From: Lentzea kentuckyensis
GTDB lineage: Bacteria > Actinomycetota > Actinomycetes > Mycobacteriales > Pseudonocardiaceae
Assembly: GCF_002150765.1 (NCBI RefSeq)
Contig: NZ_MUYM01000081.1
Coordinates: forward strand, 1 to 64,000
Direction of reading: 5' to 3'
DNA: 64,000 nucleotides
Shown here: positions 1 through 64,000 of the stretch, piece after piece
Layout: each line of letters starts with the position of its first letter
Numbering within the stretch: position 1 is the first letter of the stretch
The notes under the pieces: generated by a model
The model's database searches: none
What the model saw: only the letters and a program-made list of their open reading frames with translations
Told to the model about the DNA's origin: nothing
Translations under genes and position numbers: made by a program

Positions 1-18
1 CGCGCCGACTCGTTCGAG

Positions 19-813
19 ATGGTCAACCGAGCGCAAGCCGCCAGCCTTCTGGAGCTGGCCGCGCTCTCCGCGGAGCTTCGGTGCCAGGTTGCCGACCTGG
101 CTGACAACGCCTTGAGCTCGGAACCCGTTCCCCTGCAACGTCTGCGCAACGTCACAGGTCGCATGAACGGGTTGACACAGACGCTGAGCAGAGCCGCGCA
201 CGGCTACACCGGCGCCCGGACCACCGACATGCTGTACCGGACCGTCGACGACGATCTCCGGTCCCACAACTGGACGCCTCGACCTGATCAGGGCCTCCAG
301 GGAGCCCTGCCACCGATCCCGATCTCAGAGATCGGCGACGGCGTCCGAGGCTTCACCCGCGGCTGGCACCGCGGACCCCAATGGATCACGTTGTGGTTCA
401 CCAGTCCGACGACGATCGCCTACGCGGACAGCAGCGATCATGGCCGCCTGCCAGACGTCGACGCCGTACATGCGGTGATCACCTCTTCTCGCTCCTTGTC
501 CGCGTCAGCGTTGGCCGAGTGGGCGGCTGCATGCCAGCAGGCCCACATCACTCCGTTCGACGCGCCCTACAGCCGAGTGTTCGAGCATCTCCGCGCCGGC
601 CCTTGGTTCGAGATCGAGGTCGACCGATGCGACGAGTACGGGGTGCGGACACCCGGCGGTCTCGGCAACACCTCCGAGTGGGCGAGCCCGAGCGATCCCG
701 ACTTCAGGCTCTACGCCTGGGGAATCGGCGATGAGCCCGCTCACGTCCGCTACTGGGCCGGCCCCGTGGTCGACATGGCCCATCTGGTCCAGGTCACCGG
801 CGAATACCGCTGA
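19..813 (+). CDS. Hypothetical protein, possibly cut by the window edge
   Basis: I do not recognise this 264-residue protein. The reading frame is open from base 1, so the true start may lie upstream; ATG 19 has no convincing ribosome-binding site in the 18 bases visible. The N-terminal 70 residues look alpha-helical and the rest is a mixed, Trp-rich soluble domain with no membrane segment or signal peptide. It is the first of a run of plus-strand genes that reaches to about 9.9 kb, all probably part of the accessory region of a mobile element. Confidence 0.6.
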   Translation: MVNRAQAASLLELAALSAELRCQVADLADNALSSEPVPLQRLRNVTGRMNGLTQTLSRAAHGYTGARTTDMLYRTVDDDLRSHNWTPRPDQGLQGALPPIPISEIGDGVRGFTRGWHRGPQWITLWFTSPTTIAYADSSDHGRLPDVDAVHAVITSSRSLSASALAEWAAACQQAHITPFDAPYSRVFEHLRAGPWFEIEVDRCDEYGVRTPGGLGNTSEWASPSDPDFRLYAWGIGDEPAHVRYWAGPVVDMAHLVQVTGEYR

Positions 814-886
814 CGCTTCCCGTTCCAGGCGCCTCCAGCTCGAGCTGGCGGTTCCGCACCCCTCACGAAGGTCGAGGCGAACAACC

Positions 887-1702
887 ATGCCCATCAACAA
901 CCTGGCGAAGGCTTCTCCGAACGAGATCGATGCCGAACTCGCCCGCCTGAACGTGGAACTCACCAAGGCGGAGCAGACCCTCGTGGCGCTCAGGAAGCGT
1001 CGTCGAGATCGCATCGAACGCGGCGAAGTCGATCTGGCGGACGAATTGGTAGTCCAGATCGAGCAGGCGTGTTCTGCTGCCGACGCGTGCGAAGCCGCGG
1101 CAATGCCCTTTGAGCAGGAGTTCACACGGCGCGGTGGTTGGACGCGCGCCTGGCTCGTGCTCAACACCGGCGGGCACGTGCATCGCACCACCGCCTGTCG
1201 AACCTGCTTCCCCACCACGAAGTTCGCGTGGCTCACGCATCTGTCCGGACGCGACGAGGTGGAGATCGTCGATCTGGCCGGCAAGGCCGCCTGCACCGAG
1301 TGCTACCCGAGCGCACCGGTCGAGGTCCGAAACCAACCTAGCCGAATCAAGACCTCTGAGCAGCTCGCACAGAGCGCCGGGCGAGAGCAACGGGCACGTG
1401 CAAAAGCTGCGAAGGCAATCTCCTCCCCTGATGGAACTCCTTTGCGCACCAAGCACTGTGGACTGATCGAGACCGAGTTCACCGCCCGACGCTCGTACGC
1501 CGACTTGCTGAGCTACGCCAGGTACTTGACGCGGCAGAACGTGGTCTTCCACCGCGCCAGCATCGCCGAGCACCAGGAAGACGCACGACTCATCCTCGCC
1601 GCGCTGTCGGCAAAGCACGGCCGCACCGAAGACGACCTGCGTGAGGAGCTCGCGCCCAAGGTCGAAGCCAAGTGGACGCGCGAGCACAGCAAGTGGGGAT
1701 GA
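887..1702 (+). CDS. Hypothetical protein with coiled-coil N terminus and Cys-cluster
   Basis: This is a 271-residue soluble protein. ATG 887 is preferred because it begins a clear protein (MPINNLAKASPNEID) and the longer frame from 731 overlaps the previous gene. Residues about 5-65 form a charged heptad-like helix. A central block reads HVHRTTACRTCFPTT, followed after about 25 residues by CTECYP, so four Cys plus His could bind one zinc. The C-terminal 90 residues are helical. Function is unknown; the zinc-ribbon-like core recalls small DNA- or RNA-binding accessory proteins on actinobacterial plasmids, but that is inference. Confidence 0.65.
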   Translation: MPINNLAKASPNEIDAELARLNVELTKAEQTLVALRKRRRDRIERGEVDLADELVVQIEQACSAADACEAAAMPFEQEFTRRGGWTRAWLVLNTGGHVHRTTACRTCFPTTKFAWLTHLSGRDEVEIVDLAGKAACTECYPSAPVEVRNQPSRIKTSEQLAQSAGREQRARAKAAKAISSPDGTPLRTKHCGLIETEFTARRSYADLLSYARYLTRQNVVFHRASIAEHQEDARLILAALSAKHGRTEDDLREELAPKVEAKWTREHSKWG

Positions 1703-1750
1703 CGACCCAGCCCTGATGTCTCTCTCACGTGAAGCCCGAAGGAAGGTCCA

Positions 1751-2317
1751 ATGTGTACACAACAGTGGGCTGCCATCCCAGTGTTTCCGTCATGCCCTGA
1801 ATGCGGCGGCGACCTGCAGCTTCGTCCGGAGGAAGACCTCCGGTACGTCTACTGCGTTCGCGGCACCTGCCCCTTCAACGGAGACAGCGCAGGCGATGTC
1901 GTCATCCAACACCTCCAACCTGACGCGGGCTGGCCCCGCCCAGAGATGGAAGGCCGCAAGGTCCCCTGGGTCACACCGGTCATCGGTGACCGAGTCGCCT
2001 GGGCAGCACTCAACGGGGCACGTGTCCGTGAGGCGCTGCGGCATTGGCTTTGTCAGGTCTGCGGTGAGTCGTTGGACCGGCGATCACGAGCGTGGGTTGC
2101 GGTTTTCGAAGGTGTCGTTGCTGAGGGCGGCGCGATGCACAAGCGGTGCTTTGCCTTCTCGGCAGCCGCGTGCCCTGCTCTTCGCAAGGAGCGTGCGCGC
2201 ACCGTTGTCGTCGAGGTTCGTCACGGTGACCAGCGCAACGACTGGGAGGCGGTCATCGGACGCCTTGTCGCCCAATGCGTGTCACACGGTCAACTGCCGG
2301 ATTTTCTTCCCCTCTAG
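1751..2317 (+). CDS. Hypothetical zinc-ribbon protein
   Basis: This is a 188-residue protein with a purine-rich ribosome-binding site (aaggaagg) just before ATG 1751. Near the N terminus CPECGG, followed 17 residues later by a second Cys pair (YCVRGTC), makes a probable treble-clef or zinc-ribbon. A second weaker Cys pair (CQVCGES) lies at mid-protein. There is no catalytic motif I recognise. It sits 52 bases upstream of the DprA-like gene in the same direction and may be co-transcribed with it. Confidence 0.65.
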   Translation: MCTQQWAAIPVFPSCPECGGDLQLRPEEDLRYVYCVRGTCPFNGDSAGDVVIQHLQPDAGWPRPEMEGRKVPWVTPVIGDRVAWAALNGARVREALRHWLCQVCGESLDRRSRAWVAVFEGVVAEGGAMHKRCFAFSAAACPALRKERARTVVVEVRHGDQRNDWEAVIGRLVAQCVSHGQLPDFLPL

Positions 2318-2369
2318 GAAGTTTCTGTCGCTTCACCCTCGCGATCAGGCCGCTGACAAGGAGCCGATC

Positions 2370-3248
2370 ATGTCCTCAGATGCAGAGCTTCGCGCTCGTC
2401 TCTACTTGTTGCGCGTCTCAGAACGTCCAGCACCGGCACTGCAGCAATACGTCGCTGTTCACGGTCCGGTGGAAGCTGTCGTTCAGATCCGGGAGGGAAC
2501 TGCACCAGCGGCAGTTCTCGGCGAGATCCGTCGGTCCGACATCGAGATCGACGACGACCTGGACGCCATCGAGCGCGGCGAGGCGCGTCTTCTCACACCG
2601 GAACACGACGACTGGCCGTTCGGCCGCTTCAGCGGGCTCACAGCCCGCGGAGCGCCGCTCGCGTTGTGGCTCAAGGGAAAAGGATCGTTGGCCGACATCA
2701 CGAAGCGAGCCGTGACGGTGACCGGCTCACGCGCTGCGTCGGCCTACGGTCAGTCCGTCGCCGAAGAGTTCGGCAACGGATTCGCACGTGAAGCCGTGAC
2801 CGTCGTCAGCTGCGGTTCCTACGGAATCGGCAGCGCGGCGATCCGCGGAGCCCTTGCGGCTGGAGGCCGGGCGGTTGTCGTGCTCGCCAACGGAGTCGAC
2901 CTGGCTCATCCACGCCCGCACACCAGTCTGTACCGAGCAGTGATCGACGATGGCGGGTTGCTGGTCAGCGTGTATCCGTTCGGGGCTACGCCGGCACGTC
3001 ACCGATTCCACGCGCGTTGCCGTCTGCTTGCGGCGCTGACCGGCGCGACGGTTGTCGTAGAAGCGGGAAGGAGAAGCGGATCGTTCGCGGTGGTGGGCGT
3101 CGCCAACGAGCTCGGCCGACGCTCCTACGGCGTACCTGGGTCGATCTATTCCGCCAGCTCCCAAGGCGTCCACGAGCTGCTTCGAACCGGCGCGGCAACT
3201 CTCGCCACGTCTGTCGAACACATCGCCTACGAGGACGGTCTGCAATGA
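2370..3248 (+). CDS. dprA: DprA/Smf-like DNA-processing protein
   Basis: This 292-residue protein has the DprA Rossmann-like core: a GSR motif at residues 119-121, VVSCGSYGIGSAAIRGAL (canonical form VVSGLARGIDAAAHRGAL) around 146-163, and GVPGSI near the end. DprA proteins bind single-stranded DNA and load RecA. The canonical GID is GIG here and the nucleotide-contacting RN pair is altered to CR, so this is a diverged, mobile-element paralogue rather than the housekeeping gene, which normally lies near topA and rnhB. The start is fixed by aaggag at 2358-2363. Its stop overlaps the next start (ATGA), so the metallopeptidase is probably translationally coupled. A role in single-stranded DNA entry during conjugation is inferred. 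Confidence 0.85.
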   Translation: MSSDAELRARLYLLRVSERPAPALQQYVAVHGPVEAVVQIREGTAPAAVLGEIRRSDIEIDDDLDAIERGEARLLTPEHDDWPFGRFSGLTARGAPLALWLKGKGSLADITKRAVTVTGSRAASAYGQSVAEEFGNGFAREAVTVVSCGSYGIGSAAIRGALAAGGRAVVVLANGVDLAHPRPHTSLYRAVIDDGGLLVSVYPFGATPARHRFHARCRLLAALTGATVVVEAGRRSGSFAVVGVANELGRRSYGVPGSIYSASSQGVHELLRTGAATLATSVEHIAYEDGLQ

Positions 3249-4042
3249 CCGACGCCGGCCACCTTCTCGCTGCTCTGGGCTCGCTCGGACTACCCAGCGA
3301 GTGGCGCACGACAGTGGTGCTCCGTCCACAGAGCCGCCTGATCACGATCAAGATCAGGTCAAATGGTGCTGTCGCCGTCCTGGTACCGACCGCGGCCACC
3401 ACGGAGCGAGTGGTGAAGTTCGTCAGTGATCGTCGCTCCTGGATCAATCAGCAGCGCGAACGCTTCGAGCTCTGCGCGCCCAGGTATCCCGCCAAAGCAC
3501 TCGTCGACGGCGAACCCTTCGACCTTCTCGGTCACCGCTACCTGCTCCGCCTCGTCACGACACCACCCGGCGACGTCGACAAGCTTCCCGCAATCGCCGG
3601 GGACGGCATCCTCTACGCGAAGCGTCAACGTCCCGACGTCGCTCGTCGTGCGATCGCGGGGCTCTATCGCGATGTCGGCCTCGAATGGATGCGACAGGAA
3701 GGCCGTCCGTACGAAGTAGACGGTGGGATATCCGGACTCTCCTACGCCGTGCGCGACCTCGGCCGAAAGCGCTGGGGCATCTACGAAGGTCCGGACAAGC
3801 ACCTCGTAACGATGCACTGGACGGCGTTCGCCCTCCCGATGCCGCTTGTCGAGTACGTGTTCGTCCACGAGCTGGCCCACGCCACTCAGCCCACCGGGCG
3901 CGCTCATGGTCCGCAGTGGCGGCAACGACTGCGCCTCTGGATGCCCGACTGGCGCCGACGACACGCCGATCTCCTCGGGATGTGCCGCCGCGCCTGGTTC
4001 GGCGATTGCAGGTCTGGCGACACCCCGAAGCCGCCGCTGTAG
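3245..4042 (+). CDS. YgjP/SprT-like zinc metallopeptidase
   Basis: This 265-residue protein belongs to the DUF45/YgjP (WLM-like) gluzincin group. The N-terminal half is a beta-rich domain with VRLLVP-type strands typical of the family. The zinc motif is HELAH at residues 208-212, followed by HGPQW with the third ligand near His221. YgjP-type peptidases often sit beside restriction or DNA-repair genes, and related SprT/WLM enzymes cut DNA-protein crosslinks. The start overlaps the dprA-like stop by four bases (ATGA), so the two are coupled. The substrate is unknown; one possibility is removal of protein covalently bound to incoming DNA. Confidence 0.8.
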   Translation: MTDAGHLLAALGSLGLPSEWRTTVVLRPQSRLITIKIRSNGAVAVLVPTAATTERVVKFVSDRRSWINQQRERFELCAPRYPAKALVDGEPFDLLGHRYLLRLVTTPPGDVDKLPAIAGDGILYAKRQRPDVARRAIAGLYRDVGLEWMRQEGRPYEVDGGISGLSYAVRDLGRKRWGIYEGPDKHLVTMHWTAFALPMPLVEYVFVHELAHATQPTGRAHGPQWRQRLRLWMPDWRRRHADLLGMCRRAWFGDCRSGDTPKPPL

Positions 4043-4057
4043 AACGGACGGTGCTCG

Positions 4058-4942
4058 GTGATCACGCGTCCGCCACGGCCTCGCGCCCAGTGGCCAGCGA
4101 TGCGGGATCTCACTCCGGTGCCTTGGACGCGGTCCCGGATCGCGCGAGATCCAGCACGCCGGACGACTTTCTACCTCGGGACGCACCGTCCGTGGTGGCT
4201 GGCCCACAGCCCGGTACCTCTGTGCGTCTCCGCGCACACGCTGGCCACCTATGTTCCTGGCGGCCGCGGGATGCCTGTCGCCGGCGTGCCTTACATCATC
4301 GACAGCGGCGCCTACACCGAGATCCGGGACCACGGCACGTGGCGGTGGGACGAGGACCAGTACGGCGGCATGGTCTACCGCTTGATGGACGAGATCGGGA
4401 CCCCGGACTTCGTGGCTCCGCTCGACAGACCGGCCGAACCTGAGGTTCTCGCCCGCGCCGGCACGACGACCCTCGATCACCAGGAATGCACGCTGGAGTC
4501 CTATCTGTACCTGGCGCGCGAGTTCCCCGCGGCGCCCTGGCTGCCTGTGCTCCAAGGCTGGACTCTGGAGGAGTACGAGCGGCACGACGCCATGTACCGC
4601 AAAGCCGGGATCAACCTGGCCGCGCAGCAACGGGTAGGACTCGGGTCGATCTGTCGGCGCGGTTCAGTCCAGCCCGTCGGCGCGATCGCCGAGCGATTCG
4701 CCCGCCGCGGCTATCGGCTGCACGGCTTCGGGTTGAAGACCACTGCACTCCGTGCCAACGCACACCACTTCGCATCCGCGGACAGCATGGCATGGAGTGA
4801 TCAGGCTCGGCGCACCCGATTGCGGCTGCCTGGCTGCCAGCACGCCGGTATCTGCAACAACTGCCCTCGCTGGGCTCTGACCTGGCGAGAGACAGTCGTC
4901 ACCGCTATTCGCGACTCCGAGCGGCGCAACTTCTCGCACTGA
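4058..4942 (+). CDS. dpdA: DpdA-like (TGT-fold) 7-deazaguanine DNA base-exchange enzyme
   Basis: This 294-residue protein has the landmarks of the tRNA-guanine transglycosylase fold in its DpdA branch, which exchanges guanine in DNA for a 7-deazaguanine such as preQ0. The substrate-pocket motif IDSGAY (Asp82) matches DSGGF of TGT. PLDRP (Asp123) and VLQGW match the downstream binding loops, HGFGLKT precedes SADSMAW (Asp242, candidate nucleophile), and a C-terminal zinc site uses Cys260, Cys266 and Cys269, with a nearby His262. GTG 4058 is the longest start; ATG 4100 is an alternative. No preQ0 biosynthesis gene is visible, so precursor would have to come from the host. It is followed by a ParB-like gene. 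The assignment is from motif recognition and could be a TGT-like relative of unknown substrate. Confidence 0.75.
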   Translation: MITRPPRPRAQWPAMRDLTPVPWTRSRIARDPARRTTFYLGTHRPWWLAHSPVPLCVSAHTLATYVPGGRGMPVAGVPYIIDSGAYTEIRDHGTWRWDEDQYGGMVYRLMDEIGTPDFVAPLDRPAEPEVLARAGTTTLDHQECTLESYLYLAREFPAAPWLPVLQGWTLEEYERHDAMYRKAGINLAAQQRVGLGSICRRGSVQPVGAIAERFARRGYRLHGFGLKTTALRANAHHFASADSMAWSDQARRTRLRLPGCQHAGICNNCPRWALTWRETVVTAIRDSERRNFSH

Positions 4943-4980
4943 GCAAGCCCGTCGCTTCCGCTCCAGAAATCCACCTTCGT

Positions 4981-5007
4981 CCCGGCGCATCACACATTCG
5001 CGCCGGG
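4981..5007 (+). terminator. Hairpin terminator after the DpdA-like gene
   Basis: An 8-bp perfect inverted repeat (cccggcgc, 11-base loop, gcgccggg) is followed by gcttt. It lies 39 bases after the DpdA-like stop and before the ParB-like ribosome-binding site, so the latter may have its own promoter or be attenuated. Confidence 0.55.
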
Positions 5008-5046
5008 GCTTTGCCATGCCGTCAACTCTGAAGAGAGGCCGTCGCC

Positions 5047-6969
5047 ATGAGGAAGCTCCGCATCAAGAGCAACACGAGCCCCGAACAGGTCGTCACCCTG
5101 ACCGCCGCGGATCAGGCTCGCCGCTATCCGTACGTCATGCACGGCGTCGATCCGCGGACGCTGCGCACGAACCAGAACTCCCGTCGGACGCGGGATGTGC
5201 GCGAGGAGCGATCTGATCTGGTGTCCGCGGTCGAACAGTTCGGACTGGACACGCGAATCTCGATGATCACCGTCGCTGACGAGCCGGAAGGCCTCACCGT
5301 GCTCGTCGGCCACCACCGCCATGCCGCCGCAGTAGCAGTGAAGGAGGACAAGAAACCCGATCTGCTCATCGACGTCCTGGTCCACGCGCCCGGCACCACT
5401 CCGCTGGACCTGACAGTCGCCCAGGCCATCGAGAACATGAACCGCCAGAGCTACACCCAGGACGAGGAGGTCGCTCTCTACCTGAAGCTCGAGGGACTCG
5501 GTATGGACGCTGGTGCCATCGCCAAGGTCCTGCCCCGCGAGACCGATCAGGTGGAGGCCGGTCTGGCCGTGGCCGCCACCACGCGGACCCGTGCGGCCGT
5601 CGCCGAGCTGCCGGAGGTCGACCTGCTCGTCCTGTCCGAGCTTGCCGAGTTCGAGGACGACGAAGCACTGCACGCGCTGCTCGTCGAGGTCCTGCGCTCC
5701 AGGCCTGGCACCTTCGCCTGGGAACTCAAGCAGGCGCGCAACGCGAGGGAGCGCAAGGCGAACGAACAAGCCGTCCGCGACGAAGCCATCCGCGAGTTCA
5801 CCGACAAGGGCTACGCGATCCTCGACGAGGACGACCAGCTCCCCGACACCATCGAGGAACTCGAGAAGCTTTGCGCTGCAGCTGACACAGCGCCGATCGA
5901 CCCCGCCCAGCACGCTGAGTGCCCTGGCCGTGCGGTCCACCTCTGGGTCACCTACCAGCTCGACGTGCGGGCGACCGAGTACTGCGTCGACTTCGCCTCC
6001 CACGGACATCGCACCATCGCATCAGTCGTGATCTCCTCCGCGGAGGAGAAGCTGCGCGACGCGGGCGTGCTACTCGTCGACTGCGAAGGTGACAACGTTG
6101 TCGAGCTGGAGCGCCTCTTCCACGACGCCGACAGCAACCACGCGTTCACCAGCGAGGAGCACGAGAACTGCCCCGGCCACGCCGCCTACGTCGACGACGA
6201 CCTGCACGGAAATGAGGCCGACATCCGCTTCGTTTGCACCGACTACATCTCCAACGGCCACGTTCTGGACCGCGCTCTACCAGAGGAGCCGAGTCGCAGC
6301 GCATCGTGGAAAGCCTTGGAGGTCAAGCGTGCGAAGTGCAACAACGACCTCTGGGAGGCCGCTGAGCCAGTCCGGAGGGATTGGCTCAAGGAGTACTTCA
6401 AGCCGTGGCGGAGCGGCAAGGTCGCCGCAAGCCACAACGGCAAAGCCGCATCTAAGCCAGCAGCCACGCGGGCAGTCAAGGGCGTCGGTGTGAGGACGTC
6501 GAAGGACCAGGGCAAGCGGGCTCCCAAGTTCGATCTGGCTCCCAAGGTTCGGCATCTGCTCACGCGCGCGACCGTGCAGGCGACCCAAGTCATGAAGGAG
6601 GCTTCGCCGTCGCACCGCTACGCGTGCGAACTCCTCGGTCTCACGGACCCGACCGGGACCAGCAACGCCGAGCATCCGATCGTGAAGGAGCTGCGCAAGC
6701 AGACCGTCGGCGAGGACCAGATCACGATCATCCAACTCGCCCAGCTCCTCGGTGCTTGCGAGGAGTACTTCAACCACGGCTACACCGTCAGGGATGCCAA
6801 CACCACCTGGCGCCAGCAGATCGAGGACGTCCGCTTCTACTTCGAAGCGCTGAAGGCGCTCGGCTATCGCGGCTCCCACGTCGAGCAGTTGGTCCTCAAC
6901 CCCGAGCTGGACAACGAGAAGTGGCCTCACCTCGCCGGCGACACCGCCGGCCTCGACGAGGCGGCCTAG
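5047..6969 (+). CDS. Large ParB/Spo0J-domain protein
   Basis: This 640-residue protein carries an N-terminal ParB/sulfiredoxin-like domain. The nucleotide-binding box GHHRHAAA (residues 88-95) corresponds to GERR in ParB CTPases, and NMNRQSYTQDEEVA matches the following NxxR helix and the start of the HTH region. It is far longer than a typical 300-residue ParB. Residues about 290-420 hold two Cys-His blocks (HAECPGRAVHLW, HENCPGHAAYVD) that look like duplicated zinc sites, and the last 150 residues are helical. The start is supported by gaagagagg before ATG 5047. No parA lies beside it. Being next to a DpdA-like gene it could serve as that enzyme's partner, but plasmid partition or transcription control are also possible. 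Confidence 0.75.
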   Translation: MRKLRIKSNTSPEQVVTLTAADQARRYPYVMHGVDPRTLRTNQNSRRTRDVREERSDLVSAVEQFGLDTRISMITVADEPEGLTVLVGHHRHAAAVAVKEDKKPDLLIDVLVHAPGTTPLDLTVAQAIENMNRQSYTQDEEVALYLKLEGLGMDAGAIAKVLPRETDQVEAGLAVAATTRTRAAVAELPEVDLLVLSELAEFEDDEALHALLVEVLRSRPGTFAWELKQARNARERKANEQAVRDEAIREFTDKGYAILDEDDQLPDTIEELEKLCAAADTAPIDPAQHAECPGRAVHLWVTYQLDVRATEYCVDFASHGHRTIASVVISSAEEKLRDAGVLLVDCEGDNVVELERLFHDADSNHAFTSEEHENCPGHAAYVDDDLHGNEADIRFVCTDYISNGHVLDRALPEEPSRSASWKALEVKRAKCNNDLWEAAEPVRRDWLKEYFKPWRSGKVAASHNGKAASKPAATRAVKGVGVRTSKDQGKRAPKFDLAPKVRHLLTRATVQATQVMKEASPSHRYACELLGLTDPTGTSNAEHPIVKELRKQTVGEDQITIIQLAQLLGACEEYFNHGYTVRDANTTWRQQIEDVRFYFEALKALGYRGSHVEQLVLNPELDNEKWPHLAGDTAGLDEAA

Positions 6970-6990
6970 CAGTCCATCTCACCCCTGTCA

Positions 6991-7023
6991 GGCCCCGAGC
7001 TGCCATCCCGGCGGCTCGGGGCC
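6991..7023 (+). terminator. Hairpin terminator after the ParB-like gene
   Basis: A perfect 10-bp inverted repeat (ggccccgagc / gctcggggcc) with a 13-base loop is followed by ttctcgtt. It begins 22 bases after the stop codon and so ends the ParB-like transcript. Confidence 0.7.
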
Positions 7024-7055
7024 TTCTCGTTACCACACACGGAGAGGACCAACCC

Positions 7056-7811
7056 GTGTCCACGCTGGATCCTGCGACTGTCGAACTCACCTTCACCAAC
7101 GGCTTCCGCCATCTCGTCCCGGCCTTCCTCGCCGCCCGTGTGCGGGGCATCGACTCAGACGGAGATCTGCTGGTGCCGCTCTGCGACCGGCCGTCGATGC
7201 TCCGCGACGACCACACGGAGTACCTCGTACCTCTCACACCTTGTTGCCGAGCCACAGGCAAAGGTGCCGAGTGCAGCACCGGCGTGGTCTGCCGCAGCTG
7301 TTTCGAGGAGGTCGGCATCAAGTACGGCCTTGACGGCCAGATCGTCGCTGAGGTCTCCCTGATGACACCAGTCAAGTCAGGACCTCTAGCTGTACGAGTT
7401 GCCGTCGTACGACCAGGCAGCACGAACGCGTACGTCGTGACCAAAGAGATTCACGTGGGAGCGCGTCTGCCGGGCGGCCTGCTGATCACTGCGATCGAAC
7501 CCGCGCTCAGTATCGACACCTGCTATGACTGCGCCCACGTCTTCAACGAAGGTGCGCCTGCAGTGCATGTCGTCCAAGACGAGGAAGCTCTTGCGGCACA
7601 ACGCGATGTTCTGCATCTGCATTGCGCGCAGATCCGCAGCGCGGACTCCCTTCGCTATGTGGTTGCCGAACAACACACGGCCACCTTCGCCGCGCTGCGG
7701 CAGTCCGTCGAGAGGCTGACCCAGTCGACCCACCGCAGTAGCAAGATCAGGAACGCCATCAACGACCTGTCAACGGCATTCGACGCCTACAGCGCGTTGT
7801 TCGAGAACTGA
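7056..7811 (+). CDS. Hypothetical Cys-rich protein
   Basis: This is a 251-residue soluble protein. GTG 7056 is chosen because ggagagg lies 8 bases upstream and the longer frame runs back through the terminator and the previous gene. It contains TPCCRATG followed by CSTGVVCRSCFEE, a cluster of five to six Cys that probably binds zinc, and later DTCYDCAH, a second pair. The C-terminal 50 residues form a coiled coil. No family is recognised. The Cys-cluster layout resembles several other orphans in this window. Confidence 0.65.
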   Translation: MSTLDPATVELTFTNGFRHLVPAFLAARVRGIDSDGDLLVPLCDRPSMLRDDHTEYLVPLTPCCRATGKGAECSTGVVCRSCFEEVGIKYGLDGQIVAEVSLMTPVKSGPLAVRVAVVRPGSTNAYVVTKEIHVGARLPGGLLITAIEPALSIDTCYDCAHVFNEGAPAVHVVQDEEALAAQRDVLHLHCAQIRSADSLRYVVAEQHTATFAALRQSVERLTQSTHRSSKIRNAINDLSTAFDAYSALFEN

Positions 7812-7916
7812 TGCACCGCACGTTTTCGGTCGCCAGCTCCCAGCACTCGTTCTCCACCTTGCCTGGTGGCAGTTCACGTCAGTTCTCGCGACGACCCGTC
7901 AGAAGGGATCTGTCCG

Positions 7917-8396
7917 ATGGAGTTTCCCAAAGCTGCAGCGCTCACCGCCGAGGACATCTCTGCGCTCATGTCATCCGACGCGGTCACCTTCCTGTTCGTT
8001 GCCCGAGCCGGCACTGCAGTCGCACGAGCCACCAAGACCTGCGAGGAGCTAGACAACCGCACCATCGCGTGCGGCGTCGAGATCGTCGGGTTCCAGCTAG
8101 AGCGGCCCTTCGACGTCGAGTGGAACGAGCATGCAGCCGTCACCACGGTGTGTCGAGCCCGGCTGTTCCAGTCGGACCTGTCTTGGTCGACCGTCCTGAA
8201 CTTGCTGCGGCCGGGCGATCGCCTCACACAACGATGGCTCGCCGACGCTCGCAACGACACCCTGCACGACGCCGGCCTCACGGTCGACGAGCTCGCGATC
8301 GAAGTCGGTCGTGGCGGTCCGCCGTTGGTCTTCCACGTGCTCAGCCATGTCACCACACCCGACGACCCATGCCGGTTGGTCCTGCGCCGCACGTGA
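7917..8396 (+). CDS. Hypothetical protein
   Basis: This is a 159-residue protein of unknown function. ATG 7917 follows agaaggga at a good distance; an upstream start at 7866 is less likely. The sequence is a mixed alpha/beta soluble domain with no membrane segment and no recognisable catalytic motif. It sits between other small orphans in the same direction, spaced by 40-100 bases with separate ribosome-binding sites. Confidence 0.6.
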   Translation: MEFPKAAALTAEDISALMSSDAVTFLFVARAGTAVARATKTCEELDNRTIACGVEIVGFQLERPFDVEWNEHAAVTTVCRARLFQSDLSWSTVLNLLRPGDRLTQRWLADARNDTLHDAGLTVDELAIEVGRGGPPLVFHVLSHVTTPDDPCRLVLRRT

Positions 8397-8435
8397 TCGC
8401 CTCCGGAAACGAACCTCATGGCCAGGGAGAGCAGC

Positions 8436-8777
8436 ATGTCCGAGCCTTCCACCTCCACTCCCGAAACCGGCGTCAATCCCCCGACGCAGGACTATTCACG
8501 CGGCGAGTCCCCGGATCGTTCGTTGCTCTCTGCGGTGACCACCCTCGGCGATCTCCGGGCGCTTCTCCCGATCCTGAACAGCGACCGTGCGATGTTCGCG
8601 GCGGCCGGCGTGATCGCCCACGCCGCGTGCTCCGGCCAGTTCGACAACGAGGAGCTCACCGTCGTGGTGACCGATCTCTGCGCAGACCTGTTGCACCTGG
8701 TCGATGCCCTGGGCATCGACCACGCCGAGCTTGCTGCCGACAGCCAGTCCTACTACTTGGACGAGCTCGGCCGCTGA
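8436..8777 (+). CDS. Small acidic hypothetical protein
   Basis: This is a 113-residue acidic protein. ATG 8436 follows agggag by 6 bases and is preferred over ATG 8418. The first 35 residues are rich in Ser, Thr and Pro and likely disordered; the rest is helical. I recognise no domain. It belongs to the plus-strand series of small orphan genes before ssb. Confidence 0.6.
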   Translation: MSEPSTSTPETGVNPPTQDYSRGESPDRSLLSAVTTLGDLRALLPILNSDRAMFAAAGVIAHAACSGQFDNEELTVVVTDLCADLLHLVDALGIDHAELAADSQSYYLDELGR

Positions 8778-8854
8778 TCCGCAACGCTCCCAACCGAACG
8801 TCCGCCTCCTCCCACGATCGGAGTCGGCTTCAACCGCAGAATGAGGATCACGTC

Positions 8855-9073
8855 GTGACCAGCTCTCCGATGCTGCTCTACGACCCACTCCAGGTGTGGT
8901 CACAGGTCTTCAGCAACCCAACGCTCGCCGCGGCACTAGCCGACGTCTTCTCCTGCATCGAGATCAACGTCATGGCCGGGCTGCTCGACGAAGCGGGCGA
9001 GCGTCATGCCTCGCGACGCTGGCTGTCCCGCCACCTCGCAGAGTGCCTCACGCCCGAACGGCACCTGAACTGA
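8855..9073 (+). CDS. Small hypothetical protein
   Basis: This 72-residue helical protein starts at GTG 8855, with tgagga 7 bases upstream. The much longer open frame in which it lies has no coding character before this point. It has one Cys and no recognisable motif. Function is unknown; it is the last small orphan before the single-stranded DNA-binding protein gene. Confidence 0.5.
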   Translation: MTSSPMLLYDPLQVWSQVFSNPTLAAALADVFSCIEINVMAGLLDEAGERHASRRWLSRHLAECLTPERHLN

Positions 9074-9400
9074 CGCACATAGGAACCCTCTGCCCGGCGC
9101 ACGGCCGACCAAAAGCACGGGGCAAGTTGAGGAGTGAGGGTGAGCAAGGTCCACCCGAGGGACCTGTCGATCTGCGCCGACGCTATCAGCTCGTTCCAGG
9201 TCCGCGCCGATGAACCCGGCCCGAAAAGCACGGGCCGGAACCCCCGCCGCCCCCTGCGGGGCCTTCCACGACCTGAGCTCCGAGACGCAGATCGACAGCC
9301 CCCTCGGGCGAACCCACTCGAAGTAATGCCAGCGGGTGGGCGGATTCGAGAACCGGGGAGGTCGGGATCCGATCACCGAATCTGACAAGGAGTTCTCGTC
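9074..9400 (+). other. Intergenic region before ssb with two small hairpins
   Basis: This 327-base interval holds no convincing gene. It contains an 8-bp hairpin (ccggcccg, loop aaaagca, cgggccgg) at 9216-9238 and a second GC-rich one (ccccgc / gcgggg) at 9252-9271 within the following GC-rich run; these probably end the upstream transcript. The remainder must include the ssb promoter, but I cannot pick a confident -35/-10 pair. Confidence 0.4.
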
Positions 9401-9874
9401 ATGGCTGGAGAGACCACCATCACCGTCGTCGGCAACCTCACCGCGGACCCGGAGTTCCAATTCATCCAGAGCGGTGCCGCGGTGGCGTCCTTCACGGTCG
9501 CGTCCACGCCCCGCACCTTCGACAAGCAGTCGGGCGAGTGGAAGGACGGCGAAGCGCTGTTCCTGCGGTGCAACGTGTGGCGGCAGGTCGCCGAGAACGT
9601 GGCCGAGTCGCTCACCCGCGGTTCACGAGTGCTCGTCTCCGGACGGTTGCGCCAGCGTTCCTTCGAAACGAAGGAAGGCGAGAAGCGCACTGTCGTGGAG
9701 CTTGAGGTCGACGAGATCGGCCCCTCGCTGCGCTACGCGACCGCGAAGGTCAACAGGGTCAGCCGTGGAGACGGCGGCCGGCCCGTTCAGCACGCCCCCG
9801 TGCCAGCCCAGGATCCGTGGAACGAGGCACCGCACGCCAACGCTCGTGGCTTCGTCGGCGAGCCCGCGTTCTGA
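9401..9874 (+). CDS. ssb: Single-stranded DNA-binding protein
   Basis: This 157-residue SSB has a complete OB-fold: [14 protein letters not shown] at the start, [19 protein letters not shown] in the middle, and [20 protein letters not shown] in the second half. The protein coats single-stranded DNA; a copy on a conjugative element typically protects the entering strand. The C-terminal tip, which recruits repair proteins through DDxPF in typical SSBs, reads VGEPAF here, keeping only the end Phe and one acidic residue. aaggag precedes ATG 9401. A strong terminator follows. The chromosome should carry its own ssb between rpsF and rplI, so this is an accessory copy. Confidence 0.92.
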
Positions 9875-9883
9875 CCCCTACAC

Positions 9884-9920
9884 GGAGCGGGCCCGGATGC
9901 ACAGCGTCCGGGCCCGCTCC
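9884..9920 (+). terminator. Strong terminator of ssb
   Basis: A perfect 14-bp inverted repeat (ggagcgggcccgga / tccgggcccgctcc) with a 9-base loop begins ten bases after the ssb stop. It lacks a T-run, as is common in actinomycetes. Confidence 0.75.
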
Positions 9921-10035
9921 GGCTGCGGTGGCCGATGAGGGCGCCCGACATCACCCACCTCGCCGTCCTTCACCAGTTCTCTCCGGCCGATCAGCGGCGC
10001 GCGTCCATCCACCTAGGACGCTGCAGCCCGATCCC

Positions 10036-10086
10036 CCTTGGCCGGACGCACCCGCCGCGCCCCAAGCGGGTTGCGTCCGGCCAAGG
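10036..10086. repeat. Long GC-rich hairpin in the ssb downstream region
   Basis: Two arms of 20 and 21 bases (ccttggccggacgca followed by cccgc; gcggg then ttgcgtccggccaagg) pair with a single bulged base around a 10-base loop. The interval 9921-10499 around it has no supported gene. The hairpin may be a second, bidirectional terminator or a structural site of the element. Confidence 0.5.
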
Positions 10087-10499
10087 TCGGCCGCTCCGTC
10101 CTGCACCCGATGAACCTCAATGCTCTCCGGCCGAGCTGAGGCGCGTGCTGCCACCCCACAGCACAGCTGCCCGCTCGCCCTCGGCCAGGCGTGTGCGAGA
10201 CCCCGCATCGCCACGCCTGGCCAGGGTTGTCCGGCTATCCACCACAGAGATCCAGGATGGGCTCCTCCACTGTGGACGAGCTTGGAGGTGCGCCCCGACG
10301 AAAGAGGTCTGTCGTGCAGAAGCAGACAAGCGATCGGAGGCTCGGCACGCCGACATGTTCCAGGTCGAATTCTCACCCGATCGTGGGACAAGGCCAAGGA
10401 AGAGAACCCGCCTCAGCACACGAAGTCAGCACGACCGCTCGTCCACTCCATCACCGGTTCCGCGGACCGCACCGCCGACGTGCTCTACCCTCAAATCAC

Positions 10500-10928
10500 A
10501 TGAGGATCACCGCGCTGGTCGTGTTCCTGCGTCTCATCGGCGCTGGCGGAGTCGGCGCCTACGTCGGCGCCGCGGCCTCCGGTTTGATCGCCGTACTGAC
10601 CGGCAAGGTGTTCGCACCAGGTAGCCCTTGGACGACTGGGCTGCCGTTCCTGGTCGTGATCGGCGCGGTGCTCACCATGGGCATCGCGCGGCTGACGCGT
10701 GCTTGGTTCCTGTCGGCTGTCGCGACCTGGCGCATTCTGTGGGGTGCTGCGGCCGGAGCGGTACTCCTACCGCTGGCGGTCGCCGTCGGAGAACTCGGAG
10801 ATCTCGCCCCCATAGCGGTCGGCCTCATGGCCGTCGGCTGGGTGACCACCGTCGTCCTCTGGATTCAGTGGTTCCGTCGACGTTCCAGCCACGCCCGCCG
10901 ACAGACCGCCACCGAACGAGCGAGCTAG
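10500..10928 (+). CDS. Small four-helix integral membrane protein
   Basis: This is a 142-residue hydrophobic protein with about four membrane segments (residues near 3-30, 43-62, 70-95 and 105-130) and a basic C-terminal tail. ATG 10500 is chosen because residues upstream in the frame have no coding character; no strong ribosome-binding site is visible, so a leaderless transcript is possible. It resembles the spread- or transfer-associated membrane proteins of actinobacterial plasmids in size and topology only. Its stop TAG shares the palindrome ctag with the stop of the opposing gene. Confidence 0.6.
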   Translation: MRITALVVFLRLIGAGGVGAYVGAAASGLIAVLTGKVFAPGSPWTTGLPFLVVIGAVLTMGIARLTRAWFLSAVATWRILWGAAAGAVLLPLAVAVGELGDLAPIAVGLMAVGWVTTVVLWIQWFRRRSSHARRQTATERAS

Positions 10929-11410
10929 GCGAGCGTCGCCGCTGCGGCCGGGTCCGCCGGGCCAGGTGCCAGGCCTGTCAGGACAGGAGGCTCGCCGGCT
11001 TCGACGGTGGACTTCCGCTCGTCCCTGCCTGCCGCGATCAGTCGCCGAGCCGTCTTCTCGTCCACTCCGAACAACGTGGCGATCTGCTCGCCTGTTCGGT
11101 CTGCCTCGGCGGCGGCCAGCGCTGCGCGGCCCTGCTCGGCCCGGTGCTGCTCAACCACGACGTCGCGCCGTTCGTGAAGTCGTGCGATCGCCAGCTCATG
11201 AGGAGCCGTACGTCGTTCACACTCCTGCTCCGCCTCAGCGATCTTCTCGTCGGCCAGGAAGTACACCTCGAGAGCAGAGTCGACATTCCGCTCGTTCTCG
11301 CGCTGCTGTGCAAGCTGTTCTACGTGCCGCTCGCGCGCCGCAGCCAGTCGCCTGCTGACCATGGTCGACCGGCGTGCCCGACGCCTGCCTCCGGCTCCAG
11401 ATGCAGCCAT
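10925..11410 (-). CDS. Coiled-coil protein, possible mobilization accessory factor
   Basis: This 161-residue protein is very rich in Arg, Glu and Ala. Residues about 15-105 form a long coiled coil with repeated HEQLAQQREN-like heptads, and residues about 108-135 (GEQIATLFGVDEKTARRLIAAG) look like a helix-turn-helix. The N terminus is strongly basic. Such small basic DNA-binding coiled-coil proteins often help a relaxase at oriT. It is the only minus-strand gene in the first 18 kb and diverges from the relaxase-side genes across a candidate oriT interval. The role is inferred. Confidence 0.6.
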   Translation of the reverse strand: MAASGAGGRRRARRSTMVSRRLAAARERHVEQLAQQRENERNVDSALEVYFLADEKIAEAEQECERRTAPHELAIARLHERRDVVVEQHRAEQGRAALAAAEADRTGEQIATLFGVDEKTARRLIAAGRDERKSTVEAGEPPVLTGLAPGPADPAAAATLA

Positions 11411-11544
11411 GCCCTTCTCCCTCCCGATCCGTCTTTAGATCCAAGCGAACGACACGGTGAGAAGAACGTCAACGAAAACCGGCCCAGATCGGTTGTTTCG
11501 CCGACACCCAGGGGAACACGGCGACAGACCGAGCCATCGAACAG

Positions 11545-11581
11545 CGAAGGCGTGCCGACCCAATGGACCGGCACGCCTTCG
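11545..11581. terminator. 13-bp hairpin in the divergent interval
   Basis: The sequence cgaaggcgtgccg is repeated in inverted form (cggcacgccttcg) after an 11-base loop. It lies upstream of the minus-strand gene, so it does not end an obvious transcript. It may insulate the interval or be a structural element of the transfer origin. Confidence 0.45.
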
Positions 11582-11891
11582 TGCGTCGTCGCATAAGCCC
11601 GCGAGGGGCTCACCGCACAACGCGGATCTCGCCAGAAACTGCGACGACAAGTTGCCAGCGCACAGGACTCAGTAAGACCCGAACCGGCATCGCAGAGTCT
11701 AGCGGGTCTGTGACCGCGGAATGTGCTGAGGCCAGCCGCCGCAGGCGTCACGACCGCCGCGGGCAAAGCCGCCGTGACGCGACTCCGAACTCTCCAAGCC
11801 GCCCAGCTGCGCCTCAACCTGCCTGCGGTGAGTGGTCACCTGAGCCCCCCTGCCCTCAATCATCTTATGCCGTGCCAGCCGCATCAAGGCA

Positions 11892-11939
11892 CCCCAAAAA
11901 CATTTTGCCTCCGCAAGCTCCGTCAAAATCTTTTTCGGG
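11892..11939. repeat. A/T-tract inverted repeat
   Basis: Arms ccccaaaaacattttg and caaaatctttttcggg pair with two mismatches in 16 positions around a 16-base spacer. The A and T tracts stand out in this GC-rich DNA and could bend it. This is the sort of site used by a relaxase accessory protein or initiator, but no partner is proven. Confidence 0.5.
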
Positions 11940-12214
11940 ACCCACCTTGACCCGGCCGTCACACCACAAGGACCGGCAGGGACAGGGGGAGCGGGGAGGA
12001 ATGGGCGGCATTTCAACAATTGAGCTGCCGCGCTCAAAGCGTTGACCAGCAGATATCTTGCAAATCGCGCGCCCGTGAATATGCAGATACACCCCATCGT
12101 GCTACTTCAATTTCTTGCGAAGCGCCCTATTCGGTCACTAGGATCAGAATTGCAATAAAGAAGCGCCGGGAACGCCAGACCCGGTGAAGCACAAAATCAG
12201 TAGTGGGGTAATCC

Positions 12215-13234
12215 ATGTCTGCAGATATTTCTGTTCCAGAGACCATTTCCGAGCTTGCCGAGCTGGTCAGGTCAGGCAACATCCGCGCAGCCCGCAAGCT
12301 CGGGCGGAAGTTGCTCAAGGTCGCGCCCACGCGGACGCTGTGGGTGATCGCGCGCATCGCCAACGAGCTGGACGAGCGCCCGCACACCGCCCTCGCGTTC
12401 ATCAACCACCTGTTGGAGACCGCCCCGAGCGAGGAAGACCGTGCGATCGTCGCGGCATGCTTGCCCGAGCCGGGCGAGACGCGCCGGACCGTTGAACGGA
12501 GCTCCCAGCGCGCGCCGCACTGGAACAGCACCAACAAGCACGAAGCGCCGCGCGATCTGAAGACCGAGCAGCGGAACGAGCTGCGCCGCAAAGCTCGTTC
12601 CCGTCAGGAACAGGCCGACGCCGCCGGGTTCGCTCGCTACCGCGTCGACAGCGCCGGAGTTGCGGACGGGGATCAGGTGCCGGACCGCCACGACCGTGCG
12701 GCCGCCGAGCAGGTCTACGCCTCAGGGTTTGACTACGACCGCGCGGCGTTGTACGCCACTGAGGTGCCGTTCGCGTGCCTCGCGTGCGGGATCTGCCGAG
12801 GACGCTATGACCTGAACGGAGCGCGCGTCCAAGCCGGACATGGTGACGACATGCTGTGTGGCGAATGCCGTGCGGCGGGTTGCGCAGGTCTCCCGGAGTT
12901 GGTGGTTGGCCACAGCCTTGCAGACCTTGTGACGGCCCGTTGCTCGTTCGTCTGGGCGAAGCACGGCGACGTTGTCGCCCGTGCACTACTGCGCTCCGAC
13001 TGGCGCCACGCCCCTACGGATGCCGTGCGCGAGATCATCACGGACTACGCACGCGCTTACCTTTCAGCCGAACCTCCCACCGAAGCACGGCAGGACGTCG
13101 CCGAACTCAGCGACTGTGTGACGTGCGGAGTCCAGCGCGAACCCAACGACACCAACGCACCTGCCGCCGACGATGGCCAGTGCGCCGCGTGTCGAGAGCT
13201 GGCCGCCGAACTGGACGAGCTGGCCGCCGCGTAG
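12215..13234 (+). CDS. Zinc-finger protein upstream of the relaxase
   Basis: This is a 339-residue soluble protein. Residues about 10-90 are helical. Two Cys clusters follow: CLACGICRG with CGECRAAGC about 30 residues later (six to seven Cys), and near the C terminus CVTCG paired with CAACREL. These probably bind two or more zinc ions. The central region 100-160 is charged and flexible. The gene lies directly before the MobF relaxase, separated by a strong terminator, and is probably a transfer-associated DNA-binding protein. I recognise no named family. Confidence 0.65.
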   Translation: MSADISVPETISELAELVRSGNIRAARKLGRKLLKVAPTRTLWVIARIANELDERPHTALAFINHLLETAPSEEDRAIVAACLPEPGETRRTVERSSQRAPHWNSTNKHEAPRDLKTEQRNELRRKARSRQEQADAAGFARYRVDSAGVADGDQVPDRHDRAAAEQVYASGFDYDRAALYATEVPFACLACGICRGRYDLNGARVQAGHGDDMLCGECRAAGCAGLPELVVGHSLADLVTARCSFVWAKHGDVVARALLRSDWRHAPTDAVREIITDYARAYLSAEPPTEARQDVAELSDCVTCGVQREPNDTNAPAADDGQCAACRELAAELDELAAA

Positions 13235-13260
13235 AGGTCTCAACGCACGGCCGCGTTCCC

Positions 13261-13288
13261 AAAGCCCCCGGTTTCCGCCGGGGGCTTT
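13261..13288 (+). terminator. Rho-independent-type terminator
   Basis: A perfect 11-bp stem (aaagcccccgg / ccgggggcttt) with a 6-base loop and a short T-run lies 27 bases after the zinc-finger gene. It separates that transcript from the relaxase gene. Confidence 0.85.
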
Positions 13289-13409
13289 CGCATGCGCACC
13301 GCCCCAGTGCCCAGCTATCCAGCCCCCTTTCCGTGCTCCGTCGAGCCGTCCCCGCCGCGCCAGCCGCTCCCCCGTCGCCGTCCGCTGCCCCGCCGGCACA
13401 CAGCACCTC

Positions 13410-13439
13410 TTGCACTGTGAGTGCTCCACGGTTTTGAAT
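13410..13439 (+). promoter_or_regulatory. Candidate relaxase promoter
   Basis: ttgcac at 13410 and ttgaat at 13434 are spaced by 18 bases, close to the sigma-70 pattern. A start of transcription near 13446 would leave the longest GTG (13421) outside the message and supports the later relaxase start. Weak evidence. Confidence 0.3.
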
Positions 13440-13510
13440 CGATAAACCACCGAGTTTTGCACGCTATTGGCGCGCGTGCTGGACGTCCTTTCACGACCGA
13501 GTTTGAGCTG

Positions 13511-16500
13511 GTGGTTGTGATCGGCGTGCGCAAGCTCTCGCCCGGTGGGCACCAGTACCTCACCGGCTCGGTGGCTTGTGCGGACCGCGGTCTGGAGGCC
13601 GGCGAGTCACTGTCGGACTACTACTTGGCGCACGGCTACCCACCTGGCGAATGGTTCGGGCGCGGCGCAGCCGTTCTGAACATGCACGGCGAAGTCACGG
13701 CCGCACAGATGAACGCGCTGTTCGGCGAAGGCCGCCACCCGGACGCAGACCGCATCCAGGCGGAGATGATCGCCCTCGGTCACACCGAGGCGGAAGCCTT
13801 GTCCGCCACCAAACTCGGCTACCGATTCCCGCAGTACGACGGCGCGGATCGGTTGCGCGGCAAAGTCATCGAGGCCTACAAGCGACACAACCTCGACAAC
13901 AACCTGCCGCCAGGCGCTCCGATCGATGACGCCACACGCGCGGACCTTCGTCGCCTCGTCCTGTCACAGGCTTACGCCGAGGAACACGAAGGCCAGCTCC
14001 CTTCAGAGGACGAGCTGACCAAGTGGCTCGCCGCTCAGAAGAAGGCCATGAAGTCGGCCGTCAGCGGCGTAGAGCTCGTTTGCGCGCCTCCAAAATCCGT
14101 CAGCGTCGCCTGGGCGCTCTCAGACAAACGCACCCGCGAGCTCATCGTGAGTCTGCATCGCCAAGCCGTGCGCGACACCCTCACCTACCTCGAGAACACC
14201 GTCGCGTACACCCGCAAGGGTGCAGGTGGGTACACGCAGCACGACGTGAAGGGGATCGCCGCAGCAATCTTCGAGCACTGGGACTCCCGCGCGGCCGACC
14301 CGCATCTGCACACCCACGTGCTGATCAGCACGAAGGTGCAGAGCCCGGATGGACGTTGGACTTCATTGGACGGTCGCACCGTCCTCGCCGCTGCAGTCAC
14401 GTTGTCGGAGTACTACAACAGCCGTGTTCGCGACCTCTGCCGCGAACACGGTGCCTCGTGGACCGAACGCCCCTCTGGTGGCATTGATGCGAAGCGGCCG
14501 ACGTGGGAACTGGACGGTGTGCCCGCCGCTCTGCTGACCGGCTTCTCTCAGCGCGCGGCCCAGGTCGAGCAGGACCGCGCCCGTCGAATCGTTGAATTCC
14601 GCCAACAGCACGGCCGAGAGCCTTCTCCCAAGGAGGTTCTCGAGATCTCCAAGCGTGCCCAGTACGGGACCCGAAGCAACAAGCAGGCGCCGCGGTCACT
14701 GGCCGAACACCTCCACCGCTGGCGTCTCCAGGCAGAGAAAATGGTCCCCGAGCAGGTGATCGATGCACTGGGGCAACGAGTGTTCGGCGGCCACGCCGAC
14801 AACATCTCGGACTTCAACCTGCACGAGGTCGCCAAGGCAACGCTCGCAGTTGTCTCCGACCAGCGCTGTCACTTCAACACCTGGAACATCGAAGCCGAAG
14901 CACATCGCCAGACCGCACACCTACGTGTCGCGGACGGTGGCCGCGACCAGTTGATCGCCGATGTCGTGCGTACGGTGCTGCAATCGCCTGACCTCGTGTC
15001 GCTGGAAGCGCCATCGCTCGTCGCCGAACCGAATGCCCTGCGGCGACGTTCCGGCGAATCGGTCTTCGTCGAGCACAACAGCCAGCGGTTCACGACCGGC
15101 CGAACCTTGCGCGAGGAGTCCGCCCTTGCGACCTGGGGTGACCTCACCAACGGCAGTCGTCTTCGCCCCGAGACTGTCGCCAACGCGATTTCTGAAGGGG
15201 GTTCGCTCAACCCCGGCCAGCGCGCAGCTGTCGCCTCGTTCGCGAAGTCTGGGCGCCGAGTGCAGCTGCTCTACGCCCCAGCCGGAGCCGGCAAGACCAC
15301 TGCAATGCGGGTCTACGCCAACGCCGTGCGCGCGGAAGGTGGCCGGGTGTACGCGTTCGGGCCGAGCGCACGGGCCGCGCACGTGCTCGCCGACGCGATC
15401 GACGCTCGCCCGCACACCCTCCACCAGGTCACCTTCGCGCAGAAGATAGGCGTTGCGGAGAAAGCCTTTCCGTTCCGCCGCGGCGATGTGCTCATCATCG
15501 ATGAGGTCTCGATGGCGGGCACCCACACGTTGCACGACGTCGTCGCCTTTGCCCTGCGCCGCGGAGCGGATGTCAGATTGGTCGGTGACGACAAGCAGCT
15601 CGCAGCAGTGGAAGCCGGTGGCGCGGTCCGCTGGTTCGCACACGTCCACGGCGCCGTGCGGCTCAAGGAGGTCGTGAGGTTCCGCGATCCCGGCCAGCGG
15701 GCCGCATCGCTCGCACTCCATGACGCTGATCCCGCCGGCCTCGACTACTACTTCGACCAAGGCTGGATCTCTGACGGCAGCCGCGAAACGATCCGAGACG
15801 CCGCACACCGTGCCTGGCGCAACGACCTCGACGCCGGCCACCAGTCTCTGCTGATCGTCCCGACCAACGACGACGTGACCGCGCTTAACCTCGAAGCCCG
15901 AGCGCTGCGCATGCTCCGCGGAGATGTGAGCGACAAGGGTCGGGCCGCACAACTTCACGACGGCACCCACGCCAGCGCCGGCGACTGGGTAGTCACCCGT
16001 CGCAACGACCGGCTCCGGACGTTGTTCGGCGGCAAGGACTTCATCAAGAACGGCGACACGTGGGACGTCGTCAAGGTACGTCGCGACGGTGCGCTGAAAC
16101 TGCGGCACCAGGTCAGCCGCGGCACCGTGGTGGTGCCCTGCAGCTACGTCACCGAGGAGGTCGAGCTGGGCTACGCGGCCACGATCAACCGCGTCCAGGG
16201 CATGACAAGCCGCGGTTCCGCGCATGCGATCGCCACCCACGGCATCTCTCGTGAACAGCTCTACACCCTCGCCACTCGCGCCGTGAACGACAACCGCATC
16301 TACGTCGAGACCCACCAGCACACCATCGACTCACACCAGGAGACGCCGCTCGACCGGACCGCACGTGGCGTGCTGGAGGCCGCGCTCACCCGTTCATCGG
16401 CCGAGACTGCCGCCAACGAGGAGCTGCGCAACGCCCTAGCGGCGGCCGAGTCGTTGAGCACGTTGGTCGGCCGTCACGACTACGTCGCACTGCTGGGCGT

Positions 16501-18379
16501 CGACGAGCAGGTTGAGGCGGTGCTCGCCGACCAGGTTCCTGAGCTGCTCGACCGTCCGGCCATCCCGGTGCTGCGCCAGACCCTCCGCACAGCCGAAGCC
16601 CTCGGCTGGCAGTCCGGACCATTGCTCGCGTCCGCTCTCTCGGCCGGCCCACTCGACACCGAGGACGTCGAGGATCCAGCGGCTGTGCTCCAGTGGCGTG
16701 TAAAGCAACGGCTGCTGGACAGCGACCCGCCCGCGCGGGTCTCCGCTCCGACCTTGGCCGACACGAACCGGTGGCGCAGCATCATCGAGCAGCATGCCCC
16801 TGCGGCCGCTGTCGAGGACAACATCTGGGAACCGGTGTGGCACCTTGCAGCCGCAGCGTCCGTGGAGGGCCTCGACGCCGACACCGCGATCGCCGACACC
16901 GCCCGCTGGCTTGCCGCACGGCCAACGGCTGATCCTCTGCCTGACCACCGGTTCGCCGCCGATGCCTTGCAGGCTGCGCTCCTAAAACAGCGCGACGAGG
17001 GCGGCGGGTGGCGCTCTGTGCTGCCATGGCTCGCGCATCCGAACCACCAGCAACTCCGCGATACCCCAGAGCTGTTCGACTATCTGCTGGGCCTGAACGA
17101 GGCGATGGGCGCGCGTGTCGAGGAGTTGCGAACGCTCGTCGTCGCTGACGAGCCGGCATGGGCAGCCGGACTAGGACCGCGCCCCCACCACGATCCCGCT
17201 GCTGCCGAACTGTGGGACGAGCTGGCGGGGCTGGGCGCGGCCTACCGGAACACTTACAACGTCACTACCAACGAGCCCCTTCGCCCACTAGGCGCAGAGC
17301 CCAAAGGCGACGGTCCACGCGCACGTGCGTGGCAAGACCTGATCGTCCGGTGGACGCCGCCGTCCACAAGCGACACCTCACACCCTGACCGCACCAAGAC
17401 CAACCGACCCAGCACCTTGGACAGGATGCGTGACGCGATCGACCCGGACGAACTGCTAGCTGTAATCGCTGCCGACGAAAACACTTCCTCACAGCCCTTC
17501 GAGGACTTGCACGACCTCGTGCGCCGCTACGAACGGAGTGCACGAGCAGCCGACGAACAGCACCTCGAAACCCAGATCACTCACGTCCTCGCCGCCCGCG
17601 CCCCCTCTGCGCTCGGGCAAGACGCCGAACCTGCACTGCGCTGGCTCCTACACCTTGCGCACAGCTGGGGTTGGACCATCGAGCAGGCAGTCCCTGACAG
17701 CGACAGCCTCTCCGGCCTCGATGGCGCACGCGATCCGGCCGCCGTGCTCTACCGACGGGTCGAACAGCGCATCCAACGTGCCGCCGCGCCAGGCGAACCG
17801 GAGCGGCCCCGCGGCCCACTCCCCTGGCTCGACGCCGCGGATCCAGCTGCGCTCACCGACCGACCCGAACTGGCAGAGCACCTCGACCAGCTCGCCCGGG
17901 CGATCACCGAGCGCGCGGCCCAGCTGCGCCAGGACGTCGCTGAGTCGCAGCCGCGTTGGTCTAGCGGTCTCGGCCCGCGTCCCATCGACTCGACCGCCGC
18001 ATCCCGGTGGGACGACCTGGCCGCAAGCGCTGCGGCCTACCGCGAGGCATACCGCATCACGACCAACAACCCAGACGTCCCGCTTGGGCCACAGCCCCGC
18101 AGGGACGACTCCCGTAGCCGAGCCTGGAACAAACTCAACGAACAGTGGAGGCCAGTCGTGACCACACCTGAAGATCAGTTCTCGTCGAACGAACGCCGGA
18201 TCGCAGCTCTGCGCGACGAAGTGATCGAACGAGCCGGAGATCTCCGCGACAACGTCGAGGTAATCGAGGCAAGGCTAGAAGACGCGCTTTCGGCGTGCAC
18301 CGATGCCGCGCACCACCGCTACGACGAGGCGGAGGACGTCGACGAACGGTGCGACCTCAAGTCCAGAATGGACCATTAA
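13511..18379 (+). CDS. traA: MobF-family (TrwC/TraA-like) relaxase-helicase
   Basis: This 1622-residue protein starts a conjugation cycle by nicking oriT, staying bound to the 5' end, and unwinding the strand. The TrwC relaxase domain (about 1-420) has candidate catalytic tyrosines Tyr16, Tyr37 and Tyr38 and the metal triad DPHLHTH (His265, His267, His269). The RecD-like helicase follows with Walker A GAGKT (Lys595) and Walker B IIDE (Asp664). Residues 1000-1600 hold two diverged repeats of about 265 residues, each ending in an LGPRP-W-AYR-PLG pattern. GTG 13511 gives the usual N terminus; the frame extends to GTG 13421 but that lies within the candidate promoter. It faces the minus-strand type IV secretion operon. 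Confidence 0.93.
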   Translation: MVVIGVRKLSPGGHQYLTGSVACADRGLEAGESLSDYYLAHGYPPGEWFGRGAAVLNMHGEVTAAQMNALFGEGRHPDADRIQAEMIALGHTEAEALSATKLGYRFPQYDGADRLRGKVIEAYKRHNLDNNLPPGAPIDDATRADLRRLVLSQAYAEEHEGQLPSEDELTKWLAAQKKAMKSAVSGVELVCAPPKSVSVAWALSDKRTRELIVSLHRQAVRDTLTYLENTVAYTRKGAGGYTQHDVKGIAAAIFEHWDSRAADPHLHTHVLISTKVQSPDGRWTSLDGRTVLAAAVTLSEYYNSRVRDLCREHGASWTERPSGGIDAKRPTWELDGVPAALLTGFSQRAAQVEQDRARRIVEFRQQHGREPSPKEVLEISKRAQYGTRSNKQAPRSLAEHLHRWRLQAEKMVPEQVIDALGQRVFGGHADNISDFNLHEVAKATLAVVSDQRCHFNTWNIEAEAHRQTAHLRVADGGRDQLIADVVRTVLQSPDLVSLEAPSLVAEPNALRRRSGESVFVEHNSQRFTTGRTLREESALATWGDLTNGSRLRPETVANAISEGGSLNPGQRAAVASFAKSGRRVQLLYAPAGAGKTTAMRVYANAVRAEGGRVYAFGPSARAAHVLADAIDARPHTLHQVTFAQKIGVAEKAFPFRRGDVLIIDEVSMAGTHTLHDVVAFALRRGADVRLVGDDKQLAAVEAGGAVRWFAHVHGAVRLKEVVRFRDPGQRAASLALHDADPAGLDYYFDQGWISDGSRETIRDAAHRAWRNDLDAGHQSLLIVPTNDDVTALNLEARALRMLRGDVSDKGRAAQLHDGTHASAGDWVVTRRNDRLRTLFGGKDFIKNGDTWDVVKVRRDGALKLRHQVSRGTVVVPCSYVTEEVELGYAATINRVQGMTSRGSAHAIATHGISREQLYTLATRAVNDNRIYVETHQHTIDSHQETPLDRTARGVLEAALTRSSAETAANEELRNALAAAESLSTLVGRHDYVALLGVDEQVEAVLADQVPELLDRPAIPVLRQTLRTAEALGWQSGPLLASALSAGPLDTEDVEDPAAVLQWRVKQRLLDSDPPARVSAPTLADTNRWRSIIEQHAPAAAVEDNIWEPVWHLAAAASVEGLDADTAIADTARWLAARPTADPLPDHRFAADALQAALLKQRDEGGGWRSVLPWLAHPNHQQLRDTPELFDYLLGLNEAMGARVEELRTLVVADEPAWAAGLGPRPHHDPAAAELWDELAGLGAAYRNTYNVTTNEPLRPLGAEPKGDGPRARAWQDLIVRWTPPSTSDTSHPDRTKTNRPSTLDRMRDAIDPDELLAVIAADENTSSQPFEDLHDLVRRYERSARAADEQHLETQITHVLAARAPSALGQDAEPALRWLLHLAHSWGWTIEQAVPDSDSLSGLDGARDPAAVLYRRVEQRIQRAAAPGEPERPRGPLPWLDAADPAALTDRPELAEHLDQLARAITERAAQLRQDVAESQPRWSSGLGPRPIDSTAASRWDDLAASAAAYREAYRITTNNPDVPLGPQPRRDDSRSRAWNKLNEQWRPVVTTPEDQFSSNERRIAALRDEVIERAGDLRDNVEVIEARLEDALSACTDAAHHRYDEAEDVDERCDLKSRMDH

Positions 18380-18562
18380 GCCAACAGCATTTGTGTCTAT
18401 GTGATTTATGCGTGCAACGCCAGTGTTCTCCTGGGACGGTATCGCGAACAGCTCGGTGGCGTGGACGATTGGCGCGCGTTCCGGAGGTCGTGTCGGAAAG
18501 TGATCAGTCCCGGCAACGCGCCGGACTGATCAAGGTATGTCGCGGTCAGTGTTGTCGCGGCC

Positions 18563-21500
18563 CTACTCGTCTAGTTGCTGGATCCTTACCGCGGCTCGAT
18601 CACCAGCACCAGCCAGACCGTCGATAATGCGGTGGTAGCGGCTTGGGGTATCCCCCAGGGCCACGCCCGTGCTGCGAAGCCCCATAACCCATTCCTCAAG
18701 CAGCCACAGGTGGTTGGCAATGAGGTCGTAGCGGCCGTCGATGATCGATTCGATCCAGGTCAGCGCGGTGGTCGTCTGCCACCGCACGGGTGCGCTCTTG
18801 GCGAATTTGATCACGGCGTCGACGGCTTTGGGGTTGCGTCGGCCGAGGTGCAGCCACCGGTCGGCGAGTGTGCCGAGTGCGTCTGGCTGAATCCAGTTTT
18901 GGCGGCAGCGGGTGAGAGTGCTGTCGATGTCGGGGTCCCAGGACCTCGGGTTCGGGGTGGGCAGCAGCGCTGCGACCATGTAGTCGAAATCGTGATGCTG
19001 GGAGCGCAGAGCAGTGCCGTCGACGACGGAGTCGAGGGCGATTTGCAGTGCCCAGGGCCAAAAGTCAACCATGGACCGCCGGAGCTCCTCGCGGTAGGTG
19101 AAGACAGTTGCAAAGCCGTCAAAGAGTTTGTGAAGGGCGTCGCTGTCGGTCGCGTAGCTCGTAATGTGCGCTTCGATGGGGCCACGGTCACCTTCGAGCG
19201 CGACGGTGATCATTCGCTGGGCGATCGGTTCGTGAGTGATGTGCACGTGATGGTCGTAGCCGTTGTTCCACCAGTGGGCGAGGCCTCTGAGGTGGGCTTC
19301 CCATAGTGGACCCCGCAGCTCAGCGATGGCACTGTGCAGGCAGGGAACGTGGCGGGCGTCGACCATGCACGTCAGCGGCATGCGCAGGCGGTTGACCAGA
19401 AGCGCGTTGTCGGCGACGGCCGCCAGGGACTCGTGTACTGGTGCCGGTAGCGGATCGGGTCGCCGCTGATGGGTCTGCTGGTCCGGCGGTCCGAGTCTGC
19501 TGTCGATCAGGCCCGCTGTAGCGGCGGCCCACACTGGTGCGTGCCGGCGGCAGCGGTCCGTGCCAGTGGCGGCGTCGCCGCCGAGGTCGTTGTTGATGTC
19601 GCACGCCGCGGCCCACACCGGCTCGCAGCCCAGTGCGTAAATCGCACGCACCTCGTCGAACGGGCTGGTGGCCAGGGAGTGCAGGCACTCCTGGATGCGC
19701 GACAGGTCCAGGCCAAGTTCGTCGAACGGCGCGAGCACAAGCAGAGGCGCGCATGCCGCTGCGGCGCGGTCAGCGCCCATGGCGAACATTGACCCGCTGT
19801 AACCCGTGTCGTTGCCGTGGGGATTGTCGGCGGCCCAGATCACCGCATCGACGGCCCACTCAAGATCAGCGGGCGTCACCGTTGCCAGGTCCAGCGCGTG
19901 GGCTCGCACGGCGGCTGCGGCCACGGCGACGAGGGCGTTCTCCGGCCAGGGCATGCCGGTAGGCGGGTGCTCGTTTTCGGCGATCGCGCGTGCGGCGGCG
20001 AGGTCGTCGGCGAGGGTGTCGACAGGCCAGTGTGCGGGATTGTCGTTGTGCCGGCCGTAGCGGTTCTGCAGTCCGTACAAGGTATTGGTCGTGTCCAACT
20101 CCGCAGTGCGGGGTGCGAGGACGTTCTCAAGCCGTTCGGGTCGTTCGAACTCGATGCGCAGGTGGTCGCCGTCTCGGCTCATCCGGTAGTTGTCGATGCG
20201 GAACTGTTCAGCCCAGCTCTCGATGACCGCGAGGTGATCGCGGTTGTCAACGGCGGAGCCGCCGAGTTCAGCGCGGGCGGTGGCGATGAGGCTGTCGCCG
20301 ATTGCCTGGAGCTGAGCCAGACGGTCGTCGTCGCCGGCGAGCCTGGCGTTGATGACCATCGTGCCCACGGTCTGCTGGAAGGTCTGCCGACGCCGCTCGG
20401 ACCCGGTCAGCTTGTCGGCGTCAGCGTCGCGTACGCGAAATCCGTAGTCGCTGCTGACGCGGGCGTGCTCGAGATGCCAGACGTCCGGGGACGCCAGGAA
20501 CGGATCGAGCAGCGCGCCGGTGATGTGTGGGTGCCGGGTCAGCGCGCCAACTAGCAGCGCGGGCATCGCGAGATTGTGGCAGTCGCGGAGCAAGACCTCG
20601 ACAAGCCTCTGCGCGGGAAAGTCCAGTTGCTCGAGCATGTAGTCGACGAACCGTTCCAGCGCGAGCAGCGCGCTCATGCACGCATACGGACCGACACTGG
20701 TGCCGCGGTACCACGCCCACACGTGGCTGTCGCCGACATAGAGGCGGTCACCGATTCCCGGCACATCAAGGTGTACACCCTCGAGGTCACCCGCGCCGGT
20801 TTCACTGGCAGGGGCACGCCGACCCGTGAGCTTCTGCACGCGAACGCTGGCGGCGTGGTCGAGCATCCTATTGATGAAGCCTATGGTGTGCATGGGATTG
20901 GTGTGCAGCAGGCGGAAGAACGGACCGTAGAACCATGCGGCCCGAGGCACACCGAATCCCGGGGTGAGACCGTGCTTGAAGTCGCGGATGCCGTCGTCGA
21001 AGTCGTGACCTCCCCAGCGATCGTGCACAGCCTTTTTGATGTAGTAGGCCTCGGCGAGATCGAGCAGCAACGTGGGTCGGGTCGCCGACATGCTGACCGC
21101 GACGTGGACCGACTCCACAGCGGCATTGAGGTGTCCTGGGCTGTCGTTGGCGACCTCACGCAGATACGCCTCCGCCCGGTCGTCCGCATCGGGCCCCAGG
21201 CACGCCAACGCTTCGATCGCGAAGTCGTCGTAGAGGGCAGGGTCGCCGTCAAGAATGACGTCACAGATCTCACGGCGCAGAGCATGCGGCTGTACGTGTG
21301 TGGCGGCCATGCCTCGCAGCCAGGCCAGCACCAGGTCCTGGATGACCTGGTGGACGGTGCGATGACCCGACCGTGGCTGGCCCTCGATCACAGGTCGTTC
21401 GCAGAACATGACCTTCACCAGTGGTGCGAGCGCGAACGCGTCGCCAACCTTGCCGCTGATGTAGCGGGTCTCGGCCAGACGCAGCAGCGTCATCAACCCG

Positions 21501-23839
21501 ACGCCATCGTTCTCGGTCAGAGTGCCCCACAGCCTGCGGACGGTCTCATCGGCGTCGCCGAGCGTCAGAAGGGCTTCGTAGGGCACTTCCCGCCACCGCT
21601 CCCCCTCGGTGGCGGCGATCTCGCTGAAACTGGCCGATAGGCGTGCCCAGGCGTGGGGGTTGCTCCGGTCGAGCAGGGCAGCCTGGCAGCCCAGACGGGC
21701 CGCGCGGATCGACCAGCGCGGGGCGCCGGCCACGGCCAGCGGCTGCCACCCCTGTGTGATGAACAGCCGACAGAGCGCGAAATCGCGGAATAGGTCCGTT
21801 GCGAACTCATCACCGGGTGAGAGAGCGGGATTGTGGGGCACCCGCAGCACGCCGTCCGAGCGCAGCTCGGCCGAGCCGGTACCCGCAGGTGCAACGGCGT
21901 CGATGCCGAGGGTGCGCCTGGCCACGCTCAGAGCCGCTTGTTCTCGGTCGTGGGGGGAAGCACCGCCCGGCGCATGGATTTCATCGCGCCGGATGAGGCT
22001 GCGCCACACCGCGGAGAACACATCCGCCTCGCACAGCAGATCGGCGGGATCAAGGACCGCGCCGGTCCTGAGCAGTACGTCGACAAGGCCAGGCCGCCCC
22101 AGCAGCCATTTGGCACGTGGATCACTGCCCAGCCTGGCCAGTGCGGTGAACGTGGTCGTGAGGCCGTCGCGCTCGTCGTCGGACAAGGGGCCCACCACAT
22201 GTTCGGCCGCAGCACGACCCGATCCGGCCAGTTCTATGCCGTGCGTCAGCTCGTCGCAGACTTGGCGTGAACCGTCAGTGCGCGTCACGGCCACGACACC
22301 GAAGCCAGCTCTCAGCGCGGCGGCGGCAACGGTGCGAAACACCTGACCTTTGCCTTCCAGGACCGACTCCGCGCCGTCGATGAGCACAATTCGGACGGGC
22401 CGCACTCGCCCCGCCGCCAGAACATCGTCGACGGCGTGCCCGCCCCACTGGCTCTCCAGTTCCGCCACGGCGTGAGGCAGATCGCGCAGGCTCAGACTGC
22501 ACACAGCCGCGCCCTGCTCCTCGAGCTCCTCCAACGCCCGCAACGACAACGCGGACTTGCCGACGTCGGGGTCACCGGTGACCACCACCGCGCCGGTGGA
22601 CGTGCCCACCGACCGCATGGCCTCCACCAGGCGGGCGCGTTCGCCGGAGCGCTGCAGCTCCAGCGACTGCGAAGCCGAACGCAACAACGGGCGGATCGAC
22701 TCGCGCAACCGTATACCGAGCCGGTCGATCATCTCCCAGGCGCGCGCGAATCGGGCGGAATGTGACAGCGGGAAGTCGGTCAAGGCGCGGCGGATCACCG
22801 ACTGCGTCAGCACTGCCGCTTGTGGTGCCCACACCCCCACTTGATCTTCGAGCCGTGAGAACAGCGCGTCCGCGGTGGCGGGCGTGCCGTTGTGCAGCAT
22901 TCGCTGCAGTGCAGTGACCGCTGCGGCGCGGTCGGCCCGGTCCGTCCGCTCCAGGCGCAAGCTCCGTATGCTCAGGCCGAACAACAGCCGCCAGGTCAGC
23001 TCCTGTGCACTCAGCCCACTGGCCGAGTCCAGCTTCTCCGCTGCTTTCTCGACCAGAGCCGTGATGTGTTCGAGCCGGTTGCGCAGCTCGGCGTTGGTTC
23101 GCCCTGGCTCGCTCACGCGACTGGCAAGCGCCTGCGCGCTAGGAAGACTCTCGGCGAGTGCTGCCAGCTCGGCCAGCTGCGCTATCGCGTTGGCGTTAGT
23201 GGACACCGCGAGCACGATCCGCCATCGCCCCGACGACACCTCGGACCAGTGCTCGGTGACGATCACCAGGAAATCCCGGATCAAGGGCACCGACTTTTTG
23301 TCGCTGGTGGTCAAGGCGGGGTTTCTGCGTACCGCGATCGACGAGCGATGCGTTCCGCCATGGTTGTCGCGGCCTTCCAGAACGATGTCATCGACAGTGC
23401 TGACGTCACTGGCCTGCAGACGAATCGTGTCGGCCGACAGGGCACCGCCCAGTTCCTGCGATGCCTCACCGGCCAAGAACCCAGCGATCAGGCACGCCGC
23501 ATAGGAATGTTCGAGACGGACGCCTCCGCCGCCTGTGGAGTACGGGCTCGAACCTGTCTCAGACTCCTCGTCGGCAAGCGAGTTCTCTGCCAGCCAGGCG
23601 CTGATCGACGGGTGAGAGACAACGAGCCGCCACAGGGTCGAGCGCCCCGACTTCGTCGAGGTGGCGAACCCAGCGTTGGACAGAGTCGAGAGTGCATCGT
23701 TCGCCGTGGTCGGAGACACCTTCAGCGCGCCAGCGATCTTGCGGCCCGAGAGGGGCTCGGGGCTCTCGGCGAGCGTCTTTAGGGCCCCGTATGCGGTATC
23801 GCTGAGTGTCGCCTGCAGGGTCTCCGCCGCTGTTGCCAT
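18563..23839 (-). CDS. Very large winged-helix/STAND ATPase protein, candidate defence or sensor protein
   Basis: This 1758-residue protein has four parts. Residues 1-75 form a winged helix (SGRKIAGALKVSPTTANDAL). Residues 108-200 resemble the Cap4-type PD-(D/E)XK nuclease layout, with Asp150-Asp151 in VDDIVLEG, then SIAVRR at 167-172; the usual Lys is Arg. Residues 410-600 carry a STAND-like P-loop GDPDVGKS (Lys428) and Walker B VLIDGAE (Asp488). The remaining 1100 residues are alpha-helical repeats, the typical sensor part of STAND proteins. No membrane segment is seen. It lies inside the conjugation module, behind a 57-bp palindrome, and does not overlap the transfer operon. Antiviral STAND proteins share this nuclease-ATPase-repeat order; I infer, but cannot prove, a similar role. 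A giant transcriptional regulator is the alternative. Confidence 0.8.
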   Translation of the reverse strand: MATAAETLQATLSDTAYGALKTLAESPEPLSGRKIAGALKVSPTTANDALSTLSNAGFATSTKSGRSTLWRLVVSHPSISAWLAENSLADEESETGSSPYSTGGGGVRLEHSYAACLIAGFLAGEASQELGGALSADTIRLQASDVSTVDDIVLEGRDNHGGTHRSSIAVRRNPALTTSDKKSVPLIRDFLVIVTEHWSEVSSGRWRIVLAVSTNANAIAQLAELAALAESLPSAQALASRVSEPGRTNAELRNRLEHITALVEKAAEKLDSASGLSAQELTWRLLFGLSIRSLRLERTDRADRAAAVTALQRMLHNGTPATADALFSRLEDQVGVWAPQAAVLTQSVIRRALTDFPLSHSARFARAWEMIDRLGIRLRESIRPLLRSASQSLELQRSGERARLVEAMRSVGTSTGAVVVTGDPDVGKSALSLRALEELEEQGAAVCSLSLRDLPHAVAELESQWGGHAVDDVLAAGRVRPVRIVLIDGAESVLEGKGQVFRTVAAAALRAGFGVVAVTRTDGSRQVCDELTHGIELAGSGRAAAEHVVGPLSDDERDGLTTTFTALARLGSDPRAKWLLGRPGLVDVLLRTGAVLDPADLLCEADVFSAVWRSLIRRDEIHAPGGASPHDREQAALSVARRTLGIDAVAPAGTGSAELRSDGVLRVPHNPALSPGDEFATDLFRDFALCRLFITQGWQPLAVAGAPRWSIRAARLGCQAALLDRSNPHAWARLSASFSEIAATEGERWREVPYEALLTLGDADETVRRLWGTLTENDGVGLMTLLRLAETRYISGKVGDAFALAPLVKVMFCERPVIEGQPRSGHRTVHQVIQDLVLAWLRGMAATHVQPHALRREICDVILDGDPALYDDFAIEALACLGPDADDRAEAYLREVANDSPGHLNAAVESVHVAVSMSATRPTLLLDLAEAYYIKKAVHDRWGGHDFDDGIRDFKHGLTPGFGVPRAAWFYGPFFRLLHTNPMHTIGFINRMLDHAASVRVQKLTGRRAPASETGAGDLEGVHLDVPGIGDRLYVGDSHVWAWYRGTSVGPYACMSALLALERFVDYMLEQLDFPAQRLVEVLLRDCHNLAMPALLVGALTRHPHITGALLDPFLASPDVWHLEHARVSSDYGFRVRDADADKLTGSERRRQTFQQTVGTMVINARLAGDDDRLAQLQAIGDSLIATARAELGGSAVDNRDHLAVIESWAEQFRIDNYRMSRDGDHLRIEFERPERLENVLAPRTAELDTTNTLYGLQNRYGRHNDNPAHWPVDTLADDLAAARAIAENEHPPTGMPWPENALVAVAAAAVRAHALDLATVTPADLEWAVDAVIWAADNPHGNDTGYSGSMFAMGADRAAAACAPLLVLAPFDELGLDLSRIQECLHSLATSPFDEVRAIYALGCEPVWAAACDINNDLGGDAATGTDRCRRHAPVWAAATAGLIDSRLGPPDQQTHQRRPDPLPAPVHESLAAVADNALLVNRLRMPLTCMVDARHVPCLHSAIAELRGPLWEAHLRGLAHWWNNGYDHHVHITHEPIAQRMITVALEGDRGPIEAHITSYATDSDALHKLFDGFATVFTYREELRRSMVDFWPWALQIALDSVVDGTALRSQHHDFDYMVAALLPTPNPRSWDPDIDSTLTRCRQNWIQPDALGTLADRWLHLGRRNPKAVDAVIKFAKSAPVRWQTTTALTWIESIIDGRYDLIANHLWLLEEWVMGLRSTGVALGDTPSRYHRIIDGLAGAGDRAAVRIQQLDE

Positions 23840-23841
23840 GG

Positions 23842-23898
23842 CGCGAACCCTACCGGTCTATGTCCAGAATTTCTGGACATAGACCGGTAGGGTTCGCG
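23842..23898. repeat. Perfect 57-bp palindrome upstream of the STAND gene
   Basis: Two exactly complementary 28-base arms flank one central base (23870). The inner part reads tgtccagaa-t-ttctggaca and the outer part gaccggtagggttcgcg. It ends two bases before the ATG of the 1758-residue protein, so the whole 5' leader, including the only Shine-Dalgarno-like stretch (ggtaggg), would fold into a hairpin in RNA. It could be an operator for the protein's own winged helix, a translational lock, or a terminator for the transfer operon. Confidence 0.9.
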
Positions 23899-23969
23899 TG
23901 TCGCTACAGGACCGAGAACGACGTCACGCGGCGCTCCTGATCTTCGTACGGTGACAACGCCAGCAGCCC

Positions 23970-24545
23970 TCACCTGAGCTTTTCATCAATCTCGTACCGG
24001 TCCCCGCGGGCTCGCCCGTCGTCGCGGTGGTCTCCGTCGAGGCAGTCGGGGCTCCCCCACTCACGGGCAAGTCGGTCAGCGAAGCCTGGTCGCCACTGGT
24101 GCAGCCACTGCTGTGCGTCCCGTTCGGTAGTGTTCGGGCCAACGTTAGCCGCACGCCAGCTGTAAGCAAGCGCCGCGACCTCCATCGCCAGTCCGGGATG
24201 TTGGCTCCAGCACTGAGGAATCGGCCGAGCACGGCTCCCGTCAACGCCAACGAACGTGACATTGTACCAAGCCACGAAGTTGTCGACGGTGTTCCGCGGA
24301 TCTCCGTCTCCAGCAGGGTCGCTCTCGGCAGCTGCAGGCGGGCTGAACCACACCCACGGGGCTGGCTCGGCCACAGCTTCCTCGTCCGCACTGGACTCCG
24401 GTCCGGGTCTCGCAACCAACTGGTTGACCCTGTCTTCGACGCGGCGCAGCTTCCGCGTCAGCGCCTCGACGAGATCAGTCAGCGCCGAGATCTGAGCATC
24501 CCGGTCTCCCACATCGGCACCCGACCGCGCTGCCTCGCCGCTCAT
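23970..24545 (-). CDS. DUF4913 protein, last gene of the transfer operon
   Basis: This is a 191-residue protein. The start at 24545 overlaps the stop of the coupling protein gene (ATGA); the longer frame upstream is a shadow of that gene. Residues about 15-45 form a coiled coil (LTDLVEALTRKLRRVEDRV). The C-terminal 110 residues match the DUF4913 pattern with spaced Trp: FVAWYNVTF, IPQCWSQHP, and DAQQWLHQW. DUF4913 proteins occur on actinobacterial conjugative elements; their function is unknown. Coupling to the T4CP gene suggests it acts in substrate recruitment. Confidence 0.8.
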   Translation of the reverse strand: MSGEAARSGADVGDRDAQISALTDLVEALTRKLRRVEDRVNQLVARPGPESSADEEAVAEPAPWVWFSPPAAAESDPAGDGDPRNTVDNFVAWYNVTFVGVDGSRARPIPQCWSQHPGLAMEVAALAYSWRAANVGPNTTERDAQQWLHQWRPGFADRLAREWGSPDCLDGDHRDDGRARGDRYEIDEKLR

Positions 24546-26410
24546 GCCGCGAATCCGCCGAGCTGGCCGGTCCTCAACCCTGCTCCGACAGCGAGCCCGT
24601 CCGAACCGAGCTCGACCTGCCCGTCGCGCACAGCCTGAACGTGGCTGCAGATCATCTTCCAATCGGGTCGTTTCCGCACATCGACGGTACGGGCCAGGAT
24701 CGGGGCAAGGTGGCGGTGGATCACCAGAACGCGACCGCGGCGCACGCGACGAACGTCGCCTGGCCGGTAGGTGGGCACCGTCTCCAGCCCGACCGAGGTG
24801 CGGGCATGGCCAAGAAGGCCGTCGCTTTGCTGCTGGTACCGACGACGATCGTGATGCCCCGTCAGCAAGGAAACCCACTCCAAGGTGGTCCGGTCCTTGA
24901 TCCCGCCCCAGACCGACAAGGTCGTGGTGTTGTCCAACAGCTGACGGGTTCGCTGGGTACCGAACGCATCTTCCAGTGCTGCCACGGTTTGAGCGCCCCA
25001 GTGGATGAGCACGCCACGGCCGGCGGAATCGGAGATGATGTCCGGGACCTGCGGTACGGGAGTCGCGTTCGTGATCTCGTCGAGGATCGCGGAGGCAGGT
25101 GGGTCGAGGCGGCGGTTCGGAGAGTGCAGCGCCATTTCCTGCGCAGTCGTCAGCCAATGCTCAACAAGCGCAGTAAGAATCGGCGCGGCCTGCGCGGACT
25201 GGTGCTGGCCGGCGATCAGGTACAGCGAGCCTTGCTGTGCCAGGAACTCCCGCACATCGAAGTCCTGGCCGGGAGCAGGAGTGCACAGCTCTCGAATCTG
25301 CGGGGCCATGAAAGGCTCGATCACCCGCCGCACGCTCAGCCACACCGCGTCTGATGTCTCGGCGACCAAGCCGATCTCCGAGCGCAGGTTCCGGGCGTAC
25401 TCGTGCAGGCCGGCCTGCTGCAGCAGCCGGACCGGTTCCTGGTCGACCGGCTTGCTGATCGCCCACCGCACCAAGTCGTCGACGCCGCGGCCGTGCGTCG
25501 CAGCAGCCAGGAAGTAGGCCTGCAGCACCACTTTCGCTCTGTCGCGGAAGACCTTGTCGTTGCCGCCCAGCCCGGTCAGGCCTACAGAGGCGGCCTCGAC
25601 CATCGTGTGCGAACGGCGGTACGCCACGGTCGTGTCGTCGCATCCCTGCATCGGCCACCAGTGCACTCGAGCCGGCCAGGAAACCGTGCCGGTCAGGTCG
25701 ATCAACTTCACCGGCGCAGCAGGACGGCGGCCGACGCGGAGCAGAGCGGTGAACTCCAACAAATCGGGCTTCGTAGTCGAGCACAGCAACGCACCGGGCG
25801 CCGCGATCACCTTGTGCACCAGGTCCTGACGGCTCTTGCCGGACTGGGTCGGGGCAAGAGTGCCGGTGGGATTCTCGAGCGGTGTGCACATCGGCTCATG
25901 CCACTGCGTGAGATGCAACGGCACCGCTACTTCCTCCAGCGGTGCCTGCCGTACCTGCGCACGAGAGAGGCTCGGCCGGGTCCATGCAGCGGTGCGACGG
26001 CCTGCAGCCAACGACAGTTCTTCCCTGACATCCTCGCGTTTCGCGTGTCCTGCTGCAGTTGGGCCGAACCGCCGCCAGGCGGACAACACCGCGGCCAGCA
26101 TCAGTCCGCTGAGGACGACCAGCAGCATGCTCGTGACGGTCCAGTACAAACCGGTGTGCGAAGAAAGGGTGCTGGACCACGGCTCGCCCAGGCCGATGGC
26201 AGGTTGTCCCGGCTGCGCGACGATGCCGAGCGCCTGGGTCAACCAGGTGTCGAAGCCGGGTAGCTTCCAGGGCCCGCCGAGCAACACGGTGCTCAGCGCG
26301 ACGCCGAGCATCAGCACGCTGGCGACAGCAGCGAGTGTGCTGAGCGCGGCGACGATCAGGCCAATCAATGCCAGGTCACGGTCGCCAGTGGGCGACACCG
26401 CGGTCCTCAT
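24542..26410 (-). CDS. VirD4/TraG-type coupling ATPase
   Basis: This 622-residue protein is the type IV coupling protein that links the relaxase-DNA complex to the secretion channel. Two N-terminal membrane segments (residues about 15-45 and 88-110) are followed by the ATPase domain with Walker A PTQSGKS (Lys192) and Walker B AILDE (Asp444, Glu445). The GQHQSAQ motif before Walker B and HWGAQT after it match the TraG/TcpA arginine-finger region. It overlaps the gene on each side by four bases, so it is made as part of one transfer operon. Confidence 0.9.
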   Translation of the reverse strand: MRTAVSPTGDRDLALIGLIVAALSTLAAVASVLMLGVALSTVLLGGPWKLPGFDTWLTQALGIVAQPGQPAIGLGEPWSSTLSSHTGLYWTVTSMLLVVLSGLMLAAVLSAWRRFGPTAAGHAKREDVREELSLAAGRRTAAWTRPSLSRAQVRQAPLEEVAVPLHLTQWHEPMCTPLENPTGTLAPTQSGKSRQDLVHKVIAAPGALLCSTTKPDLLEFTALLRVGRRPAAPVKLIDLTGTVSWPARVHWWPMQGCDDTTVAYRRSHTMVEAASVGLTGLGGNDKVFRDRAKVVLQAYFLAAATHGRGVDDLVRWAISKPVDQEPVRLLQQAGLHEYARNLRSEIGLVAETSDAVWLSVRRVIEPFMAPQIRELCTPAPGQDFDVREFLAQQGSLYLIAGQHQSAQAAPILTALVEHWLTTAQEMALHSPNRRLDPPASAILDEITNATPVPQVPDIISDSAGRGVLIHWGAQTVAALEDAFGTQRTRQLLDNTTTLSVWGGIKDRTTLEWVSLLTGHHDRRRYQQQSDGLLGHARTSVGLETVPTYRPGDVRRVRRGRVLVIHRHLAPILARTVDVRKRPDWKMICSHVQAVRDGQVELGSDGLAVGAGLRTGQLGGFAA

Positions 26411-27537
26411 GATCGCGGGTCCCCGCCGGGTTGTCCGCCAACAACCCGGCGGATAGCAACAACTTTTGATTCCCAGGACTCAAGCTTGGTCAGGATGACG
26501 CCGTGGTCTGTGTCGTAGGCATCGACAACGTAGCCGTGGCCGATGTACATGCCGACATGGCCGGGGCGCACCGCGGTGCCGTCGGAGCCGGGGATGAACA
26601 ACATGTCGCCCGCCTGCACCTTGGCAAGCGAGCCAACCGCGACACCGTCGTACATCTGGGTGTAGGTCGTTCGGGAGATCTTGACACCGGCATGCGCCCA
26701 GGCCGCCATCATCAGCCCCGAGCAGTCGAAGGAGTCTGGACCGGTGGCGCCCCATACGTATGGGCGGCCAAGCTTGGCCAGCACGTAGGTCACGGCGGCT
26801 CGTTGCTGCGGCTGGGTCGGCAGAGCGAAGTCTGCAGGGAGCTTCTTAGGGTCGACCTCGCCGAGTTCGCCACTGCCCTTGTCCGGGCAACCGCTGAAAG
26901 CGAGGTCGACCGGCAACACAACATCAGCACCCGACGAGGGCACGGGGTTGTCCGGACCGCTCCAGTACTTCGCGGTGAGCGCGGCAGCCTCCGGTTCGCG
27001 CGGTCCGTATCGCTCTGGGAATTCGGAGCGCTGCACGGCCTGCTCAGCCTCACCGGGTGGTTTGGTGTGCCAGCCTGCCACCGCGAGCAACGCGTCGTAG
27101 AACTTGCCGGCCGCATAAACCGGGTCGAGCAGCTGCGCCGGGCTGCCCCAGCCCATGCTGGGGCGCTGTTGGAACAATCCGAGGCTGTCGCGGTCGCCGT
27201 GAGCGACGTTGCGCAGTTCGGACTCGACCATAGCGGTGGCCAAGGCCAGAACTGCCGCGCGCTTGGGCAGCTTTCGGCCGACGGCGACGGCCACGATGAT
27301 CTGCGCGTTGGTCAACTGCTCCGCGGTGAACGGGTGGTCACCGACCTGCTGGGTTACGCCGCCAGGCCCGTACCCGGCGGACAGGCCGGATGGTGAGCAC
27401 GAGGCGGCCGCAGCGAATACGCTGGTCATCGAGAGCAGGACGGCGCCCACAAGGAGCGCCGGGATCACGACTACTACATAGACGGCAGCAACGACCCCAC
27501 CGACCACCGGTGCTGAGAACGCTCGGGGCGCTGCCAC
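26407..27537 (-). CDS. Bifunctional cell-wall hydrolase (transglycosylase-like plus NlpC/P60)
   Basis: This 376-residue VirB1-like protein opens peptidoglycan for the transfer channel. A signal anchor covers residues 11-36. Residues 75-160 resemble a lytic transglycosylase domain (MVESELRN with Glu105, then DSLGLFQQRPSMGWGS). The C-terminal NlpC/P60 endopeptidase has the nucleophile in DCSG (Cys272) and PGHVGMYIG (His327); the third catalytic position seems to be Asp rather than the usual His or Asn. It starts with GTG and overlaps the coupling protein gene by four bases. Confidence 0.9.
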   Translation of the reverse strand: MAAPRAFSAPVVGGVVAAVYVVVVIPALLVGAVLLSMTSVFAAAASCSPSGLSAGYGPGGVTQQVGDHPFTAEQLTNAQIIVAVAVGRKLPKRAAVLALATAMVESELRNVAHGDRDSLGLFQQRPSMGWGSPAQLLDPVYAAGKFYDALLAVAGWHTKPPGEAEQAVQRSEFPERYGPREPEAAALTAKYWSGPDNPVPSSGADVVLPVDLAFSGCPDKGSGELGEVDPKKLPADFALPTQPQQRAAVTYVLAKLGRPYVWGATGPDSFDCSGLMMAAWAHAGVKISRTTYTQMYDGVAVGSLAKVQAGDMLFIPGSDGTAVRPGHVGMYIGHGYVVDAYDTDHGVILTKLESWESKVVAIRRVVGGQPGGDPRS

Positions 27538-27543
27538 GGTGAC

Positions 27544-29043
27544 CTACCCGGCCTGACGCAGCTGTGCGTTTGTGTCGAAGACCCGCCGCTCCGCGCCCGA
27601 CAACACCGTCTGGACCTTGTAACCGGGCGCGTTCTCCACCTTCCACAGCGCGCGGCCCTGGCGATCCATCGCCCAACCCGTGATGACCTCTTGCTCGCGT
27701 TCCGACAGCCCCAAGGCTTCGGCGAGCTCATCGGCGACTCGTGTGGACTGACCTAGCAGCACGCGAGTAGAGCACAGGGCGAGAAGGTCTCGGGCTATGG
27801 CAACTTCCTGCGAGCCTGCCGCGCCGACCGACATAAGGTCACTCGGCTTGTGTGCGATCAGGACCTGGATGCTCTTCTCGATGCGGGACAGCCGCAGTTC
27901 TGAGTCGGCGGCCTGCACGGCGCGCAGCCCGAGCCGCATCTGCCGCCACATCTCGTCGCGCACCACGATGCGGATGTCGCCGTCGGCCTGCAGATCCGTC
28001 GCCATGCTCGACCACGACCCGAGGCAGGTCAGAGCGACTGCGATCGCTTGGTCGCCACGGGAGCGCAACAACGACAGGTCCATTGACTGCACTGGCGCGT
28101 CCCAGTCGAGCCGGATGTTGGTTTCCTCATCGAACAGGCCGGCCAGCGGGCCGGAGATGAGATTGCCCAGCGCGTCAGTCATCGGCCGGAGCGCGTCGAG
28201 GAACTGACGGCGGTCAGCGAACCGGGTGGTCTCACACAGCACGTTGTCCGGGTCTGCCAGCACCCGCTGCACGTCGGGGATGGTGATCGGCCGCAGCTCG
28301 GTGTAGCCGTCCCCGATACCCACCAGTCCCCGCAGGACCGCTGAAAGCACAGCCTCGTCGGTCACGGTGGGCTCGTAGCCCTGCGCATCGGCCAGCGCCA
28401 CCAACAGCTTGACCCAGCGGCCGAGGACACCGGCTAGTTCTTCGCGTTGACGGGAAACCGACCAACTGTTCCAACGGCTGCGCAATGGCCCAAGGTCCAG
28501 CGCGTTGAGTCGAGCAGGGCTCCCTCGACCGAGCGCGATCGGCGTGTTGCCCATTGCACGGACCAGCGGGCTGTACTCCCCCTTGACGTCTCCGGCGATC
28601 AAGCTGCGGAACCCGAACATCATCATCCGCAGCAGGAACGCCGCGATCGTGCTCGACTTACCGCGACCGGGTTCACCGAACACGATGAGGTTCGGGTTGG
28701 TCGACAGTCCACGTAGGACCCATTCGACGGGGTGGACGTAGAACGCACCGCCCGACAACGTGTCGTATCCCATCCGCGCCCCCACCGCAGGCACACCCGC
28801 GGCGGCCAGCAGAGGGAACAAGCCACCGATTTCGCTGGTGGCAGCCTGGTAGACCGCAAGTGGCGCCTCGACAGGCGACCAACCTTCACCTGGGCGCGCC
28901 CGACCTCGCCGCGGTGCGATCGGCCGGTTGACCCGATCTCGGGCTGTCCTCGGCTGCTGTGGCGCACGTGTCGTATCCGGCAGCGCACCGAAAGTACCGA
29001 GCAGCTGAGCCACGCTGCGCTCACCAGCACGTCTACGGCTCAC
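27544..29043 (-). CDS. VirB4-like transfer ATPase
   Basis: This 499-residue ATPase probably powers assembly of the secretion channel. The P-loop is GEPGRGKSS (Lys129), just after NLIVFG, and Walker B is RIVVRDEMW. The IAHKPSD stretch is typical of the VirB4/TraC C-terminal domain. The first 50 residues are basic and Pro-rich. The protein is shorter than classic VirB4 (about 800 residues) because the N-terminal half appears to be carried by the separate PrgI/SCO6880 protein, whose gene it overlaps (GTGA). Confidence 0.85.
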   Translation of the reverse strand: MSRRRAGERSVAQLLGTFGALPDTTRAPQQPRTARDRVNRPIAPRRGRARPGEGWSPVEAPLAVYQAATSEIGGLFPLLAAAGVPAVGARMGYDTLSGGAFYVHPVEWVLRGLSTNPNLIVFGEPGRGKSSTIAAFLLRMMMFGFRSLIAGDVKGEYSPLVRAMGNTPIALGRGSPARLNALDLGPLRSRWNSWSVSRQREELAGVLGRWVKLLVALADAQGYEPTVTDEAVLSAVLRGLVGIGDGYTELRPITIPDVQRVLADPDNVLCETTRFADRRQFLDALRPMTDALGNLISGPLAGLFDEETNIRLDWDAPVQSMDLSLLRSRGDQAIAVALTCLGSWSSMATDLQADGDIRIVVRDEMWRQMRLGLRAVQAADSELRLSRIEKSIQVLIAHKPSDLMSVGAAGSQEVAIARDLLALCSTRVLLGQSTRVADELAEALGLSEREQEVITGWAMDRQGRALWKVENAPGYKVQTVLSGAERRVFDTNAQLRQAG

Positions 29044-30545
29044 AACAGACCTCCTCGCTGCCGCGGCAACCCGATCCCGACCGGGAGCACGGCTGCAACG
29101 AATGCGGAGTCCTGCGCCAGTTCCAACCTGAGCAACCGGAATCGACCGCTCGCGTCGTTCTCCAACCGCGCAGCGTGGTCCTCGACGTTCCAGCTGCTCG
29201 GCACGGTGACTGACGCCGCCAGGGCAAACCGCACAACCGAGTGACCAGCAGCGACAGCACGCTCCTGCACGAGGGCACCGCGAGCATCGCGCTCCTCCAT
29301 GGCGGAGGCGTTGAAACCCTTGCGCCGCTTCATATCTGTCATCACGTTCGTGCGAAACCTGTTGCCGCGAACGGCCCGCTGCGCACGGCGCGCATCAAGA
29401 ACCTCATAGTGAATGGCCAAGGTTCGCCGCTCCCCTGCCGTACGAACAGCGAGCAACGGACCGAGGCTGCCGAACACGGTGCCCGCTTCAGGCATCAACG
29501 CGGTGTAGGCGACGGTGGTGAAGCCGTCGTGGGTGTAGGAACGTGCGGATGGAACAGGTGTGGCGGTCGGCCCGGCCGCCGCCTTCTCCAACCCCCGACC
29601 GCGGGTGCCACGTTCGTTTGCCGCGGCCAGCAACGCCCGTGCGGCTGGGTTGAACCCGGTACGAAGGGCTTCGGCCATGCCCGGCCCGTCCAGCCATTGG
29701 ACAGTGCGAGCTCCGAGTGCCTTGAGCGGGTCCTCCAGACCGTCCAGTACCCGATAGAGCGCCTGCGCGCGACCTGCGACACCGCCGCCGGCGGCAGCGG
29801 CCGGCTTGCGGAGCTTGTCCTCCGAGCCGGACACCACGACGAACAGCTCGTGCCTGACCGAGACGTTGCCGATGATGTGGTCCAACTCGGCGTTGGCCTG
29901 ACGGGCCAGCGCAGGCGCGTCGCGGATCTCATGATCGCCGCGCCACACCTCGTACTCAGTTCCGTCGTCCGGCACGGTGCGGACCAGCAGGCTCAACCGA
30001 TCTACGACATCGCGGTGGCCCAGCGACAGCAGCAGGGTGCCAAGCCGATTTGCCAGCCGCTCACACTGCTCATCGGACAACATTCCGACACCGGAGTGGG
30101 TCAGCCTGGCGGCCGCACCCCACCGGCCCTCAACAGTGTCGTGTATCAAACAGACACGACCGACGTCCCGAAACTGCGGGCCGTCCGGAAAGCTCACGCG
30201 CTGGAGCGCACCTGGCAGGTCAGGCTCATTCGGGTCGACTGGCATACCGGCGGCGGCCTTCGACTGCCAGCGCGACCAGCCGGTGATGATGCCGACCTCG
30301 AAGAGCACAAGGTGCGCCAGCCAACGCATCGCGGGACGGCCACGCACCGGAACCACCACGAGCGCGGCGATCGTTCCGCAGACCAACAAGAGAATCCCCG
30401 CGTCTGCAAACCGACCAGCGCTGATCGCCCACAACACCGGCGCCCCCAGTGCGATGCAGACAAGTGCCTGCAGTGGGGTCAGGCCCATGATCCAACCGGC
30501 GTGCTCACGACGGTCAAGTCCTCTGTAGATCCGGGGCGTGGTCAT
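29040..30545 (-). CDS. SCO6880/PrgI-family transfer protein
   Basis: This 501-residue protein begins with a PrgI-like module (YRGLDRRE, then two membrane helices at about residues 24-65) and continues as a large cytoplasmic domain resembling the N-terminal half of VirB4. Proteins of this SCO6880 type accompany the VirB4-like ATPase in actinobacterial type IV secretion loci. The gene overlaps both neighbours by four bases (ATGA and GTGA). No nucleotide-binding motif is visible, in keeping with a structural role at the inner membrane. Confidence 0.85.
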   Translation of the reverse strand: MTTPRIYRGLDRREHAGWIMGLTPLQALVCIALGAPVLWAISAGRFADAGILLLVCGTIAALVVVPVRGRPAMRWLAHLVLFEVGIITGWSRWQSKAAAGMPVDPNEPDLPGALQRVSFPDGPQFRDVGRVCLIHDTVEGRWGAAARLTHSGVGMLSDEQCERLANRLGTLLLSLGHRDVVDRLSLLVRTVPDDGTEYEVWRGDHEIRDAPALARQANAELDHIIGNVSVRHELFVVVSGSEDKLRKPAAAAGGGVAGRAQALYRVLDGLEDPLKALGARTVQWLDGPGMAEALRTGFNPAARALLAAANERGTRGRGLEKAAAGPTATPVPSARSYTHDGFTTVAYTALMPEAGTVFGSLGPLLAVRTAGERRTLAIHYEVLDARRAQRAVRGNRFRTNVMTDMKRRKGFNASAMEERDARGALVQERAVAAGHSVVRFALAASVTVPSSWNVEDHAARLENDASGRFRLLRLELAQDSAFVAAVLPVGIGLPRQRGGLL

Positions 30546-31825
30546 ACGATCACCGCCGCTTCCTCAGCTCCTGCAGCAGCTTCGCCGCCGCCTTTGCCTT
30601 CGGCTCCGTAGTCACCCGAAGGGCCGGTGTTGGGGCTCGACGAGACGACCGATCCGGTATTGGCGGCAGGTGGCACGGACTCGTGGTCATCGTCGGGATT
30701 CGGCTCGTCCGATCCGGCGCCGCTCGAGTCGTCACCGGACGTGGCGCTCTTGTTGTCCTGGTTAGAGTTCTGCGAGGCAGAATGGCTGCTTGACGACTGT
30801 CCGACGCCAGTCTCGTCCATCTCGTGCTCGGCGTACTCAGCGGCGGCTTCGTCGAACCGGCCGGTGTTTGCATCTTCCTGGGAACCGCCGCCGCCCCCTC
30901 CGCCGCGTGCACCGGACGCTGCCAGAGCTGCCGGATTGTTCTCGCCGTAGGAGTCGACACCTGCTCCGGACAGGGCATCACGGAACGCAGCACCGGCATC
31001 GCTGTTGGGGTCCACGAAGGCGAACAGCCGGAACAGGACGAACGGGCAGCACAACGAGATGATCAGCACTCCAACACCCGCGAGCAGACCGGACAACCCC
31101 TTCGATCCACCGGAGATCGCGATTCCCAGCACCAGAGTCATCGCCAGCATGGCCTTCATCGCGACGCACACCATCAGCCACCGGCACGTCCGCCAGAACC
31201 ACGAGGCGGTGATGCCGGACAGCAGCCCAGCCGCCGAGACCGGCACGGTCGCGACCATGACGTAAACAGCCGCTTCGCGGAAGAGCATCTCCAGCACGTA
31301 GCCGATTCCGGCCGGGATCACTCCGATCAAAGCTGCGATGCCGAGCACGGTGGCGTTCACCCCGTCGCCGGCCGCGTCGAGGAACCCGGTCGCGTTGAGT
31401 GCGTCGGTGAAGTTCTCCGCCCGTAGTCCGTACTTCAGGATCCCGGAGGTGAGCCCGTCGACCCCGGCCAAGAACGCCGCGACGATTCCAACGGTCAGGG
31501 CGAGCGCAACGCCGTACTGCACGGGTCCTCCCACCAGCCGTAGAAAACCCCGGCCGCCCCGCAACGTCGTGGCGATCAGTTGCCAGAAGAACAAACCGAG
31601 CGCGAGGACACCGCTGATCCACAGCATCATCGGCCACAAGATCGAAACCGGTCCGCTACGCGTGTCCACCGTGAACACCGAGAACTTGTCCGCCAGGCCG
31701 AACGCCGCCTGCAGGACGAACAGGGATGCCCGCCACAGAGCCAGCATCGCGGCCTCGAACCCGGTGACGATCATGTCCCGGACCGGTCCGCCGAGCGCGT
31801 TGCCGATGTCGTCGAAGGGCCACAT
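30542..31825 (-). CDS. VirB6/TrbL-like multi-spanning membrane protein
   Basis: This 427-residue protein has about seven membrane segments in residues 20-280 and an acidic, Ser/Gly/Asn-rich disordered tail of about 130 residues. The topology and the position between the PrgI-like and VirB8-like genes match VirB6/TrbL/TcpH, the polytopic channel component. A Gly-only run and repeated Ser-Asn stretches make the tail low in complexity. It overlaps the PrgI-like gene start (ATGA) and follows the VirB8-like gene by two bases. Confidence 0.82.
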   Translation of the reverse strand: MWPFDDIGNALGGPVRDMIVTGFEAAMLALWRASLFVLQAAFGLADKFSVFTVDTRSGPVSILWPMMLWISGVLALGLFFWQLIATTLRGGRGFLRLVGGPVQYGVALALTVGIVAAFLAGVDGLTSGILKYGLRAENFTDALNATGFLDAAGDGVNATVLGIAALIGVIPAGIGYVLEMLFREAAVYVMVATVPVSAAGLLSGITASWFWRTCRWLMVCVAMKAMLAMTLVLGIAISGGSKGLSGLLAGVGVLIISLCCPFVLFRLFAFVDPNSDAGAAFRDALSGAGVDSYGENNPAALAASGARGGGGGGGSQEDANTGRFDEAAAEYAEHEMDETGVGQSSSSHSASQNSNQDNKSATSGDDSSGAGSDEPNPDDDHESVPPAANTGSVVSSSPNTGPSGDYGAEGKGGGEAAAGAEEAAVIV

Positions 31826-31827
31826 CT

Positions 31828-32640
31828 CTAACTCAGCTCCCGATAGCCGGCCTTCACCATGTCCGCGCTACCGGGCCAAGCGCAGGGAGCCGCCGCTGCC
31901 AGCGCGCCGGCAGCGATGCGCCACCCGGTGCCGGACCAGCGCATTGCCTGGCAGTCGCCGACTCCCGCCGCCACGGCTTCGCCGTTGAACCCGACCGAGA
32001 ATTGCCCCAGCACACACACCACCACGTAGTGGCTGGCCGTGACCGCGCCTTTCACCTGGCCATGGGTGACGAGGTAGCTCGCGGTTAGACCAGTGACCGA
32101 GCCTGCCGCGGGCAGTTGCGCACGCGCCCGCATGGAACGCAGCAATGACGTCAGCCCTGTCGAGCCGGGGTCCGGCGCACCGGGTTCGGAGAGCTCGCGA
32201 TAACCAAGGGCGTAAACCTGCGGGTCGGCGGAGGCCAGCGCTGTCTCGTTGAGCGCCTTCAGCTGTCCGAGCGCACCTTCCGGCGTCTCGGGGAATCCGC
32301 CGGGTATCCAACGGCCGTTGGTGATCGTCGGCGCTGCGACAGCAATGGCGGGTCCGGCAGAACCTGTCGTCATGGTCTGCGGCTGCGCCGCCTGGGCAGG
32401 CAGCTGCAACATGGGTGCTGCCGCCAGCACGTTCTCGTCCTGGGCCGCAGTGCCATTGCTCGTCACGGTCTCCGAAGTCGATGTCGGAGAGCTCGTAGAT
32501 GCGCTGTGCGGGTCCGTGGCGTGGTGCGCGACCACGACCGCCGCAACGGCACCCAGCAGCACGACTGCGACAATTGCGATGCTGCCCAACCTGAGCCCAG
32601 CTCGTGCGCGGCGGCCTGTGCCCGGCGGCTTCGCGGCCAT
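31828..32640 (-). CDS. VirB8/TcpC-like bitopic transfer protein
   Basis: This is a 270-residue protein with one membrane helix (residues about 18-40) after a basic N terminus, a Ser/Thr-rich linker, and a C-terminal extracellular domain (YRELSEPGAPDPG, VVVCVLGQFSVG, GDCQAMRWSGTGW) that repeats a pattern common in actinobacterial transfer loci. VirB8 and TcpC have the same layout with an NTF2-like outer domain. Start ATG 32640 overlaps the preceding stop by one base (TGATG); the longer frame is a shadow. The VirB8 equivalence is inferred from topology and order. Confidence 0.72.
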   Translation of the reverse strand: MAAKPPGTGRRARAGLRLGSIAIVAVVLLGAVAAVVVAHHATDPHSASTSSPTSTSETVTSNGTAAQDENVLAAAPMLQLPAQAAQPQTMTTGSAGPAIAVAAPTITNGRWIPGGFPETPEGALGQLKALNETALASADPQVYALGYRELSEPGAPDPGSTGLTSLLRSMRARAQLPAAGSVTGLTASYLVTHGQVKGAVTASHYVVVCVLGQFSVGFNGEAVAAGVGDCQAMRWSGTGWRIAAGALAAAAPCAWPGSADMVKAGYRELS

Positions 32641-32927
32641 CACTTGACGCTCGCGAAGTGGTCGATGATCTGCCAACCGATCCCGTAGAGCAGCCCACCG
32701 GCGATGGCGCACAACATCATCACCAGGCCGATCCGGCCAGCTCGGTGGTGATCCACCCAGCGACCGCCCGCCCACACGATCAGGCCGGCGAAGAACCCCA
32801 GCACCAGAGCCATGCCGGCGCCCCACTTCGCATTGCCGACCACCTCGACGATCACCTCGCTGCCAGGCGGGGCGACCGGTGTCGGGTTCGGGATGTCGGC
32901 CAACACCGCCGTGACGTACGTGATCAT
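32640..32927 (-). CDS. Small two-helix membrane protein, pilin candidate
   Basis: This is a 95-residue protein. The start ATG 32927 overlaps the stop of the upstream ParA-like gene (ATGA), which decides it over the longer frame. A short N-terminal segment ends in PPGSEVIVEVVG; two hydrophobic helices follow (about residues 35-55 and 66-85) separated by a short basic loop. Size and topology fit VirB2/TrbC-type pilins or the small DUF6112-like proteins of transfer operons. No cleavage site is certain. Confidence 0.68.
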   Translation of the reverse strand: MITYVTAVLADIPNPTPVAPPGSEVIVEVVGNAKWGAGMALVLGFFAGLIVWAGGRWVDHHRAGRIGLVMMLCAIAGGLLYGIGWQIIDHFASVK

Positions 32928-34255
32928 GGCCGTCCCTTCATGCCCTGCCACCCACGAGCGGCCTGCGGGAGAAGTCCCCATCGGCTGAGCAACGGTGTGA
33001 TCGCCTGCCGCAACCGAAGAGGTGTGACCGCCGCGGTAACACCTGACGCGGCGAGTTCGGGGTCATGCGACACGAACACCGCGCTTTCGAGCAACGCACA
33101 CACCCGACGCCCCGCAGCTCCAGCGACACCCGCGGGCCAGCGTTTGGCGCCCATCACGACCAGCTGGACAGGCGGGCTGACCACGCCGGTGACCACCCAA
33201 CGCTCGAGGCGAGCAAGCACCTGCTCGGCGTGCAACAGCGAAGGACGACTCGGTCGCACCACCAGCACCGGCAACGGCGCGGGAGTGCCTCGACGCAACC
33301 AGGCCCCAGCGCCGAGCAGCGGGTGCGCCGCCACCCGCCAAGGATCGTGACCGAGGTCGACGACGGTGATCTCCGGGCGCGGGCCCTGCGGAAGCCAGAA
33401 CCGCGGAGGCGGCACCATGCCCGGAGCAATGACCGGCAGAGTCGTTTCCAGGCGTGCCACCAGCGCATGCGCGCGCCAGGAGAAGCGAATGTGGACTTGT
33501 GGGTGCGGCTTGGTCAACCACGGGCCGTCCGAGCGCGCGGCGATGGCCAATCCCGACCGCGGCGGGTCAGCCGGATCGATCAGAAGCACGTTCCGATGTG
33601 CGAGCTGCAGCGCATCGGCCATCAAGGCGGTGAACACCGACGCGCCGGCGCCTGGCGATCCGGCCAACACCGGAATCACCAAGCCAAACCCGTTCCAGTC
33701 GACCGGGGCAGCCGCACCTGGCTGCAAGCCCTGACGTTGGATCACGGCGGCAGCGGCTGCCACATCGGCTGCCGCGGCGTGTGCCGCTTCGCCGAATGCA
33801 GGGCGACGAACGCCGTCTGCGGCTTTGATGGCGGCCGCGAGCATGCCCGCATCGACTGCCGCGTCGACATCGGCGGCCTGCAGTCCCCGCCACGCTCGCC
33901 GGGCGACCAGCGCGAGCTCGTTCTCGAGGACCTGGACGCCCTCGGGTTCGCTCGGCGTGCAGGCCGTCCCGACGAGTGGCATCGGCGATTTCCTTGGGGG
34001 CGCAATGGAACTCGCCGGTGTCGAGGAGCCGCTGGCGGCCGGGTTGGTTTCGGTACCTGCTGGCGGAGCACACCGCTGTGGGCGAAACGATCCTGCCGCG
34101 AACGGTTTCGACCCCGCGAAACCCGACGGTGGATTCTGCCCTGCCGCACCGGCCCATGACTCGGCACCGACGCAACCAGACGCTGGATCACGTAGCGCGC
34201 TCGCAGAGCCGCCCAAAGCGTTACACGCCGACAACTCTCGACCCACAACAACCAT
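32924..34255 (-). CDS. ParA/MinD-like protein heading the transfer operon
   Basis: This is a 443-residue protein. Start ATG 34255 follows a strong aaggggggaa sequence. The first 180 residues are low in complexity and helical. The C-terminal 260 residues form a MinD/ParA-like fold: LVIPVLAGSPGAGAS (199-206) stands where the P-loop should be and VLLIDPADPPRSG (Asp228) is the Walker A' strand. The invariant P-loop lysine is replaced by Ala205, so ATP binding may be lost. Similar proteins start transfer operons on actinobacterial elements; a polar-localising role as in MinD is a guess. Confidence 0.72.
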   Translation of the reverse strand: MVVVGRELSACNALGGSASALRDPASGCVGAESWAGAAGQNPPSGFAGSKPFAAGSFRPQRCAPPAGTETNPAASGSSTPASSIAPPRKSPMPLVGTACTPSEPEGVQVLENELALVARRAWRGLQAADVDAAVDAGMLAAAIKAADGVRRPAFGEAAHAAAADVAAAAAVIQRQGLQPGAAAPVDWNGFGLVIPVLAGSPGAGASVFTALMADALQLAHRNVLLIDPADPPRSGLAIAARSDGPWLTKPHPQVHIRFSWRAHALVARLETTLPVIAPGMVPPPRFWLPQGPRPEITVVDLGHDPWRVAAHPLLGAGAWLRRGTPAPLPVLVVRPSRPSLLHAEQVLARLERWVVTGVVSPPVQLVVMGAKRWPAGVAGAAGRRVCALLESAVFVSHDPELAASGVTAAVTPLRLRQAITPLLSRWGLLPQAARGWQGMKGRP

Positions 34256-34971
34256 TATTCCCCCCTTCGAGCAGGTTCCATTGGACATGGCGACCCTGAA
34301 TCGAATAACACCCGAGCTACGACGCCCAGCAGATCGGCAGCGCGGACCGTGGTCGCACAACTATCAACGGGATACTGCAGGTCACAGGAACCGACACAGC
34401 CTCATCACACATAGCCGGCACGCCTTCTTCCATCCAACGGAATTTCCTTCACCCAGCCAAGCCGCACACCCAGCGGGGTTCATTGACACTTCATTCCTGA
34501 GGATATTCCGAAGTACCGAAGCGTCAACCATTCCGAGCATTAGCGTGCACATGACTCGAACCCACCCGTTCCGCGACCGGTTCCAATCGCCGAAAAATGG
34601 GCAAAGTTCAGAACCCAACTCTTCCAGTGAGCAAAAGTCGTACCCCGCTTCGCCTTGCTATAGGCAGACCGCAACTAGCCACGGCGACTCAGCTCTCTGC
34701 GATGGCATGTGCCGTAACCGTGCCGTACGAGCCAACACCCAGTCGGGATTTAATTTAGTCACCACTGAAGCAACTGTAGATACTGGTTTGACGGCGGTTC
34801 GCTTGGCGCCGGCACGCACTGTGGGTGACGTTTAGTGGTTGGTGACTCCTCAACGGGTTCCCCGTCCAGTCGCGCGACGCAGACCCCGTTGGGGGAATCC
34901 ACCTTGCGAGCCCTCCCTTGGAGTCTTTCCAAGCGATACGAAGGGAGTCGCAACCAAGGCGAGAGGATCCC
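34256..34971. other. 716-base intergenic region between transfer operon and phosphotransferase
   Basis: This is a long stretch with lower GC than its surroundings and no supported gene; the short frames on both strands lack ribosome-binding sites and domain character. It must hold the promoter of the minus-strand transfer operon near 34260-34400 and that of the phosphotransferase gene on the other side. A weak stem (caacggg / cccgttg) lies near 34852-34893. No repeat or attachment site was recognised. Confidence 0.4.
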
Positions 34972-35844
34972 GTGTCCAAACAGCTTGACCATCCGCCAGC
35001 GCTCGACGGCAGCGTGCGAGCACGGAACGTGGACCTCAGCGAGGCCGACGCGCAGTTCCGGCAGTGGATGCACGAAAACCTCAGCCACGCGGCAGACCAC
35101 TTCGGGCTCACCGTTGTAGGACAAGCTAGGCTCGGCTGGCTCGATAGGTCGATCAGCGCACGCGTGCAAGCAGCTGACCGGCAGCTCTGGCTTCGAGTGG
35201 CGTCCGAGGACAAGCAGTGGACCGGCGGCGACTTCTGGACCGGCAACTTCGCCGCCAACGTGTTCGCCACGCTGTCCAAGCCGCGGGTTCTCGACGTCTA
35301 CGAGTGGGAGGAGTGGCGGCAGCAGCGTGCCGAGTTGATGACCTTGGCTCCAGGTTCACCCTGCTCCCCCACCGACACGTTGAGCCATGCCATCGACCTT
35401 CCCGATGAGTGGTGGACGCAGCTCCGCAGAACGATCCAGGTGGTCGCGGCGACACCTACCGACCGCATCAATGCCGATCAGGCTCTGATCACCGGCAGGA
35501 TCCAGCAGCACTTCGGGAACTCGGTGAACCCCGTCGTCCGCCAATGGGAAACCGTGCACGGCGACCTGCACTGGGCGAACCTGATGGGACCAGACTTCAG
35601 CTTGCTGGACTGGGAGTCATGGGGCCGCGGTCCAGTTGGGACAGACGCGGCCACACTGTTCTGCTACAGCCTTCTCGTGCCAGAGACCGCTGATCGAGTG
35701 TGGCGCACCTTCGCCCACGTGCTCCACACCGACGCTGGACAGCTCGCCCTGCTCTACGTCGCTGCCCGGCTGCTGCACCGAATCGACAAGGGCGACCACC
35801 CGGACCTCGCCGCACCACTGAGGAAGCTCGTCGAGACCTTCTGA
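34972..35844 (+). CDS. Aminoglycoside-phosphotransferase-fold protein
   Basis: This 290-residue protein has the kinase-like APH fold. The catalytic Brenner motif is HGDLHWANL (His196, Asp198) and the metal-binding motif is LLDWESWGRGPVGTDAATL. The N-terminal lobe is weakly conserved and lacks an obvious glycine-rich loop, so the substrate cannot be assigned; such proteins phosphorylate antibiotics, amino alcohols or sugars. Start GTG 34972 follows gagagga. The gene is followed within 8 bases by the convergent XRE regulator. Confidence 0.78.
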   Translation: MSKQLDHPPALDGSVRARNVDLSEADAQFRQWMHENLSHAADHFGLTVVGQARLGWLDRSISARVQAADRQLWLRVASEDKQWTGGDFWTGNFAANVFATLSKPRVLDVYEWEEWRQQRAELMTLAPGSPCSPTDTLSHAIDLPDEWWTQLRRTIQVVAATPTDRINADQALITGRIQQHFGNSVNPVVRQWETVHGDLHWANLMGPDFSLLDWESWGRGPVGTDAATLFCYSLLVPETADRVWRTFAHVLHTDAGQLALLYVAARLLHRIDKGDHPDLAAPLRKLVETF

Positions 35845-35851
35845 ACTGACG

Positions 35852-36715
35852 TCAGACTGCCTCTTCGAGTGGCCACGGCGCCTCCCCGAGGCGAGCGATC
35901 AAGGCCCTCGACTCCTCCGAATCCAAACTGGACTCGCTCAGCGCACGTACGGTCGTTGCGTAGCCATCTAGCGAGGCCTCGTCCTCGATGAACGCAGTGG
36001 AGTTCTCGCACTCCACGCACACAACGGGTTCGTACTTCGCGAAGGTCAAGCGGGTGAACGGCATGTCCATGCCGACGTGCGCGCCGATCTTCGTCGGCAT
36101 GATCCGGATGACGATGTTCGAACGGACCGCCCTGCGCAACAGGTGGTGAAGTTGCTCCCGGCGCACGTCAGGTCCACCAACAGGCAGGGACAGCGCTAGT
36201 TCGTGGATGTAGAACGTGCAGGTCAGTTGACTGCGGCGTAGCTGTTCCTGCATCTTCAGCCGCACCCCGACACGCGCTTCCACTTCGTCCGCTGGAATGT
36301 TGGGCGAAGCTGACATCGCCGCACGCATGTACGCAGGTGTCTGCAGCATTTCCGGCAACGCAAGCCCTCGCCAGCTGACCAACGTCTTGGCCGCGGCGAT
36401 GTTCTCCAAGAGGGTGCGGTGGTAAACCGGCGGACAAGTTCCGTGCACTTGCAACCAGCTCTTGACGTGCGCCACCGGGAGCAGTGACAGGAGGTGGTTA
36501 CATTCAGCGGGCTCCACCCCGCAGATGCCCAGCAACAGGCCCAGCTCGACAGCACTGGTGCCACCCTTGCCGTTGAGCAGCCCCGAAAGCTTGGCCGGGT
36601 CCCAGTCGAGCCGCTCGGCGAGCGCAAGTGAGGAGCTGAAGTCTGTGCGTGCGATGGCCGTTCGAAGCCCATTGCCGAGCTCACGGCCTCGTACAGTGGA
36701 AAATCGTTTCGGCAT
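35852..36715 (-). CDS. XRE regulator with DUF5753 domain
   Basis: This 287-residue transcription regulator starts at ATG 36715 (MPKRFSTVRGRELG). Residues 8-75 form a helix-turn-helix (SSLALAERLDWDPAKLSGLLNG), and residues 110-285 form the DUF5753 ligand-like domain (EMLQTPAYMRAAM; FTRLTFA; VCVECENS). This architecture is expanded in actinomycetes, often next to small partner genes. It diverges from the NUDIX gene across about 225 bases. Confidence 0.9.
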   Translation of the reverse strand: MPKRFSTVRGRELGNGLRTAIARTDFSSSLALAERLDWDPAKLSGLLNGKGGTSAVELGLLLGICGVEPAECNHLLSLLPVAHVKSWLQVHGTCPPVYHRTLLENIAAAKTLVSWRGLALPEMLQTPAYMRAAMSASPNIPADEVEARVGVRLKMQEQLRRSQLTCTFYIHELALSLPVGGPDVRREQLHHLLRRAVRSNIVIRIMPTKIGAHVGMDMPFTRLTFAKYEPVVCVECENSTAFIEDEASLDGYATTVRALSESSLDSEESRALIARLGEAPWPLEEAV

Positions 36716-36941
36716 CGCGCGCGCCTTTTCCCTGCTGTAGCTGAAGGTCTGTCCTGCCAGACAGCAACAGCCAACCTCGCCTGCACCGGTTCGCACCAGC
36801 TCGCGAATCTCGCATCGATCTGGCGGAGTTCTCACATCCGTAGGCCTTTACCTGCAAAGACGCTCTGATGGACGAAGCTTCCACGATCGGGTGATCGCCC
36901 CGATTCAATGCGCAGCGGGCGAGCTGGCTAGGGTGCCGCGG

Positions 36942-37448
36942 GTGACCACATCGGAGTCTGCGGACAAGGTGCTGCCTGTCGAGCAGTACGTGGCTGGCTT
37001 GGCCCGCAAGCGCATGGCCGCCGGAGTGCTGTTTCGCGACAGGGCGGGCAGGGTGCTGTTGCTCGAGCCGTCTTACAAGCCGAACTGGGAGATTCCCGGT
37101 GGCGCAGTGGAAGCGGACGAGTCACCGTGGGCGACAGCGACTCGTGAGCTCGCTGAGGAGTTGGGGTGGGAACGGCCGCTAGGTCGACTGCTCGTGGTGG
37201 ACTACGTGCGGCCACAAGACTCCCGTCCTGAGGGTGTCGTGTTCGTCTTCGACGGCGGTGTGCTCGACGAGACCGATCTGGTCGGCATGGTGTTCACGGA
37301 TGGCGAGATCCTCTCCGCGAGCTTCCGAAGCTTGGACGAAGCCCGGAGCAAGGTGAAGCCGCTGCTGGCTGACCGTCTGGCAGTCGCCGTGCAGGCTGCC
37401 GAGCAAGGCGCCACCGCGTTGTGCGAACAGGGACAGCGCGTCGCGTAG
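36942..37448 (+). CDS. NUDIX hydrolase
   Basis: This 168-residue hydrolase has a full Nudix box: Gly54, Glu60, then RELAEELGW ending at Trp76, fitting GX5EX7REUXEEXGU. NUDIX enzymes cut nucleoside diphosphates linked to another group; the exact substrate is not predictable. GTG 36942 is preferred to the upstream ATG region because conserved sequence begins soon after it, though the ribosome-binding site (gggtg) is weak. It diverges from the DUF5753 regulator, which may control it. Confidence 0.85.
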   Translation: MTTSESADKVLPVEQYVAGLARKRMAAGVLFRDRAGRVLLLEPSYKPNWEIPGGAVEADESPWATATRELAEELGWERPLGRLLVVDYVRPQDSRPEGVVFVFDGGVLDETDLVGMVFTDGEILSASFRSLDEARSKVKPLLADRLAVAVQAAEQGATALCEQGQRVA

Positions 37449-37474
37449 CCCGGTTTACTGCCGTACCACCCCGG

Positions 37475-38722
37475 TTAGCCGGTCAGCGCGACCGAGTTCA
37501 GTTGGTCCCGTGGCGCCGGAACAGCGGTGATGCCACCAGCGGTGTCCTTAGTGGCCGTGTGTTGCTTGCCCGCTGTCCGGTAGAGGCTGTCGTGGATGCC
37601 GTCGGCGAACAGCAGTCCACTCAGGTCCCGGCGGGTTTTGGCGGTCTGGCAGTCGGCGCGGAACCCGGACGCGCCAAGCAACAGCGCGAGTTCCGCGGTG
37701 GCGGAGTTGGCGGTGTCGATGCCATGAGCTTTCGTCGCCGCACCCCACAGTTCCGCGTCAGCGTGTCCGCCTTCAGCCAGCTGGGACGCCATGACGGCGC
37801 CCAATAGCGCGGTCGCGAGCTGGACGTGCGTGCGGCCGAGAGTGATCAGCGCTGAGTCACGCAGTCGGTGCACGTCGCCGATGGTTTTCCGCTCGGAAAG
37901 CCGGGCGGTCACTGTGTCGAAGACTGCGGCCGCGCCTCCGAGCGCGGTGGCGGTGACCAGCGGTCGATACTCGGCGAAGTGCTCGCGGAGCAGCCCCATC
38001 CCTTGCCCGTGCAGAACCTCCTCTGGCTGCACCTTCACCGCGTCGAGGTCCAGGACGCCCCACGTCCAGCCGGCCAGCCCGGTCGGCGGAATCGGCTGAC
38101 GGACCATGCCCGGTTCGCTCGCGTCGACTGCGGCGGCGACGAGCTGGCCATCCGGGGCTCGGAAGAACAGCACGAACACCGCGGCTTCGGTCAGGCGGCT
38201 GATCCAGGTCTTCCGGCCAGTTACCGTCCACGTTCCGTCCGATCCGGCGACGGCGCAGGTCCTGGTTTCCGCCGGACGGGATCCGCCATGGGGCTCGGTG
38301 ACCGCGATCCCGGCCAGGTCGCCCGCCAGCAGCCGCGGGATCCACCGGCGCTTGGTCTGCGGACTGCCGTGGCGGGCGATGAGCCTGCCGTGGCCGAGTC
38401 CAGTGGTGTCACGCAGGTCGATATCGCAGTAGCCGCACATGAACTGCGTCAGCACCCGAAACACGTCCGGTTCCCCGGTCGTGTCGACGTGGCGGGCGAG
38501 GTCCTGCCGAATCATCCGCAGACGGCCGCTCCTCTCCGTGCCCGCAGGGAGGTCCGGTCCCACCGGATAGCGCCTCAGGGCTCGGTCCAACCTCTCCGCG
38601 ACACTCGTGAGCCGGGTCCAGTCGATCCTGCCGCCGGGGTCGAGGACAGGCTGCAGCGGCTGCAGCCAGGTCTTGATCGCCTCGGTCGCTGCGGGTGCAC
38701 CGTCAGGCATGGCCGGTTTCAC
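37475..38722 (-). CDS. Acyl-CoA dehydrogenase-family flavoprotein
   Basis: This 415-residue protein has the ACAD layout: a helical N-terminal domain, then the middle beta-domain with GIAVTEPHGGSRPAET and WTVTGRKTWISRL (flavin-binding strands), and the C-terminal helical domain with the four-helix bundle (ALITLGRTHVQLATALLGA). The catalytic base cannot be assigned by eye. Start GTG 38722 overlaps the stop of the acyltransferase gene (GTGA), so the two are coupled and probably act on the same acyl substrate. The pathway is unknown; a small lipid or secondary-metabolite pathway is likely. Confidence 0.82.
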   Translation of the reverse strand: MKPAMPDGAPAATEAIKTWLQPLQPVLDPGGRIDWTRLTSVAERLDRALRRYPVGPDLPAGTERSGRLRMIRQDLARHVDTTGEPDVFRVLTQFMCGYCDIDLRDTTGLGHGRLIARHGSPQTKRRWIPRLLAGDLAGIAVTEPHGGSRPAETRTCAVAGSDGTWTVTGRKTWISRLTEAAVFVLFFRAPDGQLVAAAVDASEPGMVRQPIPPTGLAGWTWGVLDLDAVKVQPEEVLHGQGMGLLREHFAEYRPLVTATALGGAAAVFDTVTARLSERKTIGDVHRLRDSALITLGRTHVQLATALLGAVMASQLAEGGHADAELWGAATKAHGIDTANSATAELALLLGASGFRADCQTAKTRRDLSGLLFADGIHDSLYRTAGKQHTATKDTAGGITAVPAPRDQLNSVALTG

Positions 38723-39522
38723 CGGACCTCTCCCTGCACGCGGGCCGGACGGCCATAGGCCAGCACTCCCGGTGGGACATCGCGAGTGACCAAGGAGCCG
38801 GCCCCGACCAGTGCGCACTCACCGATCACCACACCTGCCAGCACGACGCAGCCGCTGCCGACCTTGGCCCCGGTGTCAAACCTCGGTGCAGCGAGTGTGG
38901 GCTCACGGTCCGGATCACGCCAGGTCAGCGTCCTGTCGTTGATCGTGCGGACGCCGGCGCCCAGGAACACCCGATCAGCTAGCACGGTCGAACTGGTGAT
39001 GTGCGAGCCAGGTGAGCAGCGCACGTCGCGGCCGATGCGGGTCTCGCGTTCCACGGTGAGGTGGTGACCGAGTTGCGTCTCCGTGCCGACCTGCACCGCT
39101 GTGCGGAGCAGCGTGTGGTGCCCGACCAGTGTGTTCACGCCGATTCCGACCTCGGCATAGACAACCGCGCCCGAGCGAACAGTCCCTCCTGCGCCGATCA
39201 CTGTGCCGCCACCGACACCAGGACGGATCTTCCCGACGGCGTAGCCGAGTTCGGGCTTTCCGATGACGGTGTGCTCCTCAACGCGAGCCTGCTCGCCGAT
39301 GGTCGTGCCGCCGTGAACCACGGCGAACGGCTCGATCACCGCACCAGAGCGGATCACGACCGGACGCGGCGTGCCCAGCTCATCAACCGGAATGAACATC
39401 GCGTATCGGCTGATCACGACGTTGCTGTCCGCGTGCAACAGGCCTGCGCGGTCGAGCTCACAAACAGTCATCTCCCGACCAACGGCAGAGAAGTTCGGCT
39501 CCGACGTTATTGGGGTGCTCAT
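38719..39522 (-). CDS. Left-handed beta-helix acyltransferase
   Basis: This 267-residue protein is built almost entirely of hexapeptide repeats ([LIV]-G-x-x-x-x), for example VIRSGAVIEPFAVVHGGTTI and later VGSGCVVLAGVVIGECALVG, the WbbJ/Vat/NeuD type. These trimeric enzymes transfer acetyl or other acyl groups from CoA. ATG 39522 follows ggaggaggga and is certain; the longer frame is non-coding. It is coupled to the dehydrogenase gene downstream and diverges from an XRE regulator. Confidence 0.85.
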   Translation of the reverse strand: MSTPITSEPNFSAVGREMTVCELDRAGLLHADSNVVISRYAMFIPVDELGTPRPVVIRSGAVIEPFAVVHGGTTIGEQARVEEHTVIGKPELGYAVGKIRPGVGGGTVIGAGGTVRSGAVVYAEVGIGVNTLVGHHTLLRTAVQVGTETQLGHHLTVERETRIGRDVRCSPGSHITSSTVLADRVFLGAGVRTINDRTLTWRDPDREPTLAAPRFDTGAKVGSGCVVLAGVVIGECALVGAGSLVTRDVPPGVLAYGRPARVQGEVR

Positions 39523-39627
39523 CGTCGTCCCTCCTCCTGCGGCAGGACGGTGGGCTGCCGCGGCAGCACCCAGAACACGACCTACGCCACCTCTCTGACC
39601 AGCGAAGTTGCTGGACCCGGTGCGCCG

Positions 39628-39644
39628 TTTGCAGGGTGTGCAAA
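39628..39644. promoter_or_regulatory. Candidate operator TTTGCA-N5-TGCAAA
   Basis: A perfect 6-bp palindromic pair with a 5-base spacer lies in the 190-base divergent region between the acyltransferase and the XRE-type regulator gene. Its position suits repression of both by that regulator, but binding is inferred. Confidence 0.45.
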
Positions 39645-39712
39645 TCAGCTGGCACGCACCGTGATCGTTTGGATACGCTGAAACACCCTGCTCTGAGTGA
39701 GGAGTGCAGGCG

Positions 39713-41080
39713 ATGGATCCGACTCGCGCGATCTGGGACTCCCAGGAGGTCCGAGTCGCTGTCGATTCCGGTGATCTCGGCGCGATAGTGCGTGCCGTCC
39801 GTCGCGCCACCCCGCTCACGCTGGCCGATCTCGCGGAGAAGTGCGGCTACTCCATTTCCACGCTGTCGCGGATGGAGCGTGGCAAGCAGCCACTGCGTGA
39901 CGTTCAGGTCCTGCGGTGCCTCGCCAAGGCGCTGCAGATCCCGCCGCACCTGCTCGGTCTCACCGACACACGATCACGGTCCGTGCACGCGCCGCGTCCC
40001 GTCGCTAGGGTCAACGTCATCCTGGCGCCGGACGAGGAGACCGATCCCATGCGTCGTCGCACGCTGCTCGCGGGACTGACCAGTCTGGCCGGCACCGCGG
40101 TACTCGGTGCCGGAACTCCGTCCTGGGCCAAGAACGACCCGGTGGACGCGCTTGAGCGCGCGCTGCTCGCTCCACCCTCAACGGGCGCCATCCCTGTGGA
40201 GGTCGCCGAACTGCGGAGACAGGTAGCCGAGGTGCGCTCGGTGTTCCAGCTCGGCCACTACACCGAATCCGCCTCCAGGCTGCCCGCCGTCTTGTCGACC
40301 GCGATGGCCACCCGCGCGGAAGCAGAGAATCCCGCCGACGCGAACAGTCTGATGGCCGACCTGTACACGCTCGCATCCGAGCTCATGGTCAAACTCAACC
40401 GCACGCAGTCCGCACTGATCACAGCAGACCGCGCGGTGCAAACGGCCCACGACACGGACGACATCCTCACCCAAGCCGCCGCACATCGCGCGTGGGCGAT
40501 CGTGCTACGTCGTACCGGGCACGCCGACGCCGCACAGAGCCTGATCTCCGACTCCATCGAGAGCTTGCAGCCTGATCTGCACCGCGGCCCAGAGCACCTG
40601 TCGGTGTACGGATCTCTGCTGTCCACCGCTGCCTACACCGCAGCCGTCGACGGTGACCGCGACACCGCCCTCGCCCTGACAGCAGAAGCAGTCGAGGCGG
40701 CCGCCAGGCTCGGCTCAGACGGCAATCACCGGTTCACCGCCTTCGGCCCCACCGGCGTTGGCTTGTACCGGATCAGCGTCGCCCGAGCCCTCGGCGACTA
40801 CGGCGCCGCGATCGAAGCCGCAAGGCGGATCAACCCGGCCGCTATCCCGGTGGCCGAACGACGTGCTCGCTACTGGTCCGACATCGCCCACGCCTTCCAC
40901 GAGTGGAACAAACCCGAGCATTCCCTCCGCGCGCTGCTGGCTGCCGAACAGGCCTCCCCTGACGAAGTCCGATACCGCAAGCCGATCCAGCAGATCACCA
41001 TCAGCCTGCTGCGACATCCGACAGCGCGCGCTCTGCCAGGCTTGGAGGCCTTCGCTGCCCGTACAGGCGCGGTCGCGTAG
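39713..41080 (+). CDS. XRE regulator with TPR-like C-terminal domain
   Basis: This is a 455-residue regulator. Residues 25-85 form an XRE helix-turn-helix (TLADLAEKCGYSISTLSRME). A hydrophobic Arg-rich segment (MRRRTLLAGLTSLAGTAVLG, residues about 113-132) follows, then a helical TPR-like region to the end. Such proteins resemble SARP/NsdA-like helical regulators in actinomycetes. ATG 39713 lies 8 bases after ggag. It diverges from the acyltransferase-dehydrogenase pair and is the likely regulator of that unit through the TTTGCA site. Confidence 0.8.
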   Translation: MDPTRAIWDSQEVRVAVDSGDLGAIVRAVRRATPLTLADLAEKCGYSISTLSRMERGKQPLRDVQVLRCLAKALQIPPHLLGLTDTRSRSVHAPRPVARVNVILAPDEETDPMRRRTLLAGLTSLAGTAVLGAGTPSWAKNDPVDALERALLAPPSTGAIPVEVAELRRQVAEVRSVFQLGHYTESASRLPAVLSTAMATRAEAENPADANSLMADLYTLASELMVKLNRTQSALITADRAVQTAHDTDDILTQAAAHRAWAIVLRRTGHADAAQSLISDSIESLQPDLHRGPEHLSVYGSLLSTAAYTAAVDGDRDTALALTAEAVEAAARLGSDGNHRFTAFGPTGVGLYRISVARALGDYGAAIEAARRINPAAIPVAERRARYWSDIAHAFHEWNKPEHSLRALLAAEQASPDEVRYRKPIQQITISLLRHPTARALPGLEAFAARTGAVA

Positions 41081-41137
41081 ACGCCCAACTGGGCGGAGCG
41101 CTCGCTCAGCTCATCCCGATGGCGTATGAGTAATTGC

Positions 41138-41779
41138 ATGGTCACTGCTGTCGTCTTCGACGTCGGAGAAACGCTGTTGGACGATTCGCGCGAGTGGGGT
41201 GCGTGGGCCGACTGGATCGGCGTACCGCGACACACGTTCTCGACAGTTCTTGGCGCGGTAACAGTCTCTGGAAGAGACAACGCGGAGACCTTCCAGTACT
41301 TCCGGCCAGGCTTCGACGTCGCGCACGAACGGCAGTTGCGCGAAGACGCCGGGCTGGGCGAACAGATCGACGAGCAGGACCTCTACCCCGATGTCCGGTC
41401 AAGCCTCGCCGCGCTGCGCGGCCTTGGACTCAAGGTTGGGGTTGCCGGCAACCAGACCACCCGTGCAGGCGAGCTGCTGCGGGCTCTTGCCCTGCCGGCA
41501 GACTTCGTCTCGACGTCCGGGGAATGGGGCGTTGCCAAGCCATCGAACGCCTTCTTCGATCGCGTTGTCGAAGCTGCTGCTGCGCCCGCGGAGCAGATCG
41601 TGTACGTGGGAGATCATCGGGACAACGACGTCGTGGCCGCGAAGGCGGTGGGACTGCGCACGGCGCTGATCCGCCGCGGTCCTTGGGGATACCTCTGGGC
41701 CAACGATCCGTTGGTGGAACGGGATGCCGATTGGGTCATCGACTCACTCGACGAGCTTCCTGCGCTGCTCGCTGACTAG
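41138..41779 (+). CDS. HAD-superfamily hydrolase
   Basis: This is a 213-residue hydrolase of the HAD family (phosphatase-like, subfamily IA). Motif I is FDVGETLLDD, with the first Asp the nucleophile and Glu where the second Asp usually sits. Motif II is VAGNQTT, motif III lysine lies in VAKPSNAFF, and motif IV is YVGDHRDND. Start ATG 41138 gives the compact form; ATG 41126 is also possible. The substrate is unknown. It is convergent with the next gene. Confidence 0.85.
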   Translation: MVTAVVFDVGETLLDDSREWGAWADWIGVPRHTFSTVLGAVTVSGRDNAETFQYFRPGFDVAHERQLREDAGLGEQIDEQDLYPDVRSSLAALRGLGLKVGVAGNQTTRAGELLRALALPADFVSTSGEWGVAKPSNAFFDRVVEAAAAPAEQIVYVGDHRDNDVVAAKAVGLRTALIRRGPWGYLWANDPLVERDADWVIDSLDELPALLAD

Positions 41780-41784
41780 ACCCG

Positions 41785-43065
41785 TCAGATCGCCCGTGCT
41801 CCAGCCCAAGCTGCGAGCCCAACCACCCTGCTGTTTCCAGGACGGTGCTGGAGCAGCGAAGCGAGCGTGCTCTTGACCTGAGGATGTTCTCGCGTGTGTT
41901 GAGGAGCTGCGTCGCGCGCCATCTCGATGCAGACATAGGCCTCTTCATGGTGGCCCAGCTCGTGCTGCGCGTTACTCAGCTCGATGTAGTAGTGCGAACG
42001 GCGCTCCGCGGGCAACTCCCCCGACGGATGCCATGTCGCTGCCCGCTCGATGCCAGCCGGGTCGCGCAGCTCGGTGGCCACCGCGAGTTCGTGGATGCGA
42101 ATCGACTGCGGGCCAAAGGCAGTGCCGCGGTAGACGCCTTCAGGAACCCTCTTGGCCGCCTCGTTGGCCTCACTCAGATGGTCTCGGGCCGCGCGAGGAT
42201 CGCCGATCCGCCCGGCCACCACTGCGGCTCGCATGTGAAGGGATCCATAGGCGGCAGCAACGTGTTCATCGTCCAGATTGGACAAAGACGACTCACTGGC
42301 GGCCTTGACGAGTGCTCGACCAGCAGTGCTCAGATCACCGCTGGCGAAGAACGTCTCGGTGCGGACGTACTCGGCGGCTGCCACGAGCAGCGGGTCATTC
42401 GCCTGAGCCGCGGACTGCCGCATGAGATCGATGAGGCGGGCTGAGAGATCAAGGTATCCGAACTTGAACGCTATCCCGTCCGCAGCGCGAAGTGCGAGAG
42501 CACGAAGCAACGCGACCTGTTGCTGCTGCAGGCCTTCCATAGCGAGCTGCCCTGCACGCGCCAGCTCTGCGAGGAGGTCCGGCAGGGCGTCGGCAAGAGC
42601 GCCGTACCTGGCTTCAAGACGGTGCTCGTTGACGCGAGCCACGTCTGCGCTGATCTCAACGAGCGTACGAGTGGGCCCATCATCAGGAAGATCGAATGCA
42701 TCGAGTGCCCGCCGCACAAGCGGGATGACTCCGTGCACCCGGTCAAGGCTGTGTCCGATCTGGATGGACCCACGAGGATCACGTCGAGGCTGGCCTGATC
42801 GACTTCCGATCGACCGCATCTCGACACACTCGTCCGCCACTGTGAGCAACGACTTCTGCGGATGGAGAAGCTCCAGCAACTCACGGAGACTTGTGAGTTC
42901 GAGCGCTCGCACGAGCCGTCGCTGCGTTGGCGGTTCAGGAGTCGCCTCGCCACGTTCCCATCGCCCGACAGTTCCGGTGGTGACGCCAAGGTGCAGAGCA
43001 AGCCGCTCCTGTGAGAAACCCACAACCTTGCGGCGCTTCGCGAACGCCTCCCTCGGCGTGGCCAT
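41785..43065 (-). CDS. XRE regulator with helical C-terminal domain
   Basis: This 426-residue regulator begins with an XRE helix-turn-helix (FSQERLALHLGVTTGTVGRWERG, residues 17-39) followed by about 350 residues of TPR-like helices (HYYIELSNAQHELGHHEEAY near the end). It is built like the regulator at 39.7-41.1 kb but without its hydrophobic segment, so the two are paralogous in design. The start ATG 43065 follows aggggga. No ligand or target is known. Confidence 0.82.
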   Translation of the reverse strand: MATPREAFAKRRKVVGFSQERLALHLGVTTGTVGRWERGEATPEPPTQRRLVRALELTSLRELLELLHPQKSLLTVADECVEMRSIGSRSGQPRRDPRGSIQIGHSLDRVHGVIPLVRRALDAFDLPDDGPTRTLVEISADVARVNEHRLEARYGALADALPDLLAELARAGQLAMEGLQQQQVALLRALALRAADGIAFKFGYLDLSARLIDLMRQSAAQANDPLLVAAAEYVRTETFFASGDLSTAGRALVKAASESSLSNLDDEHVAAAYGSLHMRAAVVAGRIGDPRAARDHLSEANEAAKRVPEGVYRGTAFGPQSIRIHELAVATELRDPAGIERAATWHPSGELPAERRSHYYIELSNAQHELGHHEEAYVCIEMARDAAPQHTREHPQVKSTLASLLQHRPGNSRVVGLAAWAGARAI

Positions 43066-43325
43066 CGATCCCCCTGATGTGAATGCGCATAGTTCACCAC
43101 GAGCCTAGCTTGGAAGGTGCACAAAACAGCGGATCAGTCCAAAGATGTCCAGCTTCACCCAATCGGGGCATCCGCACGTTTGTGCAGGTAGAGGCGCCAG
43201 ATGATAGATCCCTGCTAGATCGCCGGCAGATTCGTGGGCTGGATTCTCAGCGGCGCGGCAATTTGAGTGGATCACTACCGACATCGCGCGCAGATCGCGC
43301 ATACGTCCGCGGGAAGTGATCGGGC

Positions 43326-43631
43326 ATGACTCGCAGCTACAAATGGCAACCGCATGACGGGGCGCGCCACGCGCTACCGAGTTCACTCGCCGAAGGCGAC
43401 CCGGGAAGCACGTTGTGCGGCACCGAGGTCACCACCAAGTCCGACAAGTGGCCAGAATCCGAACGTTGCTGGCCGATGTGCAGGGCGTGTGACCTCGCCT
43501 GGCGCGAGGAGGAGCAGATCCTGCCATGGCCTCGCGAGGGCATGCAGCCCGTGACTGAATCCGCGCAGATCAAGGAAGTGATCACTCCCCTCACGAGCCG
43601 CTCCTACGAGGACGCCCTCCGTGGAGCGTGA
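43326..43631 (+). CDS. Small zinc-finger protein
   Basis: This 101-residue protein follows a pattern frequent in Pseudonocardiales: WQPHDGARHALP, TLCGTEV, then CWPMCRACDLAW. One His and four Cys could bind a zinc ion. Such small proteins are usually encoded near XRE regulators and have unknown function. Its stop is inside the next gene (11-base overlap), so the three genes to 44.9 kb form one operon. Confidence 0.75.
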   Translation: MTRSYKWQPHDGARHALPSSLAEGDPGSTLCGTEVTTKSDKWPESERCWPMCRACDLAWREEEQILPWPREGMQPVTESAQIKEVITPLTSRSYEDALRGA

Positions 43632-44205
43632 TCGCGAACCAGCCGACATCGGATACGTCCCGTGCGGTGTCGAGCAGATCGCTCAAGATGAGGCTCGACT
43701 TCGGCAAGACCCAGACAGCAGACTCGGAGCCTCCTGGGGCCTGCGCGCACTCGGTCACCACCTGCAGTCGGAACCCGAACTGGTCGAACGCACGCTCCAG
43801 TCTGTCGTCACCCACGCGGACCCGCGGATTGCTGTCTCCGCAGCGAGCATCTTGGCAAGGGTCCTGCTCGACGGCGTCCCACAGGATCAACTCGTCTCGC
43901 CCATCGCGTTCCCGATCACGTTCGCCATCCCGGAGGACGTGGACGCCGACGATCGCGCAGCGTGGTACGAGAACGTCAAGGTCGCGTCCGCCTTCGTGTC
44001 CGCACACGCGGCACGGGATGCGGTTGCGATCCAGCGCGCTGCATCGCTCCTGGGCGGCGCTGGCGCGTTCGAAGTGCTGGTCGTTCTGGTCGACTCGGCG
44101 GCGCGGAAGCTGGAGCGCCATGCTGCTTGGTTCGGTGAGGCGTTGCGTTCCGCGGAGCTCCCGCACGAGGCTGCGCCAAGTCTCGAGGACACGGATAGAT
44201 CGTGA
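43621..44205 (+). CDS. Hypothetical helical protein
   Basis: This is a 194-residue protein starting at GTG 43621 inside the previous gene. It is largely alpha-helical with an Ala-rich region that could form HEAT-like repeats (SWGLRALGHHLQ; AVSAASILARVLLD). No catalytic motif is visible. Its stop overlaps the next start (GTGA), showing tight coupling with the zinc-finger protein and the dual-HTH protein. Confidence 0.65.
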   Translation: MERDREPADIGYVPCGVEQIAQDEARLRQDPDSRLGASWGLRALGHHLQSEPELVERTLQSVVTHADPRIAVSAASILARVLLDGVPQDQLVSPIAFPITFAIPEDVDADDRAAWYENVKVASAFVSAHAARDAVAIQRAASLLGGAGAFEVLVVLVDSAARKLERHAAWFGEALRSAELPHEAAPSLEDTDRS

Positions 44206-44882
44206 AGTTGGTCGACAAGGTCTCCAAGGACCGCCGACTGTCCTGGAACCGCAAAGGCGGATTGGTGTTGACCGCGTTCCTCGAACGCGTAGGCCTTGAG
44301 CTCACGGCAGTGCGACTCCGCGAGCTGACCAGGCTCTCAAACGCGGATCTGGCCAACCAGTTACAGCGCTTCATCAAGGGCGGCGTGCTGACCCGCCGGA
44401 CTGACCTCGAGGCGTTTCCGGCAGAGGACTACTTCCTGCTGCCACAGGAAATGCGCGTTCGCGCGCGGACCACACTGCAGTTGGCCGACGATGCCGAACT
44501 GAGGGAACTCACAGAGGAACGCGGCCTCGACATCGAAGCTGCCTTCGGCCGGTTCTCGACCCGGCAGCCTTACAAAGTGGCTCTCGGCAAGGCGCTGCGC
44601 GACGTGCGCAACGACCTCACTTGGAGCCTCACAGACGTGGCAACCGTTGCGCCGGTACAGGTATCGGTGGCAACCCTGTCCAACTACGAATGTGGCGTCA
44701 CCCTTCCAACGCCGATCATGGTCGCCCAGCTGGCCCGCCTCTACGGGGTGAACGCGGTCGATCTGATCGTGCACGCCGCGTGCCACTCAAAGACCGACAA
44801 GAGGGTGCAACAGCTGAAGATCGCCGACCCGACGTTCCGCGCGGTACTCACGCACCTGTACGCCGCTCATGATCAGCAATAG
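44202..44882 (+). CDS. Winged-helix plus XRE double DNA-binding protein
   Basis: This 226-residue protein seems to have two DNA-binding domains. Residues 15-65 look like a winged helix (LTRLSNADLANQLQRFIKG), and residues 125-190 form an XRE helix-turn-helix (ATVAPVQVSVATLSNYECG, then TPIMVAQLARLYGV). It is translationally coupled to the 194-residue protein (GTGA). A regulator of this operon is the simplest explanation. Confidence 0.7.
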   Translation: MKLVDKVSKDRRLSWNRKGGLVLTAFLERVGLELTAVRLRELTRLSNADLANQLQRFIKGGVLTRRTDLEAFPAEDYFLLPQEMRVRARTTLQLADDAELRELTEERGLDIEAAFGRFSTRQPYKVALGKALRDVRNDLTWSLTDVATVAPVQVSVATLSNYECGVTLPTPIMVAQLARLYGVNAVDLIVHAACHSKTDKRVQQLKIADPTFRAVLTHLYAAHDQQ

Positions 44883-44969
44883 TGGCGGCTCACTCAACGA
44901 CTCCCCAGCGTTGCACGTCTTAAGCCAGTTCGCTGGGCATCCACACATACGCGCGGTTGCATAAAGCTC

Positions 44970-45497
44970 ATGACCGCGACAACTGGCACACGGGACGGCA
45001 GGGAGCGCCGTAGATACCGACCAGGTCCTACGACCGCAGGGGCAATAATCGGCGCGGTCGTTCCGGACTCCCTCACGGCAGCGTGCCTGAAGACGGAGCC
45101 GCTCCCCTCGATCAACCTCAGCGAGCTGTCGCGGGACGGCACGATCCACTTCGGAATGGCCGCGATCGACGACCACGGCAGGTTCACCGACCGCCGGATC
45201 CTTCGGACGCTGAGCTGGGAGCCAGAAGGCCGGATCGACATCGCGCTACACGGCGACATCATCGTTGTTCGCTCAGTTCACTACGGAACTGACCTGGTCT
45301 CGCCCAGAGGTTTCATCAAGCTGCCGCTCCCGATCCGGAGGTGGCGTTCCCTGAACGCCGGCGACAGACTGCTGCTCGTTTCCATTCCCACGTCGGCAGT
45401 GCTCTTGGCGTACGACTGCGCGGCGTTGGGGAAAATTCTCAACGCGTACCACGCACCTGCTGTCGGACTCGATCATGCAGCGCCCAGATGCAGCTGA
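44970..45497 (+). CDS. AbrB/MazE-like protein paired with a recombinase
   Basis: This is a 175-residue protein. Residues about 60-140 contain swapped-hairpin-like strands (RFTDRRILRTLSW; FIKLPLPIRRWRSLNAGDRL; VLLAYDCAALGKIL) with the layout of AbrB/MazE/SpoVT DNA-binding domains found in actinomycetes beside tyrosine recombinases. It ends inside the recombinase gene (23-base overlap), so the pair is coupled. A role in controlling recombination or transcription of the pair is inferred. Confidence 0.68.
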   Translation: MTATTGTRDGRERRRYRPGPTTAGAIIGAVVPDSLTAACLKTEPLPSINLSELSRDGTIHFGMAAIDDHGRFTDRRILRTLSWEPEGRIDIALHGDIIVVRSVHYGTDLVSPRGFIKLPLPIRRWRSLNAGDRLLLVSIPTSAVLLAYDCAALGKILNAYHAPAVGLDHAAPRCS

Positions 45498-46503
45498 TCT
45501 AGCTACAGCTCGCGCAGTGCTCGAGCGGCTAGGCGTGACCCCCGAGGATCTTCTCGACGCGCAGCAAGCTCCAGGCGAGCACGTGCCAACCTTCGCCGAG
45601 TTCGTGCCCGTTGTCGCGACCGCGGTGAGCGATGGGACCAGGCGCCTCTACGGAATCTATTGGGCTCGAGTGGTGACGCTCTGGGGAACTCGAACGCTCG
45701 ATGAGCCTACAGCTACTGAAATCGCAGCGTTGGTCGAATCCACGAAGTCGCGGGCTGTGGTGCGGCGCAACAGTCGTGGCGGCCGGAGCGCTGGCGAGCA
45801 CATGGTCGCCGCGCTGCGCTGTCTCTACAAGTTTGCGGCCGCCGATGACCACATCGCACTTGCACGCAACCCCGCGCTGCTCGTCGCAAAGCCTCGCAGG
45901 ATCCCGTCGACACGCCGAGGCCTGCAGAACGTGCGGGTCGAGGAGGTCGCGGAAGTCGCGTCCACGACGGGGAACGACCCAGCGCTCGACGCGCTCCTCG
46001 TCCGCCTTCACCTGGAAACGGCCTGCCGCACTGGTGCTGCGCTCGCTCTTCGCCCCTGCGACATCGACGAAGAACAGTGCCTGATCCTTCTGCAGGAGAA
46101 GGGTGGGGTCTTCCGCTGGCAGCCAGCATCTCCGACCCTCATCGCGCACCTGATCGACCACGGCCTCGTGCGCGGCAGTGTGGATCCACGAGGTCCGCTG
46201 CTCCGCTACCGAGATGGCAGGCCCCTCACGAAGCGCCGCTACGACGGCCTGTGGGCACGCGTGCGCCGACAACACGAGTGGGCTGCACGCCAGCTGGTCA
46301 GCACACATTGGTTGCGCCACACGACGCTCACCTTCGTTGAACGCAGGTTCGGACTGGCCATCGCCCAGGCCTACGCAGGCCACTCGCCGGCAAACAACTC
46401 CGCGACCACAACGACGACCTACGTCCGCGCCAACGAGATCGAGGTCGCAACCGCGCTGTCCGCACTCACGGGCGAGCCGCACCCTCTCGCCATTGGAGCG
46501 TGA
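45475..46503 (+). CDS. Tyrosine recombinase (integrase family)
   Basis: This 342-residue protein has the complete catalytic set: Arg185 (TACRTGAAL), Lys209, His278 and Arg281 (THWLRHTTL), His303 (YAGHSP) and Tyr316 (TTYVRA). Residues 35-140 form the N-terminal SAM-like core-binding domain. It could excise or integrate a mobile element or resolve multimers. It starts inside the AbrB-like gene. No tRNA gene or direct-repeat attachment site is visible within the window, so it may not be the integrase of the conjugation module 11 kb away. Confidence 0.9.
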   Translation: MQRPDAADLATARAVLERLGVTPEDLLDAQQAPGEHVPTFAEFVPVVATAVSDGTRRLYGIYWARVVTLWGTRTLDEPTATEIAALVESTKSRAVVRRNSRGGRSAGEHMVAALRCLYKFAAADDHIALARNPALLVAKPRRIPSTRRGLQNVRVEEVAEVASTTGNDPALDALLVRLHLETACRTGAALALRPCDIDEEQCLILLQEKGGVFRWQPASPTLIAHLIDHGLVRGSVDPRGPLLRYRDGRPLTKRRYDGLWARVRRQHEWAARQLVSTHWLRHTTLTFVERRFGLAIAQAYAGHSPANNSATTTTTYVRANEIEVATALSALTGEPHPLAIGA

Positions 46504-46530
46504 GGTGGAGGAGACGCCGCACGTGTCTAA

Positions 46531-46546
46531 GCGAACATATGTGCGA
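46531..46546. promoter_or_regulatory. LexA-box-like palindrome
   Basis: gcgaac-atat-gtgcga matches the actinobacterial SOS box (TCGAAC-N4-GTTCGA) at 10 of 12 positions. It lies 24 bases before ATG 46570. A direct repeat of gcgaac overlaps the site. DNA-damage induction of the two small downstream genes is a testable guess. Confidence 0.35.
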
Positions 46547-46569
46547 ACGCAGTGATAGGTTCTCGCCTC

Positions 46570-46899
46570 ATGGATCGGCAGCTTCTCGAACCGTCCCAAA
46601 TGGATGGTCAGCTCACGTACAGGTTCGATACGACCGGCCGTCGGGTGGCGCTCCTGCCCGCGCGATGCAAACTCGGTCGGCACACCCTCGGCCACTCTCA
46701 GTTCCGAGCGGTCGTGCACGACGGCGAAGCCCACATCAGCTGCCTGGCCTGCGCCACCGACACCCCCGATCACTTCTGGCGGCTGACCGCCACGGCACCC
46801 GCACCCGACAGGGCGGAGCTGTCCGAGGAGCTTTACCTCGATCTCGTCCAGAGCCGATCGCGGGCTGCACTGTCCTCAAAGGGCGGCCGACATGATTAA
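46570..46899 (+). CDS. Small hypothetical Cys-pair protein
   Basis: This is a 109-residue protein starting at ATG 46570. A beta-rich N-terminal half is followed by CLACATDTPDHFW, with CKLGRH before it, so a Cys/His zinc site is possible. The next gene begins eight bases before its stop, so the two are coupled. No named family is recognised. A LexA-box-like site lies just upstream. Confidence 0.6.
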   Translation: MDRQLLEPSQMDGQLTYRFDTTGRRVALLPARCKLGRHTLGHSQFRAVVHDGEAHISCLACATDTPDHFWRLTATAPAPDRAELSEELYLDLVQSRSRAALSSKGGRHD

Positions 46900-47200
46900 C
46901 AGCCCATTCACCATCTGGGAGGGCGACGACGTACACGGCCGCAGACCAGTGATCACCGGCGTCTCGGTCAGCCTGGACGACTTGTTCGCCCGCAAACCCG
47001 GCGCCAAGCGGCATGTCATACCCACTGGACTCGACTTGACCGGTGCGGTGAAAGGGCAGCTCCACGGCCGCTTTCCCGGCGTCGAAGGCGACTGGCTCGG
47101 CGTCGTCAACTACGCGATCAACTACGCCGACGGTCGGCGAGAGAAGCTGTACGTGCCCGACCAGCTTGTCTCCTTCGACGTGCTGCGGTTACGCGAGTAG
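46892..47200 (+). CDS. Small hypothetical protein
   Basis: This is a 102-residue soluble beta-rich protein (VITGVSVSLDDLF; VVNYAINYADGRREKLYVPD). It overlaps the preceding gene by eight bases and is probably its partner. No domain is recognised. It is followed by the LigD gene after about 95 bases that contain a hairpin. Confidence 0.6.
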   Translation: MINSPFTIWEGDDVHGRRPVITGVSVSLDDLFARKPGAKRHVIPTGLDLTGAVKGQLHGRFPGVEGDWLGVVNYAINYADGRREKLYVPDQLVSFDVLRLRE

Positions 47201-47254
47201 ACGGAGCTGACCTGCACCGACGCGCGAAGTTAGGCCGATCGGGTTACCTTCAGA

Positions 47255-47283
47255 TTCCTGGTGAGAGGGCAACACACCAGGAA
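47255..47283 (+). repeat. 9-bp hairpin before ligD
   Basis: ttcctggtg and caccaggaa pair perfectly around an 11-base loop. The stem ends two bases before the Shine-Dalgarno sequence ggaggt. It may end the upstream transcript or regulate LigD translation. Confidence 0.55.
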
Positions 47284-47294
47284 CGGAGGTCACC

Positions 47295-49286
47295 ATGGCC
47301 GCAGCGCACAGCTCCGTTCCCGCGTGGATCGACCCCATGCTCGCCAAGCCCGACGGCGGCCGTCTCCGCGAGGGCCCGCAGTGGGCCTATGAGTACAAGC
47401 TGGACGGCTACCGCGTGGCGATGCGGATCGCTGCGGACGGCACCACGGTGCTGACCAGCCGTAACGGTCTCGACCTCACCGCCGAGTTCGCTGAGCTGAC
47501 CGGCGTGCTCACCGCGGCGCTGCGAGGGCGCGCCGCGGTCCTCGACGGTGAGGTCGTGGTCTACAACGAGGCAGGCCAGATCGACTTCGGCCTGCTGCAG
47601 CAACGACGAGGCCGCTTCCAAAGGCACCGCACCGCCCGGCGAACTGACCCGTTCGACGACGTCCCGGTCCGGTTCCTGGCGTTCGACCTCCTACAGCTCG
47701 ACCACCAGCTTCTCCTCGACCGGCCGTACGAACAGCGACGGCAACAGCTCACCGAGCTCCCCATGCCTGATCCGTTCCGGATCACCGTGGTGCCGTCGTT
47801 CACCGCCGACGATCTGTCCGCCGAGCGCCTGACTCCGCAACGGCTCCTCGAGCGCGTGGCAGCAGAAGGTCACGAAGGCCTTGTCGCCAAGCGGCTCGAT
47901 TCTCCTTATCTCCCAGGCAAGCGGCCCGACTTCTGGTGCAAGCACCCGCTCGTGCAGACACACGAGGTCATCGTGTGCGGCTGGAGGCCTGGCCAGAGCG
48001 GCTTCACCGGCACCGTCGGCGGACTCCTGCTCGGCGCGCACGACCCGGACACCGGCGACCTGGTCTACATCGGCGATGTGGGCACCGGCTTCACCAGGCA
48101 GGATCGCGATCAGCTGCGCGACCGGCTGCAACCGCTGGAGCGCCCCGGCCACCCGTTTGCAGTCGCGCCCCCGCGTGAGGATGTCGTGCGTGCTCGATGG
48201 GTGGACCCGGTGCTGGTCGGCGAGGTGCGGTTCCGGCAGTTCACCCGCGGCGACGACGGTCGACTGCGGCACACCGCGTGGCGTGGTTTGCGCGCGGACC
48301 GCGATCCGTCCGAGGTGATCGCACCGCAGCCAGGCCGCCCCAGCCCGCAGCGTGCCGCCGAGTCGCCCGAGATCGGCAGTCGCGTGACGGTCAACGCGGG
48401 TGGTCGCACACTTACCCTGTCGAACTTGGACAAGGCTCTGTATCCGGACGGCACGACCAAGAGCGAGATCATTGCCTACTACAGCAGGATCGCTCCGATC
48501 TTGCTGCCGCACTTGCGCGACAGACCGGTCACGTTCGTCAGGTTCCCCAACGGGGTACACGGGCAGAAGTTCTTCCAGAAGAACACCGACGCGAGCGCGC
48601 CGGGCTGGCTGCCGACCGTGTCGTTGCGCAGCGGCGGTTCCCGGCGGGGAGCCGACGCGAACGAGATCGTCCGGTATCCGCTGCTGCACGAACTCGCGGC
48701 CCTCGTGTGGGCCGCCAACCTCGCGGCGCTCGAACTCCACGTTCCTCAATGGACAGTTGCGGACGGCGCACGAGAACTGCCGAACAGACTCGTGTTCGAT
48801 CTCGATCCCGGACCGGGCACCACGATCGTCGATTGCTGCCGGGTGGCCGAGTGGCTGTACGAAGTGCTCGTCGCCGACGGGCTTGCCCCGGTCGCCACGA
48901 CTTCCGGCTCGAAGGGGATGCAGGTCTACGCAGGCATCGAGACGACCAACGCACAGGCCCCTTCGGCTTACGCAAAAGCCATCGCGGTGGCCTTCGAGCA
49001 GGAGACACCTCAACAGGTGACGGCCACAATGACGAAGGCGCGCCGTGAGGGCAAGGTGTTCATCGACTGGAGTCAGAACAACGCCGCCAAGACCACCATC
49101 GCGCCCTACTCGCTACGCGGTCGCGACGAGCCGACCGTGGCAACACCGGTCACGTGGGACGAGGTCCGCGACTGCCGCAAGCCGGAACAGTTGGTGTTCA
49201 CCGCGGACGATGTGCTCGAACGAGCAGACGACATTGGCGATCTCTTCGAATCCGTCGACCAGCACCGCGTACCCCTCCCTGGTTGA
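47295..49286 (+). CDS. ligD: LigD-type ligase-polymerase for non-homologous end joining
   Basis: This 663-residue protein joins an N-terminal ATP-dependent DNA ligase (catalytic KLDG with Lys35) to a C-terminal primase-polymerase domain (LSNLDKALYPDG, KFFQKN, and metal motif FDLDPGP). It lacks the phosphoesterase domain; the order Lig-Pol resembles Bacillus LigD, whereas mycobacterial LigD is Pol-PE-Lig. It fills and seals double-strand breaks with Ku, but no ku gene is in the window. ATG 47295 follows ggaggt. Confidence 0.92.
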   Translation: MAAAHSSVPAWIDPMLAKPDGGRLREGPQWAYEYKLDGYRVAMRIAADGTTVLTSRNGLDLTAEFAELTGVLTAALRGRAAVLDGEVVVYNEAGQIDFGLLQQRRGRFQRHRTARRTDPFDDVPVRFLAFDLLQLDHQLLLDRPYEQRRQQLTELPMPDPFRITVVPSFTADDLSAERLTPQRLLERVAAEGHEGLVAKRLDSPYLPGKRPDFWCKHPLVQTHEVIVCGWRPGQSGFTGTVGGLLLGAHDPDTGDLVYIGDVGTGFTRQDRDQLRDRLQPLERPGHPFAVAPPREDVVRARWVDPVLVGEVRFRQFTRGDDGRLRHTAWRGLRADRDPSEVIAPQPGRPSPQRAAESPEIGSRVTVNAGGRTLTLSNLDKALYPDGTTKSEIIAYYSRIAPILLPHLRDRPVTFVRFPNGVHGQKFFQKNTDASAPGWLPTVSLRSGGSRRGADANEIVRYPLLHELAALVWAANLAALELHVPQWTVADGARELPNRLVFDLDPGPGTTIVDCCRVAEWLYEVLVADGLAPVATTSGSKGMQVYAGIETTNAQAPSAYAKAIAVAFEQETPQQVTATMTKARREGKVFIDWSQNNAAKTTIAPYSLRGRDEPTVATPVTWDEVRDCRKPEQLVFTADDVLERADDIGDLFESVDQHRVPLPG

Positions 49287-49345
49287 TGTCGATAAGTCGG
49301 GCTGGTGAACGCTGTGGCGATCCAGGTAACCCCGCACGCAACCGC

Positions 49346-49963
49346 TCAGCTGGCCGACGAGCGAAGTCGGCCGAGGCCGGGCAGAAACCGGCCGGCGCGC
49401 GAGGCGTAAGCCTTGTATGCCTCGCCGTGCGTGAGCAGCAGGTACGGTTCCTCCACCACACGGACCTGGACCTCAATCGCGAGTACGAGCGCAACCAGGG
49501 CTCCCAGAGCGATCACGTTGGGCGCCAACAAGGCCAGGCCGACGCCGGTCGTGATCATCGCGGTGAAGACAGGGTTGCGCACGTGCGCGAACAGGCCGTG
49601 CGTGACCAGCGTAGTTGCTTCCGCCTGATCCACACCGATTCGCCAGGACGTGCCCATCACCCGCTGAGCCGCCAACGTGGCCGCGACTCCGCCGGCCGAC
49701 AGCACCGCGCCGATAGCGTGACCGCCTCCTCCATCGAGAGCATCGACCGGTGTGAGCACGCCGGCGAGCTGCAGCGCGGGGGCTGCCAGGCCCAGGACGA
49801 GCGCCGCCGCGAACAGCGCACCGCCCCACCATTCGAGCGAGCCCATCGGGCCGCGGACACCAAGGAAGCCTGTGGACCCTGTCGCGCGCCATTGCACCCA
49901 ACTGCGCCAGCCGAACGCCAGCGCCAGGTAGACCACGGACATGCCCAATGCCAAGCCGGCCAT
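49346..49963 (-). CDS. Isoprenylcysteine-methyltransferase-like membrane protein
   Basis: This is a 205-residue protein with about five membrane segments and the C-terminal signature GLFAHVRNPVFTAM followed by EEPYLLLTHGEAYKAYASR, typical of the ICMT/NnrU/PEMT-like family that methylates or senses small molecules at the membrane. Start ATG 49963 follows gaggag and removes a basic non-coding extension. The substrate is unknown. Confidence 0.82.
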   Translation of the reverse strand: MAGLALGMSVVYLALAFGWRSWVQWRATGSTGFLGVRGPMGSLEWWGGALFAAALVLGLAAPALQLAGVLTPVDALDGGGGHAIGAVLSAGGVAATLAAQRVMGTSWRIGVDQAEATTLVTHGLFAHVRNPVFTAMITTGVGLALLAPNVIALGALVALVLAIEVQVRVVEEPYLLLTHGEAYKAYASRAGRFLPGLGRLRSSAS

Positions 49964-50088
49964 CCGACACTCCTCACAGAATCTCGCCCGCGCTCTCCGC
50001 GAACTCGTGGACGTTGTCCTGGCGGTCGACACCGACTCCGTGGACGACCCGGTGACCACAAGGTGGCTATAGGAGCGGCGTGCTGATA

Positions 50089-50745
50089 TCAGCCAGTGCC
50101 GAGCGGCTGCGCGTTGCGGGCGGTGAGCATCGCCTTAAGTGTCAGCACTTCAGCGTCCTGGCTGGTCGCGATGGAGTTGGCGAGATTTCGCACGACCGGA
50201 GTGGCCGCCTTCTCCGCCGCGTACCGAGACATCGCGCCGCCACCTTCGTGGTGCCGCGTCATCAGCTGCAGGAACAGCACGTCGAACTCCTTGCCGCTCA
50301 ACCCGCGCAGGCGAGCGAGCTCCTGCGACGTAGCCATGCCCGGCATGCGGCCACCGTCCACACCGGACGCGGAATGGTGGTGATCACCGTTCATCCACGT
50401 CATCAGCTGGCCCGCGGGCGCCTGCTCGAGCTCGCCCCACATGTTGAGCCAGCCCTTCATCCGGCCGACCTGCTCGAGCTGTGTCGATCCGATGTCGAAC
50501 GCGATCTGGCGCACGTCGGGGTCGTCGCTGCGGCTTGGAACGAGGTTGGCCATCTGCACGGCCTGCAGGTGGTGCCACGACATGTCCTGGTTGAACCCAA
50601 TGTCGACCGCGGTCGGTGCGTTGTCGGGCGAGCTGGAACGGCCGATAGCGATCCCTCCAGCCGCACCGAGCAGCACCAGTGCGATGCCGACCGCTATCCC
50701 GATCACCCGCCGGGACCAGTTCGGGGCCGTCGCCTGCGCGTCCAT
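50089..50745 (-). CDS. DUF305 periplasmic-type protein
   Basis: This 218-residue protein has one N-terminal membrane helix (residues about 13-35) and a four-helix DUF305 domain with two His/Met-rich repeats: DMSWHHLQAVQMA and LMTRHHEGGGAMS, plus GDHHHS between them. DUF305 proteins are ferritin-like in fold and often accompany metal-resistance genes. ATG 50745 follows ggagg. It is the last gene of the metal-resistance operon that starts at 55.0 kb. Confidence 0.88.
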   Translation of the reverse strand: MDAQATAPNWSRRVIGIAVGIALVLLGAAGGIAIGRSSSPDNAPTAVDIGFNQDMSWHHLQAVQMANLVPSRSDDPDVRQIAFDIGSTQLEQVGRMKGWLNMWGELEQAPAGQLMTWMNGDHHHSASGVDGGRMPGMATSQELARLRGLSGKEFDVLFLQLMTRHHEGGGAMSRYAAEKAATPVVRNLANSIATSQDAEVLTLKAMLTARNAQPLGTG

Positions 50746-50806
50746 CAATTGCCTCCAGAATGGGGGCGGCGTTGAACGGCACGCCCCAAGGTGATCAAGA
50801 CTTGAG

Positions 50807-51406
50807 TCAGCCGATCAACGTCGACCAGTAGAACCAGAACGCCTGCAGCACCGCACCGGCGATGAGCAGGTACCACAGGATGAGCACCACGCTGTGGTAG
50901 TCGGCCAATGTCGCCGTTGCTCGTCGTGGTGACGGCAGATGCCCTTGCTCCAGGTTGTGCAGCGTCGTGTACCAGAAGATCGGGATCATCACGACCCACA
51001 CGGCCATGCAGTACGGGCACAGCGCGCCGATCACGTACAGGCTTTGAAAGATCAGCCAGTGCACGAACACGACGCCGAACGTGACGCCGGCCTGCAGGCC
51101 GAGCCAGCACCAGCGCGGTAGTGCAGCTCCGGTTGCCAGCACCACGCCGATCGTGACGACCGCTGCGAACCCGGCGATGCCGAGCAGCGGGTTCGGGAAC
51201 CCGAACACCTCGGCCTGCGAAGTCTTCATGATCGAGCCGCAGCTCAGCACCGGGTTGATGCTGCACGTCGGGACATAGTCGGCGTTTCTGAGCAGCGCGA
51301 TCTTCTCGACGGTCAGCACGAAGGCCGTGACCAGGCCGATCCCGCCGCCCGCGATGAGCAGCCACGGGAGCAGCCTGGTCACGAACCGCACTTCGGTTGA
51401 CGTCAC
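50807..51406 (-). CDS. Vitamin K epoxide reductase-family (VKOR) oxidoreductase
   Basis: This 199-residue protein has about five membrane segments and the VKOR residues: loop cysteines Cys48 and Cys56, and the active-site pair Cys130-Pro-Tyr-Cys133 in LCPYCM. Bacterial VKOR reoxidises DsbA-like partners using quinone. Its GTG start overlaps the stop of the upstream DsbA-like gene (GTGA), so the pair is coupled. Confidence 0.92.
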   Translation of the reverse strand: MTSTEVRFVTRLLPWLLIAGGGIGLVTAFVLTVEKIALLRNADYVPTCSINPVLSCGSIMKTSQAEVFGFPNPLLGIAGFAAVVTIGVVLATGAALPRWCWLGLQAGVTFGVVFVHWLIFQSLYVIGALCPYCMAVWVVMIPIFWYTTLHNLEQGHLPSPRRATATLADYHSVVLILWYLLIAGAVLQAFWFYWSTLIG

Positions 51407-52089
51407 TTGGCCAGTTCCCGGTCGATGGTGGCCTTGAGCGCGCTGTAGCTCGGCGGACCCTGGAACTTGGTGCCGTTGACGAAGAAGGTCGGCGTGCCCT
51501 GGACTCCCACGGTCACGCCGTCCTTGCGGTCCTTGAGCACGCGCTCCACAGTGGCCGGGTCGTTCACGTCGGCTTCAAACTTGGCCATGTCCAGGCCGAG
51601 GTCACGAGCGAATCCGAAGAACGTCTCGCGGTGGGAGACCTGTTGGTCGCCCCAGCTCGCCTGACTCTCGTACATGCGGTGGTACATCGCTTCGAGCTTG
51701 CCCTGCTTGCCCGCGGCCTCCACAACAGTGGCGGCCAGCTCGGCGTTGCGGTGGGCGGGAACCGGGAAGTAACGCATCACGAACGTCACGCGGTCGCCGT
51801 ACTCGCCCCGCAGCTTCTCCACGCCGGGGTAAGCCGCACGGCACGCCTCACATTCGAGATCGAGGAACTCGACCACGGTCACCTTGGCGTTGGGCACGTC
51901 GTTGAGCTTGTGACTGTCGGGCCGGACAAGCGCGGCCGTCGCAGGCGCCGGGACGGGTCCGACGGCGTTAGTGGGCCCGGCCTGCTGCGGCGTCGAGGGC
52001 CCGGTGAGCTTGCTGATCAGGATGAAGCCTCCGACCACCACCACGACGACAGCGATGATGATCAACGAAAGCCTGGCGTTCTTGGTCAT
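51403..52089 (-). CDS. Membrane-anchored DsbA-like thioredoxin
   Basis: This 228-residue protein has one N-terminal membrane anchor (residues 8-26), a Pro-rich linker, and a thioredoxin-fold domain with the redox motif CEAC (Cys80, Cys83) and the cis-Pro loop VQGTPTFF. It forms disulfides in proteins outside the membrane and is reoxidised by the neighbouring VKOR. ATG 52089 follows agagg; the track start six codons upstream is TTG and unlikely. Confidence 0.92.
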   Translation of the reverse strand: MTKNARLSLIIIAVVVVVVGGFILISKLTGPSTPQQAGPTNAVGPVPAPATAALVRPDSHKLNDVPNAKVTVVEFLDLECEACRAAYPGVEKLRGEYGDRVTFVMRYFPVPAHRNAELAATVVEAAGKQGKLEAMYHRMYESQASWGDQQVSHRETFFGFARDLGLDMAKFEADVNDPATVERVLKDRKDGVTVGVQGTPTFFVNGTKFQGPPSYSALKATIDRELAK

Positions 52090-52171
52090 GACGACATACC
52101 TCTGCAACGGTGCGAAGAATGTGGACGATCACGTGCCGCCCCAGCCGGAGGCTGGAGCGGCACGTGATCGT

Positions 52172-52585
52172 CTACGTCCTCAGCACGCAGAGCTGTGTGA
52201 GGCGCACACCCGGACGTCGATCCGGACCCTGCCACGGCACTGGCACGGACACGGCGCTCGCCAGGAACAGCCTGGGACCGAGCAGTCCCGCGATCACGAG
52301 CAGGACGGCGAGCAGCACCGCCAGGCAGGCTTCGGACACTCCGCCGAGGTCTTCGAGCAGATCCGGTGCGGCCTCACCGGTGATCGGCACGTCCGCGAAC
52401 ACCTGCGTCCCCACGGTCGTGCACTGTGAGGACCAGGCGACGTCCCGCTCGCACGGCGTGCCCTGAAGCAACGCGATCCCGACGACCAGCGCGAGCACGG
52501 CGAAGACCCGCACGAGGCTCACTCGCGCGATCATCCGCATGCTGCCGGCGCCAGACACGCGCACCAGGCTAGCGGTCACGAACAC
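52172..52585 (-). CDS. Small membrane protein, DUF6153-like
   Basis: This is a 137-residue protein with two membrane segments (residues about 25-42 and 88-110) and an external region containing TPCERD and SSQCTT. It ends in LTQLCVLRT, an ending seen in DUF6153-type proteins of actinomycete metal operons, so this assignment is tentative. Start GTG 52585 lies eight bases after the P-type ATPase stop; a shorter form from ATG 52540 is possible. Confidence 0.6.
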   Translation of the reverse strand: MFVTASLVRVSGAGSMRMIARVSLVRVFAVLALVVGIALLQGTPCERDVAWSSQCTTVGTQVFADVPITGEAAPDLLEDLGGVSEACLAVLLAVLLVIAGLLGPRLFLASAVSVPVPWQGPDRRPGVRLTQLCVLRT

Positions 52586-52592
52586 GCTGCCT

Positions 52593-54626
52593 TCAGCATG
52601 CGTCGCAGCAGCCGGAGTCGCCCTGCTTCGGCGTGCTCGCCACCGTGAGGTTCAGCGCCTGCGGCGTGGTCGGAGCGACTGCGGTGACCTCGGGAAGCGG
52701 AGTGCTCTTGGCGGCACGGATGGCGTTGAGGATGACCAGCACCTCGGCGGACTCGTGCACGAGCACGACAGTGGCCAACCCCAGAACACCGAAGGCGGCC
52801 AACGGAATCAGCACGCCGATGATCGCGAGCGACAGGCCGACGTTCTGCAGCATCACCCGGCGGGCGTGGCGGGCGTGCGCCAGCACCTGGGGCAGGTGAC
52901 GCAGGTCCTCCCCCATCAGCGCCACATCGGCTGTTTCGATCGCCACGTCGGTTCCCATGGCGCCCATGGCGATGCCGACGTCGGCGGTGGCCAGCGCGGG
53001 AGCGTCGTTGACGCCGTCGCCGACCATGGCGATCTTGCGGCCGTTGCGCAGCTGACCGACCAGCGTCGCCTTGTCCTCGGGCAGCAGTTCGGCGTGGACT
53101 GTGGTGATGCCCGCTTTGCCTGCCAGAGCCGTTGCGGTGGCGGTGTTGTCGCCGGTGAGCATCGCGGTGTCGATGTTCAGGTCGCGCAACCTGCTGATGA
53201 CCTCAGCAGCTTCGTCACGCAGTTCGTCTCGGACCGCGACGGCGCCGAGCAGAGTCCCGTCCCGCTCGAGGAGCACCACGGTGGCGCCGGCCTGCTGAAG
53301 CCGGTTGACCTCACCGCGCAGCGATCCGGGATCAACCCAGCCGGGCTTGCCCAGCCGCACCGAGGAACCGTCCAAGGTTCCGGTCAGGCCGTGACCGGGC
53401 ACCGCGGTGACGTCGTCGGCGGCCGGCACGGTGTCCGCAGCTTGCAGGATCGCGCGGGCCAGCGGGTGCTCGCTGCGTGCCTCGAGCGCGGCGGCGGTTA
53501 CCAGCACCTGCTCTCGGGTGCTCTCGCCAGCGGGCAGGACGTCCACGACGCGGGGAGCGTTGCGGGTCAGCGTGCCGGTCTTGTCCAGGGCGACCGTGCC
53601 GATGCGGCCGAGTTCCTCCAGCGCGGCGCCGCCCTTGACCAGCGCACCTTGCCTGCTCGCCGCACCCACTGCGGCGACGACGGTCAGCGGAATGGAGATC
53701 GCCAGCGCGCACGGGGACGCGGCGACGAGCACAACGAGCGCGCGTTCGAGCCACACCATGGGGTCGCCCAGCAGCGCTCCGATCCCAGCGATGAGCACTG
53801 CCAGGATCATGATCGCCGGGACGAGCGGGCGGGCGATGCGGTCGGCGAGGCGCTGCCCGGTGCCCTTGCGGTCCTGGGCCTCCTCGACGATGTGCACGAT
53901 CCGTGCCAGCGAGGAGTCTGAGGCGCGTGCGGCGACCTCGACCTCGATCGCGCCGCCGCCGTTGATCGCGCCCGCGTGCACCGTGTTGCCCGGTCCGGCC
54001 TCGACCGGCACCGACTCGCCGGTGATCGCCGACAGGTCGAGGTTGGTGTGGCCGGTGCGGATGATTCCGTCGGTCGCGGCGCGTTCACCGGGTCGCAGCA
54101 CCATGCGGTCGCCGACCACGAGTTCGTCCGGCGCGACCTGGAGCTCGGTCCCGTCCCGCAGCACCGACGCGGTAGGCGGGACCAGGCCAAGCAGTGCTCG
54201 CAAGCCCCGGCGGGTGCGTGCGATGGCGTAGTGCTCCAGGCCTTCGGCGATGGAGAACAGCACGCCGAGCATGGCGGCCTCGGTGATCTGTCCTAACGCG
54301 ACAGCGCCGATCGCGGCGATCGTCATCAGGGTGGCCACCCCGACCCGGCGACGCAGCAGGTTGCGCACCGCTCCCGGCACGAACGAGGCCGCGCCCACCA
54401 CCGCCGAGGCCAGCGTCAGCCCGTTGCCCACCAGCTCCGCTCCCGTGGAACCAAGCCAGAACCCGGCCGCCAACAGCACCGCGGCGACAGCGGCCAGTTG
54501 CAGCTCGCGGACCTGCCACCAGCTTCCCGACCCCTGCTCGGGACCGTGGTCGTCGACCTGCGGGTCGTCTTGCGCCGTCGTTGTCCTTGAGCGCGGCTCC
54601 TGCGGCCCGCAGCATTCGTCAGCCAC
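52593..54626 (-). CDS. Heavy-metal P-type ATPase (Cd/Zn/Co-type)
   Basis: This 677-residue transporter exports metal ions. The phosphorylated Asp is Asp348 (DKTGT), the actuator motif is ITGESVP, and GDGVNDAPAL is the hinge. The membrane metal site has SPC (Cys306) rather than the common CPC, and a later helix has VLVHESAEV; SPC is the mark of the P1B-4 group, whereas other features resemble Cd/Zn pumps. Cys-rich ends (ECCGPQ at the start, GCCDAC at the end) could hand metal to the pump; no classical N-terminal metal-binding domain is present. The GTG start is three bases after the CadC-like stop, so sensor and pump are co-transcribed. Confidence 0.9.
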   Translation of the reverse strand: MADECCGPQEPRSRTTTAQDDPQVDDHGPEQGSGSWWQVRELQLAAVAAVLLAAGFWLGSTGAELVGNGLTLASAVVGAASFVPGAVRNLLRRRVGVATLMTIAAIGAVALGQITEAAMLGVLFSIAEGLEHYAIARTRRGLRALLGLVPPTASVLRDGTELQVAPDELVVGDRMVLRPGERAATDGIIRTGHTNLDLSAITGESVPVEAGPGNTVHAGAINGGGAIEVEVAARASDSSLARIVHIVEEAQDRKGTGQRLADRIARPLVPAIMILAVLIAGIGALLGDPMVWLERALVVLVAASPCALAISIPLTVVAAVGAASRQGALVKGGAALEELGRIGTVALDKTGTLTRNAPRVVDVLPAGESTREQVLVTAAALEARSEHPLARAILQAADTVPAADDVTAVPGHGLTGTLDGSSVRLGKPGWVDPGSLRGEVNRLQQAGATVVLLERDGTLLGAVAVRDELRDEAAEVISRLRDLNIDTAMLTGDNTATATALAGKAGITTVHAELLPEDKATLVGQLRNGRKIAMVGDGVNDAPALATADVGIAMGAMGTDVAIETADVALMGEDLRHLPQVLAHARHARRVMLQNVGLSLAIIGVLIPLAAFGVLGLATVVLVHESAEVLVILNAIRAAKSTPLPEVTAVAPTTPQALNLTVASTPKQGDSGCCDAC

Positions 54627-54629
54627 GAC

Positions 54630-55040
54630 TCACCCCTCCAGTGTTCTGCTGTCGGCCATGCCCGCGGGCACGACCTCGTCCGTGTGCTCTGCCAGAACCG
54701 CGGCGACCAGCACCCGGCCGCGGCCGGTCAGCGCGTACATCACGAGCCGGCCGTCACGACGGGACGACACCAGTCCGGCGATCTTGAGCTGCCGGAGGTG
54801 GTGCGAAGTCAGGTTCTGCGCCGCGCCGACGACCCACGAGGCGTCACACACGCACAGCTCCCCGCCGGTCAGCAACGCCGCCGCGATCCGCAGCCGCGTG
54901 GGATCACCCAGCGCCCGCGCCGCTGCCGCGGCCGACTCCACCGAAGACAGCTCAGGCAGACCCGTCCGGATCTCCTCGGCGTGCGGCAAGTCCAGGCACA
55001 ACAGGTCACAGGTGTCCCGGCGTTCCTCAGTCACATGCAC
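54630..55040 (-). CDS. CadC-like ArsR-family metal sensor
   Basis: This 136-residue ArsR/SmtB repressor has the four cysteines of CadC-type soft-metal sites: Cys11 and Cys15 near the N terminus and Cys63 and Cys65 in the ELCVCDAS motif on the recognition scaffold. The spacing closely follows S. aureus CadC. Binding of Cd(II), Pb(II) or Zn(II) releases it from DNA. It is the first gene of a six-gene operon. A weak palindrome (aacg-N10-cgtt) at 55046-55063 may be its operator. Confidence 0.9.
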   Translation of the reverse strand: MHVTEERRDTCDLLCLDLPHAEEIRTGLPELSSVESAAAAARALGDPTRLRIAAALLTGGELCVCDASWVVGAAQNLTSHHLRQLKIAGLVSSRRDGRLVMYALTGRGRVLVAAVLAEHTDEVVPAGMADSRTLEG

Positions 55041-55255
55041 ATCCTAACGCTCATTGATACGTTGGAACAGACTTCGGCGGCCTCATATCAACGCCTGTTG
55101 CTATGTCCTCACCGAGAACCCGCAGGACGACCAGGCCGACGGCGACCGGGCGAGGCATCCCAACGTGCGGGATCGGCCTCGTGGTGCCTGGCTATCGTGA
55201 TCGCGGCCCGGAGACGTTCGGGCACGGGGAAACCTGTCTTTCAAAGGACGAGTGC

Positions 55256-56038
55256 GTGGCCTGGCACCAGTACGCGTTCGGCTTCGCCGCGGGATTGTTG
55301 ATCTCTCTGGTGACAGCGCCGGTCGGCGTCTCCGGTGCGGTGTTCCTCTTGCCGGTGCAACTCAGCGTGCTGGCCGTTCCCAGTCCGGCCGTCACGCCGA
55401 CCAACCTGATGTTCAACATCGTGGCCGCGCCCGGCGCTCTGCTCCGTTACCGACGGCACGGTTCCCTGGGCGGTCCGCTGACGCGCCAGCTCATCGCCGG
55501 CACTCTGCCCGGCGTCGTCGTAGGCGCCTTGATCAGGGTCTTCGCGGTACCTGGCGCCCGCGAGTTCAGGCTCATCGTCGCCGCAGTCCTGCTACCTCTC
55601 GGCGTATGGCTGTGCTGGCGAACCGTACGGCCGCGGCATCACGGTCAACGCCGTCAACCGTCGCCCAAGCTCGTCATGACGCTCGGTCTGGTCGCTGGCG
55701 CGGTCGGTGGGATCTACGGGATCGGTGGCGGCTCGATCCTCGGCCCCGTCCTCGTGGGCTTGGGCCTGTCGGTCACAGTTGTCGCACCGGCAGCCCTTGC
55801 CTCGACGTTTCTGACCTCGATCGTCGGTGCGGCAACCTATGCCGTGCTGTCCTTCACCACCTCAGGGGACATCGCACCCGAATGGCTGCTCGGCCTCGCC
55901 TGCGGACTGGGTGGTCTGCTCGGCGGCTACCTCGGCGCCCATCTCCAACCGCGCCTGCCCGACGTCGTGCTGCGGCGCCTCCTCGGCGGACTCGCCATAA
56001 GCCTGGCACTCCTGTATCTCGTCCAGGCTTTCCGCTGA
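55256..56038 (+). CDS. TauE/SafE-type sulfite exporter
   Basis: This 260-residue protein has about eight membrane segments with the two-fold TauE/SafE signature: GVSGAVFLLP near the N terminus and GGIYGIGGGSILGP in the second half. Family members export sulfite, sulfonates or other small anions. GTG 55256 follows aaagga; the longer frame from 55103 is non-coding. Sulfite is the product of the persulfide dioxygenase nearby, so this exporter could complete the pathway. Confidence 0.85.
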   Translation: MAWHQYAFGFAAGLLISLVTAPVGVSGAVFLLPVQLSVLAVPSPAVTPTNLMFNIVAAPGALLRYRRHGSLGGPLTRQLIAGTLPGVVVGALIRVFAVPGAREFRLIVAAVLLPLGVWLCWRTVRPRHHGQRRQPSPKLVMTLGLVAGAVGGIYGIGGGSILGPVLVGLGLSVTVVAPAALASTFLTSIVGAATYAVLSFTTSGDIAPEWLLGLACGLGGLLGGYLGAHLQPRLPDVVLRRLLGGLAISLALLYLVQAFR

Positions 56039-56068
56039 CCACGTCGTGCGAGGCCAGCCGGGACATCG

Positions 56069-56102
56069 CCTGTTGCGGCAGGCATGAGCCCACCGCAACA
56101 GG
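56069..56102. terminator. Bidirectional terminator
   Basis: A perfect 10-bp stem (cctgttgcgg / ccgcaacagg) with a 14-base loop lies between the convergent exporter and cystathionine synthase genes. Confidence 0.7.
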
Positions 56103-56108
56103 CCGAGC

Positions 56109-57308
56109 TCACGCGGCGTTCAGCGCCTGGGCCAGATCGGCGATGAGGTCTTCGGCGTCTTCGAGGCCCACCGACAGGCGGACCAGGCTGTCCGCGATTC
56201 CGCGGCGAGCGCGCTCGGCCGGGTCGAGGCCGTGGTGGGTCGTGGTGATCGGTTGGGTGACGAGGCTTTCCGCGCCGCCGAGGCTGGCGGCGATGCTGAA
56301 GACGCGCAGCCGGTCCACGACCGCTGCGGTAGCGGCTGCGTCGCCGTCGACGAGGAAGCTGAGCATCCCACCGTGGCCGCGCATCTGTGTCTTGATGATG
56401 GCGGCCTGGTCACCGGTGGCCAGGCTGGGGTGGTTGACCCCGGTGACGCGCGGGTGATCGTTGAGGAACTCCGCGACGGCGGTGGCGGCGACGTTCTGCG
56501 CGCGGACGCGGACGACGAGGGTACGGATGCTGCGGGCGAGCAGCGACGCGATCTCCGGGGCGATGACCTGGCCGAGGTTCTTGCGCCAGGTGGCGATCGG
56601 TGTGAGCAGTTCGGCGGGTCCTGCGACGGCACCGGCGGTGAGGTCGCTGTGGCCGCCGAGGTACTTGGTGGCAGAGTGGATCACCAGGTCGGCGCCGTGG
56701 TGCAGCGGGTTCTGGTTGACCGGGGTCGCGAAGGTGTTGTCCACGACGACCAACGCGCCCACGGCGTGTGCATGCTGGGAGATCGTGACGATGTCGAAGA
56801 CGTCGAGGGTGGGGTTGGTCGGGGTTTCGAAGAACACGATCCGGGTGCGGTCGGTCAGCACGGACGGGACCTGATCGACTTCGCCCGCGGTGAGGAACGT
56901 GGTGTCGATGCCGAGCTGGGGCAGGTTCTCGCCGAGGAGTTCGAACGTGCCGCCGTAGACGTCGCCCAGGCACACGATGTGCTCGCCGGTCTTGGTGTGG
57001 GACAGGAAGGTCGCGGCTTCCGCGGCCATGCCGGATCCGAACGCGAGTGCGGCTTGGGCGTCTTCGAGGTCGGCGAGTTTGTGTTCGAGGGAGCGGATGG
57101 TCGGGTTGAGGCCGTAGCGCGTGTAGAGGTTGCCCTCCGCGCGGCCCTCGACGACGTCGAGGAGGTCTGCTGTGGAGTCGAAGGCGAACGTGGAGTGCCC
57201 GTAGAGCGGTGTGTGGATGGCGCCTTGGGGATCACGGACGTCACCGGCGTGGACGCACCTCGTGGACAGGCCGGCGCGACGCTCGGGCGTGGGGTTCGCC
57301 TCGGTCAT
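56109..57308 (-). CDS. Cystathionine gamma-synthase/lyase-family PLP enzyme
   Basis: This 399-residue enzyme belongs to the Cys/Met-metabolism PLP family. The PLP lysine is Lys215 (SATKYLGGH) and the phosphate-binding YTRYG motif is at 62-66. Members catalyse trans-sulfuration, or release H2S and persulfide from cysteine or cystine. It lies at the end of the four-gene minus-strand sulfur operon, so cysteine breakdown is as likely as methionine synthesis. Confidence 0.9.
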   Translation of the reverse strand: MTEANPTPERRAGLSTRCVHAGDVRDPQGAIHTPLYGHSTFAFDSTADLLDVVEGRAEGNLYTRYGLNPTIRSLEHKLADLEDAQAALAFGSGMAAEAATFLSHTKTGEHIVCLGDVYGGTFELLGENLPQLGIDTTFLTAGEVDQVPSVLTDRTRIVFFETPTNPTLDVFDIVTISQHAHAVGALVVVDNTFATPVNQNPLHHGADLVIHSATKYLGGHSDLTAGAVAGPAELLTPIATWRKNLGQVIAPEIASLLARSIRTLVVRVRAQNVAATAVAEFLNDHPRVTGVNHPSLATGDQAAIIKTQMRGHGGMLSFLVDGDAAATAAVVDRLRVFSIAASLGGAESLVTQPITTTHHGLDPAERARRGIADSLVRLSVGLEDAEDLIADLAQALNAA

Positions 57309-57329
57309 GGGCTCCTGCTTTCTGTGGTG

Positions 57330-58478
57330 TCAGCTGGCTGCGGCGACGATGTGGTGTGCGGCCTGGTCGATCTGCTCGGCGGTGCTCCAGCGGCCCAGCG
57401 ACAACCGCAGGGCGCCCAGGCCGCGGTCGGCGGGCATGCCCATGGCCGTGAGCACGGGTGAGGGCTGGTGGTTGCCGCTGTGGCAGGCCGAGCCGGTGGA
57501 GGCGGCGATTGCCGTTGTGGCGTCGAGCAGTTCGTGTCCGGCGATGCCGTCGATGCTGATGTTGAGGGTGTTGGGCAGCCGGGCCGAGCCAGGGCCGTTC
57601 AGGTGGACTCGGCCGGGCAGTGCGGTGGTGAGCCGGTGGTGCAGGCGGTCGCGCAGCTCGCGGATGCGGTCGTGGCCGCCTGATGCGAGGTCTTTCGCGG
57701 CGAGTTCGGCGGCGGTGCCGAGGGCGACGGCGAGAGCGACGTTCTCGGTGCCCGCGCGCAGGCCGTGCTCCTGGCCACCGCCGTACACCAACGGCTCCAG
57801 GGGTACACCGGGCCAGATGCACAGGGCGCCGATTCCCTTGGGTGCGTACATCTTGTGCCCCACCACCGTCACGAGATCGAGCTCGGTCGCGTCGAACTGG
57901 ATCTTGCCGATCGCCTGGGCGGCATCGGTGTGGAACACCACGCCGTACTCGCGGGCGATGCGGGCCAGTTCGTCGATCGGTTGCAGGGCACCGGTTTCGT
58001 TGTTCGCCGCCATGACGGACACGAGGACGGTGCGCGGGTTGATCGCCGCGGTGAGATCGGCCGGGTCGACCAGGCCGTCGGTGTCGACGGGCAGGAACGT
58101 GACCTCCGCGTTGTGCCAGCGGCGCAACGCCTCGCACGCTTGGAGCACGGCGGGATGCTCGGTGGGCTGGGTAATCACGTGCGGCCGGTTGACGCCGGAG
58201 GCGAGCACGGTGCCGCGGATGGCGAGGTTGTCGGCCTCGGAGCCGGACCCGGTGAACACGATCCGCTCAGCTGACGTGCCGAGAAGCGCTGCGACCTGAT
58301 CACGGGCGTGGTCCAGCGCGATGCGGGACTCGCGGCCGTAGTGGTGTGTGCTGGACGGGTTGCCGAACTCCGCGGTCAGGTACGGCAGCATCGACTCGGT
58401 CACCGCTGGATCGATAGGTGTGGTGGCGTTGTAGTCGAGGTAGATCGGTCCGTCGAGGAGTCCACGTGGGACGGTCAC
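57330..58478 (-). CDS. Cysteine desulfurase (IscS/NifS class)
   Basis: This 382-residue class V aminotransferase-fold enzyme moves sulfur from cysteine to an active-site persulfide. PLP lysine is Lys209 (VGHKMYAPKG) and the catalytic cysteine Cys332 lies in STGSACHSG. GTG 58478 overlaps the MFS stop (GTGA). No scaffold protein gene is nearby, so it may supply persulfide for sulfane-sulfur chemistry rather than iron-sulfur assembly. Confidence 0.92.
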   Translation of the reverse strand: MTVPRGLLDGPIYLDYNATTPIDPAVTESMLPYLTAEFGNPSSTHHYGRESRIALDHARDQVAALLGTSAERIVFTGSGSEADNLAIRGTVLASGVNRPHVITQPTEHPAVLQACEALRRWHNAEVTFLPVDTDGLVDPADLTAAINPRTVLVSVMAANNETGALQPIDELARIAREYGVVFHTDAAQAIGKIQFDATELDLVTVVGHKMYAPKGIGALCIWPGVPLEPLVYGGGQEHGLRAGTENVALAVALGTAAELAAKDLASGGHDRIRELRDRLHHRLTTALPGRVHLNGPGSARLPNTLNISIDGIAGHELLDATTAIAASTGSACHSGNHQPSPVLTAMGMPADRGLGALRLSLGRWSTAEQIDQAAHHIVAAAS

Positions 58479-59713
58479 GTGTTGACCTTCCTGTTGGAAT
58501 GGGTTTCGTACATGCGCACGGCGACCACGATTCCGGACAGCGCTGTGAGTGCGGCGACCACCCACACCGCGGCGCGCAGGCCCCAGAGGTCGGCGACGAT
58601 GCCGCCGAGCAGAGCGCCCACCGCAAAGCCACCGTCGCGCCAGAGCCGGTAGACGCCAACCGCTCGCGCACGCCACGCTGGGTGCGCGACGTCGCCGATC
58701 GTCGCCAGCAGGGTCGGGTAGACCATCGCGGTGCCTGCGCCCAGCAGCACGGCCGCCACCAGCCACACCGTGAAGGTGTCGGCGACCGCGACGAGCGCGA
58801 GCGCGGCAGCTTGGATGAGCATGCCTGCGGTGATCAGGTGTTTGCGGCCCCACCGGTCTGACAGCGGGCCGGTGACCAGTTGCCCGAGGCCCCACACGGC
58901 CGGGTAGACGGCGGCCAGGACACCGATCTTGGCGACCGAGAGGCCGGCGGTGGCGAACAGGATCGGGAACAGGCCCCACGCCAGACCGTCGTTGAGATTG
59001 TTCACCATCCCAGCCTGGCTCGCCGCCGACAACGCGGGCTCCCGCAGGCTCGTGCGGGTGAAGATCTCCCGGTCACTCGGCATGCCCTCAGCGGCAGCGG
59101 GGTGCTGTGTCGCTTCAAGCCGGGCGTGTTCTCGGGTCTCCCGCACGGCGAACACGGTCAATCCGATACCGAGGACCACATAGGACAGTCCGAGCAGGAA
59201 CGGTGCCGGCCGCAGGCCGTAGCGGGCGGCGAGATAGCCGGTGGCGAGCGCGGTGACCGCGACGGCGATGTAGCCGGCGGCTTCGTTGAGGCCCATCGCG
59301 AGGCCACGGCGGGACGGTCCGGCCAGGTCGATCTTCATGATCACGGTGGTGGACCAGGTCAGGCCTTGGTTGACGCCGAGCAGCACGTTCGCCGCGACCA
59401 CCCAGCCCCACGACGGCGCCCAGATCAGCATCAGCGGCACGGGGATCGCGGCCAGCCACCCGGCCAGCAGCACCGGGCGGCGCCCGAAGCGGTCGGACCA
59501 GGTGCCCGCGAAGTAGTTGGTGGCGGCCTTGGTCAGACCGAACGCGACCACGTAGGTGAGCACGAACGTATAGCCGGTCAGGCCGAACTCGTCCTTGGCC
59601 AGCAGCGGCAGCACCGCGCGTTCCTGTCCGAGCACACCGCCGACCAGTGCGTTGACCGCGACGAGCAGGCTGAACTGGGCGAGGTTGGCGCGCAGGCCGA
59701 GTTGGAGGCTCAC
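58475..59713 (-). CDS. MFS transporter in the sulfur operon
   Basis: This 412-residue protein has about twelve membrane segments with the MFS motifs SDRFGRRP (loop 2-3) and SDRWGRKH (loop 8-9). It overlaps genes on both sides (GTGA). The substrate is unknown; the setting suggests export of a thiol, sulfite or a metal-thiol complex. Confidence 0.88.
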   Translation of the reverse strand: MSLQLGLRANLAQFSLLVAVNALVGGVLGQERAVLPLLAKDEFGLTGYTFVLTYVVAFGLTKAATNYFAGTWSDRFGRRPVLLAGWLAAIPVPLMLIWAPSWGWVVAANVLLGVNQGLTWSTTVIMKIDLAGPSRRGLAMGLNEAAGYIAVAVTALATGYLAARYGLRPAPFLLGLSYVVLGIGLTVFAVRETREHARLEATQHPAAAEGMPSDREIFTRTSLREPALSAASQAGMVNNLNDGLAWGLFPILFATAGLSVAKIGVLAAVYPAVWGLGQLVTGPLSDRWGRKHLITAGMLIQAAALALVAVADTFTVWLVAAVLLGAGTAMVYPTLLATIGDVAHPAWRARAVGVYRLWRDGGFAVGALLGGIVADLWGLRAAVWVVAALTALSGIVVAVRMYETHSNRKVNT

Positions 59714-61062
59714 CGGCCGCTCTCCAGGCGTCCGCCGGTCGCGTCTGCCCAGTCCTGAGGTCCGCCGGTGAGGACGGCGACGTCGCGGTGTCCTGCCTGT
59801 TCGAGGAGGCTGGCCGCGCCCATAGCGCGCTCCCCGTGGCCGCACATCACGACCAGCGGCTCCTGTGGGACTTCGTCGACGCGGCTGGGCAGGTCACCGA
59901 GTTCGACGTGCTGCGCGCCCGGCAGGTGCCCGGAGGCGAACTCGGGCTCCTGCCGGATGTCCAGGACCGGTCCGCTCACCTGGTCCGGGCCCACCAACCT
60001 GGTTGTGGTCGTGGGAAGTTCGGCGGCAGTCCACGCGTCCATCCCGCCGGCGAGCTCGCCCGCGAGGTCGAGGTAGCCGATCTTGGCCGCCTGCCAGACG
60101 ATCTCCGCCGGGTCCTGGCCAGCGCCACGCACCACGACGAGCGACTGGTCGTGCGGCGCCAGCCAGCCGAGCCACGATGCGAACGCCGGCCGCAGCGGAA
60201 TCGACAGCGCGCCGGGCACGTGCGCGGCGGCGAACTGGTCGAGCGGCCGGACGTCGATCAATCGCGCGCCGTTGGCCAGCAGCCGCCGCACCGCACCAAC
60301 TTCTAGCGGCGGCAGCTCAGGTGTTCCCACCAGAACGCCCTGGCGGTTGATCTCGCCGAGCCGGCGGAAGTACGGCGGGTAGCTGCCCAGTGAGCCGAGC
60401 AGCTCCTTCACGAAGGCGTCCTCGTCAGCCGCACGCAGCAACGGGTTCGTCGCCTTCTCCCTGCCGATCGTGCTGGTTCGGTCCGCGCCAGGCGGAGCCG
60501 AGCAGAACGATCCGGCTCCATGCGTGGGCCAGACCGCCACGTCGTCGGGCAGCTCGGCGAGCCTGCGCAGCGACGCGTACTGAGCGCGAGCGAGCTCCTC
60601 GGTCCGGTCGGGTGAGACGAGGTCGGTGCGGGCGGCAGCGCCGACGATCAGCGAGCCACCGGTGAACACCCCGAGCGGACGGTCGCCGTCGAGCAGCAGG
60701 TACGACAGGTGCTCGTCGGTGTGGCCTGGTGTCCCTAACGCTCGCAGCCGTAAGCCACCGAGGTCGACCTCGTCACCGTCACGCAGCCCGCTATGTGCGA
60801 ACTCGCGGTGCCCGGCCGCTGAGGCGAGCACGCGGGTGTCCTCGGTCGCGGAGAGCTGGCGGGCGCCGGACAGGAAGTCGGCGTGCAGGTGGGTGTCAGC
60901 GGCGAACGCCACGCTCAGCCGACGTCGCTGCGCCGCGCGGCCGATCTCCCTCAGGTCGAGGCTCACGTCGACGACCAGCGCCCGGCCGTCGCCCAGATCG
61001 ACCAGATACGCGGAGTTCCCCAGCCCCTCGTCGACAAGCGAAAGCACCTCAGCCACGGTCAT
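59710..61062 (-). CDS. Persulfide-dioxygenase-like MBL-rhodanese fusion
   Basis: This 450-residue protein joins a metallo-beta-lactamase-fold domain (1-230) to two rhodanese modules. The metal motif is THLHADF (His58, His60, Asp62), with a second His in TPGHTDEH (His114). The Asp that normally completes the iron site of ETHE1-type persulfide dioxygenases is missing (FTGGSLIVG). The first rhodanese lacks a Cys (VVRGAGQ); the second has Cys407 in VMCGHGERA. It likely oxidises persulfide to sulfite, though the altered ligand may change this. It diverges from the ArsR-rhodanese regulator. Confidence 0.85.
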   Translation of the reverse strand: MTVAEVLSLVDEGLGNSAYLVDLGDGRALVVDVSLDLREIGRAAQRRRLSVAFAADTHLHADFLSGARQLSATEDTRVLASAAGHREFAHSGLRDGDEVDLGGLRLRALGTPGHTDEHLSYLLLDGDRPLGVFTGGSLIVGAAARTDLVSPDRTEELARAQYASLRRLAELPDDVAVWPTHGAGSFCSAPPGADRTSTIGREKATNPLLRAADEDAFVKELLGSLGSYPPYFRRLGEINRQGVLVGTPELPPLEVGAVRRLLANGARLIDVRPLDQFAAAHVPGALSIPLRPAFASWLGWLAPHDQSLVVVRGAGQDPAEIVWQAAKIGYLDLAGELAGGMDAWTAAELPTTTTRLVGPDQVSGPVLDIRQEPEFASGHLPGAQHVELGDLPSRVDEVPQEPLVVMCGHGERAMGAASLLEQAGHRDVAVLTGGPQDWADATGGRLESGR

Positions 61063-61095
61063 CGTCTCCTTCCCACATCCAGTGTTCTACACTAT

Positions 61096-61111
61096 TCCAA
61101 GGATGATTGGA
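61096..61111. promoter_or_regulatory. Candidate ArsR operator TCCAA-N6-TTGGA
   Basis: A palindromic pair lies in the 54-base divergent gap, just after a possible plus-strand -10 (tacact, 61088-61093) and overlapping the region before both starts. It is a plausible site for the ArsR-rhodanese protein to control both units. Confidence 0.4.
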
Positions 61112-61116
61112 GAACC

Positions 61117-61770
61117 ATGGGCGATCGGGATGCCAAGAACGCGTTGTTCGACCAGTTCGCTCGGGTCGGCAAAGCCCTCGCGAGCGGCAAACGACTGGAG
61201 CTGCTCGACCTGATCGCTCAGGGCGAGCGCACGGTCGACGCGCTCGCGAAGTCGGCGGAGCTGGGACTGACGACCGCGTCGGCGCATCTGCAGACGCTCA
61301 AGCAGGCCAATCTCGTGGTCACTCGGCGCGAGGGCACGAAGATCTTCTATCGGCTCGCCGGAGACGACGTCGCCGCGCTGTTCGCGCAGCTGCGCACCGT
61401 CGCGGACGACCGGCTGCCGGACGTCCGCACCGCGCGTGAGGCCTACCTCGGCGACGACACGGAAGCAGTCAGCCGCGAGGAGCTCCTCAAACGCGTCCGG
61501 TCGGGACGCGCGACGGTGATCGACGTGCGGCCCGCCGAGGAGTACGCCGCCGGGCACATCCCCGGTGCCGTGTCCGTTCCGCTGGACAAGCTGGCGGACC
61601 GGCTAGCCGAGCTTCCGGTCGACCAGGAGGTCGTGGCGTACTGCCGCGGCGCCTACTGCGTGCTCTCGCACGAGGCCGTCCGGCTGCTCACCGCGCAGGG
61701 ACGAACTGCCCGGCGCCTGGCCGACGGCATGCTCGAGTGGCGCCTCGCCGACCTCCCCGTCGCGGTCTGA
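61117..61770 (+). CDS. ArsR-rhodanese fusion regulator
   Basis: This 217-residue protein has an ArsR winged helix (residues 10-95, TTASAHLQTLKQANLVVTR) fused to a rhodanese domain (115-215) with cysteines Cys176 and Cys181 in AYCRGAYC. The ArsR part has no Cys, so signal detection would have to run through the rhodanese sulfur-carrying cysteine. ATG 61117 follows ggag. It diverges from the persulfide-dioxygenase-like gene and leads an MFS/AhpD-like unit. Confidence 0.9.
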   Translation: MGDRDAKNALFDQFARVGKALASGKRLELLDLIAQGERTVDALAKSAELGLTTASAHLQTLKQANLVVTRREGTKIFYRLAGDDVAALFAQLRTVADDRLPDVRTAREAYLGDDTEAVSREELLKRVRSGRATVIDVRPAEEYAAGHIPGAVSVPLDKLADRLAELPVDQEVVAYCRGAYCVLSHEAVRLLTAQGRTARRLADGMLEWRLADLPVAV

Positions 61771-61781
61771 CGCCCCGAGAA

Positions 61782-62993
61782 ATGGACACTCTGATCAATC
61801 GTCACCCTGCCCAGCGACGCATCCTGACGGTGCTTGTCGCGGCCCAGATCCTCAGCGGCGCCGGACTGGCCGCGGGCATCACCGTCGGCGCGCTGCTGGC
61901 CCAGGACATGCTCGGAGCCACCAGCGCTGCAGGCTTACCCGCGGCCCTGTTCACCATCGGCTCCGCGCTCGCCGCTCTTCTGTTTGCCCGCGTCTCCGGC
62001 CTGCACGGCAGACGCGTCGGTCTCGCCGGCGGTTACCTCACCGGCGCAGTGGGCGCGCTCGGAGTCGTCATCGCCGCCGCCACCGACAACGCCGTGCTGT
62101 TGTTCGTCGCATTGTTCGTCTACGGCGCCGGCAGCTCGACCAACCTGCAAGCCCGCTACGCCGGCGCTGATCTGGCTGCCCCACAAGGCCGCGGCCGTGC
62201 AGTGAGCACGGTGCTCGTCGCCACCACGGCCGGCGCGGTGCTCGGCCCCAACCTCGTCACCCCGACCGGCGAGCTCGCCGCGAGCTGGAACGTCCCGGTG
62301 CTCGCGGGGCCGTTCATCCTCGCGCTGTTCGCCTACACCGCAGCCGCCATCGTGCTGTGGGTGATGCTGCGGCCCGACCCACTCCTCACCGCCCGGTCCC
62401 TGCCCGCCGATCCCGTGGCGAGCGGCAACTCCAGCGGCAACAAACGGCTGCTGCTGATCGGCGCGACCACCATGGTGATCATCCAGCCGGTGATGATCGC
62501 GATCATGACCATGACCCCGGTCCACATGCGCCACCACGGCCACGACCTGGCGGCCACCGGGTTCGTCATCGCCGTCCACGTGGCCGGGATGTACCTGCCG
62601 TCGCCGATCAGCGGCTGGCTCGTCGACCGAATCGGCAGGCTGCCGGTCGTCGCCGCCTCCGGCGTCACCCTGCTCGCGGCGGGGCTGGTGGCCGGTTTCG
62701 CACCCGCCGACTCCACCGCGCTGCTCGCCCTCGCGCTCGGGCTGCTCGGGCTGGGCTGGAACCTCGGACTGGTCAGCGGCAGCGCGCTCGTCACGGACAC
62801 AGTTCCACTCGAGACTCGCGCCACCGTGCAGGGGCGGATCGACACGGCCATCGCCGTGTCCGGTGCCACTGGTGGCATGGCCTCCGGGTTCGTCGTCGCG
62901 AGCAGCAGTTTTCCCACTCTGTCGTTCGCGGCAGGAGTCATCGCGCTGGCTCTCGTGCCGCTGGTAGCCGTCCGCCCGCGTCTCAAGGTCTGA
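61782..62993 (+). CDS. MFS transporter downstream of the ArsR-rhodanese regulator
   Basis: This 403-residue protein has about twelve membrane segments, with ARVSGLHGRR as the loop 2-3 motif and VDRIGRLP in the second half. ATG 61782 follows the regulator stop by 11 bases with ccgagaa before it. The substrate is unknown; it is likely induced by the same signal as the sulfur genes. Confidence 0.85.
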   Translation: MDTLINRHPAQRRILTVLVAAQILSGAGLAAGITVGALLAQDMLGATSAAGLPAALFTIGSALAALLFARVSGLHGRRVGLAGGYLTGAVGALGVVIAAATDNAVLLFVALFVYGAGSSTNLQARYAGADLAAPQGRGRAVSTVLVATTAGAVLGPNLVTPTGELAASWNVPVLAGPFILALFAYTAAAIVLWVMLRPDPLLTARSLPADPVASGNSSGNKRLLLIGATTMVIIQPVMIAIMTMTPVHMRHHGHDLAATGFVIAVHVAGMYLPSPISGWLVDRIGRLPVVAASGVTLLAAGLVAGFAPADSTALLALALGLLGLGWNLGLVSGSALVTDTVPLETRATVQGRIDTAIAVSGATGGMASGFVVASSSFPTLSFAAGVIALALVPLVAVRPRLKV

Positions 62994-63087
62994 TTTTCTG
63001 GGGTCGATCTGGCCCTGCGTGTCGAGTTCGGGTGGGGTTCGATCGTCTTCTACTCGACGAGATGGCCGCCCCCACCGGAGGTGCGTG

Positions 63088-63978
63088 ATGCGACTCGACG
63101 TGCTGGACCACGAGCACCGGCTGCGCGTCCGGATGTTCTTCTCCTTCGCGGAGCTGACCTCGCGGGTGCCGATGTCCGACGTGCCGAAGACACTGCTGTA
63201 CCGGCCGGAGTTCCTCGGCGCACCGCTGCTCGACCTGTCCGCCGAGATGATGCGCGGCCCGTCGTTCTGGACCGCGGGTGAACGCGAGTACATGGCGATG
63301 TTCACCGCCCAGCTGCTGCAGTGCCCGTTCTGCATCGACAGCCACACCGAGATGACCAGGATCGCCTCAAACGGCGAGATCGACGCGGCCGACCCCGGCT
63401 CGGCACGACCCGAACTCACCGCGGTCCTAGCCCTGCTGGAGAAGGTCACCACCGCGCCGGACGAGGTGAGCGCGGCCGACGTCCCTCAGGGTGTTGGGCG
63501 CGAGGCGGTGCTGGACGCGTTGCACGTCAACCTGATCTGGAACATCGTCAACCGGCTGGCCAACGCGTTCGGCTTCCAGCTCGACTCCGAGGAGCAGCTC
63601 CTCAAAGGCACGAAGTCGCTGCACCGCTTCGGCTATCGCTTCCCAGGCTTCCTGACCGGCCCGACGAACGGCGTCACGACCGGTGATCGGTACGTCCGGC
63701 TGGTCGGCAACCTGCGCACGACGGTGTTCGACTCCCCCGCCAAGACCGACCCGGCGACGCGGCGCGCTGCGGCGAGCGGTGAACCGGCCGACGCACCGTG
63801 GGCGTCGTATGCCGCGAAGGTCCGCGACTCGTCGTTCCGGGTGACCGACACCGACATCGCCGATCTCAAGTCCGCGGGTCTCAGCGAGGACGAGATCTTC
63901 GAGATCACCGCCGCCGCGGCTGTTGGCGCCGCGCTGCGCTGCCTCAACGCGGGCCTACGGGCTGTCCCGCAAGGCTGA
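63088..63978 (+). CDS. AhpD/carboxymuconolactone-decarboxylase-fold protein
   Basis: This 296-residue helical protein has the AhpD redox motif CPFCIDSH (Cys79, Cys82, His86), used by peroxidase-linked disulfide reductases. The length is about twice a single AhpD domain, and a second helical copy without Cys seems to follow. ATG 63088 follows ggaggt. It is the last gene before the window end and may detoxify peroxide or reduce persulfides. Confidence 0.85.
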   Translation: MRLDVLDHEHRLRVRMFFSFAELTSRVPMSDVPKTLLYRPEFLGAPLLDLSAEMMRGPSFWTAGEREYMAMFTAQLLQCPFCIDSHTEMTRIASNGEIDAADPGSARPELTAVLALLEKVTTAPDEVSAADVPQGVGREAVLDALHVNLIWNIVNRLANAFGFQLDSEEQLLKGTKSLHRFGYRFPGFLTGPTNGVTTGDRYVRLVGNLRTTVFDSPAKTDPATRRAAASGEPADAPWASYAAKVRDSSFRVTDTDIADLKSAGLSEDEIFEITAAAAVGAALRCLNAGLRAVPQG

Positions 63979-64000
63979 TCGAAATTCCTCGCGGCCGATG

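Follow-up and report, generated by a model that had tools for sequence, protein, structure and literature searches.

According to part of one account, the antiviral STAND receptors Avs1 to Avs4 recognise terminase, portal or another phage protein (PMC12931631), and the title of structure 8dgf is that of Avs4 bound to a phage portal. A defence receptor with the ability to kill its host cell has to be kept inactive. To our knowledge, the regulation of single-gene STAND receptors has been little studied. Partial accounts of two other regulators state that BrxR binds inverted repeats (PMC9122601), and that AfsR activates the afsS promoter through direct repeats, with a DNA box overlapping the -35 (PMC10936776). 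The window analysed here, a stretch of 64,000 nucleotides from Lentzea kentuckyensis, contains a giant gene that is fairly likely to encode a mobile, Avs4-type, single-gene defence receptor which represses its own promoter through a fused winged helix.

The gene, its domains and its likeness to Avs4

Gene P0001 (positions 18563..23839, minus strand, stop codon included) encodes a STAND protein of 1758 amino acids. A sequence-only reading of this DNA had described a single gene of this length that joins a winged helix, a nuclease-like segment, a STAND-type P-loop ATPase and helical repeats, and the gene is real, with relatives that run to near full length. Among the matches listed, nearly full-length relatives that are 58–83% identical are found in 11 genomes (Actinophytocola, Tessaracoccus, Nonomuraea, Nocardia, two Arthrobacter, Microbacterium, Agromyces, Planctomonas, Mycobacterium and one further actinomycete). 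Since 10 of these 11 also share an (M/V)ATA start, neither the open reading frame nor its start is a product of chance. The motifs GDPDVGKS (K428) and VLIDGAE (D488) are both present as claimed, and the lysine and the aspartate are invariant in an alignment of 45 sequences.

AlphaFold2 models (mean pLDDT of 89 for residues 1–870 and 87 for residues 800–1758) bear out the winged helix, the STAND-type ATPase and the helical repeats. The modelled order is a winged helix, an alpha-beta core with helices, a STAND/NACHT ATPase, and helical repeats to the C-terminus. Pfam matches on the whole protein (AAA_16, HTH_11 and nSTAND3) are all weak and below their cut-offs. The winged-helix domain (residues 1–86; 23582..23839, minus strand; HTH_11 E 0.0026, below its cut-off) is modelled with helices at residues 14–25, 32–39 and 43–55 and strands at 59–64 and 67–72. 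It is followed by a nuclease-fold module (residues 103–356; 22772..23533, minus strand), with an alpha-beta-beta-beta-alpha-beta core at residues 106–231 and helices that continue to about residue 354. The STAND/NACHT ATPase and the helical domains after it (residues 361–870; 21230..22759, minus strand) contain the Walker A K428 and the Walker B D488, and the Avs4-type helical-repeat sensor, as modelled, comprises residues 800–1758 (18566..21442, minus strand). An effector-type domain, then STAND, then a repeat sensor on one chain is the AVAST/Avs order.

The neighbours of the gene are conjugation genes, and no known defence gene directly adjoins it. A TrwC-type relaxase/helicase lies on one side (13421..18379, plus strand; Pfam TrwC E 1.4e-79) and a TraG/TrwB-type coupling protein on the other (24542..26410, minus strand; Pfam TraG-D_C E 8.7e-17). 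The earlier placement between a relaxase and a transfer operon is therefore partly verified: the relaxase and the coupling protein stand, and at E 1e-3 Pfam finds nothing in the five genes called at 27544–34360. Among the window genes scanned (7 + 20), there is neither an SMC nor a HerA partner. Elsewhere on the contig are a DpdA-like protein (window positions 4058–4942, plus strand; Pfam DpdA E 5e-54), of a family known from modified-purine DNA systems, and a DprA-like protein (window positions 1641–3248; E 1e-47).

The strongest link to Avs4 is found in the sensor. The C-terminal 959-residue model aligns with 8dgf_A over 817 residues (Z 22.8, rmsd 6.7, 12% identity), spanning Avs4 residues 611–1587, and the next-best row has a Z of 10.3. 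Helical repeats often score middling in structure comparison, so the gap to the next row counts for more than the score itself. Foldseek also matches the sensor to Avs4 (E 2.2e-12, TMq 0.54). The front half is less specific. Foldseek places Avs4 at the top (E 6.3e-13), with a TM of only 0.23, since the domains cannot be superposed as a single body. A PDB sequence-profile search has 8dgf as its best match, by way of the ATPase (E 1.3e-6, against 0.018 for the next entry). In VIA-align, animal NLR proteins come first and Avs4 is at rank 8 (Z 17.2, rmsd 23.6), while the ATPase region alone (residues 361–865) matches NLR proteins such as NLRC4 (Z 19.1). As modelled, the structure of the front half does not single out Avs4. 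The structure prediction and fold search proposed by the sequence-only reading returned an LmuA fold for the module and NLR and Avs4 rows for the ATPase.

A profile comparison with Avs families was proposed at the same time. NCBIfam NF041815 (Avs4) matches part of the sensor at E 4.6e-9, with 34.1 bits against a curated cut-off of 1500. This profile and a second one for Avs4, which probably share part of their source sequences, match residues 906–1101 and 913–1072. When PDB sequences were searched with a profile of just the sensor, Avs4 was not among the matches up to E 1, the best of which was unrelated (E 0.53). An Avs4 family search of 246 genomes returned no matches; it also missed the window's own protein, for which hmmscan does give a match, and is therefore insensitive, so that its zero does not mean absence, and in its control 1 of 14 genomes matched, none above the cut-off.

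Taken together, the models and profiles support an Avs4-like STAND receptor which, judged by the curated bit-score cut-off, is not an Avs4 orthologue. The earlier proposal of an Avs-like or new defence gene can accordingly be narrowed to an Avs4-like one, on the 8dgf sequence-profile match, the sensor alignment and the NCBIfam match; its defence part draws on homology, effector swapping and some of the neighbours. By its fold, the sensor would bind portal, and its ligand may differ from that of Avs4, given a sensor identity of only about 12%. The family brings Avs4-type sensing into actinobacteria in a form so far below the curated Avs4 cut-off that it is easily missed.

The putative operator and the winged helix

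The winged helix, listed earlier only as a domain, is the most informative part of the protein. A core operator, ATGTCCA-N7-TGGACAT (23860..23880), lies 20 bp upstream of the start codon, inside a 45-bp palindrome (23848–23892) with 20-nt arms and a 5-nt centre. A putative -10 element, TAGGGT (23847..23852, minus strand), is located 7 nt before the ATG. When the upstream regions of the 11 genes of the winged-helix clade were aligned, there was little conservation save for the ATGTCCA-N7-TGGACAT block next to the start. The operator is present in all 11 (with one mismatch in L020), and in the second clade it is carried by L062 (one mismatch) and L096. A further gene, L152, was fetched through its winged helix before its upstream region was read, and the exact site was then found there.

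An intact winged helix is accompanied by the operator in 14 of 14 genes (12 exact, two with one mismatch). Sixty loci lack the winged helix (43 of family members, 17 of module-only proteins), and at none of them was the operator found from -500 to +400 of the open frame with up to three mismatches. In the Planctomonas relative (L022), the winged helix is degraded and the operator is absent. A chance palindrome was considered and rejected: in 73 loci comprising 1,475,088 bases, some of which (L026, L046, L086) include little upstream sequence, all 12 sites with two or fewer mismatches lie just before winged-helix genes. A search of 296 genomes for the winged helix itself gave matches in 14. At 11 of the match places (L153–L163, open frames of 204–729 aa, with about 1.5 kb covered on each side), the site is absent and the nearest sequence has three mismatches. 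It is likewise absent at two weak places (L164, L165), and L151, which is on the same contig as L020, was counted once.

The site is also close to unique within genomes. Whole-genome scans covered 13 genomes, other than those of L096 and L152. The exact site occurs once per genome in 10 of them; the remaining three are those of L020 and L062, with a one-mismatch site in the locus, and L022, with none. A reversed control pattern gave no sites in the same 13 scans. The window's own 10.2-Mb assembly (92% complete) contains one site only, at the gene's own promoter, even when one mismatch is allowed.

The spacing suggests how the site could act. In 13 of 13 genes, the gap between site and start is 16–20 nt, and in 13 of 13 a TANNNT ends 6–7 nt before the start (2000 shuffles: mean 0.57, maximum 4). 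The Shine-Dalgarno words tested for are missing in 11 of the 13. These features probably represent a leaderless promoter, with the palindrome just upstream of the -10 element, that travels together with the winged helix. What the sequence-only reading had called the gene's own leader is better read in this way, as a leaderless promoter with an operator, given a -10 box 7 nt from the ATG. The palindrome could instead form an RNA hairpin, but this is less likely: its half-site letters are conserved, and since most of the palindrome is upstream of the -10 box, a hairpin would escape transcription from the inferred start.

Autorepression through the fused winged helix is probably the simplest reading of this putative operator, because operator and winged helix co-occur, and because of the operator's position and its uniqueness. 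An operator at the gene's own promoter together with a DNA-binding domain, as expected of a self-repressing regulator, is what was found (14/14 with the winged helix against 0/60 without). Quite unlikely, in comparison, is an Avs4-like receptor whose winged helix takes part in sensing (of DNA, for example) or in assembly, the palindrome being the target of a different regulator of the host. Binding of DNA by a winged helix need not be sequence-specific, and the shape of an operator alone does not name its binder. Another regulator would nevertheless have to account for a site that follows the intact winged helix, is missing without it and is missing in the degraded case, and one exact site in each of 10 genomes is unlike a host regulator with many targets.

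A STAND transcription regulator of the AfsR or MalT kind, controlling other genes, would likewise combine a winged helix, STAND and helical repeats, and AfsR is described, in part of one source, as a STAND protein with a DNA-binding domain (PMC10936776). This is highly improbable here and was rejected on the uniqueness of the operator, which in the window's own assembly occurs only at the gene's own promoter. The protein has no SARP or BTAD Pfam match, and it carries a nuclease-fold module and an Avs4-type sensor. Within the part of the literature that was covered, no published case was found of a STAND receptor in defence that has a winged helix fused to it and an operator of its own, and the association of ATGTCCA-N7-TGGACAT with a winged helix may not have been reported before.

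The N-terminal module and the spread of the family

In VIA-align, residues 103–356 match LmuA (9hr5_A, Z 11.3, rmsd 3.6; 9nxx_D, Z 11.4, rmsd 3.7; 194 residues aligned in each). Rows for Cap4, HerA-DUF4297 and Hachiman/HamA start where LmuA does and run on into the ATPase, and the rmsd is large for those of Cap4 and HerA-DUF4297. A PDB sequence search with the module alone gave a best E of 0.55, and the module itself has no Pfam match in the module-only proteins scanned. The catalytic motif of PD-(D/E)xK nucleases of the LmuA/Cap4 type is (E/Q)-x-K. As for the nuclease-like segment of the earlier reading, the fold was found, and the catalytic Q-x-K is replaced by A169-V170-R171.

Residues were counted in 75 aligned modules, including five purpose-fetched rows (L166–L170) and with near-identical rows unthinned; rows without the TGGGG motif (L026, L031, L042, L097) were left out. 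Q142, D150 and D151 are kept in all 75, and E110 is kept in 64 and replaced in 11. In 69 modules, A or G at position 169 goes with R at position 171, and the other six have Q and K at these positions. The six are L099, a distant plasmid relative, and L166–L170, which were found along with it. By these alignments, an ordinary-looking Q-x-K form of the module exists, and the form in the window is without it. Nuclease action of the module appears doubtful because the catalytic lysine is arginine in 69 of 75 rows. A self-repressing receptor whose module is an active nuclease, using R171 in place of the lysine, is a minority reading. It would explain why Q142, D150, D151 and R171 are conserved beyond what a bare fold needs, but it sits poorly with the coupling of the catalytic changes and with the replacement of E110.

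The module is not confined to this receptor. It also occurs on pentapeptide repeats (L078), a PQQ propeller (L100), STAND plus TPR (L085) and TPR plus PIN (L088), and more generally a TGGGG...VDD...VRR module is seen on unrelated C-termini in many actinobacteria (L075–L093, 17 module-only rows with L100). Conversely, the plasmid relative L097 has a trypsin-like N-terminus: it is 91.4% identical to L052 over 1406 aa, and the N-termini are unrelated. L042 is a second trypsin-like form. His and G-x-S-G are kept in both, and we read these as the catalytic residues. From these alignments, the N-terminal module is swappable, between nuclease fold and protease, on a nearly unchanged receptor, and an interchangeable N-terminus of this kind is as expected of an effector. 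The acquisition of a protease by fusion to Avs, with the nuclease separate, has already been published, as part of one account states (PMC12799240); in the present family, a nuclease-fold module and a protease have been exchanged in nature. A trypco2 gene adjoins L097, and a trypco2 and a trypsin-like gene lie about 8 kb from the gene of L096. Trypsin-like peptidases with Trypco partners are described in part of one source (PMC7159879).

The relatives comprise five first sequences and at least 76 loci from a genome scan. Eleven plasmid records contain a match, which in four of these records covers 80% or more of the query. There was no match in the phages searched, and one weak match only in the viral contigs searched. 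Within the genus Lentzea, 4 of 24 genomes contain a match, and the winged helix is found in the window's genome only (1/24). Judged from the sequences, such patchy, 58–83% identical copies across several actinobacterial families are a mobile-gene pattern. The window's own genome has a second family member (L014, contig C56), 29% identical and without the winged helix; genes for an NNH1-NACHT STAND protein of 1500 aa and for a patatin of 1059 aa lie close to it. In a Lentzea genome, the relative is followed by a 1490-aa protein (L012:12695-17167) with weak AAA_16 and HEAT repeats, no PADLOC match and an N-terminus that is nuclease-like by eye. In Streptomyces sp. CCM_MD2014, a broken relative is present in copies close to the two ends of the chromosome (L035, L036), probably in terminal repeats.

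The winged helix is intact in 10 of the 11 nearly full-length relatives, the exception being Planctomonas. In a 51-row tree, which left out six partial rows and the 17 module-only proteins, it occurs in two parts that are separated by relatives without it. The fewest changes that explain its history are two, and a single clade was rejected (p-AU 7.6e-6) in a test on 33 of the 51 rows, chosen against long branches and run under a simpler model, with the winged-helix group named after the first tree. The window's winged helix is 45–48% identical to those of the second clade, and the rest of the protein 29–34%. Either a cassette of promoter plus winged helix was transferred from one lineage to another, or it has been lost repeatedly.

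A few of the relatives have defence genes nearby. AbiEi and AbiEii are found about 0.6 kb upstream of one winged-helix gene (L038), AbiEii about 1 kb upstream of another (L082), and HmaC about 1.7 kb downstream of a relative without the winged helix (L068). Ten neighbours picked by eye gave a PADLOC match for four and none for six. In a wider comparison, up to four nearest called genes of at least 100 aa were taken at 37 of 44 loci, with four genes from a single other stretch of each genome as controls (145 and 146 genes, of which one and four long ones were dropped). At E 1e-10, the 144 neighbours matched 126 PADLOC models and the 142 control proteins 57; these figures count models rather than proteins, with the 25 commonest models shown for each list. 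The control set included at least one strongly matching CARF-family protein. The comparison is therefore no more than suggestive.

A fixed link with conjugation genes was considered and is not supported: blastp of the window genes against the genes called in L011–L100 found TrwC-like relaxases at three loci only (L018, L022 and L057). The receptor could also be a defence or exclusion gene of the conjugative element itself, with a sensor that recognises rival plasmids or conjugation proteins instead of phage. Its position between relaxase and coupling protein would fit, as would the TrwC-like relaxases flanking those three loci, of which L018 and L022 are in the winged-helix clade, and the 11 plasmid records. 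This is unlikely, however, as the sensor fold matches portal-bound Avs4, and 11 of 13 winged-helix loci have no homologue of the window's relaxase in flanks of up to 10 kb.

Proposed mechanism and comparison with known systems

As a self-repressing Avs4-type receptor, the protein would take part in phage defence, DNA binding and effector action, all of which we infer. By its fold, the C-terminal repeats would recognise a protein of the invader, the likeliest candidate being a structural protein of a phage such as portal, and the STAND ATPase, as in its family, would then switch and oligomerise. The switch would activate the N-terminal LmuA/Cap4-fold module with its substituted active site, which could be the effector or a non-catalytic nucleic-acid-binding module. 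At rest, the winged helix would bind the private palindromic operator upstream of the -10 element and repress the gene. By setting its own level in this way, the receptor could reduce self-toxicity and enter new hosts safely. More tentatively, phage sensing could turn the operator-bound repressor into an oligomer that releases the promoter, so that the effector fires and more receptor is made; the operator, the promoter and the winged helix would then make up a portable cassette joined to two different Avs4-like lineages.

Regulator, DNA site and receptor appear to form one inherited unit with a defined 21-bp operator, and the question of self-regulation can therefore be tested with one small domain and one promoter. 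Control by a DNA-binding repressor at a defence promoter is shared with BrxR, CapW and similar defence repressors. According to partial accounts, BrxR (PMC9122601) and CapW (PMC9122588) are separate WYL-domain proteins, whereas the receptor described here contains the DNA-binding domain itself. HTH domains are also found in conflict-system proteins of the TRADD-N and STAND kinds; the part of the source that deals with these proteins reports an ECF-like HTH in TRADD-N proteins and describes no private operator (PMC8195603). AfsR, a SARP-STAND protein, likewise has an N-terminal DNA-binding domain on a STAND/TPR protein, as stated in part of its description (PMC10936776). The present protein differs from AfsR in the palindrome at the promoter of its own gene, in its nuclease-fold module and in its Avs4-type sensor. 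An OmpR-type DNA-binding domain and BTAD are absent, and Pfam at up to E 1 gives weak HTH_11, IclR, GntR and MarR-type matches.

The fold of residues 103–356 is shared with the nuclease domains of LmuA, Cap4, HerA-DUF4297 and HamA, most cleanly with LmuA (rmsd 3.6–3.7). The module differs from these in having A-V-R for Q-x-K and in the lack of an SMC or HerA partner among the scanned window genes, and the SAVED domain of CBASS Cap4 is absent from the protein (no such Pfam match up to E 1). The closest described system is Avs4 (AVAST type 4; 8dgf; NF041815), with which the protein shares the STAND ATPase, the whole C-terminal sensor fold and an N-terminal module before the ATPase. Unlike Avs4, it has a sensor of 12% identity that scores 34 bits, far below the 1500-bit cut-off, an LmuA/Cap4-fold module with a substituted active site, and an extra winged helix with a private operator.
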